Shown here: positions 1-64,000 of the stretch, one piece after another | How positions within the stretch are numbered: position 1 is the stretch's first letter | How the letters are laid out: each line of letters opens with the position of its first letter | NCBI GenBank assembly: GCA_032622095.1 | Contig: CP136066.1 | Location: 100,957,319 to 101,021,318, forward strand | Direction: 5' to 3' | DNA: 64,000 nucleotides | DNA from: Siphonodentalium dalli | Taxonomy: Eukaryota > Mollusca > Scaphopoda > Gadilida > Siphonodentaliidae | Notes under the pieces: model-generated | Database searches by the model: none | Told to the model about the DNA's origin: nothing | What the model saw: the letters and a program-made list of their open reading frames with translations, nothing else | Program-made: the position numbers and the translations under genes

Positions 1-2781
1 GATGATAGTGAGCAGAATATGTCCAACCATTTACCCGTGACTTGCTGCATCGAGATTCCTTCCGACTTGTCTAACGAACTTCAACCGTTTCACAGACTTT
101 CTTTTAACTGGGAGAAGATGGATATTTCCTTGTACCAGCGTTCGCTTGATAATTACCTCTCTGATGTTATGGACCTCACAGTCTCAACTGAAACCGACCT
201 ACACGTACTTTATACCGAAATTACCGACGCAATATTATATTCATCTGTAGTAGCCAGCCGGATGAAGAAACGACATAAATCAGCAAAATTCTTCTGGAAC
301 GAGGAACTGCGATCACTTCATCGTTTACTGAAGGACAGGCGCAACGTTTGGATTGCCGACGGCAGACCAAATACGTGCGAGGTGTTGTCGTATTCTAATT
401 ATAAGTCTGCTAAGCGTCTATTCAGGAAAACGCTACGCACAACAATTCGATGCAAGGGTAAAGAAATGTGTGAAAATCTTGAATTGCACGCGAAGAATAA
501 CGATGCGCAGTTCTGGAGAACATTGAACGCATCAACACAAACGTCGCATTCAAATGGCCTGTGCTCGGTTATGACATTCGATGATAAAATTCTTCGCCAC
601 CCAGCTGAAATTCTTTCTGCATGGAGATCCTACTTTCAGACTCTGTACAAACCAGACATTCATTGTGATCCAGAATTCGAAGAGTCCATAAAGATGTGAC
701 TGTCATTGATTTTCGACGCGTGAGATGCTAGTTATACAAACAATGTTTTCTGTGAACAAATCAGTGTTTCTGAACTTACGCAAGTTTTGAGAGGCCTAAA
801 GTCTGGAAAATCTAGTGGTATTGACCACATGGTGAATGAACATCTCGTGCATGGCAGTGAATCTCTCAAATTATTGATTTGTCGTCTTTATAATGGTATG
901 GTGGACTTAGAGTGTATACCAACATCACTAAAAATTGGCATTATTGTTCCACTTTTCAAGGGGACACCCAAACCCAGAAATATTCCGGATAGTTATCGAG
1001 CTATCACACTACTACCTGTAATGTACAAGACCTTCGAAAGCATCATGTTGGGAAGATTCCTTAAGGATGGGAGATTCGCCAACTTCCCAAACGAGCTTCA
1101 GAACGGCTTCCAAAAAGGCGTCAACTGTCTTATGACATCTTATTTACTACAGGAGTCTGTGTTCTATGCCCGAGACCTAAATCCAAGAGCCTTTGTTTGT
1201 TTCCTGGATTCTCAGAAGGCATTCGATCGCGTGTGGTACGAAGGCCTGTTAGTGAAACTTCACGAGCTTGGTATCAACGGAAAGATGCTGAGAATTGTAA
1301 AAAACATGTACGAAAATTGCACAAGTCGTGTTATGTACAGTGGTTCCCTTTCAGAACCGTTTGATATTCTACAAGGAACAAGACAGGGAGAGGTAACTTC
1401 TCCTTTCTTTTACCTTGCATACATTAACGATCTTCTGAATAATCTACAGGAATCTGAACACGGTGTACGTGTAGGAAATATATCTTGTGTCGCACCATCG
1501 GCTGCTGATGATATTGCCATAATTTCCTTGTCCAAGTCTGGACTTCAAAGTCTCATTGACGTGTGTTATAAATATAGCCAGATGTGGCGGTTCACCTTCT
1601 CATGTACAAAGAGCGTCGTTGTCGTCTTCAATGAAACAAAACGTCAAGATTCTGCACATAACAGAACATGGTTCCTCGGTGATAAACAATTAGACGAAAG
1701 TGCGGAATGTTTACACCTTGGCATTAAGCAGTGCAAATTTCAGTCCATGGCAACTCGATGTTGTCAGGTCGCTGACAAATTGAGAATGTCATATTTCAGC
1801 TTAGCTGGTAAAAACCTACTCAATATGTGCACACCGATAACGAAAGCAACTCTACTCAAATCAGTATCGTTACCAAAAGCCTTGTATGGCTGTGAACTAT
1901 TGGAGCTTCCGAACATTACAGCTACGTACACACTTGAGAAGTCACATCGGACGTGTGTAAAACACATTCAGTCTCTTCCGTCGCGCACACCGACTACTAT
2001 TTCGCTGAGTTTGCTTGGTCTCCTGCCACTTGAGAGTGAAATACATTTGAAGAAACTTGCATTTCTATCCAATTTAATTCACATACCACAGGATCGGCAG
2101 ACACCCCTCAGAATATTCCTACTGAAATTATTCCAACTTACGCTGTTCGATCGCATGACTACAGGCTTCGTACCAGACATCATAGATATATTGCAATACT
2201 ATGGCCTTTATTCTTACCTCGACTCATTCGTGAAAAATGGTACTTTTCCCTCAAAGTTTTCATGGAAATCGATATTTCAGCATGCAGTGTGGCAACACTA
2301 TGTGCAACAGTGGTCGGCTTCAGTTTCGGGTGATGCTAGCCTTAATATCTTCCATAAAATACACAACGACCCTTCAACAAGTTGGAGCATATGGTCTCTA
2401 CTGAGGAAATACCCTGCTTATGGCGAACAATTGAAGAATCTTGCACTGCTGCTAAACAAAACTTGTTATGTAAATAATACCGTGTGTCATGTTTGTTTTA
2501 AAAACTATGACAATGAGCTCCTTCATGCGATACGTTATTGTATCTCAGACCACATGGTCAAACTTCGGAATAGCTACTTGGAACACATTCTGAATAAATA
2601 TGGAGTGACAACATACCTCTACCTTGATGCAATTGATGAGTCCACCCTATGTGCCTTCTTGCTTGGAACTGTGGTTATGACGCCTCCCGACGTGGTAATT
2701 CAAGACATGGACCACATTATTATTGACTCATCCTCCTACCTGTTCATCATGTGTCGATGCATTCGCGGAAAATCAAAATGA
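1..2781 (+). pseudogene. Non-LTR retrotransposon (LINE) ORF2, 5'-cut by window edge, two in-frame stops
   Basis: The frame is open from base 1 to the stop at 2779-2781 except for TGA codons at 697-699 and 721-723; both halves lie in the same frame. The first residues end an APE-type endonuclease: SNHLPV stands where the family has SDHLP. The reverse transcriptase follows, with KSGKSSGID (about 800), the A-box FLDSQKAFD (from 1201), the thumb-side GTRQGE (about 1374) and the C-box. The C-box reads AADD (1501-1512) instead of the usual FADD or YADD. A C-terminal CHVC...H-x4-C zinc knuckle lies near 2484-2540. The element class is clear, but I cannot fix the clade (CR1/Jockey-like range). The two stops and the altered SNH and AADD motifs argue that it is dead. 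The 5' part lies outside the window. Confidence 0.9.
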
Positions 2782-2887
2782 TCTTAACGCATAATACACT
2801 TCCTTGTGTATACATCTAAGTTTGTGTAACAACCATGTATATATGATTACCATGTTATAAATATTCTTCTCCACAGTGGAAACATAC

Positions 2888-2893
2888 AATAAA
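2888..2893 (+). promoter_or_regulatory. AATAAA poly(A) signal of the LINE
   Basis: AATAAA sits 107 bases after the LINE stop codon, where a 3' UTR signal is expected. The sequence then passes into a locally duplicated segment, so the exact 3' end of the element is not defined. Confidence 0.5.
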
Positions 2894-2896
2894 TAT

Positions 2897-3390
2897 ATGG
2901 CTGTGAAAGAACGATTGGTTTATTTTAGTCTATTATAGATCGGTAAGTGTTTCGTTTAAGATATCTGATTGATAATGGTTAGTGGCCACATATAACAATA
3001 TAATTCAATCATTGCGATTAATCGTTAACCTTTGTGATAGTTGGCGATTTATCAGAAATATGTTTTCGATTTATCGCAAAGTTGTTTTAACTTTGAATGT
3101 TCTCAGTAAATAATTATATATATATATGTATAGTGTCTTGATAAAAAAATCGATAATAATACAACCGTTTAGAGTGACTCCCCTTATCCCAGATACATGC
3201 TGGCTGTCACGGTGAAAGAACGATTAGTCTATTTTAACCTGATCGGGCTATTGTGATAAATCACCAACTAGTTAATTGAGAGTTATTATAAAGATGTTTG
3301 AGATTTATCGCAAAGATTTGGGAGTTATCGTAAAGGTGTTTGTGATTTATCGCAAAGTTGTTTTAATTTTGAATATTCTCAGTAAATAAT
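2897..3390. repeat. Two diverged direct copies of a ~200-bp AT-rich segment
   Basis: The run GAAAGAACGATT followed by TTATTTTAG or CTATTTTAAC occurs near 2904 and again near 3212. Each copy ends with TTTATCGCAAAGTTGTTTTAA and TCTCAGTAAATAAT (ending at 3114 and 3390). The copies differ by substitutions and an insertion of extra TTATCGCAAAG units in the second. No coding content was seen. Confidence 0.6.
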
Positions 3391-5769
3391 CTGCAAAAGA
3401 GATCAAAATAAATATTTGTGTTAAGTATTGGTTTGCTCCCCTTGCATGTGATGATGATTTATTCTCGAATTCATATGAATATATAGAGAATTACAAAGAG
3501 TTATTTACAGAAGATAATATAAATATTATGATAGGGTATATACATATTATTATAATTTTAAAGGAGTTATGACCCTTTTTCGAGAAAGAAAAATAAAATT
3601 AGATTTTTTTTTTAGATTTAACTCCTTGCTCAATTTAACAAAATCAAATATTAAATTTTGTTTTAACTTTTATAATAATTAAAAAACAATTAAATAATAA
3701 AAACAAAATTGACACTTTCATTTATTTTAGTTTTATACGATTAATTAGGTGTGGTATCCTGTTTTGAAAATATGAAGATTTTATTGCAATAGTTGAATGT
3801 AATATAATGATATCAATAAATCACCATGTGATCATCCAACATCCAGAGTATATGAGAGGACATTTTATAGATGTTGTCATTCCAAATGAAATCTGTTATG
3901 AGCTATGACATATGATACAGAGCTCTGGTGGGTTGTTAGATGAAGTCAAAGATAAACAACACTGGTGGCTGGCTAATTGTTTATTCTAACTGTCAAATTG
4001 ACTAATGGCAGCATAAGACTGGCGTTTCTCCTATTCTTGAAATTCCATTACAGGGTGAGCTAATGGCCCCCATCACCTATATAAGTGTCTTCTATATTCC
4101 ATTAATCTGCTTCAAAAATAATTAACCCTTTCCAAGGTTTCCATAGACACATGCTATAATGTGCATGATCTCTTCCTCATATCTCTCATATATTGGTTAT
4201 CTTTGCACACTATTCACTTCTATCAATTTTGGTATTGACTGATTAACTGATTTTTGAAAAATATATTGACCCTTCAGACACATGCTTTCAATTTGAAATT
4301 AAAATAATGGCTGGTAACCAATATGATTTATCTATGCAATGGGTAACAGGCAGATAAATCTACATGACTATTGTAGGTGATGCCTTGTTTTGAAATATGG
4401 TAGATGTTGTTAATATTTCCAAGAACCATATTTTCCCATGTGTTCATATTGTCATGGCTGATTGAATTTTAGGGGTCACAGAGCGTTGTGGCTTGTAGTG
4501 TCCAAGCTACTTGTAAAACTTTGTAATGTGTGAAACCATTTAATTGAGGGCTAACTCACTTTCTTTTATGTGTGAACTGTGGTAATCTGTTTCGATTTAG
4601 GGGTCATAGGGACCAGCATTCTCATCATATTATGTCTGTATAACATATAGATAATACTTTTGAATTGTATAAACTACATATATTTTTGAAAACCATACAC
4701 CCCTGTTATGAAACACTTAATCTTATTTAATACACAGGTCAGATCTTATCTTATCTGTCCATGTTTGATACAAAAAATAACTGGGGAGAATGGGGGAAGG
4801 GGGGGGGGGGGTAATTAAAGTACAATTTAAATATCAGATGGAATCCTCTACATGTATGTTGTTCTAAGCAGTCTGGCTTGTCAGCAAATTATAATTTCTC
4901 TTTAGAAGTGAATAAATTTTGAATATCTGGCTTGTCAAAAGTGGCAGAGATAGGGATTTATCACTTTTGCTTCCAATGAGTTAACTTAAACTCCTAAACA
5001 TATCCTCCGAAATCACTAAACCGTTGGATCAAACAGCGAGAGAGGTCCTTGTGTGAATAGGGACAGCGTTAAGAGATTAAAAACTACTCCTCCCCCACCC
5101 CAAATACTTTAACCTTTTCTTAAGACAAATTATTGAGATTTTGATTTCAAGTTGGGTACTGATATATGGATTCCTGTGACCATATCTTTGACAAATTATT
5201 AGTTATAGCTAATCGCTATCGCCAATGTATGGGTTAAACATCTGCCGATCGTGATCGGCCTCTCGTTGTATCTGGAAACTCCAAGCGTCGTAGTAGTTGT
5301 CATTTTGAGAACATTAGGAAATTGGAGCCGAGTCTGGGGTTCTGTGTCGCTCTTGAAATGTGAATTTTACAACAACAAAAAAAAACCGACAACCAAATTC
5401 TAAAATTGAATAAATATTTGAATATTCACGAGCAGAAAGGAAAGTTACATGTATATCTCATTTGATATTTACGTAATTTTGTAACTGATGTCCATTTCAG
5501 TCCACATCTATACTAACAAAACTCAATTGTGTTTGTATGTTCGTTTGTTTGTCCGCTTATATGCAACCAAACGGCTGGACCATGCATCTGAGCTGAAAAT
5601 TTAGGGTTAATTTAACTCGGTGAGCGTGATTTGATAGGTTCCGTTCACCTAAGATGTATTAAACGGGCACTAATACTTATTATATATATATATTTTCGCT
5701 AGAGGCGACCAAACGGTTATATCATCTGAGCTGAAATTCAAAATGTGTACATATGAGTAATATGACCCT
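3391..5769. other. AT-rich intergenic DNA, repeat scraps, no gene recognised
   Basis: No convincing ORF. At 3612-3638 it shares a match of about 25 bases, containing AGATTTAACTCCTTGCTCAA, with 50428-50450; a related inverted version lies near 24664. So this is at least partly a dispersed repeat of the AGCTCA-element type. A poly-G run lies at about 4793-4812 and a TA-run near 5680. Confidence 0.4.
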
Positions 5770-6800
5770 GGGAATCTTATTAGATATTGGTGTGCCCGAC
5801 TTCGTCCGGGCTATTTATGGATTTCAACGTTGAAAAGTATTAGGAGAAAGAAACAAAACTATTGTTCGATCTGCCCAGAAACATGCCTATATGAGCGTAT
5901 ATGAGCGAGGTCAAGGTCAAGTACACGATCTCACGTGGAATTGGACCCGCCGATATTGTTCCCGGGATCAAAGTAGGTCTACATACCAAATTTGAGTCAG
6001 ATCGGTCGAGCGGTTTTCGGTCTATAACACACATACACATACAGAAGTTCCAAAATATATAATAGACCAGCTGATGTGCCCGACTTCGTCCGGGCTATTT
6101 CGATATTTCTTTGCCACAAACATGCCTATATGAGCATATATGAGCGAGGTCAAGGACACGGTCGCACGTGAAATTTGACCCGCCGATATTGTTCCCTGGA
6201 TCGAAGTATGCCCACGTACCAAATTTGAGTCGAATCGGTCGATGTCCCGAAACATGCCTATATGAGCGAGGTCAAGGTCAGGGTCAGGTTCAAGGACACG
6301 ATCGCACGTGAAATTGGACCCGCTCGTGTTGTTTCCGGGCTCAAAGTAGGCCTATATACATTCCAAATTTGAGTCGGATCGGTCGATGTTCAGAAACATG
6401 CATATATGAGCGTATATGAGCGAGGTCAAGGTCAGGGACACGATCGCACGTGAAATTGGACCCGCCCATACATACATACATACATCGATGCTGACGATGC
6501 ATACATACATATATACATACATACATAAGTTCCAAAATATACAGTAGACTTGCTGATGTGCCCGACTTCGTCCATGCTATCTTTGTCATCACATCCGTCT
6601 GGACAGAATATTCAGCGTCTGGACAAATTATTGTTCGATCGGTCCAGAAACATGGCCATATGAGCGGGATCAAAGTAGGCCTGCATACCAAATTTGAGTC
6701 GGATCGGTCGAGGTCCAGAAACATGCCTATATGAGTGTATATGAGCGAGGTCAAGGTCAAGGACACGGTCGCACGTGAAATTGGACCCGCCCATATTGTT
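5770..6800 (-). mobile_element. Tandem Helitron-like non-autonomous units (minus orientation)
   Basis: Two to three head-to-tail units. Each opens on the + strand with GTGCCCGACTTCGTCC(G)GGCT (near 5790, 6073 and 6555) and ends with a CATA-rich tract plus GAAGTTCCAAAATATATAATAGAC. On the minus strand the junction near 6065 reads hairpin, ACATCAGCTGG, then TCTATTATATATTTTGG. This matches a Helitron 3' end (hairpin plus CTRR) followed at once by a 5' TC end. The interior repeats CAAATTTGAGTCGGATCGG, CGCACGTGAAATTGGACCCG and GAGGTCAAGGTCA. The units are diverged: the junction near 6550 has CAAG in place of CTAG. Confidence 0.6.
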
Positions 6801-8727
6801 CCTGAGATTTTACAGAGATTTTTAAAACTGCCCATTTTCTACCTTGTGAAGTACGTTTTTCTACAATATCCCTCATCGGCGATACCAGAACGCATTAATC
6901 CTCCATCCGATATATATACCAGTTTGTGTGAAATTAGAGTATAGGGGGGCGAATAGAGTGACATGGACAGAAAACAATGCAATCGCGGCGATGAAATGGC
7001 TGTCAAAATGGCCGCAACTCCAATCCATGCTACGACGAAAGCAACATATTGGATAACCACCTATAAGCGAAAATACACATTGGTAATTTACAAGTATGTT
7101 GTTATATATCTTAAAAGGTACACATATAATTAAAACAGATCTATCTGAATCGTTTGTCGATCACTGCAACGCACGTTAACCCAATAATTTGCATTCGGGT
7201 TTTCTGCTTAGAATGCAGCCAACAGTCGGGCCAAAACAGTTATTTCGGGCATGCAACACACGAAGTAATATTTCGTCACACAGTGCGTGGTCGTTTCATT
7301 TGGAATGATGATTAATTATTGAATGTAACGCAGAAACTGAAATGCAAACCCTTGCTGTGTAAATACTAGTTATATTTCCGGAATTTTCAACACTTTCCGT
7401 GATAATAAACCATACACGTATGTCGTAATGCTGATTATACTGGAAAGAAACACTCATCTCTTCAACAGGATAGTACCCTATCTCACTAGATCGAAGAGAC
7501 TGTGCATCGTACATTTGATTTAATACTAATTTTCATGCTGCTTCAAAACCGGTATCTTAGTAGACAATTTTGTTAAAATTACTTCAATCGGCACTTTAGA
7601 ACGGGAATATGTACCATGCAATGCACACTATTAGTTTTCAGCATCTTGTTGTTTGAAATTGTATTAACATTGCCACCCACATACTTGCGCTAACTATTAG
7701 GTCATCAGCGTTTAAAGTTATTAGTTCTGCGTTTACCATTCATTCAATGTTGCTATTTATGATTGTGTGTGCAGCAGATATGTGTAACATTGGGGAGAAT
7801 GGATAAACGCGGCGATGCGGTTGCAGAAAAGGTAGTACGTTTCGTGTATATATGGCCTTTTAAGCACATATAATGTCCAGGTATAAAGACAGTCTCTTCC
7901 ACAGAGTATGTAGGCAAATTTGGTTATGTTGAGAATTTATTGAAGATAGTCTATTGTATCCCTTTGTATTTTGATCAATTGCGTTCATGGTATACCACCA
8001 TGTATTTGTGTGATAAAAGCGAAATATTCGTGTTTAACCACTTGGCCGGGGGCAACTATGATTACTTTTTAAAGACACGGACAATAGGATCTACACATGT
8101 TACCTAGAACCATATTAATAGCTCTCATACTGTTCTATATTAGTGAATTTTGACAGATTTGGTGTTGTAGATCTAAAAATAAATTATTATCGGTCACATT
8201 CGTGAGACTATTTTCATTACATACATTTCTGATTCTAGAAAAGGTCACATAATCAATACATCCCTTTTAGATCACATTTAACTGTTTAATTACACATATA
8301 TATTACACGATTCAAGATAAACAGTACGGATAAAACTGCGTTATTCTTCTGTTTCTTGGCGCCTAAAAAGCAGGGGCGTAGGAAGCTATAATTATTGGAG
8401 GGGGGGGTATCAGGGAATATTAGGAATATTAGGGGCCATATTCGATAGACGACAGCCGCAGGCTGGGGAGATGGGGAGAGCACGAGAGGGGTGTCCCCTC
8501 TCATCGGTGGGGGTCTGGGGATTTTTCTTAATTTAAAATCCTCAGATCGCATTTCGTTGCATCTGTGACAGCAATTACGTTAAATAACCCATTGAGGGAA
8601 AATATGGTATTTTAGTTTTTCACCTGTTGTACAAAATAGTATGGAGATCATTTTTGACTCTCATAAGCGTGTGTGTACAAATGGAGCAGTCTTCCACGAA
8701 AACATGACTTTTATGTTTATACTTACA
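6801..8727. other. Intergenic, no gene recognised
   Basis: Only short unsupported ORFs. A G-rich patch at 8395-8520 coincides with small ORFs that match nothing I know. There is no clear repeat boundary. Confidence 0.35.
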
Positions 8728-9308
8728 TCTCATATATATTTTGAAGACCTCTGTCTGTCTGTATGTCCTTTATAGAATCGAAAACGGGTTGACCGATCGA
8801 GACCAAACTTCCTATCCAAAGGTAAAATGTCACGGGAATAGTCGACGTCGCATTTTGGAGAAGCCCAGAGCACCCATTCTCCACTCCCAATCATCAAAAT
8901 TACCGCAAACGCCACTTCGGTGGTTAAGGCATCAACGATCTTTATATTGACCATATTCGGATGTGTTAAGGATGAACGCTCTTTATTACAATCGAAGCTG
9001 CTAAACGGCTACCCATGCGTAAAATACGGATGCAAAACGAAACGCGGAATGCAATTATCTCGATTAATAAGGCAGAATGGGTTGTTGTGTCATATATGTC
9101 CTAGGAACAGGGGAATTTTTCATCGGGTCAGTTTTTGAGGGATGGGTATACTATACCATGAAATTTGCTATGTGAATGTATCTTGCCCCGGATACGAATT
9201 TATCGGGTCGCCGAGCCCGTGCGACGCCAGCTTCGCGCATGCGCAGACCAGATCTCGGAAACGGGTGGAGCTATCGACTTGAAATTTGGTTTTTGAATCA
9301 TCGGCTAG
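8728..9308 (+). mobile_element. Helitron-like non-autonomous element, single 122-bp core unit
   Basis: The 5' end TCTCATATATATTTTGAAGA follows host A727. Next come CTGTCTGTCTGT and a body containing one copy of the GC-rich core (GCGCATGCGC at 9236-9245). The 3' end is CATCGGCTAG at 9299-9308, followed by T. TC...CTAG ends and insertion between A and T are Helitron hallmarks. The terminal GCCCGGAC...GTCGGGC hairpin seen in sister copies is deleted here, since TTTTTGAA runs straight into TCATCGG. It is the same family as 44380-45555 and 47036-47379. Confidence 0.65.
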
Positions 9309-9480
9309 TCTAATATATATTTTGGGACTTCTGTTTGTTTGTCTGTTTGTCTGTTAGCTATGGCCGGGAAAACGGCTGGACCGATTTAGTTCAAATTTCC
9401 AATCTAAGGTTAAAAAACCACGGGCAGTGTTTACCGCCGTTTTGGAGAATGTATTTCTGTGCCGGTTCCTGTTGAACTTT
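9309..9480 (+). mobile_element. Start of a second, truncated Helitron-like unit, joined head-to-tail
   Basis: Directly after the CTAG of the preceding element comes TCTAATATATATTTTGGGAC with (TGTTTGTC)n. This is a diverged 5' end of the same kind with no spacer base. The body fades near 9480 and no 3' end was identified. Confidence 0.5.
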
Positions 9481-10729
9481 CTCGATTTTTGGCACCAGCT
9501 GACACCATGCAGTAATGGATTAACAGTCACTAGAATTTGTTGACGGTGCTAGATAATATAGCAATAGACATTTCCACGGTCACATAATTTTTGGTAGTTC
9601 AGCTACACACAACGTGAGTAGTTTGTAGCATCCGTAAATGTTGTGCCCAAAGTATCCGCAGATATTCGATCGATGCTCTATATGCAGCTCCTGATAGAAA
9701 GAATAATTTAATATATTAGAATATTAGTTTTCCAATTCTGGATGCTATTAGGATGCGATCTTACCACCCAGCACTTTTTTCCGAGTTTCCCGGCTTTACA
9801 ATCATATTATGATATCCTGATATTGATACAGTACCAATTCAAAGACAGCAGTCAACACCGCTTCCGAAATTATAAAACATTATTTCTTTCAGTGTTTGGC
9901 CACACGCGAACATCACCAATTAAAACGGTGGAACAGCACACGTTAACTAGTTTAGAAAATGATCCATGTACGAATAACCGGCACATCAATATATTTTTAT
10001 TGGAGATCTACTAATATAATCAAATTTAATATATATGTGACACCAAATATTTCCCAATGACCTCAATTGTTTTGTTTTGTTTTTGCGAGAAAATTAACCG
10101 TGAAAATGCTTATGACAAAGTTCACAGAAGTTTTAAACAGTACCTGCACGAATGAGACACTCACTTATTATCACAAAATCAGCCGATATCAGCATATTCC
10201 CCACTAATATCTGGACGGAATATCAAACAAAAAAATTAGAACAATTTCAAACACAATTGGGTGCGAAATGTCCAACTAATGTCCTCAACTGAATTGTCAA
10301 AATTTTAACTTTGCATGTTTTTAGATAAATATATACATAAACACATATGCTGATAATTATGATGATGATACATTGGATTACATATACTGCTACTTACCAT
10401 GCGTAGTGCAGGCTGTATTGATAAACTTGACCTTGTCTCTTGTCAATAAAGACCCTATAAATACCAACTATGTTTCGAACCTTTAATCTAACGCCAAAGA
10501 ATGGTGCAACTGACTTGGTTCCATTAATGTGAAGGCTTTGTCCATCCATATACATTAAACTACACAGCTATTCAAACCGAAATTAATTAATGCCAGTTGC
10601 GTGGAACGATATCATGTTTCAAAAGACGACGCTACATGCTATTTTGTTAAGAGAACTCAATGCAGACAGTCCAGTGGGATCGCATGCCATTAGTTAAGTG
10701 TGAATGATTAATGACCATGCCCGTGGTCT
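9481..10729. other. Intergenic, no gene recognised
   Basis: A 90-codon open frame at 9742-10014 has no recognisable domain and could be chance. No repeat structure stood out. Confidence 0.3.
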
Positions 10730-11390
10730 CACATTGAACACATATGTTCAAGAGAAGCGAACACGGACTGAACGTCAGTGTTCAATACTGAAATTAGTGT
10801 AAAACAAAATAGCGTGGGATCGTATTATATCGTGATTTTCTACACAAGTGATGAACCGGCAACATAAAAATATCGGTATCGATCAATATATGAACACTAT
10901 ATATATTCACGAATATGTGATACGGATTTGACTGAATGTGATAATTTCCATTTGGGGAGGGGTGTAATTTTATATCTGGGATTTGCAATTTACAACTACC
11001 CCGCCCCTTCTCCCGTGTCGCCACCACGTCCCTGATATGTTTTCTACCGATCTGGAAAATGCTCAAAACAAAACAAAATAAAACTAATCGTGAAGCAAAA
11101 TAGACCAGCGCATCCGCATTTAGTTTCACAATTATTCAAAATAGAAGTCACAAGACATCATTTTCACAAACGAGTATTCATTAATCCCGTAAGCATATGC
11201 GATATATATATGAAGTAACTAAGTATACTAACACAAGCGGATCGACGTCCATGCAGGTTTGAACACTACCGTTAATAAATGAGTTTTCTGAACATATACG
11301 TTCAAAATTGAACACTTACTGTTCAGTAACTGAACACATCCGGGGCTGAACGCGTTCAAATCTGAACACTCTTATTTGCAGTGTAGTATA
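10730..11390. repeat. TGAACA-rich repeat clusters, possible MITE
   Basis: Two clusters of TGAACAC/GTGTTCA motifs in both orientations lie at 10735-10790 and 11260-11385. The right one ends in CACTCTTATTTGCAGTGTAG. This resembles the subterminal repeats of a DNA-transposon derivative, but I could not define matching terminal inverted repeats or a target duplication. Confidence 0.3.
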
Positions 11391-12171
11391 CATGTACTGT
11401 ATATTTTATGTCAAACTGTGCGCGGGCGGAGAATGTGATTGGCTAAGTTGAATAAATAAGAAATACAGTTTAAGTGTTGACCATTTTCTGGAAATTTGGA
11501 GGGGGGTATTTACCGCCCTTGCCCCCCCCCCCCCGGTTCCTACGCCCTTACCAAAAAGTCCATAATTAATCGTTGTAACTATGAGACCTGGCTTTCGTTT
11601 GCTCTCTCGCGAGATACATTAGAGAGAATTCTTACATATATTATTAAAAGCTCCCCTTATACTCTGAAATCATACTTCCTCGTATAATTCGAGGGCTTGT
11701 TCGTTCTTGTATGACTAGCTATTCAATTTTCCACAAATTGTAAATTTTATTCGATTTTGTCCGTTTTGGTGGCAATATTGGGACAGACAATCTACCGATG
11801 TTGTTTACGACTAAGCATTGTTTGTGTGTATTTTATTTTATTACTAATTTGGTATTATTTGGCTTTCGATACCAACTGCCATCATGGACGCCATTTTTGG
11901 ATTACAGAAAATGCTCAAAGCGGATTTTAGCTGATTTTGTTATGTTATGTTATAGAGGATATATTCCTCTTCAAAATGGAATAGAAACCAACTTAGTCCA
12001 AACTTATTCTAGGTTGACCCTAAAATTTTAGTTTATCGACCAGACTAATACCAAATTTGAGTCGGATCGGTCGAGCAGATTTCGAGCCTATAACACATAC
12101 ACACATACATATATATCTATATTAAATGTGGTAAATACAAAAGTTCTAATAATATCACAATTACACTTCAG
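11391..12171. other. Sequence upstream of P450 copy A exon; repeat scraps
   Basis: A poly-C run lies at about 11523-11535. A 5' fragment of the 5.8-kb Helitron-like family (TTTGAGTCGGATCGGTCGAG, then CACATACACACATACATATA) lies at 12050-12116. From about 12118 the sequence is homologous to 51525-51579 (GTGGTAAATACA...TAATATCACAATTACA), so it is the intron 5' of the P450 exon. No upstream P450 exon was seen. Confidence 0.45.
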
Positions 12172-12687
12172 GGGTGCTTCTTGGGTCTGGTGCAAGATGG
12201 AAACTCAATAGAAGATTCTGTTTGCATCATCTGAAAAATTTCGGAATGGGTAAGAGCATGATTCAAACAACGATACAAGAAGAATCAGGAATATTACTGA
12301 ACGAAATAGACACACAGAAGGGAAAACCCTTTAACATCAAGAGATTGGTACACAGCGCGAGTTCGAATGTGATCTGCTCCATAGTATTCGGACACAGATT
12401 TAAATACGACGACGAAGGGTTAAATGGTTATCTGCGCAGATTGGACGAGAACGCATCAAGCAGCGGAGCCAACATCTTGTTTCTGAGCCCCGCTTTACGC
12501 CATATTCCCGGTGATCCTTTCAGTGCTAAACTATTAATAGATAATGCGAGGAATAATATTAAGTTTGTTGAAAGAGAGGTTTATCAGCACAGGGAAAACT
12601 TCAAACCTGGGGTCGTCAATGACGTCATCGATGCATATTTAGATGAATGGAAGCGCGCAGAAGAAACTGGAGATTCTGAATTTTGTA
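12172..12687 (+). CDS. P450 copy A, exon with C-helix
   Basis: The acceptor is TTACACTTCAG (ends 12171) and the donor is TGTA|GTAAGT (intron starts 12688). The exon starts with the last two bases of a Gly codon and ends with the first base of an Ile codon completed at 18072. It encodes [10 protein letters not shown] (C-helix, haem propionate Arg), a middle part with [13 protein letters not shown], and ends ETGDSEFC. No stop or frameshift. Confidence 0.93.
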
Positions 12688-15600
12688 GTAAGTAACATTT
12701 TGTATGATTTTTGTAAGGATACCAGACGAAATGGGAGATTTGTTATATTTGCTATTTTATATTTGAAATACACGTGTCATTGTGGAACGTCATAACTGCC
12801 TTATGTGAGCATGTTATCGCGTGATGAGACTTTGTCAGTACTTGATGATACTTAATCACTATGATGATAATTCACCATCACGTGATCACACTTTATCATT
12901 ACGCGATAATACTTTATCATTATGATGATGAGACTTTGTCATTATGATGATGAGACTTCACCATTACATGATGGTACTTTATCATTATGATGTCGAGACT
13001 TTATCATTACGTGGTGATACTTTATCATTTTTATGAGAATGTATTATTACATGATGATAATTTATCATTACGTGGTGAGACTTTAGCATTCTTGATGAGA
13101 CTTTACCAATATGATGATGATACTTTATCATTATGGTGATGAGACTTCAGCATTACATTATATTTACACACTAAGTGTTGTCATCACTAAATCCAGCATT
13201 CTGATTGGTCGGCGCCCACGTGGCTAGTTGCAGTTATTTCTCGGTGAATGCGTAACGCCTCATAACACCAAGCTAATAACACCATCGATACGTCATTAGG
13301 TTTGGAAAGACGAACGCGTAATGTTCTGGGCGCATTTGGACTCGCGCAGGATTGACTTAATACATCATCGGGTTTCAACATGAAGAGAAATTGTTCCTAT
13401 TAACTTTTGCCAAGGGTGCTATTGGGTATTTTGGGCTGATCTTGTCACGATACACTTTTCGATTTAAATATATTTACAAAAGTGGCTTTTTCGCTAAATG
13501 TATATAAATATAAGGATTAACTGTCATGTGGACTATTTTTATGGAGATGTAACGGTGAGGTATGTGGACATAACTTGTATGTAAAACCCGAATGTCCACT
13601 TACCTCACCGTTACATCTCCATAAAAACAGTCCACATGACAGTTAATCCTTATATGAGACTTTATCATTATGTGATAATTATGACGAGACTTCACCATTT
13701 CATGACAACGTGATGATTCTTAATCATTACAGGGTGATACTTTATCATTACGTGATGAGACTTTAGCACTACGCGAGGAGACGTTGTCATTATGATGATG
13801 ATACTTTATCATTATGTTGGTGATAGTTTATCATAATGGTGATTATACTTCACCATTACGTGATGATACTTTATCATTATGATGATGAGACTTTATCATT
13901 ATGATGATGATAATTTATCCTTACGTGGTGATAATTTATCATTATGATGGTGTGACTTTATCATTGCGTGAGGATACTGTAGCATTACGATGAGACTTTA
14001 TCCTTACACAATGACAACTTATCATTATGATGATGATACTTTACCATTACGCGATGATATTTTAATCATTATGATGATGATACTTTATCATTATGATGAG
14101 ACGTCACCATCACATGATGTGACTTTATCATTATGTGACAATACTTTATCATTATGACGAGACTTCACCATTATGTGACGAGACTTTATCATAATGATCA
14201 GACTTCACCATTGCACGAAGAGACTTTATCGTTACGTGATGATACTTTATCATCACATGATGATACTTTATAATTATGTTATGAGACTTTATCAATACGT
14301 GATGAGACATTATCATTATGATGATGAGACTTTATAATTATGTTATGAGACTTTATCAATACGTGATGAGACATTATCATTATGATGATGAGACTTTATC
14401 ATTATGATGATGATACTTTATTATAGCGAGTTTGCTATTTCAAACCGATACGGGTACGGGTACGCGTACGGGTAGTTACTCGTATCGGTACACGTTTTGT
14501 AATCGCAAATGTTTGACGTGTAGAATTCATCACATCGACTGGTATTGTATGGTGAGCCAACTGCGACAAAAAAGATATTATGATATAGATAGATTGATAT
14601 TCACATTCGCTTTATTGGCCGACGTTATACTTACCGTTATAAGCTGGTTATGGATTTTTATTTAGATTTGATGAGCCCCAGGATAATCAGTTGCTTTCAT
14701 CAAGGACAGTTGGAAGGGGTTGGTGCTTGTGTTGCACTCATCTTGGTAACATTTTCAACAATAGGATTATACAAGTCATAGACCGATCGAGTGTTGACTA
14801 TTAATCGGTTGGAATTTTCAGACTTAGAAAATATATTATGATAGCTCAAATATACAATTATATATGTTATATTTAAATTTTCCAAACAATATTCGGTGTA
14901 AAATGTATTGTTTTAGATCCAGGGTCTAATAATGTCCTACGTGTACTTTCAGTCAGATATAAGACCGAATTTGTCCCTTATTTTAGTTGGGAAATATTAA
15001 GTTATATTAAGTATACTTTGGTTTGGAATCTATCAACAGATCGAAGGGTCGGGTCAAGGGAATATTTATCCCAATAATTGGGATTTTTGTCGAAGGCAGG
15101 TTGAAAAGTTAAACTTGGTAACGATAAAAGGTGTTAAAATGTAGTCTGTTTATTATACGGATTGAATAAAGAGCGTTTGCTTCACTTCTTTGCGAAACAG
15201 AAAACAGCTGAAACTCGCTCTGATTATGCTTAGATTTTGCAGAGTATATATATAGGTATTCCGTGTCTTTAGCGACATATATTATCCCACTACAATATAT
15301 GCCAGTATGGATGTAAGGATTTTTACAACCTCCTTATCTCTCAGACAATGGTCAATTCCCACTGTGTGTATCAAAATGGAAAAAAGATCTAGGACCTATT
15401 ATAACCACAAGTTCATGGTCTCATATATTATCATCGCCATTCAATTATCTGCGAGACTCTAGATTACACTGGTTTCAATATCGGATAAATACACGTATTT
15501 TGGGAACCAAAAGGTTGCTATTTCTTATGAAAATATATGTAGACGATTACTTTAACCGGTGTAATTTACCTGAGAACATTGCCCACATATTCTATGAATG

Positions 15601-18600
15601 CTTTGCCGTAAAACTATTCATAAATGACACACAAAAATGGCTGGATGAACACAAGCTGGACATCTCTATCACTCGTATCAATATAATTTTCGGCCTTCCC
15701 CGCCAGCAAAATTTCAGTGTCAAAAATTTATTTCTGACATTGCTTAAATATTACATATACAAAACAAAATTTGACCCCGATACCTTATCCCTGAAATCAC
15801 TTCTACGTGAACAATATGAGAGATACCGCTTAGAGAAATATATAGCACTAAAGAGAGATATCCTTAACGACTTCGAATTTGAATGGTGTGAGATATACCT
15901 TGCCCTGTCAAGTACTTTGAGGACAAATAACTATTTGTGATTATGTTCGTTTTTTCACTTGTTGATGGTTGGTGGAATTAACGCTATATATATTTTGGGC
16001 ACGGATAGAGGCATATTTTGTCATATCGGATACTATAAATTACATGTATATTTAAAAGCATACAAAACGATTTCTGGTGACATTCCAGTCATAAACATAG
16101 TCTGTGTAATCAAAAACACGCATGAGGTGTCTTCGATTTTGAACGTGTGTAAAGTTACCCTCACACCATAGTGGGTTGCGAACTGAACTTATGATCCCCC
16201 CAATATCTGCGATCACCGGCGTACGAGTTGCGTGTGAGTTGCGTGCAGAACTTACGAGTTTTTGCGTTTGAGTTGCGTTCAAAACTTACAAGTTGCGTTT
16301 GACCTGCGTGCTAGTTGCGTGGTATTTGCGAATATCTGTCACGTGATAAAAACCTATAAAAGCTGAGCCGATTCATTATTTTCTTCAATACTGATTTGGT
16401 AATCGACGAGTCAACATGTTGAAAGCTACCAAGAAATCAGATAAAAGTGATGTCCAATAACAGCAAGAGGTAGCTCCATGTTGTCACCTCGGAGGTCCAC
16501 CAACAACTGACATGGATCTAGAAAAGGCCCACTATGTATACCATTTCTCAACACGCATGTAGTACGCAACTAACACGCAACTAATAGGTTGGAAACGCAG
16601 GGCATAGGTTGGGGATACGCTGAGAATAAGCACAATAGGTTGGGGGTACGCTACACACGCAACAGGATCGCAACAGGCACGCAACACAATCGCAAAATGA
16701 TCGCAACAGGTACGCGACACATTCGCAACATGTACGGTACCAAAACCTGGCCAGATACCGCAAATTTGGACCTGCGATCACCTGCGTTCATAACTTATGA
16801 GTTGTGTACCTGCTGCGATCGTGTTGCGTGCGTAGCGTACCTGTTGCGTCCCTGTTGCGTATAAATTGATCGCAGGCATTCGCAGAGAATTATTGACATG
16901 TTCAAAATTTCCGAACTTACTCCGTGTGTCTGCGATCACCTGCGTGCTTGTTGCGTACTTCAAACCTATAAAACTTATTAGTTGCGTGTGAGTTGCGTTC
17001 GGAACTTATGACCACTATTTTTTATTCGCAACCTTACGCAACTGGTGATCGCTATGGTGTGAGGGTAACTTAAGGCGTGTGTGAGTTGCGAGCGAAAGTC
17101 CCCCTCCCGAAAATACCAGGACATTATTTTTGTTATTGTCATTATGCTGTGTTTTAAATATATGAATATATCCATGTATATATTGTCAATAAAGAATTTC
17201 ACCCTCACCAATAGGTTGAAATTTTTCTCGTAGTTTAATTTTCCAAAAATTTAGTAGTGGATAATTTGTAGATTTTAGACCAACATTTGCATATTTTCTT
17301 ACTTTTGGTAAAAAAATTGGGACTAAAATGGCTATCAGTTGGAAATTTTCCAACCTTAGGTGGTGTCAGGTTTCAAAATTTCCAAGATTGATGCCAGTCT
17401 GAATGGTAGGATTTAGCAAATTTCATGTTCAGATTTCAGACAATTTTCACACCGGACCGAACCATGGTCGATCCGGTGTGTCCCGGTCCCTCCCAAGTTT
17501 CCAGTCAGAAACTGATAATTAATTTAAGAAAAAACAACAATTGTGTTATCCTCATATAACACACAATCCACTACATCCAATTCTTATATTTATATAGCTT
17601 TTTGATGATTTATGCCCATAAAAAGATGAGTGTATTCACAAAATGACCGATAATTTGAGACCAGCCCACGCAGCACATTAAGTCAGCCCGATATAAGATT
17701 TCCAAACTCTTAGATACCGATAACGTGATCGATATATATAGCTCGCTTCAGAAGCAATTCGGCTGATCTTTGAAAAGAACGCCCAATTATTCTCCTGACC
17801 GCCTTTAGTGATTAGGTCAGATTCGGTCAACAATTTGTAACTTCCTGTTCGTGGTACACTCGAGAGATCCCTGTATTATTGGGATGTAAACCGGGTCACC
17901 CAATTGGCAGTTGACCAATCGCTAAACAGGATTTAGTGTATGGCGGACAGGCTATGTAAATATATATCGATATTTTGTGTATTTATCAACCTATCTTATT
18001 CCTTCTTCCAAACTGAGCAACTATATAATCTGGAGCTCCAAATTAATTATCTCCAATTAACCTCGTTTCAGTTGAAGAACTTGTGAGAGTGTGCAGTGAC
18101 TTGTTTGTGGCGGGAACCGAAACAGCTGCCTCCACAATGAGATGGTTCTTCGTCTACATAATGCAGAACCCGGATGTACAAAAACAGATACAAGCGGAAA
18201 TAGACGAGCACATTCCGGCCGATCGGCCGCCGACTATGGAAGACAAGCCGAGTTTGGTCAACATGGAGGCGGCCATATTGGAAACGCTCCGACTTTCCAC
18301 TCTGTTGCCCCTCAGTTTACCTCATCGAGCAACTGAAGAGTTCGAATTCAAAGGTTACAAAATACCAACGGACGCATACCTTTTGCCGAACCTATATTCT
18401 GTGCACTCCGACGAACAACTCTTCCCGAATGCAGATAAATTTGACCCCTCTAGGTTCATTGACGGGGAAAATAAGATAAGACATGTGGACGAGAACATAT
18501 CGTTTTCTATAGGTAACATTGAGTTATATGATTGTATCATCCGCTCACTACATCTATTAGCATGCCTAAAATAAACGATACATGTATTATGTCAATATAG

Positions 18601-21600
18601 CTTTTTAGCTCACCTGAGACGAAGTTTCCGGTGGAGCTATAGTCATCACTCATCGTCCGTCTGTCCGTCCGTCCATCCGTCCGTCAACAATTCTTTGAAC
18701 ATCTTCTCCTCTGGGTCAAATAGTTGCGAAGCCAGGGCCATAACTCTTTCCATAGTAATTCTTTTAAACATCTTCTTCATAATGATAAGACCGAACGGTT
18801 TCATATTTGGTGTGGATGTTCCCTTGGTGACTCACATTCAGATTTGTTCAAATGAGTTCACTTGGTGAAATAGTTGCGAAGCCAGGGCCATAACTCTTTC
18901 CCTCCATAGTAATTCTTAAAATGACTTCTTCTCAAATCTCAAATACCACCAGGCCATATGGGTTCATATTTGGTATGAAGGATCCTTGGGTGACTGGGGT
19001 TCAGATTTGTTCAAATCAGGTCACCGGGTCAAATATGGGTGGGGCCAGGGACATAACTCCAAAAAAAAAAAATTCGTTTAGATTTAAATCTTTAACCAAA
19101 AAAACAAACAATTATATATTAAAAAATAAAAGAATATTTAAAAAATTGTTTTTTTATTAAAATATTCAAAAAAATATATATATGTATTTAACTCCATGAT
19201 CAATTATATAAATACTGTTTAACATTTTTTGAAAATTGAAAAACTAATGCCATTACATTTCTGAATGTTGTGCCCCCTGGCCCTTCGCTCAAGTTGACTG
19301 CTTCTGCCACCCTGGTCCCAAAAATAATATTTACTCAAATTCTTGACAGATAATCATTAATAAGAAACATTTACTTTGGCTCTAACTGTATGCGGGGAAT
19401 GCCTACACATGTCAAATGAAATCTGACATTTTAATAAACATTCCCTTGAGATCTGCTGGAGGTAATTAATTCCCAATTACAACAACAATATGTATTGTTC
19501 AAATCTTTCAGCAGGACATTTAACACTCCCACATCCAACACCTCACTAGAACATATTTGGCAAAGTTTAAAAGTGTCCTTTGAAAGAACCACCAGCTCTA
19601 TTTAGCTCAAATTTAATATTGAGGCTCATTTGGTGATTGGGATTCAGATTTTGTTCAGTCAGGGTCACCAGGTCAAGTAGGTGCAAGGCCAGCTACATTA
19701 CTCTTTCTCTCCATAGTAATTCATGATATGTCTTCTATGCAAGAACCAAATGGCCTATTTTTCTTATATTTGGTATGAAATTACCTTGGGTGACATATTT
19801 GTGAAAATGGGATCACAAAGTCAAATAAGGGCAGAGCCAGAGACATAACTATTTCACTCCATAGTAATTCTTAAAATATGTTTGCAAGAATTAGTTGGCT
19901 TATTTAGCATGGAATGTTCTTGTTTGACTGCAATTCAGATTTTTTTTTAATGGGGTCAGCTGGTCAAATAGGGGCCAAGTGAAGGACCGTTTCTCTCACA
20001 TGCTTCCTTCACAAGGAACATCAGGTCTATTTTACTTATATTTAGTATGAAGGGTTCTTTGGTGTTTGTGATTCAAATTTATTCAGAATGGGCCACCATG
20101 TTAAATAGGGTGGGACCAGGGACATAACTCTATGTCTATAGTAATTCTAAAATGTCTTCTCAAGAGAGGGTGGACTAGTTAGCTTACATATAGTATGGAG
20201 GATCCTTTAGTGACTGAGATTCAGATTTTTTTAAATGAGGTCAACCTGTCAATAAATGGCGGGGCTATGGGGAGTTAACACTTTTGTGTCTAATAAAATC
20301 AGTGAAATACCAAATTCATTAAAACATCTACCGTGGAACCACCTGACTGATTAATCTGACATACATGTACGGTTTTTTGGGTCCATGGGTAATTGGGCTT
20401 CAAACATGTCTAAATGGTTTTATAAAAATGCGCTTGTGAGATTGGAAATTTCCAACAATTGAGAAAGTTTGAGGTGTCGGTTGTGAAATTCCAACCTAAG
20501 ACTTGGGAGTCTGGAGCCCGGTCGGGAGGGGACTTGTTGAGCTGGAGGAGGGGGGTGATCAGTAGTGTACAGTTGGTAATTTCACGGTGGATTTTCACCA
20601 ATCTACACACGTGAAGTCTCTCTAGCCACATATCCTGTTTAGATCTATTTGTTTTAAAGTGATTATGAAAAGTTCTGACTGTTGTGGTCTCCAGAGTCCC
20701 AGTCTTATCAGTCTTTGCAGTCTGGTGAGCTACCCCACAGTCATTGACTGTCTTGTTTATGTCAACGTAGCTTTACAAGATATAATATTTATTGCAATAA
20801 CACCTCATTGTGCAGTTGCAAACATAATTATAATATATAAAATATAACATACAATATAATACATACAATACCATTACCCAAATATAGAAGAATACGGATG
20901 CGAGTACATGTGCCCCTGGAGTGTGACATGCTCTAGAGAGTCATTCTCGAAAGAAGGCGTCTATAGTCTGGGAGAATTTTCAACTTGATATTTTGAATAT
21001 TTTTTTTTATATAATACGATAATTGAAAATCAATAGTGTAAAAAAAATAATCAGGATGTAAAATCCAAATCAATAGACGTCGTTTAAAAATTAATGCTCG
21101 TGTATTTAGATTATATGACGAATATTTCACACCCAATAATTCACTAACGAAAAAATAAATGTCACGTTTGTTTTCACTAGTCAACCATCCAAGCTTATTG
21201 TATAGATTATTGAAATCATTAGGTAATTCACAGGGTTGCTGCTGACGCAGATAAACGCATCCTATTTCAAAATGTTTTGAAATCGGATGCGTTTAACTGC
21301 GTCAGCCGCAACCCCGTGAAAGGGCCAGTGGTATATATGTATGGTTTGAAACGTTGCGCATAACCCGATAGCCGCATGCGTTAGCCGCAGGTCTGTGGAA
21401 GCAGATAGGCGCATGCGCATAACTGGTATTTAGTATTTATGATTTGGTCAAACTCATGCAGTTATAATGAGATGCATATTATGTGGAAGGCAGTAATCCA
21501 AATGTGACGCTGATTTATTACCATTCCAGGCCGTCGTATCTGCCTCGGAGAATCTCTTGCCAGGATGGAGCTCTTCCTTTTTCTGTCGGCGTTGTTGCAG

Positions 21601-21711
21601 CGGTTCGAAATCCTACCACCAGAGGGCAGCCCGCCTCCGCCATCCAAAGGAACGCTGGGAGTGACGCACGGGCCTTACCCGTTCCTTCTAAGAGCCGTCA
21701 AGCGTCATTAG
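12172..21711 (+). CDS. Cytochrome P450, CYP2-like, copy A (3 coding exons, 5' exons not found)
   Basis: Exons 12172-12687, 18072-18512 and 21530-21711 join with GT-AG introns in phase 1. They give about 378 residues, against roughly 490-500 for a full microsomal CYP2. In order: C-helix WKLNR, I-helix AGTET, K-helix ETLR, PSRF, and the haem loop FSIGRRICLG with the thiolate cysteine. The C-terminus is AVKRH and the stop is TAG. P450s of this clan are ER-membrane monooxygenases that take electrons from P450 reductase; the substrate cannot be read from sequence. The membrane anchor and proline hinge are absent because the 5' exons are missing from view. All catalytic landmarks are intact. Intron 1 holds satellite DNA, a LINE fragment and a MITE; intron 2 holds an AGCTCA element. 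Confidence 0.93.
12815..13160. repeat. 21-bp satellite, first block in intron 1 of copy A
   Basis: Degenerate tandem units of about 20-22 bp, type GATGAGACTTTATCATTACGT and a variant with ATTATGAT in place of ATTACGT. It is more diverged than the array of copy B. The block is interrupted by unrelated sequence and a hairpin MITE, then resumes at about 13655. Confidence 0.85.
13512..13651. mobile_element. 140-bp hairpin (foldback) MITE
   Basis: Two 59-bp arms, 13512-13570 and 13593-13651, are reverse complements at 57 of 59 positions by my count and enclose a 22-base loop. Ends are AAGGATTAACTG and CAGTTAATCCTT. Flanks ATAT and ATAT may be a 4-bp target duplication, but the surrounding DNA is AT-rich. 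It lies between satellite blocks and has no coding capacity. Confidence 0.75.
13655..14425. repeat. 21-bp satellite, second block in intron 1 of copy A
   Basis: Same unit family as 12815-13160. Within it a two-unit segment is repeated (TTATAATTATGTTATGAGAC near 14267 and 14330). It ends at a short CGGGTACGGGTACG tract near 14445. Confidence 0.85.
14426..15309. other. Intron 1 of copy A, no recognised element
   Basis: Begins with a short inverted or tandem tract (ACCGATACGGGTACGGGTAC ... ACTCGTATCGGTAC) at about 14437-14490. Otherwise AT-rich with no supported ORF. Confidence 0.35.
15310..15940 (+). pseudogene. 3' fragment of a LINE ORF2 (L1-like C-terminal region)
   Basis: From about 15340 an open frame continues upstream of the first ATG-type start and ends at the TGA at 15938-15940. 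It contains SKWKKDLG (from 15371), [18 protein letters not shown], and then [17 protein letters not shown] followed by QKWLDE. This W..I...ILGT plus zinc-knuckle plus W layout is typical of the region after the reverse transcriptase in L1-type LINEs. One upstream frameshift (near 15340) and loss of the first knuckle cysteines show decay. It is a 5'-truncated insertion inside intron 1 of P450 copy A. Clade assignment is from pattern memory. Confidence 0.65.
16153..17070. mobile_element. 918-bp non-autonomous DNA transposon, TAA target duplication (Harbinger-like)
   Basis: Ends are inverted: AGTTACCCTCACACCATAG at 16153-16171 and its reverse complement ending at 17070. The flanks are TAA (16150-16152) and TAA (17071-17073). 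A 3-bp TWA duplication is typical of PIF/Harbinger. The interior is packed with GTTGCGT/ACGCAAC and GATCGCA words in both orientations (subterminal repeats). The short open frames here are by-products of these words. It sits in intron 1 of P450 copy A. Confidence 0.65.
17071..18071. other. 3' part of intron 1, copy A
   Basis: No gene. The last ~140 bases are homologous to 59880-59991 before copy B exon 2 (TATTTTGTGTATTTATCAACC and AATCTGGAGCTCCAAAT occur in both) and end in the acceptor CCTCGTTTCAG. Confidence 0.5.
18072..18512 (+). CDS. P450 copy A, exon with I-helix, K-helix and PxRF
   Basis: Acceptor ends at 18071; donor ATAG|GTAACA starts at 18513. It encodes [20 protein letters not shown] (I-helix with the oxygen-activating Thr), ETLRLS (K-helix ExxR), [23 protein letters not shown], and ends in FSI plus one base of the Gly codon of the haem loop. 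Fully open, in contrast to copy B. Confidence 0.94.
18607..20755 (+). mobile_element. AGCTCA-type element with hairpin end and ~155-bp degenerate tandem units
   Basis: Starts AGCTCACCTGAGACGAAG after a T-run, then a CGTCCGTCTGTCCGTCCGTC tract. Degenerate repeats follow, carrying AGGGCCATAACTCTTTC, CATAGTAATTCTTA (18752, 18906, 19717, 19858, 20135) and GGGGTTCAGATTTGTTCAAA. Copy B has no such segment: at 60521-60530 CTTTTTT runs straight into ATGTCAACG. This gives an empty-site comparison. The internal AT-rich stretch at 19060-19260 may be a further insertion. No protein was recognised. Similar starts lie at 50032 and 63109. Confidence 0.65.
21230..21420. mobile_element. Foldback MITE in intron 2 of copy A, inverted relative to copy B
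   Basis: Arms CACAGGGTTGCTGCTGACGC...ACGCATCC and GGATGCGTTTAACTGCGTC...CCCCGTG surround TTTCAAAATGTTTTGAAA. The following part (GCCAGTGGTATATATGTATG, GATAGCCGCATGCGTTAGCC, CAGGTCTGTGG) is the reverse complement of the sequence at about 62190-62290 in copy B. No coding content. Confidence 0.5.
21530..21711 (+). CDS. P450 copy A, terminal exon with haem-binding cysteine
   Basis: The acceptor ACCATTCCAG ends at 21529. It completes the Gly of FSIGRRICLG, the fifth-ligand cysteine loop, then [19 protein letters not shown] (L-helix), [10 protein letters not shown] and the terminal AVKRH with TAG at 21709-21711. No AATAAA lies just after the stop; copy B has one at 62729. Confidence 0.95.
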
Positions 21712-23289
21712 ATAGTCAAATCTTAAAGTCTCTAAAACAGTTTTCGTTGTCTGTGCATTGATGATCAATAAGGGTACGTTCACACTCTGACAATTGTGCA
21801 GGCAATTGGTCGTAAAAGGATATATGTGCTAGTAAATCAACGGCAAACTACCCTAAAGGTGTATATTTCTTACTGTTTACTACATGCGCATGCGCAGTGA
21901 GATCATTGTAATCCCATAAGTTATTATCAACAACTCAGATTTGCTTATTAGTGGACTGCATGTTCGACTAAAAGTCAGTATTTATTTAGAACTAGCAGGG
22001 TTACCCGGCGTTGCCCAGGTTAATGCGATGTGAAACCCTCTGTATGTTGTGGATATTTGTTGGGAAGAGAGAATGCTCTTGCTTAAAGTGTTGTACGTAT
22101 TCTCATAAATTGTATATTCAAATAGCATCACAAAACATGATTATTACAGTCATGGAATATAAGTAGTGGCTCACCTTGTCAATTGTCATTCTGTTTATCG
22201 CATTTAATCCGTTCCACCAATAATGAAGTATTTATTTATTTACAACTGCATATACATTAGACGTTATAATATGATAGATGGACATCATAAACACATTAGT
22301 TCGATAAAACATGATAATTGGGTTTTACATATTGAGATGTATCAATCAATCTAGTGGGTTGGACTAAGATCTCGAGGACACCTGGCTATCATATCTCCAT
22401 GAAGATACAGATGTTTCAAAGAAATTTCCAGGTGCTCCTCTGTTCATGGTGCTATAATTATATTGGCTAAATATTCTCAGTTTAAACGAAATGTTGCTGC
22501 GCAGCTATATCAGATACATGTGCCAGGAACAGAGCGAGATTTTGAGTTGTTTATGTCAGTCGATGAGTCTGTTCTAAAACCCTTGTCAGATGTCAGTATT
22601 GGGAGGATCCTGAAAAGTATTGTGCTACTAACTGCATTTTCTTGTATATCAGAAGAAACTATATTTGACTGCACACTGTGACCACTATTTTTGAACAGGC
22701 CTCCCATATCTCTTGACAAATTGTAACTTTTTGTGGAAACTGTATTGAATTGAACAGACTCAATTTTGTTATAATATATATGCAATCCTCTGACGGTTCG
22801 CCGTCTCTCAGTTTGCACGAATATATGTATCTTTTCAATAGAATGATAAATATACGTTTAATGCTTCTTCTATGTATCTCTTTTTGCTAGCTCATTGTGT
22901 GAATGTCATGATTGCCATCCCCATATAAATATGACAGTTAAGAAGATATAATTGTTCAAGTGACTTAAGTGGGTCACCATATGTCTGGATTGTGAAATGT
23001 GAACGCCCAAAACTACTTAAAAATGATATGGAGATGGCCTGGGTGACTGTATATAACTTATATGTGGATATCAGCGAATAGCAATCTTACCAATGATAGT
23101 GCACCAAATGTGATTTAATTCATGGTATATTATCAGAGAACGAGAGGCCGATCACGATCACGTTTAACCCATACCTTGGCGATAGTGATCAGCTATTTTC
23201 AGTTTGAACGTGAAAATCCATAAGCCATAGTCTTGTCAAGATACATCCTAAGTATTGATGAGTAGAAAGAAGAACATTCTGCAGAAAAT

Positions 23290-23830
23290 AATCTGAACAC
23301 AGGTATGAACAGATAGAATCAAGATTATCCAAGCAAGAAAAGAATATGCACACATGTATTATTAAACATGTAGAATCAAGATTATCCAAGCAAGAGGGTC
23401 AAGAATATCCAAACAAGACAAGAATCTTCACATTTGTATGAACAGGTAGGATCAAGATTATCCAAGTATGACAAGAATCTGCTCATAGGTATTAACATGT
23501 AGAATCAAGAATATCCAAGCAAGGGGATCAAGAATACCCAAGCAAGATAAGAATCTGCACACAGGTATTAACATGTAGAATCAATAATATCCAAGCAAGA
23601 GGATCAAGAATATCCAAGCAAGACAAGAATCTGCACGCAGGTATTAACATGTAGAATCAAGAATATCCAAGCAAGGGGATCAAGAATATCCAAGCAAGAT
23701 AAGAATCTGCACACGGGTATTAACATGTAGAATCAAGAATATCCAAGCAAGAGGATCAAGAATATCCAAGCAAGACAAGAATATGCACACAGGTATTAAC
23801 ATGTAGAATCAAGAATATCCAAACAAGAGT
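23290..23830. repeat. 76-bp minisatellite
   Basis: GGTATTAACATGTAGAATCA recurs at 23488, 23564, 23640, 23716 and 23792, exactly 76 bases apart. Each unit contains two ATATCCAAGCAAG half-units. More diverged, shorter units precede from about 23290. Confidence 0.92.
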
Positions 23831-24949
23831 GATCAAGTGTTCTCTGCAAAATATCCTTTTAAATCTCAGTTGTGCAGCTTTCTCTGGTAGTTACATGTTA
23901 GGTTGTGGTGTGTTGGGTCTGATAACAGATGCCTAAATAGCCTTTGCATTGAAAGTGGCTGGCTGGCTCTTGTGATAACAAACAAATCATTCTCTACATG
24001 GCAGATGGCATGAAGTGATTAAAAACATATCACTTTGTTTCATTTATCAACAGGCAATCAACAGTGTTCTAAAATCTGACCCATGTCTCATTAATTTTCC
24101 CAATTGGCAGTTAGTTTAGAAAATTCCAGAGAGGATATACATATAAAATCAGAAGTTATGGAATTCTCTTTAAATTTAAATTGATCAAATAACTGAACCC
24201 CAGTTGCATAAAGACACTTGAATCTCAAGATTAGCTAAATGATTTTAGCAATGTTCTAAATCCCATTTTGGTAACTTAACCTACAAAACCCTTTATTAAA
24301 CAGCATGTGCTGTGTATTGTTGAAACTTTTTTAAAAATTAGATACCATAGCTTTTATCTGCACATTGGCATAAGAGACATCAGAAAATAATATAGCCATA
24401 TTAATAGCTAAGTAGTCCAAAGGCATGGGATAGAATTGGTGAATATGGCTCCAAACAAATTCACCAGTACATGACAATATTTTGGACCGATTTAAACCAA
24501 ATTTGGTGTGCTGACTCGGGTTACCCTTTGCGGAGTTATAATAGTGTTAGGTTTTTTTTAAATTGTTATTTAAAATTGTTTTGTTTTTTTAATTATTTAA
24601 AAAAAAATATTATTATTTTTTTTGGTTATTTATTTAATTATTTTATTTTGCTTTTGTTTTGTTAGATTTAGCAAGGAATTAAATCTATTTTTTTTTTTTA
24701 AGAGTGAATATTGTTTTCGAAAAGGGCCATAACTCAGTTAAAAATAGTCCGATCAAATCCATATTCGAACTCGATCTGTCTTTTATGCTGAGAAATTCAT
24801 ATACAAAATTTGGTTCCGATCAGATATAAAATGTTCGAGTTATCGCACCATGCGTAAAGTGTCTACAGACAGACAGACAGCCAGACATACAGACGGACGG
24901 ACTAACGTCGAGTGGTCAATCCGGACAACGACACTATGTTTAAAGCCTC

Positions 24950-26780
24950 TTTTGACATATTTAAACCACGCCCATTAGACTCGTGGAAGCATGATACTGG
25001 CGATGATTATATATATGTTTGGTGGTAATCAGCAACTAAACAAATTCTGAGAATAGTTATGACCCCACATCTCTCACCCAAACGACAGAAATTTGGCGTC
25101 TTTAAATCACAAGATTATATTCCTCGTACCATAGAGAAGAATAATATATCAATTTGGTGGAAATCTGGGCTAAAAATAGTTTATTAAATCAATTGTTGAT
25201 GCAACGCTGACTCGAACAACGCCATATTATATTGCGAAGGTGATTATGTATTCGTTTGTTGGAAATCGGCGACAAAACTATTTCACCATATTTTTTTAAT
25301 TTTGTCGACCTCCCCCTTTTCTTACCCTGACACCAACAGTGTCATTTCAGAAAAATTTAACCCGCACTATTATCTTCCTTGTAAAAAGTTACCCCTCTTA
25401 GAACGCCTTAGTGCCATCTCGATTGTATCGCGTAAAATTATATATAGAACGCACACAGACAGACAGAAAGACAGACAGACGGCACGATTTCTTGTATCAT
25501 TTGAGAAGAACGTGTCTGAATTTGATGGTAAATGGTACTAAAAATATTTTGTATCAGTTTCGGTGACCCTCCCGTCCCTATTTCGGACTCAAGCTGCACA
25601 CACTAAGACTCATTAGATATTAGAGATGCATATATATGAAATTGGTGAAAATTGGCGAGTATACAAATTCCTATCAAATTTAAGGTCCCCATATCTCTCA
25701 CCCATAGAGCACCAATTTGGTGTATCTAAACCACACGATAAGATTCCTCGTATCACGGAGAAGAATATGTATCAATCTGGTGGAAATCGGCACTAAACAT
25801 ATAGATATAATTTTTTGTGTGCCTCTCATCTTTATACACAACTGACTCGAATGGCCCCACTTGTGACATCCTTAAACCACATGATTACACTCCTGATATC
25901 ATGGAGATGATTGTTTATAAGTTTGGTGATAATCGGCGACTAAACATTTTTTTTATCAAATTTGGTGACAATCCCTCCCCCCATCTATCATACAAACAGC
26001 ACCACTATGGCATCTTTAAATCACACGATTAGATTCCTCGTATCATGGATAAGAAGGTGTATCAATTTGGTGAAATTGGCGCTCAAAAAAATGTGCATCA
26101 ATTTTGGTGCCCCTGTCCCTTTCAATGCAACCCTGACTCGAATGAGGCCACATTTGACAGATATAAGCCACACCATTAGACTCCTCATACCATGGGGATG
26201 ATGTTGTATAAGTGTGGTGGCAATCGGCGACTAAACCAATTATTATCAAATTTAGTGCCCGCCCCCTCCCAATCTCTCATCCAAAAGACAACAATTTTGG
26301 AGTTGTTAAATTGCACAATTAGACTCCTTGTATCATGAAGAAGAATATATATCAATTTGGTGGAAATTGGCGCTAAAATTAGTTTTATCAATTTTGGTGC
26401 CCCTCTCCCCTTCCGTGCATCCCTGACTCGAACAACGCCACTTTTGACATATTTAAACCACACCGTTGGATTATTCATATCATGCGAATGATTATTTGTA
26501 AGTTTCGTGGCAATCGGCGACAGAACAAAAATCTGCCCCCCCCCCCCCCTTCCGGGCACCCCTGACGCGAACGGCGCGACTTTTGCCATATTTAAACCAC
26601 ACCATTAGATTCCTCATATTATGGGGATGATTATATATAAGTTTGGTGGCAATCGGCGACAATTTTTTTTTCTGCCCCTCTCCCTTTCCTGCCCCTGACA
26701 ACAACGGCGTCACTTTAGAAAATTCTAACCCCGACCATTATCTTTCTCGTAAAAAGCTACTCCTAGTAGACACCTTTGGC
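24950..26780. repeat. Degenerate ~150-bp tandem repeat array inside the 4.86-kb insertion
   Basis: Recurring words are TTTGACATATTTAAACCACA, ATTAGACTCCTC, ATCATGGGGATGATT, AAGTTTGGTGGCAATCGGCGAC, and alternately CAATTTGGTGGAAATCGGCGC. It ends in an ACAGACAGACAG tract. A single inverted copy of this unit type occurs near 59570-59760. Minus-strand ORFs here are repeat by-products. Confidence 0.7.
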
Positions 26781-26855
26781 ATCATCTAGATGTTCCCCTG
26801 TGAATTGCTATAGAACACAGACAGACAGACAGACATTCGCAAATATAGATATAGA

Positions 26856-28749
26856 TTGTAGTTATATGGTAATAAAACTACAATTTATGAGAGTTAGTTC
26901 AAGGACAGCGCTACACCAATGAACTATATAAACAATCTTTGATCACTCAAAGCCATTTTATTTACATTCAATTCATCTGTTATCATGTTTGTGTCATTGC
27001 TTGATAAATGTAATATTGTAAATTTATGTCTATTTTTAATTTTCATTGTATAATCTGGTTGGGAATTGGGTACAAAACGGGAGCATTCCAGTAGTGCGTG
27101 ATATTTTGATGTCAGAATTGGGATACGAACCCACGCCAGTTTTGATATTTTGATAACCTTTTATGGTAGGTATCAAGCATATATTAATACAATCTGCCTT
27201 TGGCATTTTGGATGCATGTAATGAACAATCAATCACAGAAGGCAACCAAGCAGTGTTCTCAGTTGTATGATTGACAGGTTTCATAAGAGGATCATCAGCT
27301 ATAACAGTCTCACTCTTAATATTAGATACACAGTTATTCAACATGTGTATTTACTTCATTTGTACTAGGATGCTCAATAACAACATCAGGGCAAATAGTT
27401 ATTAGTCCATGTTTATGTGATGCCGTGCAACTCATAAGTGTTGACTTCCCCTTTTCGCCGACAGACAATATTGTCTGTATGGTTACATCTCTGATTGTAA
27501 TGTTAAAATAATTTTTTTCCATGATAGACAACTGCTGTGAGCAATAGGCATTCACTTATTTTGTTGTGACGTTTAATATGAGAGCTGGAAATAATGCTGT
27601 GTTTGTGTCATAGCTCATAAGGCAATATGAAGCTCTGAAATATACAACAACTGGTAACTTGCACCGATTGACCTCGGCTGTAAATACTGGTTGAGTTACT
27701 ACAGAATCAGACACGAGAAGACATATTCATCAGAATCCACTGGAACGTTATCATTCATGTCATGACCCTGCGGGTTTTATCTTTAAGCTTGTACTTAAAA
27801 TTTTAATGTAATGTCTCCTCGAATTACCATAAAGATTTCAAAGCACAGATTTTGATGTTGAGTTCTCGGTTGGTAGTGCGTATTAGACTATATACTATAT
27901 AGCATTAATATAAATGAAGAAATGATAATTACTAGATATCAGGGAATCAAGTACTTTTCAAAGTAATGCATTGCAATTACTAGCCTTTTTTCTACATTAA
28001 TATTTCCATTAATTTTATCAGTGTCAGATTACAAATTAAGACTATGCTTGTGTCTCCCAACCTGCCATAAAAGCTAAAGGTCCCTATTTTTTATCCATTC
28101 CATGTTTGGCTATAAATTAGTGTTTCAACACAATCTAAGCATTCACGTGCTACCAATGGCAATGAGATAAGTAAAGAGGTAATTTCCCTTGTCATAAACA
28201 ATATGAGCGATATTCTTATTTTTTTTTAAATCCCTACCTATCATATTTTGCTCAAGCGAATATAACCTTTAGTCAAATTAGACATTAGATTAATTATGAC
28301 AATCTGCTATTTTCCCCCAGGAACTTTATCAATATACCAAATGATATACCTCATATTATATCAATATATATACCATGGTTGCAACTACAATTAGATACTC
28401 ACCTCGGAGCTCGCACAAGTTTGACAATGTGTATGTACGTATTCTTTGAATTGTCACATGTAATGGCAATGAGATACATGTTGAGGTGATTTCCCTTATC
28501 ATAAACAATACGAGTGTGGCGATCAATGCTTGGTATATAGAAAGACTACCACACGAGTGATTATATGCGTTCCGCTTCAGTATATAGCTGTTAACCATGC
28601 GCATGTCTTGATGTCAGTTCCGTCCGTAAGGGAGTGTGTTTGGTGACGTCATGGGGTGAAGACTTGTATATGTATGTGACTCCATTGCTTGTGTATATAC
28701 ATTTATGCTATGTAAATACTAGTTTTATATAGTAGTGTATACATGGTCC
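26856..28749. other. Downstream region of copy A; no firm gene
   Basis: 26856-26966 is homologous to 62975-63107 downstream of copy B. Two overlapping minus-strand frames at 27036-27555 (102 and 73 codons, offset by a frameshift near 27340) lack any motif I recognise. They could be an old gene fragment or chance. The rest is AT-rich without structure. Confidence 0.3.
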
Positions 28750-29960
28750 AGGAGATGAGGGACCCTGTAGGCTGACAAATTAAATAAGTCGCTCTTCAAA
28801 AGGTTTCGTCCTTAGGCCTTCTTCAGTTGATATTATTCAGACAAAATCACATGATGGTATTCAATTAAACACACAAAATAACAATGGCAGATTATTTTAC
28901 AACGACGTTAAAGGTCTTTCGTCAGAGAACATCAACTAACACTATATAGACAACGCTATCGCAGCATTGACAATCAAAAGTTGGCGCCGTTTCCTCTAGC
29001 ATTGAAACTGTGACCAGTCCGGGTTTTCAACTTAGCTATCCAACGGTCTTCAAGAATCAGTATCAGCTGTTTGTTCCCATTAATCTTTTCTAAAACCGAT
29101 AAATACCCTTAAATTGTCAATGGAATATCCCGGTTTATTAAAATGTCCATATATAGGCCGGCTTATAATCGCGACGTTGAATGTCCCTCAGATGATCCAC
29201 GACCCTTTATGACAACGTACACCGCGTATCCTATATATTGGGGAGCCGTTCCTCTATGTATCCCCTATTTGCAGATATCTGCTAGTGATTCACAGATATC
29301 TCCTCGTGAATTAACAAATATCTGCTAATGATTTAGAGATATCTCCTAATGAATTAAGAGATATCTGCTAGTGATTTAAAGATATCTCCATATTAATATG
29401 GAGATATCTCCTTAGCAATTGGAAATATCTTCACAATAATTGGAGATATATCTTATTGAATTGGCGATATCTCCAAATGAATTGGAGATATCTGTAAATA
29501 GGGGATAAATAGAGGAACGGCGCCCCATAGGATCCACATATCAAACAACTTAAACAATATATCACATTTCTGGTTTTACAATTACTATTTCTACACACTT
29601 TATATTCTGCATTCCGTGTCGTATTTTTAATTTCATCCAAACACATAATTGTGCAAGTGGCACACGAATCCGTACATGATTGTGAAGGCATCGATACAGA
29701 TCTACTCGTTTTACGATGAACCAGAATATCCCCCAAATTACTGTCTATCTTGTATGAGATTAAAGGCGGCTCGGCAAAAACCGTCCGCATCCGGTTTGAT
29801 TAATATATATAGAATATCCATATGCTTCCTGGTTATCTCTCCTAAACCCGGGAGAGTACTGCTATATGTCACCACAAGATGTACCCTTCCATATTTTGTC
29901 ACCTTGGCTGTTTTCCTCCATTTTAACAATTGCTTCCTGTCTAAGCTATCGACCTATCTG
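28750..29960 (-). pseudogene. Penelope-like retroelement 3' part (RT end and GIY-YIG), broken
   Basis: Reading leftward: VVTYSSTLP...ITRKHMDIL (29910-29830), then after a frameshift PPLISYKIDSNLGDILVH (29760-29705). Next come the Cys motif CTDSCATC, NCKTRNVIY, and CLSCLICGSY, the GIY half of the nuclease. A 289-bp MITE interrupts here. Beyond it YIGYA resumes, and at 29062-28975 LEDRWIAKLKTRTGHSFN closes the GIY-YIG domain before a stop. This order (RT, linker, GIY-YIG) is diagnostic of Penelope-like elements. Further stops and the 5' truncation make it dead. The 3' tail (28826-28803) carries CTGAAGA...GAAAC. Confidence 0.75.
29238..29526. mobile_element. 289-bp palindromic MITE inserted in the Penelope GIY-YIG motif
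   Basis: Ends GGGGAGCCGTTCCTCTATGT and, inverted, GGGGCGCCGTTCCTCTATTT extend into CCCCTATTTRCAGATATCT. The interior is made of ~24-bp units with AGATATCTCC and TAATGAATTA. The centre ATCTCCATATTAATATGGAG is a perfect dyad near 29385-29406, so the whole element folds on itself. The host carries ATA on both sides (29235-29237 and 29527-29529). Removing the element with one ATA rejoins the Penelope frame at S-Y-I-G. Confidence 0.75.
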
Positions 29961-30584
29961 GGCTGTTTCTCGGTGAATCGCGCACTGTATTCACTCCGCC
30001 TTTATAATTGCTTTTAGCTCAATACTTTAGCGTTGTAAGCTATTGTCGTCGACAGGAATATCCGATTTTTAGAAAGATTCTGGCGGAGATTTCAAAGCTA
30101 ATTTACAGCCTTTCCAGAAGAATTTCGGACCAATTGTTTTTCTTTTCCTGACAGTTCGATACGCACGCCAGTTTTATGCTATGAGTGCAATAAATTATTC
30201 CATAACATGGCCATTAAACGCGTAAGAAGTCAGAAATCCCAGTATATTTCGTCCAGCCTTTGCCATATTTTCGGGGCAGTACTCCGAGATCGCTGCGATA
30301 TCGAGCGAGATTACGGTACATGACAAATTGCGGATTGAGACGGAATGCGAGACAGAATGACAAACTGCGGAACAGAAATTTCAATAACGTGGGACGGCCG
30401 ATTTCTCGAAGAATTTAGCACATATAGGGCTTATTTTGGCGTCTAACGAAAGCTCCATATTCTCCCGAAATAAATATATTAAACCTGTCAATCACAGGAC
30501 CCCATATATATCGGAAACCAGTGACAATCGAAACGGACAGTAACCCAATAGTTGCTATATATACATGGAAATAATCTTAACGAC
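29961..30584. other. Intergenic, no gene recognised
   Basis: GC-moderate sequence without repeats I could define. Open frames are short and carry no motif. Confidence 0.3.
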
Positions 30585-30890
30585 ATGACACCACGTATCC
30601 AGCGAACGATGCTGAAATTACAGAAGTATGACCTGAATTCCCAGTACACACCCAAAAACAACTTGTTATAGCAGACACAATATCGCGAGCCTACATACCT
30701 CACGTTAGTTCTGATATTGAGTTGTCAGAGGAAATGGATGTGTGTGTGTCGATACAATAAGATCATCTCTACCGATTTCTGACCAAAAATGGAATGAATT
30801 CGATGAAGCCAGCGCAGAAGATTCCACATTGCAACACGTTATCGATAAGTTGCAGAGAGGTGATTTGAAATTAAATCACCCATACTGTCA
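30585..30890 (+). pseudogene. Gypsy (Ty3-type) LTR retrotransposon pol scrap
   Basis: TPRIQRTMLKLQKYDLNSQY followed, after a frameshift near 30662, by VIADTISRAYIP: the end of RNase H and the tether that precedes integrase in Gypsy pol. A second frameshift leads to LPISDQKWNEFDEASAED and LQHVIDKLQRG (30765-30860), the usual pre-integrase segment. Only about 300 bp survive, with no LTRs. It is directly followed by an unrelated LINE fragment. Described only; clearly dead. Confidence 0.65.
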
Positions 30891-30894
30891 CATC

Positions 30895-31990
30895 ATTTGC
30901 ATTATTTCGAACATTCATCTTACCCTTATACACTTATGGACTAGAACTCTCTCTACCATCTGGGAGGATTCTTGATCAACTGGAGAAGCACCATAGACGG
31001 ATTTATAGACAACTACTTTCTCTACCGAGTAATGCGGCTAATGTCTCAGTATATATACTATCTGGTCTCTTACCCTTGCAAGCCGTCATCCACAAAAGAG
31101 CAATGGGTCTATTTGGAAATATATCACGCCTAGCTGTGGACTCTTGTGAACATCAACTTGCCATGAGGCAACTTTCATTCAAACCATCTACCAGTAACAG
31201 TTGGTTTATTGCTGTGCAACAAATTTTTGCTACGTACAACCTCCCAGATCCATTAGACATACTTCAACATCCTATGAGTAAAATGGAAATGAAGAATATG
31301 ATCAACAAAGCAGTCAACACATACTGGAAAGAGCAAATTCTAAATGATGCCAACATGTACCCATCACTAAACTTCTTATCCAAAGAATATTCTCCTGGAA
31401 AATGTCATCCAGTAATTACATGCAGTGCCACAAGCAGTAGAGACTACACTCGCATCCCAGTAAAAACTAAAATAGCCACTGGCACGTATATCTTGCAAAC
31501 TAATCGAGTGAAGTTTAATAAGGCCGAAGTTGATCCTACCTGTCAACTCTGCAAGCAACATCCAGAGACTTTAGAACATTTCATACTGCAGTGTGACCAC
31601 CTGAATGATGTGCGTAAAAGAGTGATGCCACATATTACTCAACTGATCCAGGATGCCAGCAGGTCTCATCCCGAGATTCTACAGCACAGCCTGCTCCAGA
31701 TTGTGATTGATGCGAATGCAGCCATTAATAATGGTACCACACCAGCTAAAGAGATCGGTCTACTCCAATTCCATTCACGTAGACTATGCTACAACCTACA
31801 CACAGAAAGATATAATGGTCTAAAATTGACAACCAAGTCGTTGGGTGACACCCATGGATGATCTTAATTATCACTGATATTTTAACAGAATTTTTAACCT
31901 GTACATAGATGCGTACTAAACTGTGAATAATACCGAAAGGGTGTGCCTTTAAAGGCAGAAAGTCAAGAAACAGGTAAACAGGTAAATGTT
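30895..31990 (+). mobile_element. 5'-truncated LINE: C-terminal ORF2 plus 3' UTR
   Basis: Insertion truncated at its 5' end beside the Gypsy scrap. The coding part ends at 31861 and is followed by about 130 bp of 3' UTR-like DNA ending in the short repeated tail AACAGGTAAACAGGTAAATG. The truncated 5' end is typical of target-primed reverse transcription. Confidence 0.65.
30911..31861 (+). pseudogene. LINE ORF2 C-terminal domain
   Basis: The frame is open from about 30911, upstream of the first Met. It contains YTYGLELSLP (from 30929) and HHRRIYRQLLSLP, then ILSGLLPLQAVIHKRA, and the zinc knuckle CQLCKQHPETLEHFILQC (from 31540). It stops at 31859-31861. The YG.E..P start and C-x2-C...H-x5-C knuckle are the usual layout after the reverse transcriptase of CR1/Jockey-type LINEs. 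The endonuclease and RT domains are absent. It is a different family from 33463-36924. Confidence 0.75.
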
Positions 31991-32022
31991 TCATGTCAGA
32001 TACCCAGCCACTGGTGAAATAA

Positions 32023-32280
32023 TTATGGGAATTTAATGTCTTGTAGTTTTTCCTCCAACGTGTATGCGCTCACAGAATTCACCAGGTAGTTCACAATATC
32101 TGGATAAGTCATATCTGCAAATCCGCTAGTTGCGTCAGTTTCAGATCTCCATTTTACTTTGTTTACATTGTCGTACGGGTCGATTCCGTCGATTAACTCC
32201 AGCTTTTCAAGGTATCTCCGCTTTGAACGTTCGTCTAAAGTATCGATATACTTTTGTCCGGTTTTCTTTTTTGTCGCCAT
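32023..32280 (-). CDS. N-terminal exon-like fragment of a YqaJ-nuclease-associated family
   Basis: Starting at ATG 32280-32278, it reads MATKKKTGQKYIDTLDERSK and then YLEKLELIDGIDPY. The segment TYPDIVNYLVNSVSAYTLEE follows, and it ends at a stop at 32023. The block DIVNYL....SAYT.E matches, from memory, the N-terminal part of multi-exon invertebrate proteins that carry a YqaJ-type exonuclease and occur in many transposon-linked copies. The expected continuation after YT.E (KAYKSL-like) is missing and no good donor was found, so this is probably a fragment. Function cannot be stated. Confidence 0.4.
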   Translation of the reverse strand: MATKKKTGQKYIDTLDERSKRRYLEKLELIDGIDPYDNVNKVKWRSETDATSGFADMTYPDIVNYLVNSVSAYTLEEKLQDIKFP

Positions 32281-32440
32281 CTCGTTCAAATTAACACATA
32301 GTCGTTTATCGAGAGTAAAATTGTAGAAAAATGTCTTCGTGGATAGAAATGTAAACACAGACGAGCTTGACGCACAAGGTGGCGGCGCGCAAGAGGAATA
32401 ACTATATATACAACCTTAGCGAATACGGTCTATACAAACC

Positions 32441-32869
32441 GATCTCCAGACGTCCGCATACATGGTGTCGGCATTGTATTGGCTGTCTTCCCATAGTACA
32501 CTGTGTTTGATTTTCGAAACAAACGAATGCTACAAATCAATCTGTGCGCTAACTGGGTGTGAATACATAGATAACGCCCAATCATTTGTGGAACCACGAT
32601 CAACCCGCATAGCAGTACATCTGTTCCATGACAAATGGCATCCCAACACTGATGGCGTGGAACGATTGGGCAGAAACATTCGCCACGGGACGAACAGTCG
32701 ACAGACCTTTGACCCTTCGTTTCATCAGCATGGTCGGTGGTCACACTCACAACCTGCGACGAATCACCAGTCCCCAGCGGGTGACTTGAAAGACTCCCAA
32801 ACTTTAATGGCTTCTGAACTCGGTAGTTTGATAGCAGAACTGAGAGCGTGCATCAAAGGGACAAATTAG
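32441..32869 (+). pseudogene. SGNH/GDSL-type esterase fragment, possibly LINE ORF1
   Basis: The open frame 32462-32869 carries CYKSICALTGCEYIDNAQSF and LFHDKWHPNTDGVERLGRNI. The DxxH (D-K-W-H) followed by P/N..G...L...I is block V of SGNH hydrolases. The earlier block (PISRRP-like) appears just upstream in another frame, so the 5' part is shifted or lost. Some CR1/L2-clade LINEs encode such an esterase in ORF1, and this fragment lies about 590 bp upstream of the intact LINE ORF2 on the same strand. I infer, but cannot prove, that they belong together. Otherwise it is a host or retrogene fragment. Confidence 0.45.
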
Positions 32870-33462
32870 TTCCATGTGGTTTTTGTAGGCATGGCACAGC
32901 TTAATCTCCAGTAAGATGGACTTTGGTTTCATCGCACTTGTATACAAATTGAATAACGTTTTAATTACTTGTTTAACATCCGACATCGACCCTTTAAGTC
33001 GGCACGTTTTATGTACCGACAATGAACGCATTGTTGGTAATTATCTACCATAATCTCACTTGTTAGCACCATGTATCAATTAAATGATGACCACCAGCTT
33101 GTTATCAAATCATCTATAACGATCTTCATACGAACCAATGTGGATACAATAACAGGCCATCAGTGTAAACAACATGTGTTATGAAAGCAAACAAAAGCAT
33201 TTCGCCCAGTGGATAAGTAACTTTCATTTCTGTATGATTTCAAAATATTCCTTAAGTAAAATGTGTCCCTCTGTAGATTATGCTGTTGCCATGCACGATG
33301 AAGCACTATAATGGTATACTCTTTGTTTTTTAGTATTGTTGTTAAATTTTATTAGTATGAACGCATTATATACGTATACTTCAAATGTTTGATTTAGGTA
33401 AATTGTACAATTGTAGGGAGAATAGGAAATCTTACCAGCTCCATGGCTAGTACACTGAAATA

Positions 33463-36400
33463 ATGTCTGACACTAGTTCAACAGATCACAGTAATACAAT
33501 CCGATATACAAGCTGGAATGTGCAAGGGATCCGTAAAAAAATAAGAGATCCAGATTTTAGAAACCAAATAGAGAGATATGAGTTTATTACTCTGGTAGAA
33601 ACGTGGCATCAAGATTCACCAGATATTCATTTAGAAGGGTATGAAAATCTAAATTTAAGTCGTTCCCAGGCCAAGAAAAAGGGTGGTATAGCCTTTTATT
33701 TTCTCTCAAAATTCAAAAAGTACATGCGAAAAGTCTACACTGTAAACGAGGTAGCACTATGTGTCGAGTTCGATGGTCAAATGCTTAACCAATCCTCAAA
33801 AGTAATATTTGTGTCATTGTATATTCCGCCCAGCAATTCTAGTTTTTGGAAGACGAAAGATAAAGACGATGATATATTTGAATGTGTCGAGAAGGCTTTA
33901 GCTCGATACAAGAGCGGTGAACTATTAATTCTCGGCGGGGATTTCAATGCACGCACAGGTGAATTGCCAGACCACGTGGTATCTGACAGTGATAAGCACA
34001 CGCCACTCCCAGCTGATTACATAATTGACACGTGCCCCAATAGAGCCAGTATGGATAGTCGTATAAACTCTTTTGGTCGCCAGCTCATAAATCTCAGCCG
34101 AAGTTGTGGTATTCGTGTAATTAATGGACGATCTACAGGCGATAGACTTGGTCATTTCACAAGCTATCAATATAATGGGGCGAGCGTCGTTGATTATATC
34201 CTTATAACAGAGAGTTTTCTTTGCGCGGTTGATTACTTTTGTGTTAAACTTCCAACTGAATTCTCTGACCATTGTCAATTAGTTCTTCACTTAAAATATG
34301 ACAATGAACGATGCCAATCACAAAACAAATATAAATATACCCAACTTAGAACACATCTTAAATGGGCAGAGCATAGTGAGGAGAAATTACGCAACGCCAT
34401 GCATAATACGTCCATTCGCGGACGCTTAGCTGATTATAAAACGTATCACTATCAGCATGATGTTTATGGTGCCAAAAATGCGACCAAAGACCTTATGCAA
34501 ATAGTAAAAGACGTAAACATGTACGCATGTGTACGAAGGGTAGTTAGTAGGAAGAAAACTCCGCGTAAAAGAAAATGGTTTGACGGACAATGTAGGGAAT
34601 TTAAGCGCGATCTCGGGAAAATCATTAATGATATGAGGAATAACCCATTTGACCCAAACCTAAGAACGCGATACCATGTGAAACGAAAAGCGTACAAAAA
34701 GGCGCTGAAGGCTAAACGACGAGCATTCTACGCAGATATATATTGTAAACTAGATACTTTAGAAACAACCAACCCAAAACAATATTGGGAAATCATAACA
34801 AAAATGCGGCAGAGACCGCTCTCACAAAATGAACTTGATGCTGATCGATCAGTTGATTTTTTCACTGAGCTTTATTGTCCGAAACCTGATAATCCAGATT
34901 GTGGATTATCTTCGGACACATATCAAACTTGTAATCAAGCTATCAATAATGATGATATCACGACAGAGGAAGTTCTTGGCGCTACAAGAGAACTAAAAAA
35001 CGGAAAGGCGATTGGACCCGACCAAAATTCGAACGAATTGCTGAAGTCACTCGTTCCATTGATAATTGATGAAATTGTAAAATTGTTTAACTTAATTCTG
35101 GAGACAGGACATTATCCGAGTGATTGGAGCGAATCTACCCTCACTTTAATTCACAAAAAAGGAGACAAAAGTGATCCCAATAACTACAGGGCAATAGCAA
35201 TATCATCGGCGGTCGGTAAATTGTTTAACAAAATAATTAATCGTCGGTTAATCGATTTCTTACATGTAAACAATATTATCAGCGAAAACCAATTTGGTTT
35301 TTCGAAAGGGAAGAGCACCATTGATGGAGCATTTGTTCTGCACGCGGCCATTCAAAAATACAAACGATTGGGAAAGCCCCTATATGCTGCATTCATAGAT
35401 TTCAGAAAAGCGTTCGATACAGTAAACAGACAATTACTTTTTAAAAAATTAAAATGCGCGGGCATTAAGGGACTCATACTACGGATAATACAGTCACTAT
35501 ATGACAATAGCTACTATATCACCAAAACAAACAAAGGGTTGGGGCCTCCATGCTTATCGACGATAGGTGTTAGGCAGGGATACATATTGTCCCCAAACCT
35601 GTTCAAAATCTTTATTGACGACATTAAAAAAGAGTTTGACAGTCCTTGCGAGGCTGTCCATTTAGGCAATGATACACTTAATCACATTTTATTCGCTGAC
35701 GACCTGGTTTTACTTTCTGATACTCCAAGTGGGCTACAGTGCTGTCTAAACAGACTAAATAGATACACTGAGAACAATAAACTCACCGTGAACACTGATA
35801 AAACTAAATGTGTGGTGTTTAGAAGTAGGAAAACAAAAACTTTACCAGACTTTCACATTGGAAATCAAAAGTTGGAAATTGTTAATGAATACAATTATCT
35901 TGGAATTAAATTTAGTAATACGGGTAGATTCTCACATGCAATGGAAGAATTGAGTGCTAAAGGACTCAAAGCAATGCATTCTTTATTTAACGCATGTACA
36001 AACGACGCACCGATTCCACTAGTGACTTCTGTAAAACTCTTCGATAGATTAATTAAGCCGATATTGTTATATGGTAGCGAAATATGGGGTGTGGAAATAA
36101 CCACTAAAAATCACGACCGCCTTCCATGTGAGAAGGTACACATAAAATATTGTAAGCGGTTACTCGGAGTCGGCAGATTTTCTTCGAACAACGCGGTTCG
36201 CGCCGAGTTAGGGAGCCATCCATTATTTATTGACGTGGCATGCAGACTTTCATCTTATGTAATTAAGATAATTTCACGGTCGGACTGTAATCTGCTCCGT
36301 AATGCTGCGTTGGAACAACAAGTGGCATCGGTTAAGAAATCAATCTTCAAAACGGCAGAATCACTGGGGTGGAATATTGCAGACCTAAACAATCCGGGTC

Positions 36401-36924
36401 CAGTTCTGAGTCAATTCAAAAGAAATCTTATTGAAGATTATTATATATATTTCAGACAGAGTCTCACTGATGAATGCTCAAAAACGGGAAGTAATAAATT
36501 ACGAACATACCGACTTTTCAAACTTAAGTACGAAATAGAACCTTATCTTCTTCACACACCATCAATAGAAAATAGAATCGTTTTTACTAGACTGCGTATA
36601 AGTAATCATAAACTGGCTATTGAAAAGGGACGCCACACCCAACCACCGACGGCATTGGAACAAAGACTATGTATATTTTGTTCCGATGATGCTATTGAAG
36701 ATGAAAAACACTTTCTTTTGGAATGTAGTGCTTACCGCACACCGCGGCTCGAACTAATAACTCTTATGAAGACACAGTTCCCAGACTTTGAAAACATGAC
36801 ACAAACTGAACAGCTTGTCAAAATCCTATCCAACAATATTTCAAATTCATGCACTTCAATATGTCATATAATCCGAAAATTATTTTCCGCACGCGATGAG
36901 CTTCGCCTCATAAGCAATGAATAA
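33463..36924 (+). CDS. LINE ORF2: APE endonuclease plus reverse transcriptase, intact, 1153 aa
   Basis: A single uninterrupted frame. Endonuclease landmarks: TSWNVQG (N19), LVETW (E46), GGDFNAR (about 158-164) and SDH (268-270), all catalytic residues present. A basic linker (VVSRKKTPRKRKW, about 360-375) precedes the RT: ELKNGKAIGPDQ, LIHKKGDKSDPNNYRAIA, QFGFSKGKSTID, AAFIDFRKAFDTVN, GVRQGYILSP and FADD (744-747). The C-terminal knuckle is C1070-x2-C1073-x9-H1083-x4-C1088. It would nick target DNA and prime cDNA synthesis there. The open frame and intact active sites suggest recent activity. APE class is certain; the clade (CR1-like range) is not. Confidence 0.95.
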   Translation: MSDTSSTDHSNTIRYTSWNVQGIRKKIRDPDFRNQIERYEFITLVETWHQDSPDIHLEGYENLNLSRSQAKKKGGIAFYFLSKFKKYMRKVYTVNEVALCVEFDGQMLNQSSKVIFVSLYIPPSNSSFWKTKDKDDDIFECVEKALARYKSGELLILGGDFNARTGELPDHVVSDSDKHTPLPADYIIDTCPNRASMDSRINSFGRQLINLSRSCGIRVINGRSTGDRLGHFTSYQYNGASVVDYILITESFLCAVDYFCVKLPTEFSDHCQLVLHLKYDNERCQSQNKYKYTQLRTHLKWAEHSEEKLRNAMHNTSIRGRLADYKTYHYQHDVYGAKNATKDLMQIVKDVNMYACVRRVVSRKKTPRKRKWFDGQCREFKRDLGKIINDMRNNPFDPNLRTRYHVKRKAYKKALKAKRRAFYADIYCKLDTLETTNPKQYWEIITKMRQRPLSQNELDADRSVDFFTELYCPKPDNPDCGLSSDTYQTCNQAINNDDITTEEVLGATRELKNGKAIGPDQNSNELLKSLVPLIIDEIVKLFNLILETGHYPSDWSESTLTLIHKKGDKSDPNNYRAIAISSAVGKLFNKIINRRLIDFLHVNNIISENQFGFSKGKSTIDGAFVLHAAIQKYKRLGKPLYAAFIDFRKAFDTVNRQLLFKKLKCAGIKGLILRIIQSLYDNSYYITKTNKGLGPPCLSTIGVRQGYILSPNLFKIFIDDIKKEFDSPCEAVHLGNDTLNHILFADDLVLLSDTPSGLQCCLNRLNRYTENNKLTVNTDKTKCVVFRSRKTKTLPDFHIGNQKLEIVNEYNYLGIKFSNTGRFSHAMEELSAKGLKAMHSLFNACTNDAPIPLVTSVKLFDRLIKPILLYGSEIWGVEITTKNHDRLPCEKVHIKYCKRLLGVGRFSSNNAVRAELGSHPLFIDVACRLSSYVIKIISRSDCNLLRNAALEQQVASVKKSIFKTAESLGWNIADLNNPGPVLSQFKRNLIEDYYIYFRQSLTDECSKTGSNKLRTYRLFKLKYEIEPYLLHTPSIENRIVFTRLRISNHKLAIEKGRHTQPPTALEQRLCIFCSDDAIEDEKHFLLECSAYRTPRLELITLMKTQFPDFENMTQTEQLVKILSNNISNSCTSICHIIRKLFSARDELRLISNE

Positions 36925-37101
36925 ATGAAGACGAGACGACCCTATGCACATTCAGCTGTACTTAAATGGTTATATATTACCATCTATTATTATATCATTT
37001 ATTGTATTGTTCAATGTACAACTATATATTAATATGTTTGCATACTGTCCTTATAAGGATGTTTTGCCTATTAAACTTATCTTATCTGTGTACATTCGAT
37101 A

Positions 37102-37111
37102 ACCGGAAGTG
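37102..37111 (+). promoter_or_regulatory. Consensus ETS-family site (ACCGGAAGTG)
   Basis: A perfect ETS/GABP-type core sits just after the LINE 3' end. It lies about 40 bp before a good splice donor, as in TATA-less animal promoters. Functional use is inferred from position only. Confidence 0.4.
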
Positions 37112-37662
37112 GAATCGGAAAAAGTGGAATCGACGATAAAAAATATACACCAGGGTAAGTGTTTTGGCTTCTAATTATTCTCACAGTACTATAAAAAATG
37201 TTATGAGATGGTATTTTCAATAGCATATATATTTCCAATCACATAAAGCAGACTCGTTTTATCAGACGGTTTGATGTTGTCGAGAAAAGAAAGCGAATGA
37301 ATGAAAACTCACATGTAAATAACGCGCTCTTCCAGTTCACTGTGTATGTTCACATAAATAACTAATATTCACGCATGATTTGCACGTGGTATGTTTTCCC
37401 ACTGCTCTAACGGTTCTATACGTATATAACATGTTGCCACTTTGGCGATACTTGTCACAAAAAAATCGAGTTTTTTCTAGCATGTTGGTGTACGGCAGTA
37501 TGCTGGGAAGTGTACTGCAGTATGCGAGTTTGGTCAATAACCAAGTGTACTGCAGTATGTCCTAATAGTTGTAATACACACAATATGGGCGCGTATTGAC
37601 ACAATCATTGTCTCTTATGAGGTATTCACAATGAGTAAACGCCTCATTGTTTCTCATTTCAG

Positions 37663-37869
37663 CCCTAAAGATATCCAACGATGTTTAAATGCTGTAACTG
37701 CGATTTCGAGGCAAATACATTTGGCGAAGCTGTTGGACACGCAACACAGAAACATAAAAATAAAAACATCGAAGTAAAACAAAAGTCGCAACAAACAACC
37801 ACCATACTGTCGTTTCCCATCATTCCTGAGCTTTGTCGTGAGCAGGGTCGACGTATTACCGATTTTTGA
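37663..37869 (+). CDS. First coding exon with one C2H2-type finger, unknown protein
   Basis: The acceptor TTCTCATTTCAG ends at 37662; ATG at 37681 after an 18-base leader. A likely non-coding exon ends at 37154 with donor CAGG|GTAAGTG. The product starts MFKCCNCDFEANTF and continues to H-x4-H (C-x2-C-x12-H-x4-H). A basic K/Q stretch and LSFPIIPELCREQGRRI follow, with a TGA at 37867. It resembles the start of larger invertebrate proteins with an N-terminal single finger then a 'FPI.P' segment. Whether the TGA is read or spliced out is unclear. I do not recognise the gene. Confidence 0.5.
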
Positions 37870-38403
37870 AGTTTTTTAATTATTGGCGATCTGTCCCACA
37901 AGTTAGCAAAACAACGTGATCAAAACGGACAGATTGTGGGTGTAAGATGGATAACTCTAAAATCAAGGTTATTATTGTTAATCTGATCGGATTGAGTACC
38001 TTAATTTAAGACAACAAACTGAAAAAGACTACTGATTTTGTTTTCCAACAACAGTGTAAGTTGGTTAAGTTGGAATATTTCGAAAACTGGAGGCACAGGT
38101 ACCTATATTTGTCGAAATATTCAGACTAAACCACATTTAGACTATGGTTGGAAAAGGATCAATATCGAGCGTTTCTCTTGGTTTGAAATATTGGTGTTCA
38201 AGGGAGTGGGGTAAAAACAATCAAGATTGAACACCAAAAATGAAATAAACAACTCAACGTTCCTGGCTATGTGTTGATATAAGAGACAGTCTTTCTATCA
38301 GTCAATCCCAATATGGTTAACCCCGTGCATGAGTATACAAGTGACTATCAATTGAGAGATAAAAAGAATAAATACTATCAAATGGATCAACTGTATTTGT
38401 ATA
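37870..38403. other. Between the finger exon and the minus-strand zinc-finger gene; no gene
   Basis: It probably includes an intron or UTR of the + strand gene and the 3' UTR of the minus-strand zinc-finger gene. No minus-strand AATAAA was noticed near the 38404 stop. Confidence 0.35.
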
Positions 38404-38899
38404 TCAGTTTTTACATAGCGCTTCGTACTTATTCAAACTTGATCGCCACCTGTAACATTTCTGACACCTCCTGCACTGGTATCGTGGGAGTTGGTGCATC
38501 CCCTTCTTGTGATCTTCCATATTGAATTTTGTTGAAAATGTCCTCGAACAAACATCACAAGAGTATTCTGGCACATCTGCATCTGCGTGGCATGTTTTAT
38601 TGTGCCTATTCAAAGACCCAGGTGCCTTGAAGTTTTTCTTACATCGTGTACACTGGTCGATGGCGATTCCAGCATGCGATGCTTTGTGGTAACGTAACTT
38701 TGACGGTTGGCAGAACCCCTTACCACATACGTTACACGTGTGTTCAAACTGCTTTGTATGTTGCGATTTTTCATGCAGCTTTAGCGCACATAGCCTGCTG
38801 AAAGATTTGCCACAATAAACACACAAGTGGGAGCTTTCTTGTTCTTGATCCGGATTATCTGCTGCAACTGGTGGTCTATGTTTGTTTACATGTCTTCTC
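38404..38899 (-). CDS. C2H2 zinc-finger protein, terminal exon
   Basis: The open frame runs from an in-frame stop near 38902 to a stop at 38404-38406. It begins RRHVNKH, the tail of a finger whose cysteines must lie in an upstream exon. An acidic, Gln-rich linker follows, then four standard fingers: CVYC...H-x4-H, CNVC...H-x3-H, CTRC...H-x4-H and CDVC...H-x4-H. A fifth (CRRC...YEALC) has lost its histidines. Such arrays bind DNA in the nucleus; the target is unknown. The acceptor near 38899 has a weak pyrimidine tract, and no upstream exon was found. The frame is intact, so it is probably a real gene. Confidence 0.7.
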
Positions 38900-39219
38900 T
38901 CAGATTATATAGTTTGGTTGTGCTATACGTACATTCCGAACATGTGTACTACTGTATGACGACTGGACGATTGCGTACATATATACAGCGATAAACGTGT
39001 CACACACACATGTCAAAGCAAGCTGATCGTCACTTAACTCGCATGCTTTTTATTTGCTATAACCTGAATAGTAAATGTATGCCGGAGTCACGGGGCCTCT
39101 CAAATGTATGATATCTCAGTCGCACTTGGAAAGCATGAACACGAACTACGATACGGTCAGTTACATGTGTTTTGCGTAGGCATACACATGGCTGTAGCAA
39201 CACAAGATATAAACATTAA
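38900..39219. other. Short intergenic stretch upstream (minus sense) of the zinc-finger exon
   Basis: No further finger-coding exon was seen on the minus strand. The stretch ends at the TTAA-flanked MITE beginning at 39220. Confidence 0.35.
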
Positions 39220-39228
39220 AGGTACTAA

Positions 39229-41807
39229 AGCTAGCCACACATGCTTGCGTATGCGTATGGTGCGTTGCGTTATTTTTATCGCATGCGATTGTCGGACGGA
39301 AAATCAAATAGAAATGCACGGGCACCCACACATGCATGCGGTTCCGATGCGAAACTAATCTGACGCTCCGAATGCCTCCGATTTTTATCGGACCGAAAAT
39401 ACTCGTATTTTCCATCGGATAGAAATCGTCGCTCCGTTTGCGTTCGCAGCGGAATTCCCCAATTGTTTTTCAAAGTAATAAAACATGCCGCGAATTAGAT
39501 CTACTCCCATAACACCACAAGAAGTGGAAGATTTGGGCCTTTCTAGTTAAACCCCGGGTCTATCTGTATGTGTGCCAGCATGGGTACTATCACGACAGCC
39601 AGAAATCATTTAATGCGTGGCAGGATATTTCCGAGAAGATCAGGGGTGGGGGGGGGGGGGGGGTCTGCAAAACATGTCCGCATATAGGGCCGGGGTGGGT
39701 GGGTGGTCCAGAGGCCGAAAAAATCGTGCTTGTAAATTTTTTCCAAAATGGGTTTTTTTCAAACAATTTACAAGTACTGTCCATGTAATGTTGTTTGTAA
39801 GCATGTTAGTACCATGTTTGTTGGTATAGGGCTATATATAGGCAGCTATAGAGACTCTTTAGCCTCAGATTTAGCAACATTCTGGATTTTACAGGATCCC
39901 GGCCCACTTCACAGTGGACCACCATAATAGCGTTCAGGAAACTTATGATCAACTGAAGAAATATTTAGTAACAAAATTAATATATTACCCAGTTGTTTTA
40001 CCTGAAACGTAATAAAATTTTAAAAAAACTGTATCACAAATTGGATACTACATGGTGAATACTCAATGATGACTAGATATCATTAACCTGATTGTTGTAT
40101 AACATGAAATTGAAAAGGGTATCTCATAAATTTCTAATGTCTGAAATACTGTCTTGTTCTGGCATGTAATCAAATTCATTCCTTCTGGTTATTTCTCATC
40201 TTGAATGATTGCAAGTAATTTTAATTTGCAACACTTATCCAAATAAAACTGAATTGGTTATGAATGACCGTTACTGTTTACTGCTCAGACAATCCCAACT
40301 GAAGATGACGCTATTCTCATTGAATTTCCGAACTTCATCTTGGAGCTTTACTGCTCAACAAGACTAGACTAAAATACTAATTGTATACTGTTATCGCTTA
40401 CAAATAGATGAACTGAAATAATGTGATGCATTCAGATGCATTGAGAAATGACATTCTTCAATGTCTTCAAAGTTCAAACTAAAAGTAAAATCAAGAATAA
40501 AATCTGACTGAGACTATACTGCAGACTCTAGTGCACAAATGTACAAATGGTTGAGTTATAATAATGCAAAATGTGTTTACGGATGGAACAAGGCCGGTAA
40601 CTCTGGTATGCATTGACAGGCGAAATCTGTGATATGCAGTAATACATGTATGTGCATACATCCTTCCTCTATAATTCTGGTCTATCACCACACCAAACCA
40701 CATCAAAATTCGACAACCGACACTTCAACTTATATTGCAAAAACATTGTACGGACTGAATTTCATAAAGTCGAACATGGCCCATAACTCTGGTATATAGG
40801 CATTGGTTCTCACAACCCGTGATATTATGCATATTCGTTTCCCATTTCTGGTCCTTCACCATGCCACAGAGCATCAATATATGACAACCGACTCTTGAGT
40901 TATAATGCAAAATGTGTGTACGGACGGACGCACGGATGGCTCGAGACGTCAACTATATACCCGCCGACTAATATCGGGGGTATAGTAATCATATATCTAT
41001 GTGTATACCTAACCAAAAACAATTTACCTCTCCCACCCCACCCCGGTGGATAAGATTAAAGAGTTCTTTGGTCATGCACAAATAATTGTGGAACCCCTGA
41101 CCTGTTTACCACTATTTACACTGATCAGTGTTCTCTGTCAGACACAACATACTCGATATATTAGGGCTATAATGGGGTCAAGGACGATTTGTGACATATA
41201 GTGTACCTACACTATATGCTTTATTATTGTTGTTAGAAACTGAAAACACAAGGAAACACCTGGAAATAGTTTATTTTTCGTTTTTCTGATCTGTGTTTAC
41301 CAATTAAACATGTTGTTGCTTGCGTCTTAATTTTACACAGCAAGAGTTTGCACCAAAAAAAGGATAGTGGAATGGGATTGAAAGGCAGTTAACACAGTTA
41401 TTGAAGAACGGCTAAAAAAACCTCTGAAATGTTGATAAAAACATGACAAAGGGGGGTGAGTCCCCAAAATTTGGAGGAAACAAATTGCACAAATGGGGTG
41501 GTGGGTCCCTCTGGGTGGAAATAAACTTGTTGGGCCCTATATGTGCAATTTTTTTCCAGACCCCTCCCTGAGAAGATCGTTTATTTCTTAACCTCCTATG
41601 GTAATGATACACAGCAACAATCACTAACAATTCCTCCTCCTGTAAATCCATGGTGAAGTGACTGAAACGATCACTACCGGACAACGTTCGCATGACCCCA
41701 ACGGAACGATAACGCAAACATGTGTGGGTACTTTCGCACAACGAACGGATCCGATGAACGGATCCGATTATTTTCGCTAACGCATACGCAAGCATGTGTG
41801 GCTAGAT
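39229..41807. mobile_element. PIF/Harbinger-like element, 2.58 kb, nested in the TTAA MITE
   Basis: Terminal inverted repeats AGCTAGCCACACATGCTTGC (39229) and ATCTAGCCACACATGCTTGC (minus, from 41807). The target duplication TAA lies at 39226-39228 and 41808-41810. TAA and a Harbinger-type transposase start inside support the class. The interior contains a poly-G tract (39645-39661), two inverted copies of another repeat (GTCTG(C/G)AAAA...CATATAGGGCC near 39661 and 41530), and non-coding AT-rich DNA. The transposase is mostly missing. A 21-codon frame at 39485-39550 is of unknown meaning. Confidence 0.6.
41571..41651 (-). pseudogene. Harbinger transposase N-terminal scrap
   Basis: From the ATG at 41651-41649 it reads MDLQEEELLVIVAVYHYHRR, then LRNKR. 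An acidic ELL..A stretch followed by an Arg run is how HARBI1-like transposases begin, usually continuing WV.PI. Here the frame runs instead into a repeat that starts at about 41570. It lies inside the TIR/TSD-defined element in the expected place near one end. Confidence 0.4.
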
Positions 41808-42064
41808 TAAATCCGATCAGACGATTCTGAATTTCTATTTAATACTGACCACTTGATTTAGAGTTATCCATCTTTATCTGCAAGACCATCCGTTTCACCG
41901 GCAAGTTATGTCCCACAAACAATAGAAATCGTTAACTTCAAACATTGATATCTGATCACTCGGAGCATTGGTGGATGGATTCCTCGACTAGAATCAAATA
42001 TTTTTTACCCCGAAGCCAATGTAATAGTAAATTAGGAGCGTCTGATCGGATTTAGTACCTTTAA

Positions 42065-43129
42065 TATAACTGAAATATGGAGAGCACACAAACTTACATA
42101 AACCACACTTAGCATGAATGTATGTACTTGTATACATATCTATTCAAACAATAAACCGTGTAGCATGTTATACATGCATGCAGCCGTGCATTGCAATCCC
42201 ACAACCCCACCAAACACGCACGGTATATATTAATTATATAATTTATTTCACATTCTGGAGTCAGACACATCTTTCTGTGAGACTCGACAGTGGTAAGATC
42301 ATCTAATAACCAGTCGCATGCCAATGCATTCACATCATGTGTGCCACAAAGTCTTATTAATCATGGGAAAATTAATGATTTATATGTCGTGCAAATAGAG
42401 CAATATTTTGCTCAAATATGTTCAATATCCACATCACTCGCTTTAGTGAGAAGTTCAATACGCATGTATACATGCCCAAATCAGTGCGAAAGGTCTAGAT
42501 TTGTGTCTTTCAAGCATGATGCCGTACACCGAACTCGCATACTGGTTACACTGGTGTAAATAAGGTTCGGAGAGACCTCTAGCGGATGCGGGAGGAATAT
42601 ATAGGAGAGAATAAAATATACACTGGGCCCTGATTGGTCAATAGCCTTGTGTGCTTTTTGCATAAAAAAATCATCACACCTCTTCCCTATGGTTTCCCAC
42701 TGGTAAAATAGCCATTGGCACAGGAATTAACCCTCTGTAGTGAAGTTTGAATTTTTTGTTGTGGTCTAAAATATGACAGTATTTTTTTATGCGGTTCTGA
42801 CACTAGTTAGGAAAACACAAGATTTAAAGGCGAATTCCCTGCCTGTCGTGCCTGATTTGTTTGTGCAAAAAGTTTCCCAAAGTGTCAATTTTTCAGATTT
42901 AAAGAAAATTTTGGACCCAATGTTTATATTGCCAATAGTATACGCTAAAACGTTAGCACTGAGGCCTATGGAAAACATTTACACCTGTGTAACCTACTGC
43001 AGTACACTTGTCCACTGGCTACATTGGCATACTGCCGTACACCTGGCTTTTTTTAATCGGATTATTTTGCCAAGAAAACTGTCTTATTGGTACCAGATAC
43101 ATTATATATAACGCAGATCAAACCCTGCC
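42065..43129. other. Intergenic, no gene recognised
   Basis: A 112-codon frame at 42773-43111 has no recognisable domain and low-complexity hydrophobic composition. No repeat boundary was seen until the Helitron-like array. Confidence 0.3.
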
Positions 43130-43757
43130 CGGACAAAAGTACCCTTCTAAATCCATCCGGTTTTTCCCGATTTGACCTCGAATTGATAATTTTGAAGGTC
43201 AAGGTCATGTATTTGACCTTGAATTGTCTGTTTCCCCTCTGCTTTTCGGCGAATTGCCCGATTTGACCTTGACTTGTCCATTTTGAAGGTCAAGTTCAAG
43301 TGGGGTCACGATTTGACCAGTCCAAAACACTGCCCGGACAAAAGTACCCGTCGAAATCCACCCGGTTTTACCCGATTTGACCTTGAATTGATCATTTTGA
43401 AGGTCAAGGTCAGGTCGGGGTCACGATTTGACCCGTCCAAAACACTGAATGGACAAAATAAAAATTCGCGATTTGACCTTGAATTGACCCGATTTCAAGG
43501 TCAAGGTCACGTCGCACGGGCAACCGAATAGGCTTACGACACCCCCATACGAAAGTATCCCTAGATACTCGGGCGTTCGACCTTGAAATGACCCGATTTC
43601 AAGGTCAAGGTCACGTCGCACGGGCAAATTAATAGGACCATGCCACTCCCCGGCCGAAAGTACCCCACATACCAAGTTTCATTGAAATCGGCTCGGCCGT
43701 TTTCGAGTCCATCGCGAACAGAAACACACACACAGATTTCCCAAAATATATAATAGA
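43130..43757 (-). mobile_element. Helitron-like unit 1 of array (left end truncated)
   Basis: On the minus strand its 5' end TCTATTATATATTTTGGG lies at 43757, immediately after the CTAG of unit 2. The interior is ~110-bp repeats with CCCGGACAAAAGTACCC, GATTTGACCTTGAATTG and AAGGTCAAGGTCA. Its own 3' hairpin end is missing near 43130. Confidence 0.6.
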
Positions 43758-44379
43758 CTAGAAGGTGACCCGACTTCGTCCGGGCTTTGACCTTGAATTG
43801 TCCATTTTGAAGGTCAAGGTCAAGTGGGGTTACGATTTAACCAGTCCAAAAACACTGCCCGGACAAAAGTACCCGACAAACGTGCCCGTCGAAATCCATC
43901 CGGTTTTACCCGATTTGACCTTGAATTGATAATTTTGAAGGTCAAGGTCTGGTCGGGGTCACGATTGGACCCGTCCAAAACAATCAGTGGACAAAACTAA
44001 TCCCACGTATCAAATTTCGTCGAAATCCCATCAAAATTGCCGATTTGACCTTGAAGTTACCCGATTTCAAGGTCAATTTCACGTCGCACGGGCAAATGAA
44101 TATGCTTATGAGACTCGCCATAAGAAAGTACCCCCACATATCAAGTTTCATCGAAATCCCGTGATATTCGGGCGTTTGACCTTGAAATGACCCGAATTCA
44201 AGGTCAAGGTCACGTCGCACGGACAAATTAATATGCCTGTGTTCGTCCCCGGTCGAAAACACCCCAACATACCAAGTTTCATCGAAATCGGGTGGGCCGT
44301 TTTTGAGTTCATCGCGAACACACAGACAGACACACAGACAGACACACAGACACACAGATCTTCCAAAATATATAATAGA
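43758..44379 (-). mobile_element. Helitron-like unit 2 of array
   Basis: 622 bp. On the minus strand it runs from TCTATTATATATTTTGGAAG (5', at 44379) with (TGTC)-rich tract to the hairpin GCCCGGACGAAGTCGGG, then TCACCTTCTAG at 43758. The interior is like unit 1. No base separates it from units 1 and 3. Confidence 0.7.
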
Positions 44380-44940
44380 CTAGCCGATGAGCCCGACGTT
44401 GTCCGGGCTATTCAAAAACCAAATTTCTAGTCAATAGCTCTACCCAACCAGAAATTTCAAGTCGATAGCTCTACCCGTTTCCGAGATCTGGTCTGCGCAT
44501 GCGCGAAGCTGGCGTCGCACGGGCTCGGCGACCCGATAAAATTCGTATCCGGGGCAAGATACATTCACATAGCAAATTTCAAGTCGATAGCTCCATCCGT
44601 TTCCGATATCTCGTCTGCGCATGCGCGAAGTTGGTGTCGCACGGGCTCGGCGACCCGATAAAATTCGTATGCGGGGCAAGATACATTCACATAGCAAATT
44701 TCAAGTCGATAGCTCCACCCGTTTCCGAGATCTCGTCTGCGCATGCGCGAAGCGGGCGCCGCACGGGCTCGCCAATACGACAACGTTCACCGCCTGGTCA
44801 AACTACACACACGTACCAAGTTTCGTCCCGATCGGTCGAGAATCGTAGATTTGTATAAATGACAGACAGACAGACAAACAAACAAACAAACAAACAAACA
44901 AACATACATACAGACAGAGGTCTTCAAAATATATATGAGA
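44380..44940 (-). mobile_element. Helitron-like unit 3 of array, three 122-bp core repeats
   Basis: 561 bp. On the minus strand the 5' end is TCTCATATATATTTTGAAGA at 44940, with a long (TTTG)/(CTGT) tract. The 3' end is GCCCGGACAACGTCGGGC, TCATCGGCTAG at 44380. Core repeats with GCGCATGCGC start at 44495, 44617 and 44739, 122 bases apart. The interior differs from unit 2 while the termini agree, so two subfamilies are joined. Confidence 0.75.
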
Positions 44941-45555
44941 CTAGCCGATGAGCCCGACGTTGTCCGGGCTATTCAAAAACCAAATTTCAAGTCGATAGCT
45001 CCACCCGTTTCCTAGATCTGGTCTGCGCATGCGCGAAGCTGGCGTCGCACGGGTTCGGCGACCCGATAAAATTCGTATCCGGGGCAAGATACATTCACAT
45101 AGCAAATTTCAAGTCGATAGCTCCACCCGTTTCCTAGATCTGGTCTGCGCATGCGCGAAGCTGGTGTCGCACGGGCTCGGCGACCCGATAAAATTCGTAT
45201 CCGGGGCAAGATACATTCACATGGCAAATTTCAAGTCGATAGCTCCACCCGTTTCCGAGATCTGGTCTGCGCATGCGCGAAGCTGGCGTCGCACGGGCTC
45301 GGCGACCCGATAAAATTCGTATCCGGGAAAGATACATTCACATAGCAAATTTCAAGTCGATAGCTCCACCCGTTTCCGAGATCTCGTCTGCGCACGCGCT
45401 GCACGGGCGTCGCACGGGCTCGCCAATACGACAACGACGACCGCCTGGTCAAACTACACACACGTACCAAGTTTCGGCCCGATCGGTCGAGAATCGTAGA
45501 TTTGTAAAAATGACAGACAGACAGACGGACAGAGGTCTTCAAAATATATATGAGA
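44941..45555 (-). mobile_element. Helitron-like unit 4 of array, four core repeats
   Basis: 615 bp with the same ends as unit 3. Core repeats start near 45025, 45147, 45269 and 45390 (the last shortened). Overlapping small ORFs on both strands here are by-products of the repeats. At the outer end host A precedes the TC terminus on the minus strand (GAA|TCTCATATA). Confidence 0.75.
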
Positions 45556-47035
45556 TTCAAAATATATATGATATATTCATGTTGACATCTAGTATTACTT
45601 AGACATTTCAACTTTCCGCATTCCCAATCGCTCCATTGACTGTAACACATGAAATTACCCCCATTGTCATTGACATTTTCATACCTTAAAAATTTGACAA
45701 GAAATGTGATTTTGGGAATTTTGCCATTTTGGATCGTAGGGTATGGACACACATTGGGTTTGTTGGTAAATGTTTGAGGTGAAATCTGAATTATTCGTTA
45801 ACGGCCATTCGTCAATGTTTTCGAATGTCCATGCAACAACGAATAAGCAACCGATGTCACGTACAAGACTGATTAGTCTTTAAACTAGCTAGCTTTAGTC
45901 GGTATTGTGATAAGTACTGCCCCTTTACTAAATGCCCAGCATGTCCAATTAATAAAATAAAATATTAGCACAAATAAACGTTTGCTACTATCTTGTTATA
46001 TGGCGACTAAAGTTGTAAAATTGTTACTTTTGTTACTTGAGGCAGTCTATGGTGGACGCATGCAAGTAATGTTTTCAGTCTGTCCGTATCTCTGCTAATC
46101 TGTTTATCTGTTTGTCTGTTTATATGTCCTTCCGCGAATATGTTACGTCATACCGTAAGTACATAATGTAAAGAATGTACATGCCCTAATATGAAATAGT
46201 TGCACCAATTGTAATTTAAATCCACATATATACTTAATTTACATTGTTATCTGGTTTTATTTTGGTAATAAATCTTTCATAAAAGAACAATATTGAAAGA
46301 TTTCTTTCTGGAAACCGATAAGACTCGGTGACGTCACGACGAACATTGGGACGTCACAAGCTACATGGGCGCGCAAAACACCAGACATGATTGCGTCGAT
46401 GTCCAGACAGCTGAGACTCGTATTACACGGGCATGATAAACATATTCTGCCAACAGCTTTCGTGTTTTATTATTATTATATATATATATAAACTGCACGG
46501 GAAAATAAAAGTGGGAAATAGTACTGCCCATTGGAAGCCTATTTTATGTAAAATGAGTTGAGATTAAGTCTAAAAGATGCGTGCGGAATCTTTTTTTTTT
46601 TTTCGCAGAGACAGTGAGGTGCGAAAATATTTCTGCAAACTTTCTTCGAAGTTTCCGAAAGATCCTGGTGCATATAAACCATGTCCGGCCAAACAGTCGA
46701 GCGCATGGTTCAATTAGGAAACAATTGCACTGAAAAATGTGAATGTGGAAACATGGATTATTAAAATGCCTTATTAGTTAACTGGGAAAACAAGCTTTCT
46801 CATTCTCAACGCCATATATATAGACATTTGATTATATATTCCCGAAGAGCGTAGATCAGTCGCTAAGGGCATGTTCACATTGACACACTGTTAATCAGAG
46901 ACTATAAGCCAATGATGGCGTGTCTTTTATTTAATTGTGTCAGTATTTGTAATTGCCTTTGATGTTTTTTGCCGCTGAAGTGCAATGTCATACACATATC
47001 ATTCTAGTCAAACTAGTAATTTAATCCAATTGGTA
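45556..47035. other. Intergenic, no gene recognised
   Basis: A (TA)n run near 46480 and a poly-T near 46591. No supported ORF or repeat ends. Confidence 0.3.
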
Positions 47036-47379
47036 TCTCTTATATATTTTGAAGACCTCTGTTTGTCTGTCTGTATGTCATTTATACAAAACTTGGTACG
47101 TGTGTGTAGTTTGACCAGGCGGTCGTCCTTGTCGTATTGGCGAGCCCGTGCGACGCCCGTGCAGCGCATGCGCAGACGAGATCTCGGAAACGGGTGGAGC
47201 TATCGACTTGAAATTTGGTATGTGAATGTATCTTGCCCCGGATACGAATTTTATCGGGTCGCCGAGCCCGTGCGACGCCAGCTTCGCGCATGCGCAGACC
47301 AGATCTCGGAAACGGGTGGAGCTATCGACTTGAAATTTGGTTTTTGAATAGCCCGGACAACGTCGGGCTCATCGGCTAG
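47036..47379 (+). mobile_element. Solitary Helitron-like copy, plus orientation, two core repeats
   Basis: 344 bp from TCTCTTATATATTTTGAAGA (host A at 47035) through CTGTTTGTCTGTCTG and two GC-rich cores. It ends in GCCCGGACAACGTCGGGC, TCATCGG, CTAG (ends 47379), followed by host T. It is a clean A|T insertion with a 3' hairpin and the best single example of the family. Confidence 0.75.
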
Positions 47380-47856
47380 TATAATATATATAGCATCACT
47401 GGCAACCAATCGTCTTCATACCCTTCATATGAGTGATGTCTATATTGCTCTATCAATATGTCAAACAATTCGTACGGTATTGTTAAGACCATCATTAGTG
47501 TAATATATAGATCAACTGGAGATAACAGAGATATTCTGTACATATAGCGATGTATGAACTGAAACTTGATATCTTAGATTTTTTATCGATCTCTCAAACG
47601 AGGGGCCAGCACCCGTGGTTCAAACTGTTGTTGGCAAGACACCACACAACATGCCAAATGTGTGATGGGCGCAAGTATAGGCAGCTACATTGAGTGCATT
47701 CTAGTTTACGAATGTGTACAGTTCAGAACAAATTATTATAATAAGTCAAAGTTGTACAACTGGATCATGTGCACCAGAACTGGGCACACGACAACTTATT
47801 GATATGATTCTGCTTATTATTTCGACGTAGGATATTCCGCGAATCTAATATTTTAA

Positions 47857-48286
47857 AGGTACTCAATCAGATTCGATGGTCCCCATATCATCAGATTCCA
47901 ACAACAACATTTTTTGAAATGCTGCTTCAGTTATCAGAATCGATTAATTGTCCAAAAATAATGCTTACCACAATCAACTATAGTATAACATTTCCCAAAA
48001 CCTGTTAATTATCAACATTTTGTTCAACGAAATTTTGCCGGTTTGTCAAATATCTGACACAAAAGCCACTTGATTTTAGAGTTATCCTATCTTAATCCGC
48101 AATTTGGTCGGAGACCGTCTTATCGTCGACTTTTTACGAGGCCACTAAAAAGTACCGTTGGTGAAAATTAATAGATCTCAAAACTCGATATATGATCACT
48201 CTGAACTTTGGTGAGTGGGTTCCTCGACTCGAATCAAATATTTCTTATCCCGAAGCTGCCCGACGCCAAAGAAATGGTAACCTAGG
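47857..48286 (+). mobile_element. TTAA-MITE family copy 2
   Basis: TTAA at 47853-47856, then AGGTACTCAATCAGATTCGA. It shares CACTTGATTTTAGAGTTATC, GGTTCCTCGACTCGAATCAA and ATCCCGAAGC with the copies at 39220-42060 and 61433. The right terminus is diverged (GGTAACCTAGG), with no TTAA visible. Confidence 0.6.
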
Positions 48287-48779
48287 GGTGTTTACAGGCA
48301 TGGATGGCATTCACAGTGGTTATTGCTGTTAAAATAGCCACATCCGTTAAAACAGAAAGAATATTGAAGTATTGACATAATTTGTTCTTATACCGATCAT
48401 AAATATCGCATAAATAATATGTTATTGTCAAGTTCATATGCTTTGTTGTGTAGACAAAAGCCAAACATGTTACAGAACCTGGCTTTTTTTTACATAACAC
48501 ATTGTACAATCTTGACAATACCATACTATTTACGTGATATTTATGATTGGTATAAGAACAAATAAAAGGTCAGCCAACCACAGTGTCCCCCGAAAACGTG
48601 GCAAGTCGACGCCGCTTCGTCAAAGAAATTAAAAAACATGTTGAAATGTTCTAAGTCGAAAGGGTTAATAATTCCGTAAAGATATAATTTTTCCGTCATC
48701 TATATATATGTTGCGCATCTCCAATATGTGGGTAACAATACTCTGAAGTTTAAAATATTTACGATCAAAATTGTAGGAG
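48287..48779. other. Intergenic, no gene recognised
   Basis: No repeat ends. The minus-strand frame 48282-48524 has no motif. Confidence 0.3.
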
Positions 48780-50680
48780 GAGTTGATTACACCATGAAGG
48801 TACCTCATACAGAAAATTATAAAAAATGTTTTTCAAAGGTCGTTGGATCATTGGATCAAACTCAAATTCGAACTTGACCTGTATTTTGATATAAACGACC
48901 CACAAAAAAAACAGAATTTCCAATTAAACAATCCAAACTTGAGTTATCATCCGGAAACCAAAGAAAAAACAAGAAAAATTGAATTTTCTAAGTCGAAAAA
49001 AGTCCATAACTCTAGGAAAAATCATCGGATCAAACTCAAATTAGAATTGAACCTGTATCTTGATATGACTGATCCACAAAAAAATATTTGCAATTAAAGG
49101 ATCCAAACTTGAGATATCATCCGGAAACCGAAAAAGTTAGGAATTTTCTAAGTAAAAAAAAAGGGAAATAACTCCATTAAAGAACACCGGATCAAACACA
49201 GAATTGCAGAGCACCTGTGTTCTTGGTTGAGACACCTACATACCAAGTTTCAGTCAATCGGATTACTGGAGTTATAGTCAGTCAAGAATAATCTTCTCCT
49301 CCAGAACCGTTCATATTTGGTGTGGATGTTCCCTAGGTGAATCACATTCAGATTTGTTCAAATGAGGTCACCAGGTCATTTAGTTGAGAAAGCAGGGCCA
49401 TAATTCTATTAATTCATAGTAATTCTTAGAACGACTTCTTTTCCAGAACTATAAGACCGAATTGGTTCATATTTGGTGTGGACGTTCCCTAGGTGACTCA
49501 CATTCAGATTTGTTCAAATGAGGTCACCAGGTTGATTAGTTGAGAAACCAGGGCCATAACTCTATTCCTCCATAGTAATTCTTAGAATGACTTCTTCTCA
49601 AGAAACATTGGGCCGATTTAGCTTATATTTGGTACGGAGGGACATTGGGTGACTGGGGTTCAGATTTGTTCAAATGGGGTCACTGGGTCAAATAGGGGCA
49701 GATCCAGTGACATAACTCTAAAGACAAAAAATTACATTTTTGCATTTTGACCTTTGATTTTTTTTTAGACACATCACAGCTACTCACCCCACATCCTGTC
49801 CCTGCCACACCACAATATACCATACCATATCTCTGCCTAGTTCACCCCATTAAAATCCTTGTTTTGGTCACAGCTGTAGGAGTAACACAATACACTGGCC
49901 TTGCTCTGCACAGCTGTTTGTCCAGTCATTATAAATTCATTCAAATAAATCATGTATTTCCTATTCTCGCAGGGATGTCCCCACAGTGTTGGGGGGTGAT
50001 TTACAGATTTGTTCAATGAAATGTAATTTTTAGCTCACCTGAGACGAAGCTATAGTCATCACTTCTCATCTGTCACCTGTTCATCTGTCTGTCCGTCATT
50101 CCATCTGTCAACAATTATTTGAACATCTTCTTCTCTAGATCATAAGACTGAATGGGTTCATATTTGGTGTGGATGTTCCCTAGGTGACTCACATTCAGAT
50201 TTGTTAAAATGAGGTCACTCTGTCAAATTTTGTGAAGCCAGGGCCATAACTCTTGCCCTCCATTGTAATTCTTAAAAACGACTTCTTCTCATGTACCATC
50301 GGGTCGAATGGGTTCATATTTGATATGAAGGGTCCTTGGGTGACTGGTTCAGATTTGTTCAAATGGGGTCACTGGGTCAATTGTGGGCTGAGCCAGGAAC
50401 ATAACTCCAAAAAAAATGTTTTTTTTTAGATTTAACTCCTTGCTCAATTAACGGGGAAAAACATTAAAAAAAAAAAATTTTAACATTTGTAAAATTTTAT
50501 TTTATTTTTAATTTTAAAATTTTATTTTGGAAAAACTAACTGCATTATAGTAGTACATCGACTCATCCCACAAAATTTAGTTGAAACCGGTCCAGGGGTC
50601 TGGGAGAAAAATCATGAACAGACAGATTGTTACCCTTGCCAATTGAGGGTTTAAAGTAGGTATATGTACCCTTGTTACAA
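48780..50680 (+). repeat. Degenerate ~155-bp repeats and an AGCTCA element start at 50032
   Basis: 48840-49130 holds two ~180-bp copies with GGATCAAACTCAAATT and TCATCCGGAAACC. 49260-49740 repeats ATAGTAATTCTTAGAA (49417, 49575) and CAGATTTGTTCAAATGAGGT. At 50032 AGCTCACCTGAGACGAAGC follows a T-run, then a CTGTCTGTCCG tract and further units, ending with AGATTTAACTCCTTGCTCAA (50428). It is the same family as 18607-20755. Confidence 0.6.
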
Positions 50681-51360
50681 ATGTTTCTTAAACATTCCTA
50701 ATGCCTCGATGTTATTTGAGAAGTCATCTCTTTCACTAATAATATAAAGTGTGTATGCCTGCCATTCTCACTAATGTCTCCTGTGTATGAAATGGGATCT
50801 TATCTTATCTGACAGCCTTTGATAAACAAATCACAGACAATGTTTATTTATGTCATTCATTTCAATTTAAATTACATTAATTCCCATGTGCTGTGTTGTA
50901 CATTGTTGTACATGCAAGTGTTATATAGTCTATTGACTTCTTTTAATCTATTATACTGATGTGTCTATTTATTATGCTGATGATTTCAAGGATTCTAAAT
51001 AAGGAAATTACGCAATATCGTGACTCTCCTTATAAACTTTTTGCGCTTTTTGCGAGAAAATAAACACTCGACCTGAATTCTTTCGGACAAAAAGCGTGTT
51101 TTGTTATACTATTAGTATATGCTTGAGGACATTAGCATAATTTGATCAATGTTATTTCTAAATTAAAACCTACAACAAAGGCCGCCCATCCCTTTAAAGG
51201 GGCCCTAATAATTAGCAACAAAGAGCGTGTATTATCAACTTAAATATATATGTAACTTTATCCCTAGAGTCATGCAATAGGTGCTGCTCACCCCAAATGA
51301 CTGATACTTATTTTTAAAAGAATTGAAGGGCCACTAATAAGTTACGCATTCTTCACCAAA

Positions 51361-51383
51361 GCAACGCCGGGTACCACAGCTAG
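51361..51383 (+). mobile_element. Helitron-like 3' end (plus), same family as the 4.86-kb insertion
   Basis: GCAACGCCGGGTACCACAGC plus TAG, then T. This corresponds to the minus-strand 3' end at 21992 (GGGCAACGCCGGGTAACC...CTAG). The 5' end of this copy was not located, so only the terminus is annotated. Confidence 0.5.
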
Positions 51384-51579
51384 TAGCGAATAAATGAGTT
51401 CAAATGTGAATGAAGAAACCCCAAAAAATCATATTATAGTAGTTGTTCAGATAGCGCAGTGTGATAACCGCATGTCATTATATCCGCAGTTGTGGTGAGC
51501 CATATAACCAGCAATTTGCATAATCTATATTAATTGTGGTAAATACAGAAGTTCTAATAATATCACAATTACATTTCAG

Positions 51580-52095
51580 GTGTGCTTTTTGCATCCGGTC
51601 CAAGATGGAAACTCAACAGAAGATTCTGTTTGCATCATCTGAGAAATTTCGGAATGGGTACAAGCATGATTCAAACAAAGATACAAGAAGAATCAGGAAT
51701 ATTAATGAACGAGATAGACACACAGAAGGGAAATCCATTTGACATCAAGAGATTGGTACACAGCGCGAGTTCGAATGTGATATGCTCCATATTATTCGGA
51801 CACAGATTTAAATATGACGACGAAGAGTTTAAAGGTTATCTGCGCAGATTGGACGAGAACGCATCAAGTAGCGGAGCCAACTTGCTGTTTCTGAGCCCCG
51901 CTTTACGCCATATTCCCGGTGATCCTTTCAGTGCTAAACTGTTAATAGATAATACAAAGAAGGCTATTAAGTTTGTCGAAAGAGAGGTTGATCAGCACAG
52001 GGAAAACTTCAAACCTGGGGTCACCAATGACGTCGTGGATGCATATTTAGATGAATGGAAGCGCGCAGAAGAAACTGGAGATACTGAATTTTGTA
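51580..52095 (+). CDS. P450 copy B, exon with C-helix
   Basis: The acceptor ATTACATTTCAG ends at 51579 and the donor TGTA|GTAAGT begins at 52096. It reads [16 protein letters not shown]... to ETGDTEFC. The GPRWK of copy B is closer to the common CYP2 form than the GARWK of copy A. Fully open. Confidence 0.92.
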
Positions 52096-52214
52096 GTAAG
52101 TAATTTTTGTATGATTTTTGTAAGTATACCAGACGAAATGGGAGATTTGTTATCCTTGCTATTCTATATTTGAAATATACGTGTCACTATGGAACGCCAT
52201 AGCTGCCTTATGTG

Positions 52215-55120
52215 TGCATGACATGACGATACTTTATCGTTATGAGATGAGACTATCAATATGATGATGAGATTTTATCATCACGTGATGAGACTTTATC
52301 ATTACGTGATGAATCTTTATCATTACGTGGTGAGACTTTATCATTACGTAATAGATCTTTATCATTACGTGGTGATACTTTATTATTATGAGAATGAGAC
52401 TTTATCATTATGATGATGATACTTTATCATTATGATGATGATACTTTATCATTATGATGATGAGACCTTATCATTATGATGTTGATACTTTATCATTACG
52501 TGATGAGACTTTATCATTATGATGATGAGACCTTATCATTGTGATGATGATACTTTAACATTATGATGATGATACTTTATCATTATGATGATGAGACTTT
52601 ATCATTACGTGATGACTTAATCATTATGATGATACTTTATTATTATGATGATGAGACGGTATCATGATGATGCTAATTTATCATTAAGATGATGAGACTT
52701 TATCATTAAGATGATGAGACTTTATCATTACGTGATGATACTTTATCATTATGTGATGAGACTTTATCATTATGTGATGAGACTTTATCATTACGTGATG
52801 AGACTTTATCATTACGTGATGATACTTCATCATTATGATGATGAGACTTTATCATTACGTGATGATACTTTATCATTATGATGAGACTTGATAATTATTT
52901 ATCATTATAATGATGAGACTTCACCATTACGCGATGATACCTTTATCATTATGATGATGAGATTTCACCATTTACGTGATGATACTTTTATCATTATGAT
53001 GATGAAACTTTATCATTACGTGTTGAGATGTTATCATTACGTGTTGAGACGTTATCATTATGATGATGATACTTTATCATTACGTGTTGAGACTTTATCA
53101 TTAAGTGATGATACTTTATCATTATGTGATGAGACTTAATCATTATGTGATGAGATTTCACCATTACGTGTTGATTCTTTATCATTATGACGATGTGACT
53201 TTATCATTACGTGTTGAGACTTTATCATTAAGTGATGAGACTTTATCATTTTGTGATGAGACTTTATCATTATGTGATGAGACTTTATCATTATGTGATG
53301 CTACTTTATCATTATGATGATGATACTTTATCATTACGTGTTGAGACGTTATCATTATGATGATGATACTTTATCATTATGTGATGAGACTTTATCATTA
53401 TGTGATGAGACTTTATCATTACGTGATGAGACTTTATCGTTACTTGATGATACTTTATCATTATGTGATGAGACTTTATCGTTACTTGATGATACTTTAT
53501 CATTACGTGATGAGACTATATCGTTACTTGATGATACTTTATCATTATGTGATGAGACTTTATCGTTACTTGATGATACTTTATCATTAAGTGATGAGAC
53601 TTTATCATTATGATGATGAGACTTTATCATTACGTGATGATACTTTATCATTATGATGAGACTTGATAATTATTTATCATTATAATGATGAGACTTCACC
53701 ATTACGTGATGATACCTTTATCATTATGATGATGAGATTTCACCATTACGTGATGATACTTTTATCATTATGATGATGAAACTTTATCATTACCTGTTGA
53801 GATGTTATCATTACGTGTTGAGACGTTATCATTATGATGATGATACTTTATCATTACGCGTTGAGACGTTATCATTATGTGATGAGACTTAATCATTATG
53901 TGATGAGATTTCACCATTACGTGTTGATACTTTATCATTATGACGATGTGACTTTATCATTACGTGTTGAGACTTTATCATTAAGTGATGAGACTTTATC
54001 ATTTTGTGATGAGACTTTATCATTATGTGATGAGACTTTATCATTATGTGATGCTACTTTATCATTATGATGATGATACTTTATCATTACGTGTCGAGAC
54101 GTTATCATTATGATGATGATACTTTATCATTATGTGATGAGACTTTATCATTATGTGATGAGACTTTATCATTACGTGATGAGACTTTATCGTTACTTGA
54201 TGATACTTTATCATTATGTGATGAGACTTTATCGTTACTTGATGATACTTTATCATTACGTGATGAGACTATATCGTTACTTGATGATACTTTATCATTA
54301 TGTGATGAGACTTTATCGTTACTTGATGATACTTTATCATTAAGTGATGAGACTTTATCATTATGATGATGATACTTTATCATTACGTGTTGAGACTTTA
54401 TCATTTTGACGATGACACTTTAATATTATGATGATGAGACTTGACCATTATTTATCATTATGATGATGAGACTATCATTACGTGATGATACCCTATCATT
54501 ATAATGAAGATACTTTATCATTATGATGAGACTTGATCATTATTTATCATTATGATGATGAGACTTTATCATTATGATGATGATACTTTATCATTATGAG
54601 ACATTACCAATATGATGATGATACTTTATCATTATGACGATGATACTCGATCATTACGTGATGATACTTTATCATTGTGTGTTGAGACGTTATCATTACG
54701 TGATTAGACTTTATCATTACTTGATGAGACTTCATCATTACTTGACGATACTTTATCATTATGATGATGAACATTTACCATTATGATTATGATATTTTAT
54801 TATTATGTGTTGTGACTTTATCATTACATGATGAGACTATCATCATGACGATGAGACTTTATCATTACGTGATGAGACTTTATCGTTACGTGATGAGACT
54901 TTATCATTACGTGTTGAGACTTTATCATTACGTGTTGAGACTTTATCATTACGTGTTGAGACTTTATCATTACGTGTTGGGACTTTATCATTACGTGTTG
55001 AGACTTTATCATTACGTGTTGAGACTTTATCATTATAATGATGAGACTTCACCATTACGTGATGATACCTTTATCATTATGATGACGAGATTTCATCATT
55101 ACGTGATGAGACTTTATCAT
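52215..55120. repeat. 21-bp satellite array in intron 1 of copy B, with ~0.75-kb higher-order duplication
   Basis: Units of GATGAGACTTTATCATTACGT and variants (TTATGATGATGA, GTTACTTGATGA). A block around 52878-53651 is repeated at 53652-54405: ACTTGATAATTATTTATC recurs 774 bases later and the GTTACTTGATGA sub-block recurs 753 bases later, with one or more 21-bp units lost. Because 21 is a multiple of 3, long frames arise on both strands; none is a gene. Confidence 0.93.
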
Positions 55121-56888
55121 TTGTTAGTATAGAAATATATAGTTCCGCTTAACTGAAATTCTGAAATTCCTCAGCCAAGAGATCGAAATTATTGAAGCTG
55201 GCTGTGAAGACCGTTATTACGAGCACACCTGTTTCAACTATGTTCACGAGTGCCAAGAATGCAATTCATAACAATATCAGTAATTCGTCTTCAAATAAGC
55301 TGTATTGTGTTTATTGTAAATCTCAAACCCACTCTTCATATTCTTTTTCTAATGTCAGTAATTTCGAAGATAGACTCAACGTCGTCAAAGAACAGAAATT
55401 GTGCTAAAATTGTCTTTCTAGTTCCCACCTTGTGTTCGTTAGTGGATCGAAATTTCGATGCAGAATTTGTAAAACGTAAACATCACTCGAGTCTCTGTAA
55501 CCCACCCAGAATCACGGCTACGAACGAGTTCAACCAAAATCAGACCACTCACCAAATGTTCGCCTCATCATCTTCAGACATATGCGATACATAGGGATTG
55601 TGGGTTCAATGTAAGTACAAACGATGCTGCTGACAGTACCGCTTGTGTCTCGACAACGTTGCTGAAAACTGCGGTGGCTGACGTTTCTTCTCAGATATGT
55701 TGTAAAAGTGCAAATTTCCTGATTGACCACGGTTCACAATGCTCATTCATAACTAAAACATGTGCAAAGAGACTGCAACTAACTCGATCGGTAAACGTCA
55801 AATAAATGTGTCAGCATTTGGATATGGAATTCCTCAAACAAGATCTCTCGATGTAGTCCGTGTGAGACTACCATGTGACACCGAGGATGTGAAACTAATT
55901 CTTCGTGGTTCCTAAAATCTCCACACCATTGGATATCAGTACCTATCGCAATTTATCACACTATGAGCATATCCGGGGTCTCAAATTGGCCCATCCAACA
56001 AGAAACTCCTATTCTTTCGTAATTGACATAATAATTGGTGCGTATCAGTACTATGCGTTAGTTGGTGGAACTCAGATTCGTGGAAAGTCAGGCCCAATAG
56101 CAGTTCAGTCAAAATTAGGTGTGTGTTGACCGAGGATTGTTCAAAGAACCGTGACACTGAGGAATTTAAGAAGCACGAAGACATTGATGTTGATTATCCA
56201 ATGGAGAATAGCAGTGGTTTGCTTAAGAGATACTGTGAATCCATCGAATATGTTGACAATCATTACCTTGGTCTGATAGAGATGAATCCTTCCTTATGAA
56301 TGTTGAGATTCATACACAACGAACAAGTGCAATGGTGCAACGCCTGGGCATGACACCAGGACTTCTCAAATACGATAACATCCGAAACGACACGACGAGG
56401 TGTGGATTTGATGCGAAGGTGCCAATATATGTTGTTAATCTCAATGAAACTGGTAAATGTCATTATGTTTCCCACCATCCTGTTTTCAAAGAGTCCATCC
56501 AGTACGACGACTATCAGAACTATATTGAATTGTACTAACAAAGCTGAACGTCCGGGACAGCTGTGTATCTATGTTCATGATTGTTACAACGAGCGGCAAT
56601 ATGAATTAGCGGCTGAATATTGCTGACCTTATGAACTGTTCGTGAATCAAAGTTGTTTAGTTATCTGTGTGCAGCTATACAGCAGTGCAATTTTGTTCTC
56701 TTGTTGCCTCCCCGGGGAGGATGTCGGGGAACAGCCTTGGTGTGGCCTATAGCCAATACGTCACTCCAATTTTCATAAGCATACGCATGAACTGTACTCA
56801 CCTCGCGGTCAAGTTGTATTGTAGTCAGTTGTTTATATCAGATAATATAACATACATCGAAACACACTTAGCTAGAATCTCTCCCAAA
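55121..56888 (+). pseudogene. BEL/Pao LTR retrotransposon remnant inside the satellite
   Basis: Pieces in order: a Gag-end segment (FLSQEIEIIEAG, about 55166), a zinc-knuckle region (CVYCKSQTHSS, then HHSSLC near 55485), and an aspartic-protease-like LIDHGSQCSFIT (about 55720-55755). A linker follows, then the beginning of the RT region (KCHYVSHHPVFKES, from about 56456). Most of RT, RNase H and integrase are deleted. A polypurine tract GGGGAGGA leads into an LTR start at 56722. Multiple stops and frameshifts; no 5' LTR. Clearly dead. Confidence 0.7.
56722..56888 (+). repeat. Partial 3' LTR of the BEL/Pao remnant
   Basis: TGTCGGGGAACAGCC starts directly after the polypurine tract CGGGGAGGA (56713-56721). 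About 165 bp remain before the 21-bp satellite resumes at CATTACGTGATGAG, so its CA end is lost. Confidence 0.55.
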
Positions 56889-57716
56889 CATTACGTGATG
56901 AGAATTTATCATTACGTGATGATACTTTATCATTATGATGATGATACTTTATCATTACGTGATGAGACTTTATCATTACGTGATGAGACTTTATCATTAC
57001 GTGATGATACTTTATCATTATGATGATGAGACTTTATCATTACGTGATGATACTTTATCATTACGTGATGAGACTTTATCATTATGATGATGAGATTTTA
57101 TCATTACGTGATGAGACTTTATCATTATGATGATGAGATTTTATCATTACGTGATGAGATTTTATCATTACGTAATGAGACTTTATCATTACGTGATGAG
57201 ACTTTGTCATTATGATGATGAGATTTTATCATTACGTGATGATACTTTATCATTACGTAATGAGACTTTATCATTACGTGATGAGACTTTATCATTATGA
57301 TGATGAGATTTTATCATTACGTGATGAGACTTTATCATTACGTGATGAGACATTATCATTACGTGATGAGACATTATCATTATGATGATGATACTTTATC
57401 ATTACGTGATGAGACATTATCATTACGTGATGAGACATTATCATTATGGTGATGAGACTTTATCATTACGTGATGAGACATTATCATTACGTGATGAGAC
57501 ATTATCATTACGTGATGAGACTTTATCATTATGGTGATGAGACTTTATCATTATGGTGATGAGACTTTATCATTATGATGAGATTTTATCATTACTTGAT
57601 GAGATTTTATTATTATGATGATGAGAGATTATCATTATGATGATGATACTTTATCATTATGATGACGAGACTTTATCATTGTGATGATGAGACTTTATCG
57701 TTAAGTGGTGATACTC
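56889..57716. repeat. 21-bp satellite, continuation after the BEL/Pao remnant
   Basis: More homogeneous than the left part: mostly CATTACGTGATGAGACTTTAT and the CATTATGATGATGAGATTTTAT variant. It ends at about 57716 (GTGGTGATACTCTATAACAG). Confidence 0.93.
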
Positions 57717-59991
57717 TATAACAGTCCACCTGCCCTCCGTTGAACATTAAACATATATACGTCTCCCAAAATGTGACTTTTATTATACATGGTTCTAATC
57801 ATGTACACCAAGATTGAAAACGTGAGTTTCGCTCAGTAGGCAGCGTGTTATAAACGTGGTGTGTTGGGGCGCTATGTGAAAAAAATTCCCCTCCTGAAAA
57901 TTGGTGTCAATCGTCAAATAAAAGCCAAAAAATAATGTTTGTTTTCAATTTGACAACTGATGTATCTCGTACAAACTGAAATATGCGGAATTCCCATATA
58001 CATGTGCCCTAATATTACTAAATTGAAGAGGAAATGTTATCTACATTTTGAGAGGGATATATTGTCCAATATTAACCCTTTTCGTGTATAATTTGGCAAT
58101 TTATAATAAAAATTTACCTAATTTAACAGAAAATGACAATTAAAACTACTTTAATAGCAATATGAAGCGGCCATAAGTCAATGGGAATATCTAAACAAAC
58201 TGATACAGCATCAGACAAAGCCTCTGGCATGAATTTATATCAGATGGCAGGGCATATAGTCTGTTTAACATATCTCGGCTACAGGGTGTCGGAAAGTACC
58301 AGGGCAATCAATGTAGCATTCCCCAATAGGGGGCTAACACTCCTAACATGTCGCCGTTATCATTTGAAAATCAGAAAATATTAAATTAACAACTTATCAT
58401 GCCGACTCTGGAACACATTTAGCTCCCTGATTCCAACATCGACATATATATGTCGTATCACGACAACCCGGACAAAACTGCCATATTTTGTACATTTCGT
58501 ACATATGTATGTGTGATTCAATTCTTGTCCGGGAAACCGACCTTTTTGGCTTTATTTCTGGCCACTAGACAACATTTTTCAGACGGATCACTAAGCCAGT
58601 TTGATTCAAATTATAGTGAGAAAATGTCAGATGTATAGAAATGTATACATTTTTGTGAAGCTAAGATATAATGCCACCTTTATTGGAACCCCCGTCCAAG
58701 ATGGCCGCCAAAATGGCAGCCGGAACTGGAAATTTATCATTGGAGCAATGAAATATGCCATTCATGTGGTCCCGGCTCTTCTGATCCCTCAAACATTCGA
58801 TTTTACAGAACGCAGAATAAAATTTCATCAAAATCACCCTTGGGATTCTAGTCATATTTCAACGATAGTTGGACAGAACTTTGCAATGTAAGGGAGGCAT
58901 ACCATTACATGAATATTCCAACTCAATGGTACCAAACTTGCCACTTGGCTCAAAATGGCGGCCAAAATATGGAAAATGGAATTTATTGCACCAGCATGCC
59001 ATGTAATCGCTTATAAGTTGTGGCCGATGAACAAAATTGGTTATTCTGTCTTATATCCATTGAATACTCACATTACTGGTGTACCCTGGTTAATTGTTAC
59101 TATTTTAACCACTGACATTACCAGAAACATTGGATTTTTCTATCACAAACTTGACATCAAAATCGGCAAAAATTAACTTTTCAGGTTTGGACCATTTTTT
59201 CAAGTAAATTGAAACTATCGTTGGTATCAGATATGTTTATTGTTTTTATCTGTCTTAAATGTGTCACAGTGATGTATTTTTAGACCAAATTCCACAAGAT
59301 GGCTTGCAAAATGACAACCAAATTAGGCAAAAGAAAAGTTGATTTTTTGCATCTATCCCGAACATTATTCTCTGCTGTTCCGAAAAGGTAGTAAATTATG
59401 ACTCACTTTGTTATTAACCATGCTACTTAATAGTATGAAAACTAAATGTTATATTATGGTTGTTCTAGTACGATATGCGACAGTGAGTCATTGTATAATC
59501 ATGAAATTCAACTACCAAACTTATACACAATCATCTCGGGTTCCCATCATCTCAATGATATCAGAAGTTTTATGGACCGTGGTTTAAATATGCCATTGTC
59601 AAAAGTGGCGCCATTCGAGTCATAAATGGGCATGGCTAGGATGACAAAAGCTGATACAAATATGTTTATCACTAATTTCCACCAAATTCATACACGTTCT
59701 CAAATTATACGAGGAACCAAATCATGTGGGATTTACTGTATTTTTTCGGATTATTCCACAGTAATTGACTTAATTATGATTGCTGTAATTTAGAACAAAT
59801 CGCGTTTTCTTCATCACTTTTTTTTTTTTTTTCAGAGTGCCGTACCGTATATGTAAAACATGTAGGCAACGTACTGCAGTTATATATAGATATTTTGTGT
59901 ATTTATCAACCTATCTTATCCCTTCTTCCAAATTGGCCAGATATATAATCTGGAGCTCCAAATGAATTATCTCCATTTAACCTCGTTTCAG
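57717..59991. other. 3' part of intron 1, copy B; no gene
   Basis: 58680-59330 has three diverged repeats of AAGATGGCCGCCAAAATGGC type (58698, 58952, 59298). 59570-59760 is an inverted copy of the ~150-bp unit seen at 24950-26780. The last ~110 bases match copy A upstream of exon 2. The 60-96-codon frames here carry no motifs. Confidence 0.45.
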
Positions 59992-60432
59992 TTGAAGAAC
60001 TTGTGACTGTGTGTAGTGACTTGCTTGTGGCAGGAACCGAAACAACTGCCTCCACAATGAGGTGGTTCTTCGTCTACATAATGCAGAACCCGGATATACA
60101 AAAACAAATACAAGCGGAAATAGACGAGCACATTCCGGCCGATCGACTGCCGACTATGGAAGACAAGCCGAGATTGGTCAACATGGAGGCGGCCATATTG
60201 GAAACGCTCAGACTTTCCACTCTAGTGCCCTTCAGTTTACCTCATCGAGCAGCTGAAGATTTCGAATTCAAAGGTTATAAAATACCATAGGATGCATACC
60301 TTTTGCCGAACCTATATTCTGTGCACTTCGACGAACAACTCTTCCCGAATGCAGATAAATTTGACCCGTCTAGGTTCATCGACGGGGAAAATAAGATAAG
60401 ACATTTGGACGAGAACATACCGTTTTCTATAG
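59992..60432 (+). pseudogene. P450 copy B, exon with I-helix and K-helix, nonsense codon
   Basis: Acceptor CCTCGTTTCAG ends at 59991; donor ATAG|GTAACA at 60433. IEELVTVCSDLLVAGTETTA through [15 protein letters not shown] is intact. TAG at 60288-60290 follows GYKIP. Afterwards [15 protein letters not shown] and FDPSRFIDG continue in frame to FSI. Confidence 0.92.
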
Positions 60433-61432
60433 GTAACATTGAGTTATATGATTTTATCATTCGCTCACTACATCTATTAGCATGCCTAAAATAAACGATA
60501 CGTGTATTATGTCAATATAGCTTTTTTATGTCAACGCAGCTTTACAAGATAGAATATTTTATTGCATTAACACCTGTGCAGCTGCAAACATAATTATAAC
60601 ATATAATTTATAACACACAACATAAAACATACATTACCATTACCGAATATAGAAGAACACGGATTCGAGTACACGTGACCCTGGAGTGTGACATGTTCTA
60701 GAAAGTCATTCTCGAAAGAAGGCGTCCATAGTCTGGTAGAATTTTTCAACTTGCCATTCTATCATGCTTATATATGGAAGGTCATATATGGGTGGCAATT
60801 TTTTTTTTTATAACACGATAAATGAAAATCAATAGTGTAAAAAAACAAACAATCAGGATGTAAAATCCAAATCAATAGACGTCGTTTAAAACTTAATGCT
60901 CGTTTTTTAGATTATATGACGAATAGTTCACACCCAATAATTCACTAACAAAAAAATAAATGTCACGTTTGTTTGTTTTCACTAGTCCAAGCTAACTGTA
61001 TAGATTTTTGAAATCATTAGTTAATAATAAATCCATATACTTACGATTAAAGCAATAGACGTCGTTTCAAAATTCACTTATCAAATAATCAATATTATGT
61101 TGTAGTCGGTTGCAGTGTGAATTATTATACATGACACATCATTCACGAGTCAAAATATGACAAAGACAATCAATGGGAAAGTACTCTATCGTATACCAAT
61201 AGACAAAACACAATTTCATAAATCTCAAGCAACTTTTAATAGACATCATGCAACTTTAATAAAGGTCGCAAGGGCCGCCATTTGTGAAGTACTGTATGTG
61301 GAAAGAACTCTATCGCGGAAATGATGATAACGAAATTTAACAGATGCCACGCAATTTAAATGTCTTTGGAGGGTGTTTTTGTGATGTAGTCCCCAGGCTA
61401 TTTTATAAATATAAATGAAATTATGAGATTAA

Positions 61433-61797
61433 AGGTACAAAATCCGATTCGATGGTCCCCATATCATCAGATTCCAACAACATCAACATATCTTTAAATG
61501 CCGCTCCAGTTATCAATAGATTAATTGCCAAAAAATAATGCATACACTGACAACTCTAGTATAAAATTACCCAAAAGAGTGCTATATATCAACATTTTGT
61601 TCAACGCAATTTGGTAACGAGAGTATGTCTGTCTGCATTCGTCGAATATTTCCCAGGTCGCCAAATATTCTAGGTGTTGAAAAATAACAGATTTCCAATA
61701 ATTTATATCTGATAACTCAGCTTTAATGGGTGGGTTCCTCGACTCGAATCAAATGTTGTTTTGCCCCCGGAGCCAAAGAAATAGTAATCTAAGAGCT
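61433..61797 (+). mobile_element. TTAA-MITE family copy 3, in intron 2 of copy B
   Basis: TTAA at 61429-61432, then AGGTACAAAATCCGATTCGA. The right end AAGAGCT meets TTAA at 61798-61801. The body shares GATGGTCCCCATATCATCAG and CTCGACTCGAATCAAAT with copy 2. It is 365 bp, larger than the 259-bp copy at 39220, and absent from copy A intron 2. Confidence 0.65.
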
Positions 61798-62159
61798 TTA
61801 ATTCGCATTATGCTTTAATCACCTGTCTAATAATATTGTTTATAACGTTTAGTGATTTGGAACCTATCTTAGAACATAAACGAAGCATAATGCTTGAGAA
61901 TTTGCGAATAATTAACTATTGATTCTGAATATCTATACAATAGGTTTGGATGGACGACTATTAAAATGAAACGTAATATTGCGTTTGGTACATGCTTGGG
62001 TTAAAATATTCGTTAGAAAATCTCAAAAACATAACATTGATTTTATACGATGTCTATTTATTTGGAATTGACATATTGATTTTCATGTTCATTCTTTTTA
62101 TTTTTATTCGACATCTATTAGCCTATGTATAGGCCTATATCATATTTGTATAATATTCG

Positions 62160-62345
62160 GGCAACGCATGGGTCATCTGCGTTCACATGCAGACCTGTGG
62201 TTGACGCATACGGCCAACACATGCGACTATCAGGTTAGGCACAAGGTTTAAACCATACATATATCACTGGCGCTTTCACAGGTTTGTGGCTTCGAAAGTT
62301 TTGAAATCGGATGCGTTTATCTGGGCGCATGTCTGTGAATGTGGC
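62160..62345. mobile_element. Foldback MITE in intron 2 of copy B
   Basis: Counterpart of 21230-21420 in copy A. The CCATACATATATCACTGGC region (about 62257) is the reverse complement of the copy A sequence, while GAAATCGGATGCGTTTATCTG (about 62305) matches one arm directly. Confidence 0.45.
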
Positions 62346-62523
62346 TTGAAGTATTGTTGACCAAATTTATGGCCGCACATGCATAGTCTTACTCGAGAGA
62401 TTTTTTTCGCAAATACCTTGTATTTAATATATATGATTTGGTCAAACTCGTGCAGTTATAATGAGATGCATATTAGAGGCAAGGCAGTAATCCAAATGTG
62501 ACGCTGATTTATTACCATTCCAG

Positions 62524-62705
62524 GCCGTCGTATCTGCCTCGGAGAATCTCTTGCTAGGATGGAGCTCTTCCTTTTTCTGTCAGCGTTGTTGCAGCGGTTC
62601 GAAATCCTACCACCAGAGGGCAGCCCGCCTCCGCCATCCAAAGGAACGCTGGGAGTGACGCACGGGCCTTACCCATTCCTTCTAAGAGCCGTCAAGCGTC
62701 ATTAA
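62524..62705 (+). CDS. P450 copy B, terminal exon with haem-binding cysteine
   Basis: The acceptor ACCATTCCAG ends at 62523. [20 protein letters not shown] to AVKRH with TAA at 62703-62705. It differs from copy A mainly at silent sites. It would be untranslated past the exon 2 nonsense codon. Confidence 0.93.
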
Positions 62706-62728
62706 AGAGTCAAATGTTAAAGTCTCTA

Positions 62729-62734
62729 AATAAA
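62729..62734 (+). promoter_or_regulatory. AATAAA after the copy B stop codon
   Basis: CTCTAAATAAACAG in copy B corresponds to CTCTAAAACAG in copy A. So the hexamer, 24 bases after the stop, is present only in B. It is unusually close to the stop for a poly(A) signal. Confidence 0.35.
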
Positions 62735-63108
62735 CAGTTTTCATTTTCCGTTCATGGATGTTCAATAAGGGTACATTCACACTCTGACAATTATGCAGAC
62801 AATTGGTCGTAGAAGGATATATGTGCTAGTAAATGAACGACAAACTACCTTTAAGATGCATATTTCCTACTACATGCGCAGTGGGATCACTACAATCCCA
62901 TAAGTTATTATCAACAACACACATTTGCTATTAATGGACTGCATGTTCGACTAAAAGTCGGTATTTATTTAGAAGTGTAGTTATATGGTAATAACACTGA
63001 ACTGTGATACAATTTATGAGAGTTAGTTCGAGGACTAAACACAGCGGATAGCTTTACACCAATGAATTATATACTATAGACAATATTGGATCACCCAAAG
63101 CCATTTTT

Positions 63109-64000
63109 AGCTCAACTTACTTTGTAAGTTTGAGCTATTGCCATGGGTTGGCGTCCGTCGTCCGTGTGTGCATGCGGCCGTGCGTCCGTCAACAATTTCC
63201 TTTGGCGCGGGCTACATGTCGTACCTTGGTCTGATCTTCATGAAATTTGTCATGAATGTTGACATTGACATGTAGATGGGAACGGGTCATTCGGCCAAAA
63301 AACATGGCCGCTGGTGGCCATCTTGGATTTAAAAATTAAATCCATTGGCGCGGGCTACAGGCCGTACTATTGATCTGATCATGATGAAATTTGTCACGGA
63401 TGTTAATATTGACATGTAGATGGGAACGAGTAATTTTGGGGTCGTTCGGTCAAAAAACATGGCCGCCAGCAGCCATCTTGAATTTTACTCTTTGCATGAC
63501 TAAATCCTTTGGCGCGGGCTACAGGCCGTAGCTTTGGTCGGATCATCATGAAATTTGTCATGGATTTTAACAATGACATGTAGATGGGAACGAGTAATTT
63601 TGGGATCTTTTGGTCAAAAACATAGCTGCCAGCAGCCATCTTGGATTTTACTCTTCGCATGACTAAATCCTTTGGCACAGGCTACAGGTTGTACCTTTGG
63701 TCAGATCATCATGAGATTTGTCATGGCTGTTGACATTGACATGTAGATAGAAACGAGTCATTTTGGGGTCATTCTGACAAAAACATGGCTGCTGGCGGCC
63801 ATTCTGGATTTCAAAATTAAATCCTTTGGCGCGGGCTACAGGTCGTACTATTCATCTGATCATGATAAAATTTGTCATGGATATTAATATTGAAATGTAG
63901 ATGGGAACGAGTAATTTTGGGGTCGTTCGGCCCAAAAACATGGCCGCCAGCAGCCATCTTGGATTTGACTCTTTGCATGACTAAATCCTTTGGCGCGGGC
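63109..64000 (+). mobile_element. AGCTCA-type element with hairpin start and ~160-bp repeats, runs off window
   Basis: Starts AGCTCAACTTACTTTGTAAG, then TTTGAGCT (a hairpin), then a GTCCGTCGTCCGTG tract. Units starting GGCGCGGGCTACA follow at 63204, 63347, 63512, 63674, 63828 and 63992, each with ATCATGAAATTTGTCATGGA and ACATGGCCGCCAGCAGCCAT. The equivalent site downstream of copy A (26950-26966, AAAGCCATTTTATTTACA) is empty. The minus-strand frame 63403-63678 is a repeat by-product. Confidence 0.7.

Follow-up and report, generated by a model that had tools for sequence, protein, structure and literature searches.

The 64-kb window, i.e. the whole stretch of DNA analysed, contains six junctions at which two Helitron-like copies adjoin each other without a spacer. 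The reading we prefer, to which we assign a probability of about 0.55, is that these arrays grew by Rep joining the 3' CTAG of one copy to the nicked 5' TC of another copy. Six of the nine recognised 5' ends in the window adjoin the 3' end of another copy. The 5' ends were located by patterns starting with TCT, with mismatches allowed, after which each of the 12 TATATTTTG sites in the window was inspected. The nine ends counted are those of U1 to U4, E, B9, D9, X2, and X3, all with termini intact or nearly so, while two were left out of the count, the decayed fragment X4 and a partial end of 18 nt at 45573 with TA as its first bases.

Four of these units, U1 to U4, form an array on the minus strand at 43-46 kb. 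An earlier note on this DNA described it as a head-to-tail array without spacers, which was borne out at all three internal junctions. These read CTAG-TCT on the minus strand (the hyphen marking the joint) with no spacer base in between, and are located at 44941/44940 (U1/U2, CTAG-TCTC), 44380/44379 (U2/U3, CTAG-TCTA), and 43758/43757 (U3/U4, CTAG-TCTA). U1 (44941..45555, 615 bp) is a full unit of subfamily B running from TC to hairpin-CTAG, with four core markers at a 122-bp period. U2 (44380..44940, 561 bp), also full and of subfamily B, has three core markers and a long (GTTT/GTCT)n tract. U3 (43758..44379, 622 bp) is a full unit of subfamily C with a weak hairpin and the end CTTCTAG, and U4 (approximately 43124..43757), again of subfamily C, has an intact 5' end. 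The unit starts agree with those given before, TCTCATATATAT in U1 and U2 and TCTATTATATAT in U3 and U4, or in longer form TCTCATATATATTTTGAAG and TCTATTATATATTTTGG, respectively. It had also been claimed that each unit ends in hairpin-CTAG. This holds for U1, U2, and U3, but not for U4, which lacks a recognisable 3' end. Similarity of U4 to U3 extends to the hairpin region (around 43250) and is followed by a partial core repeat (43129-43253), where the unit fades out near 43124; a CTRR end was not found. Directly upstream of U1 lies a partial 5' terminus of 18 nt (45556..45573, minus strand), which begins with TA instead of TC. It looks like a 5' end duplicated by self-insertion and resembles the multiple 5' termini of Fusarium Helitrons, which perhaps arose by self-insertion (PMC5148889).

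The assignment to the Helitrons made in the earlier note was supported, since a TC start, a CTRR end, a 3' hairpin, and A/T flanks were all observed. TC is present at all nine recognised 5' ends of the 64-kb window. CTRR is present at six of the seven recognised 3' ends (five CTAG and one CTGG), the seventh being the CAAG of X1; for U4, X3, and D9 no 3' terminus was recognisable. All three unjoined 5' ends (U1, E, and B9) are preceded by A, that of U1 standing right after the 18-nt partial end, and the single isolated 3' end, that of E, is followed by T. The flanks of E, the sole copy with both flanks, share a 2-bp TA, so that a 2-bp duplication is compatible with this site; the left flanks of the other two unjoined copies end in AA (U1) and CA (B9) instead.

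For the hairpin, the last 45 nt of eight 3' ends were folded as DNA and compared to 200 shuffles each. A simple stem was predicted in five of the eight ends and, in a sixth (U3), inside a longer stem. The predicted stem lies 10 nt from the 3' end in U1, U2, and E, and 11 nt from it in X2, in agreement with the distance of about 10-12 nt expected of canonical Helitrons; X3, whose end is undefined, folds into the same simple stem. In U3 the predicted hairpin is a 4-bp CCCG/CGGG stem within a longer stem reaching CTAG. Support from folding is modest, as 8 to 20 of 200 shuffles folded equally well for U1, U2, E, X2, and X3 (8 each for U1 and U2) and 32 of 200 for U3. No stem was predicted in X1, where it is broken, or in B9, where the palindrome is absent.

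None of the 46 open reading frames of at least 100 aa in the window, all scanned against Pfam, contained a Rep/helicase domain, and a Rep/helicase acting on these units would be encoded elsewhere. The units themselves are most readily interpreted as canonical Helitrons of the non-autonomous type, carrying a microsatellite together with core repeats of 122-140 bp. Their common plan comprises the 5' TC, an AT-rich left end, a (GTCT)n-like tract, a common head, core repeats, the 3' hairpin, and CTRR. Coding potential of other kinds was seen in an open 1157-aa stop-to-stop reading frame on the plus strand (33451-36924) with endonuclease and reverse-transcriptase domains, as in a non-LTR retrotransposon, and in an uninterrupted reading frame on the minus strand (38404-38904) with C2H2 zinc-finger matches in Pfam. 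Reading frames for reverse transcriptase of the non-LTR type, together with P450 exons, give the window a eukaryotic character.

The termini recur within the window far above the background of shuffled sequence. A 19-mer from the 5' end matched five times with at most three mismatches (0.03 expected from shuffles), the 3' hairpin core seven times (0.11 expected from shuffles), and a looser 16-nt 5' pattern ten times (0.88 expected). E (47036..47379, plus strand, 344 bp) is an isolated full copy of subfamily B with the flanks ...GGTA-TC and CTAG-TATAAT. Three further zero-spacer junctions are located at 6549/6548 and 6067/6066 on the minus strand and at 9308/9309 on the plus strand. The first two belong to an array of subfamily X, in which the 3' part X1 (6549..6840), ending in CAAG with a broken stem, is joined to the full unit X2 (6067..6548; CAAG-TCTA), which ends in CTGG and is in turn joined to X3 (5790..6066; CTGG-TCTA). 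X3 has a 5' end and a hairpin; its CTRR is not recognisable and its end is approximate. At the third junction, which reads CTAG-TCTA, B9 (8728..9308), a unit with B termini, a D-like interior, and one B core marker, is joined to D9 (9309..9560), which shows the subfamily D start TCTAATATATATTTTGGG; the 3' end of D9 was not found and its right limit is arbitrary. X4 (12015..12135, minus strand) is a decayed fragment from the 5' head of a subfamily X unit (BLAST match 12048-12109) and no longer begins with TC.

Two details concern the 3' ends of these copies. At 9298/9299 on the plus strand, B9 lacks exactly the 20-nt palindrome of U1, U2, and E, while CTAG and the flanking bases remain and CATCGGCTAG is retained, which looks like a loss of the hairpin during replication. 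After the hairpin of X3 (5790-5770, minus strand), CACACCAATA is followed by TCTAATAAG, which may represent a decayed end and then a decayed 5' start. Beyond the window, a search of viral contigs with the junction and core patterns yielded no locus. A single pattern match among genome contigs, in a bacterial MAG, has neither hairpin nor core repeat in the 701 bases read around it and is regarded as chance. Five short end sequences of these units had no occurrence in the literature searched.

The array mixes subfamilies with similar termini, as proposed in the earlier note, U1 and U2 belonging to B and U3 and U4 to C. The further claim that the interiors of the two pairs are unrelated has to be abandoned, as they are diverged homologues. 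Local alignments of U1 and U2 with U3 and U4, ends removed, scored 118-152, i.e. 6.2-9.5 standard deviations above dinucleotide shuffles, and all four outscored every one of the 200 shuffles made for each. Reversed, complement, and reverse-complement controls scored 55-94, and random stretches of the window aligned to U1 (n = 342) and U2 (n = 335) reached 96.5 at most. Stretches common to both interiors are the head after the microsatellite (...CCGAT...GAAACTTGGTAYGT...) and CCCGTGCGACG. The core repeats have a period of 122 bp in U1 and U2, 131 bp in U3, and 140 bp in the X array, and the B core repeats match by 93-95% within their arrays. Subfamily X resembles U3 and U4 (z 4.3-10.6) and is more weakly similar to U1 and U2 (z 1.1-4.7), partly not above shuffles. 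X2 against U1 and U2 gave z values of 4.6 and 3.5 (scores 112.5 and 95.5 versus 110.5 and 99.5 for the best shuffle). X1 against the same two units gave 1.1 and 1.8, not above shuffles. Both comparisons count against a reading as common lineage. X1 was included in the shuffle test and absent from the reversed and complement control, and E, B9, and D9 were part of neither interior test. The interior of B9 resembles that of D9, with a local score of 95.5, where two controls other than shuffles scored 59 and 51. As judged from the alignments, the U1-U4 array is composed of two diverged branches of one lineage.

It had been argued from the shared termini that the machinery reads the termini alone. 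This is still plausible, but the common plan and the homology of the interiors make the argument weaker than stated. Two of the six junctions join unlike subfamilies (U2/U3 and B9/D9), and four lie within one subfamily (U1/U2, U3/U4, X1/X2, and X2/X3). A motif, TCAAGGTCA, is confined to two of the arrays. Of its 22 sites in the window on either strand, 18 are located in U3 and U4 (43199-44212) and four in the X array (5911-6759). By its sequence it is a putative extended half-site for nuclear receptors of the SF-1/ERR type.

Precise joining of Helitron ends has been shown experimentally for Helraiser. Its circles carry CTAG joined precisely to TC (PMC4778049), and the purified transposase forms CTAG-TC junctions in vitro and, when given junction oligonucleotides in single-stranded form, cuts them precisely at the joint (PMC5876387). 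The circles have been shown experimentally to be usable as donors (PMC4778049, PMC5876387). In all ten sequenced insertions, TC is preceded by A and CTAG is followed by T, and 46 of 1,751 mapped insertions are at dinucleotides other than A-T (PMC4778049). The units described here share with Helraiser/Helibat of bats the TC...CTAG ends, the 3' hairpin, the A-T target, and the precise CTAG-TC joining (PMC4778049, PMC5876387). They differ in having core tandem repeats, and the scanned reading frames of the window yielded no Rep/helicase domain. Furthermore, the joined ends are chromosomal here and also occur between unlike subfamilies. Mothra, a non-autonomous Helitron of rice, is similar in its TC...CTAG ends, hairpin, and internal blocks of tandem repeats, whereas its subtypes measure 1252-2741 bp and include a block of 20% GC (PMC4683698); here the comparison is with the published description.

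Three models lead to the same junction: a new copy may have inserted at the edge of a resident one, a rolling-circle concatemer may have formed, or a circle may have recombined with a resident copy. In the preferred reading, Rep carrying one copy would nick another copy at its own A-TC site, and the 3' CTAG of the carried copy would then be joined to the 5' TC of the nicked one. This would be the joining step of Helitron circle closure, except that the two ends belong to different copies. The joined product would have no spacer and would retain the outer A...T target, and new copies would be added at the 5' side. Since joining in trans needs compatible termini only, unlike subfamilies can be joined. 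Placement at a 5' junction keeps the A-T rule while a 3' junction would have G at its left, so that growth at the 5' side would be favoured.

The exactness of the joints was assessed against the other A-T sites nearby. The first 20 nt of the six joined resident 5' ends contain 22 such sites, four each in U2, U3, U4, X3, and D9, and two in X2. The window was scanned for CTRR directly followed by what a break at each of these sites would leave. Against six exact junctions, no broken 5' end following a 3' terminus was found in the window. The three matches of the scan were the intact start of D9 and the positions 56118 and 55543, which show neither hairpin nor other resemblance. If all A-T sites were used equally, all-exact junctions would be expected in about 1 of 9,000 cases by simple arithmetic. 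A mere preference for AT-rich targets was rejected as the whole explanation. Over 20 nt, the AT content of the 5' ends is 70-80%, a level reached by 14-45% of the 13,925 A-T sites of the window and hence nothing unusual. A taste for AT thus leaves base-exact joints unexplained; these would require either recognition of the terminus as such or a junction formed ahead of insertion. Five further ideas involving exact termini were dropped on the basis of the broken-end scan. Only tentatively do we consider that in this genome resident Helitrons may offer their left ends as preferred integration sites, where Rep would nick at A-TC and join incoming copies of any subfamily with matching ends, such that arrays would grow base-exactly at the 5' side and most copies would come to lie in mixed arrays instead of singly.

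No paralogous empty site became apparent, the flanks of the arrays being unmatched among the 140 longest self-matches listed. The window also harbours duplicated P450 exons (Pfam PF00067) approximately 39-42 kb apart, 12115-13155 corresponding to 51523-52563 and 17961-18606 to 59881-60526. The first exon is followed in both copies by a satellite of 21-bp period, with about 135 copies at 52217-55121. This duplication stops short of the array flanks.

Alternatively, the 3' terminator may have been bypassed or a circle copied repeatedly, and the resulting multimer inserted in one step, in which case mixed arrays would stem from donors that were already mixed. This explanation appears less likely to us. 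Bypass of termination is the explanation given for tandem Helitrons of bat and silkworm (PMC4067079), and if a concatemer had been inserted the junctions would look identical and their exactness would follow by itself. Moreover, four of the six junctions lie within a single subfamily. The two junctions between unlike subfamilies argue against it, as does the lack of closer kinship between the neighbours U1 and U2. Counted over the 5' module, there are 12 differences in 224 positions between U1 and U2, 8 in 196 between U1 and E, and 13 in 196 between U2 and E; in the 3' module of 160 positions the respective numbers are 3, 2, and 1. Hence, the neighbours U1 and U2 are no closer to each other than U1 is to the dispersed copy E, although this is one testable pair with small numbers. 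For the other neighbouring pairs the window holds no dispersed copy of their kind for comparison. Eight differences in the 5' module are private to U2 and sit mostly in two blocks. The differences among U1, U2, and E are few and nearly star-like, so that a dimer derived from one burst remains compatible with them. The divergence of U3 from U4 (462 of 516 ungapped columns identical, with large length differences) and of X2 from X3 (168 of 196 identical) also speaks against insertion of a multimer in one step, although it could as well be due to age.

Homologous recombination in the core repeats between a Helitron circle and a resident copy would likewise give exact junctions, together with mosaic units, and we regard it as improbable. 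Circles with exact junctions exist (PMC4778049), the B core repeats are 93-95% alike within arrays, and B9, with its D-like interior between B ends, is a mosaic. Against this, the joint of B to C is hard to explain as the interiors are weakly alike, and no mosaic breakpoint was demonstrated at U2/U3.

It had also been suggested that the units recall the pearl/CvE elements of bivalves. Elements of this type are classed as Helentron HINEs, which carry subterminal inverted repeats and insert into T-rich targets (PMC7492417, PMC4067079), and they were compared here by the published description of their plan. The likeness is restricted to part of this plan. The microsatellite and central tandem repeats of HINEs are present in our units, and the microsatellite beside the left end, the core tandem repeats, and the 3' palindrome would fit an origin as HINEs of the pearl/CvE/DINE-1 kind (PMC7492417). 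Related flanks with differing cores are a further common feature of Cg_HINE/pearl/CvE and the units studied here. In contrast, their subterminal inverted repeats and T-rich insertion sites were not found here (PMC7492417). A search for subterminal inverted repeats of 12-15 bp by exact matches between the first 45 and the last 110 nt of U1, U2, U3, E, and X2 gave a longest match of 4-7 nt, equalled by 29 to 200 of 200 shuffles and hence not above chance in the five units tested. The flanks are A-T instead of the T-rich (TT) insertion site, and the ends are TC and CTRR. On the exact subterminal repeats and the flanks, membership in the HINEs/Helentrons was rejected, and we consider this reading very improbable. 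Plain expansion of a satellite or an assembly artefact, without transposition, is hardly credible. Nested tandem repeats do occur, but an isolated copy with A-T flanks has the same ends, and so do two further loci, with both orientations represented. The array units are also too different for an echo of the assembly.

Arrays of this kind have been reported from bats, silkworm, fungi, and plants. Helitrons in tandem are known from bat and silkworm, and in bat and maize Helitrons of distant relationship lie immediately side by side (both as told in PMC4067079). In the text of a silkworm Helitron paper, a search for tandem, head-to-tail, multimeric, or adjacent copies found none (PMC3789558). For three tandem copies in Metarhizium, insertion at the 5' end and rolling-circle replication were both left open (PMC5148889). 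Since tandem copies as well as adjacent unlike Helitrons have already been published, the kind of structure is known, and the mixed zero-spacer arrays described here are mainly a clear new example that hints at the joining step. A possible difference from the cases in bat, maize, silkworm, Metarhizium, and Fusarium is that six of nine recognised 5' ends are joined without a spacer, a rate that applies to this window only.

If it is indeed the circle-closing reaction that joins copies in trans, failed termination would not be required for tandem Helitrons, and the ends that one Rep accepts could be read from arrays in which unlike elements are combined. Relatedness across junctions could then be compared genome-wide with relatedness between loci. 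If, in addition, the left ends of resident copies were preferred sites, composite elements and new tandem repeats could readily originate from such arrays.
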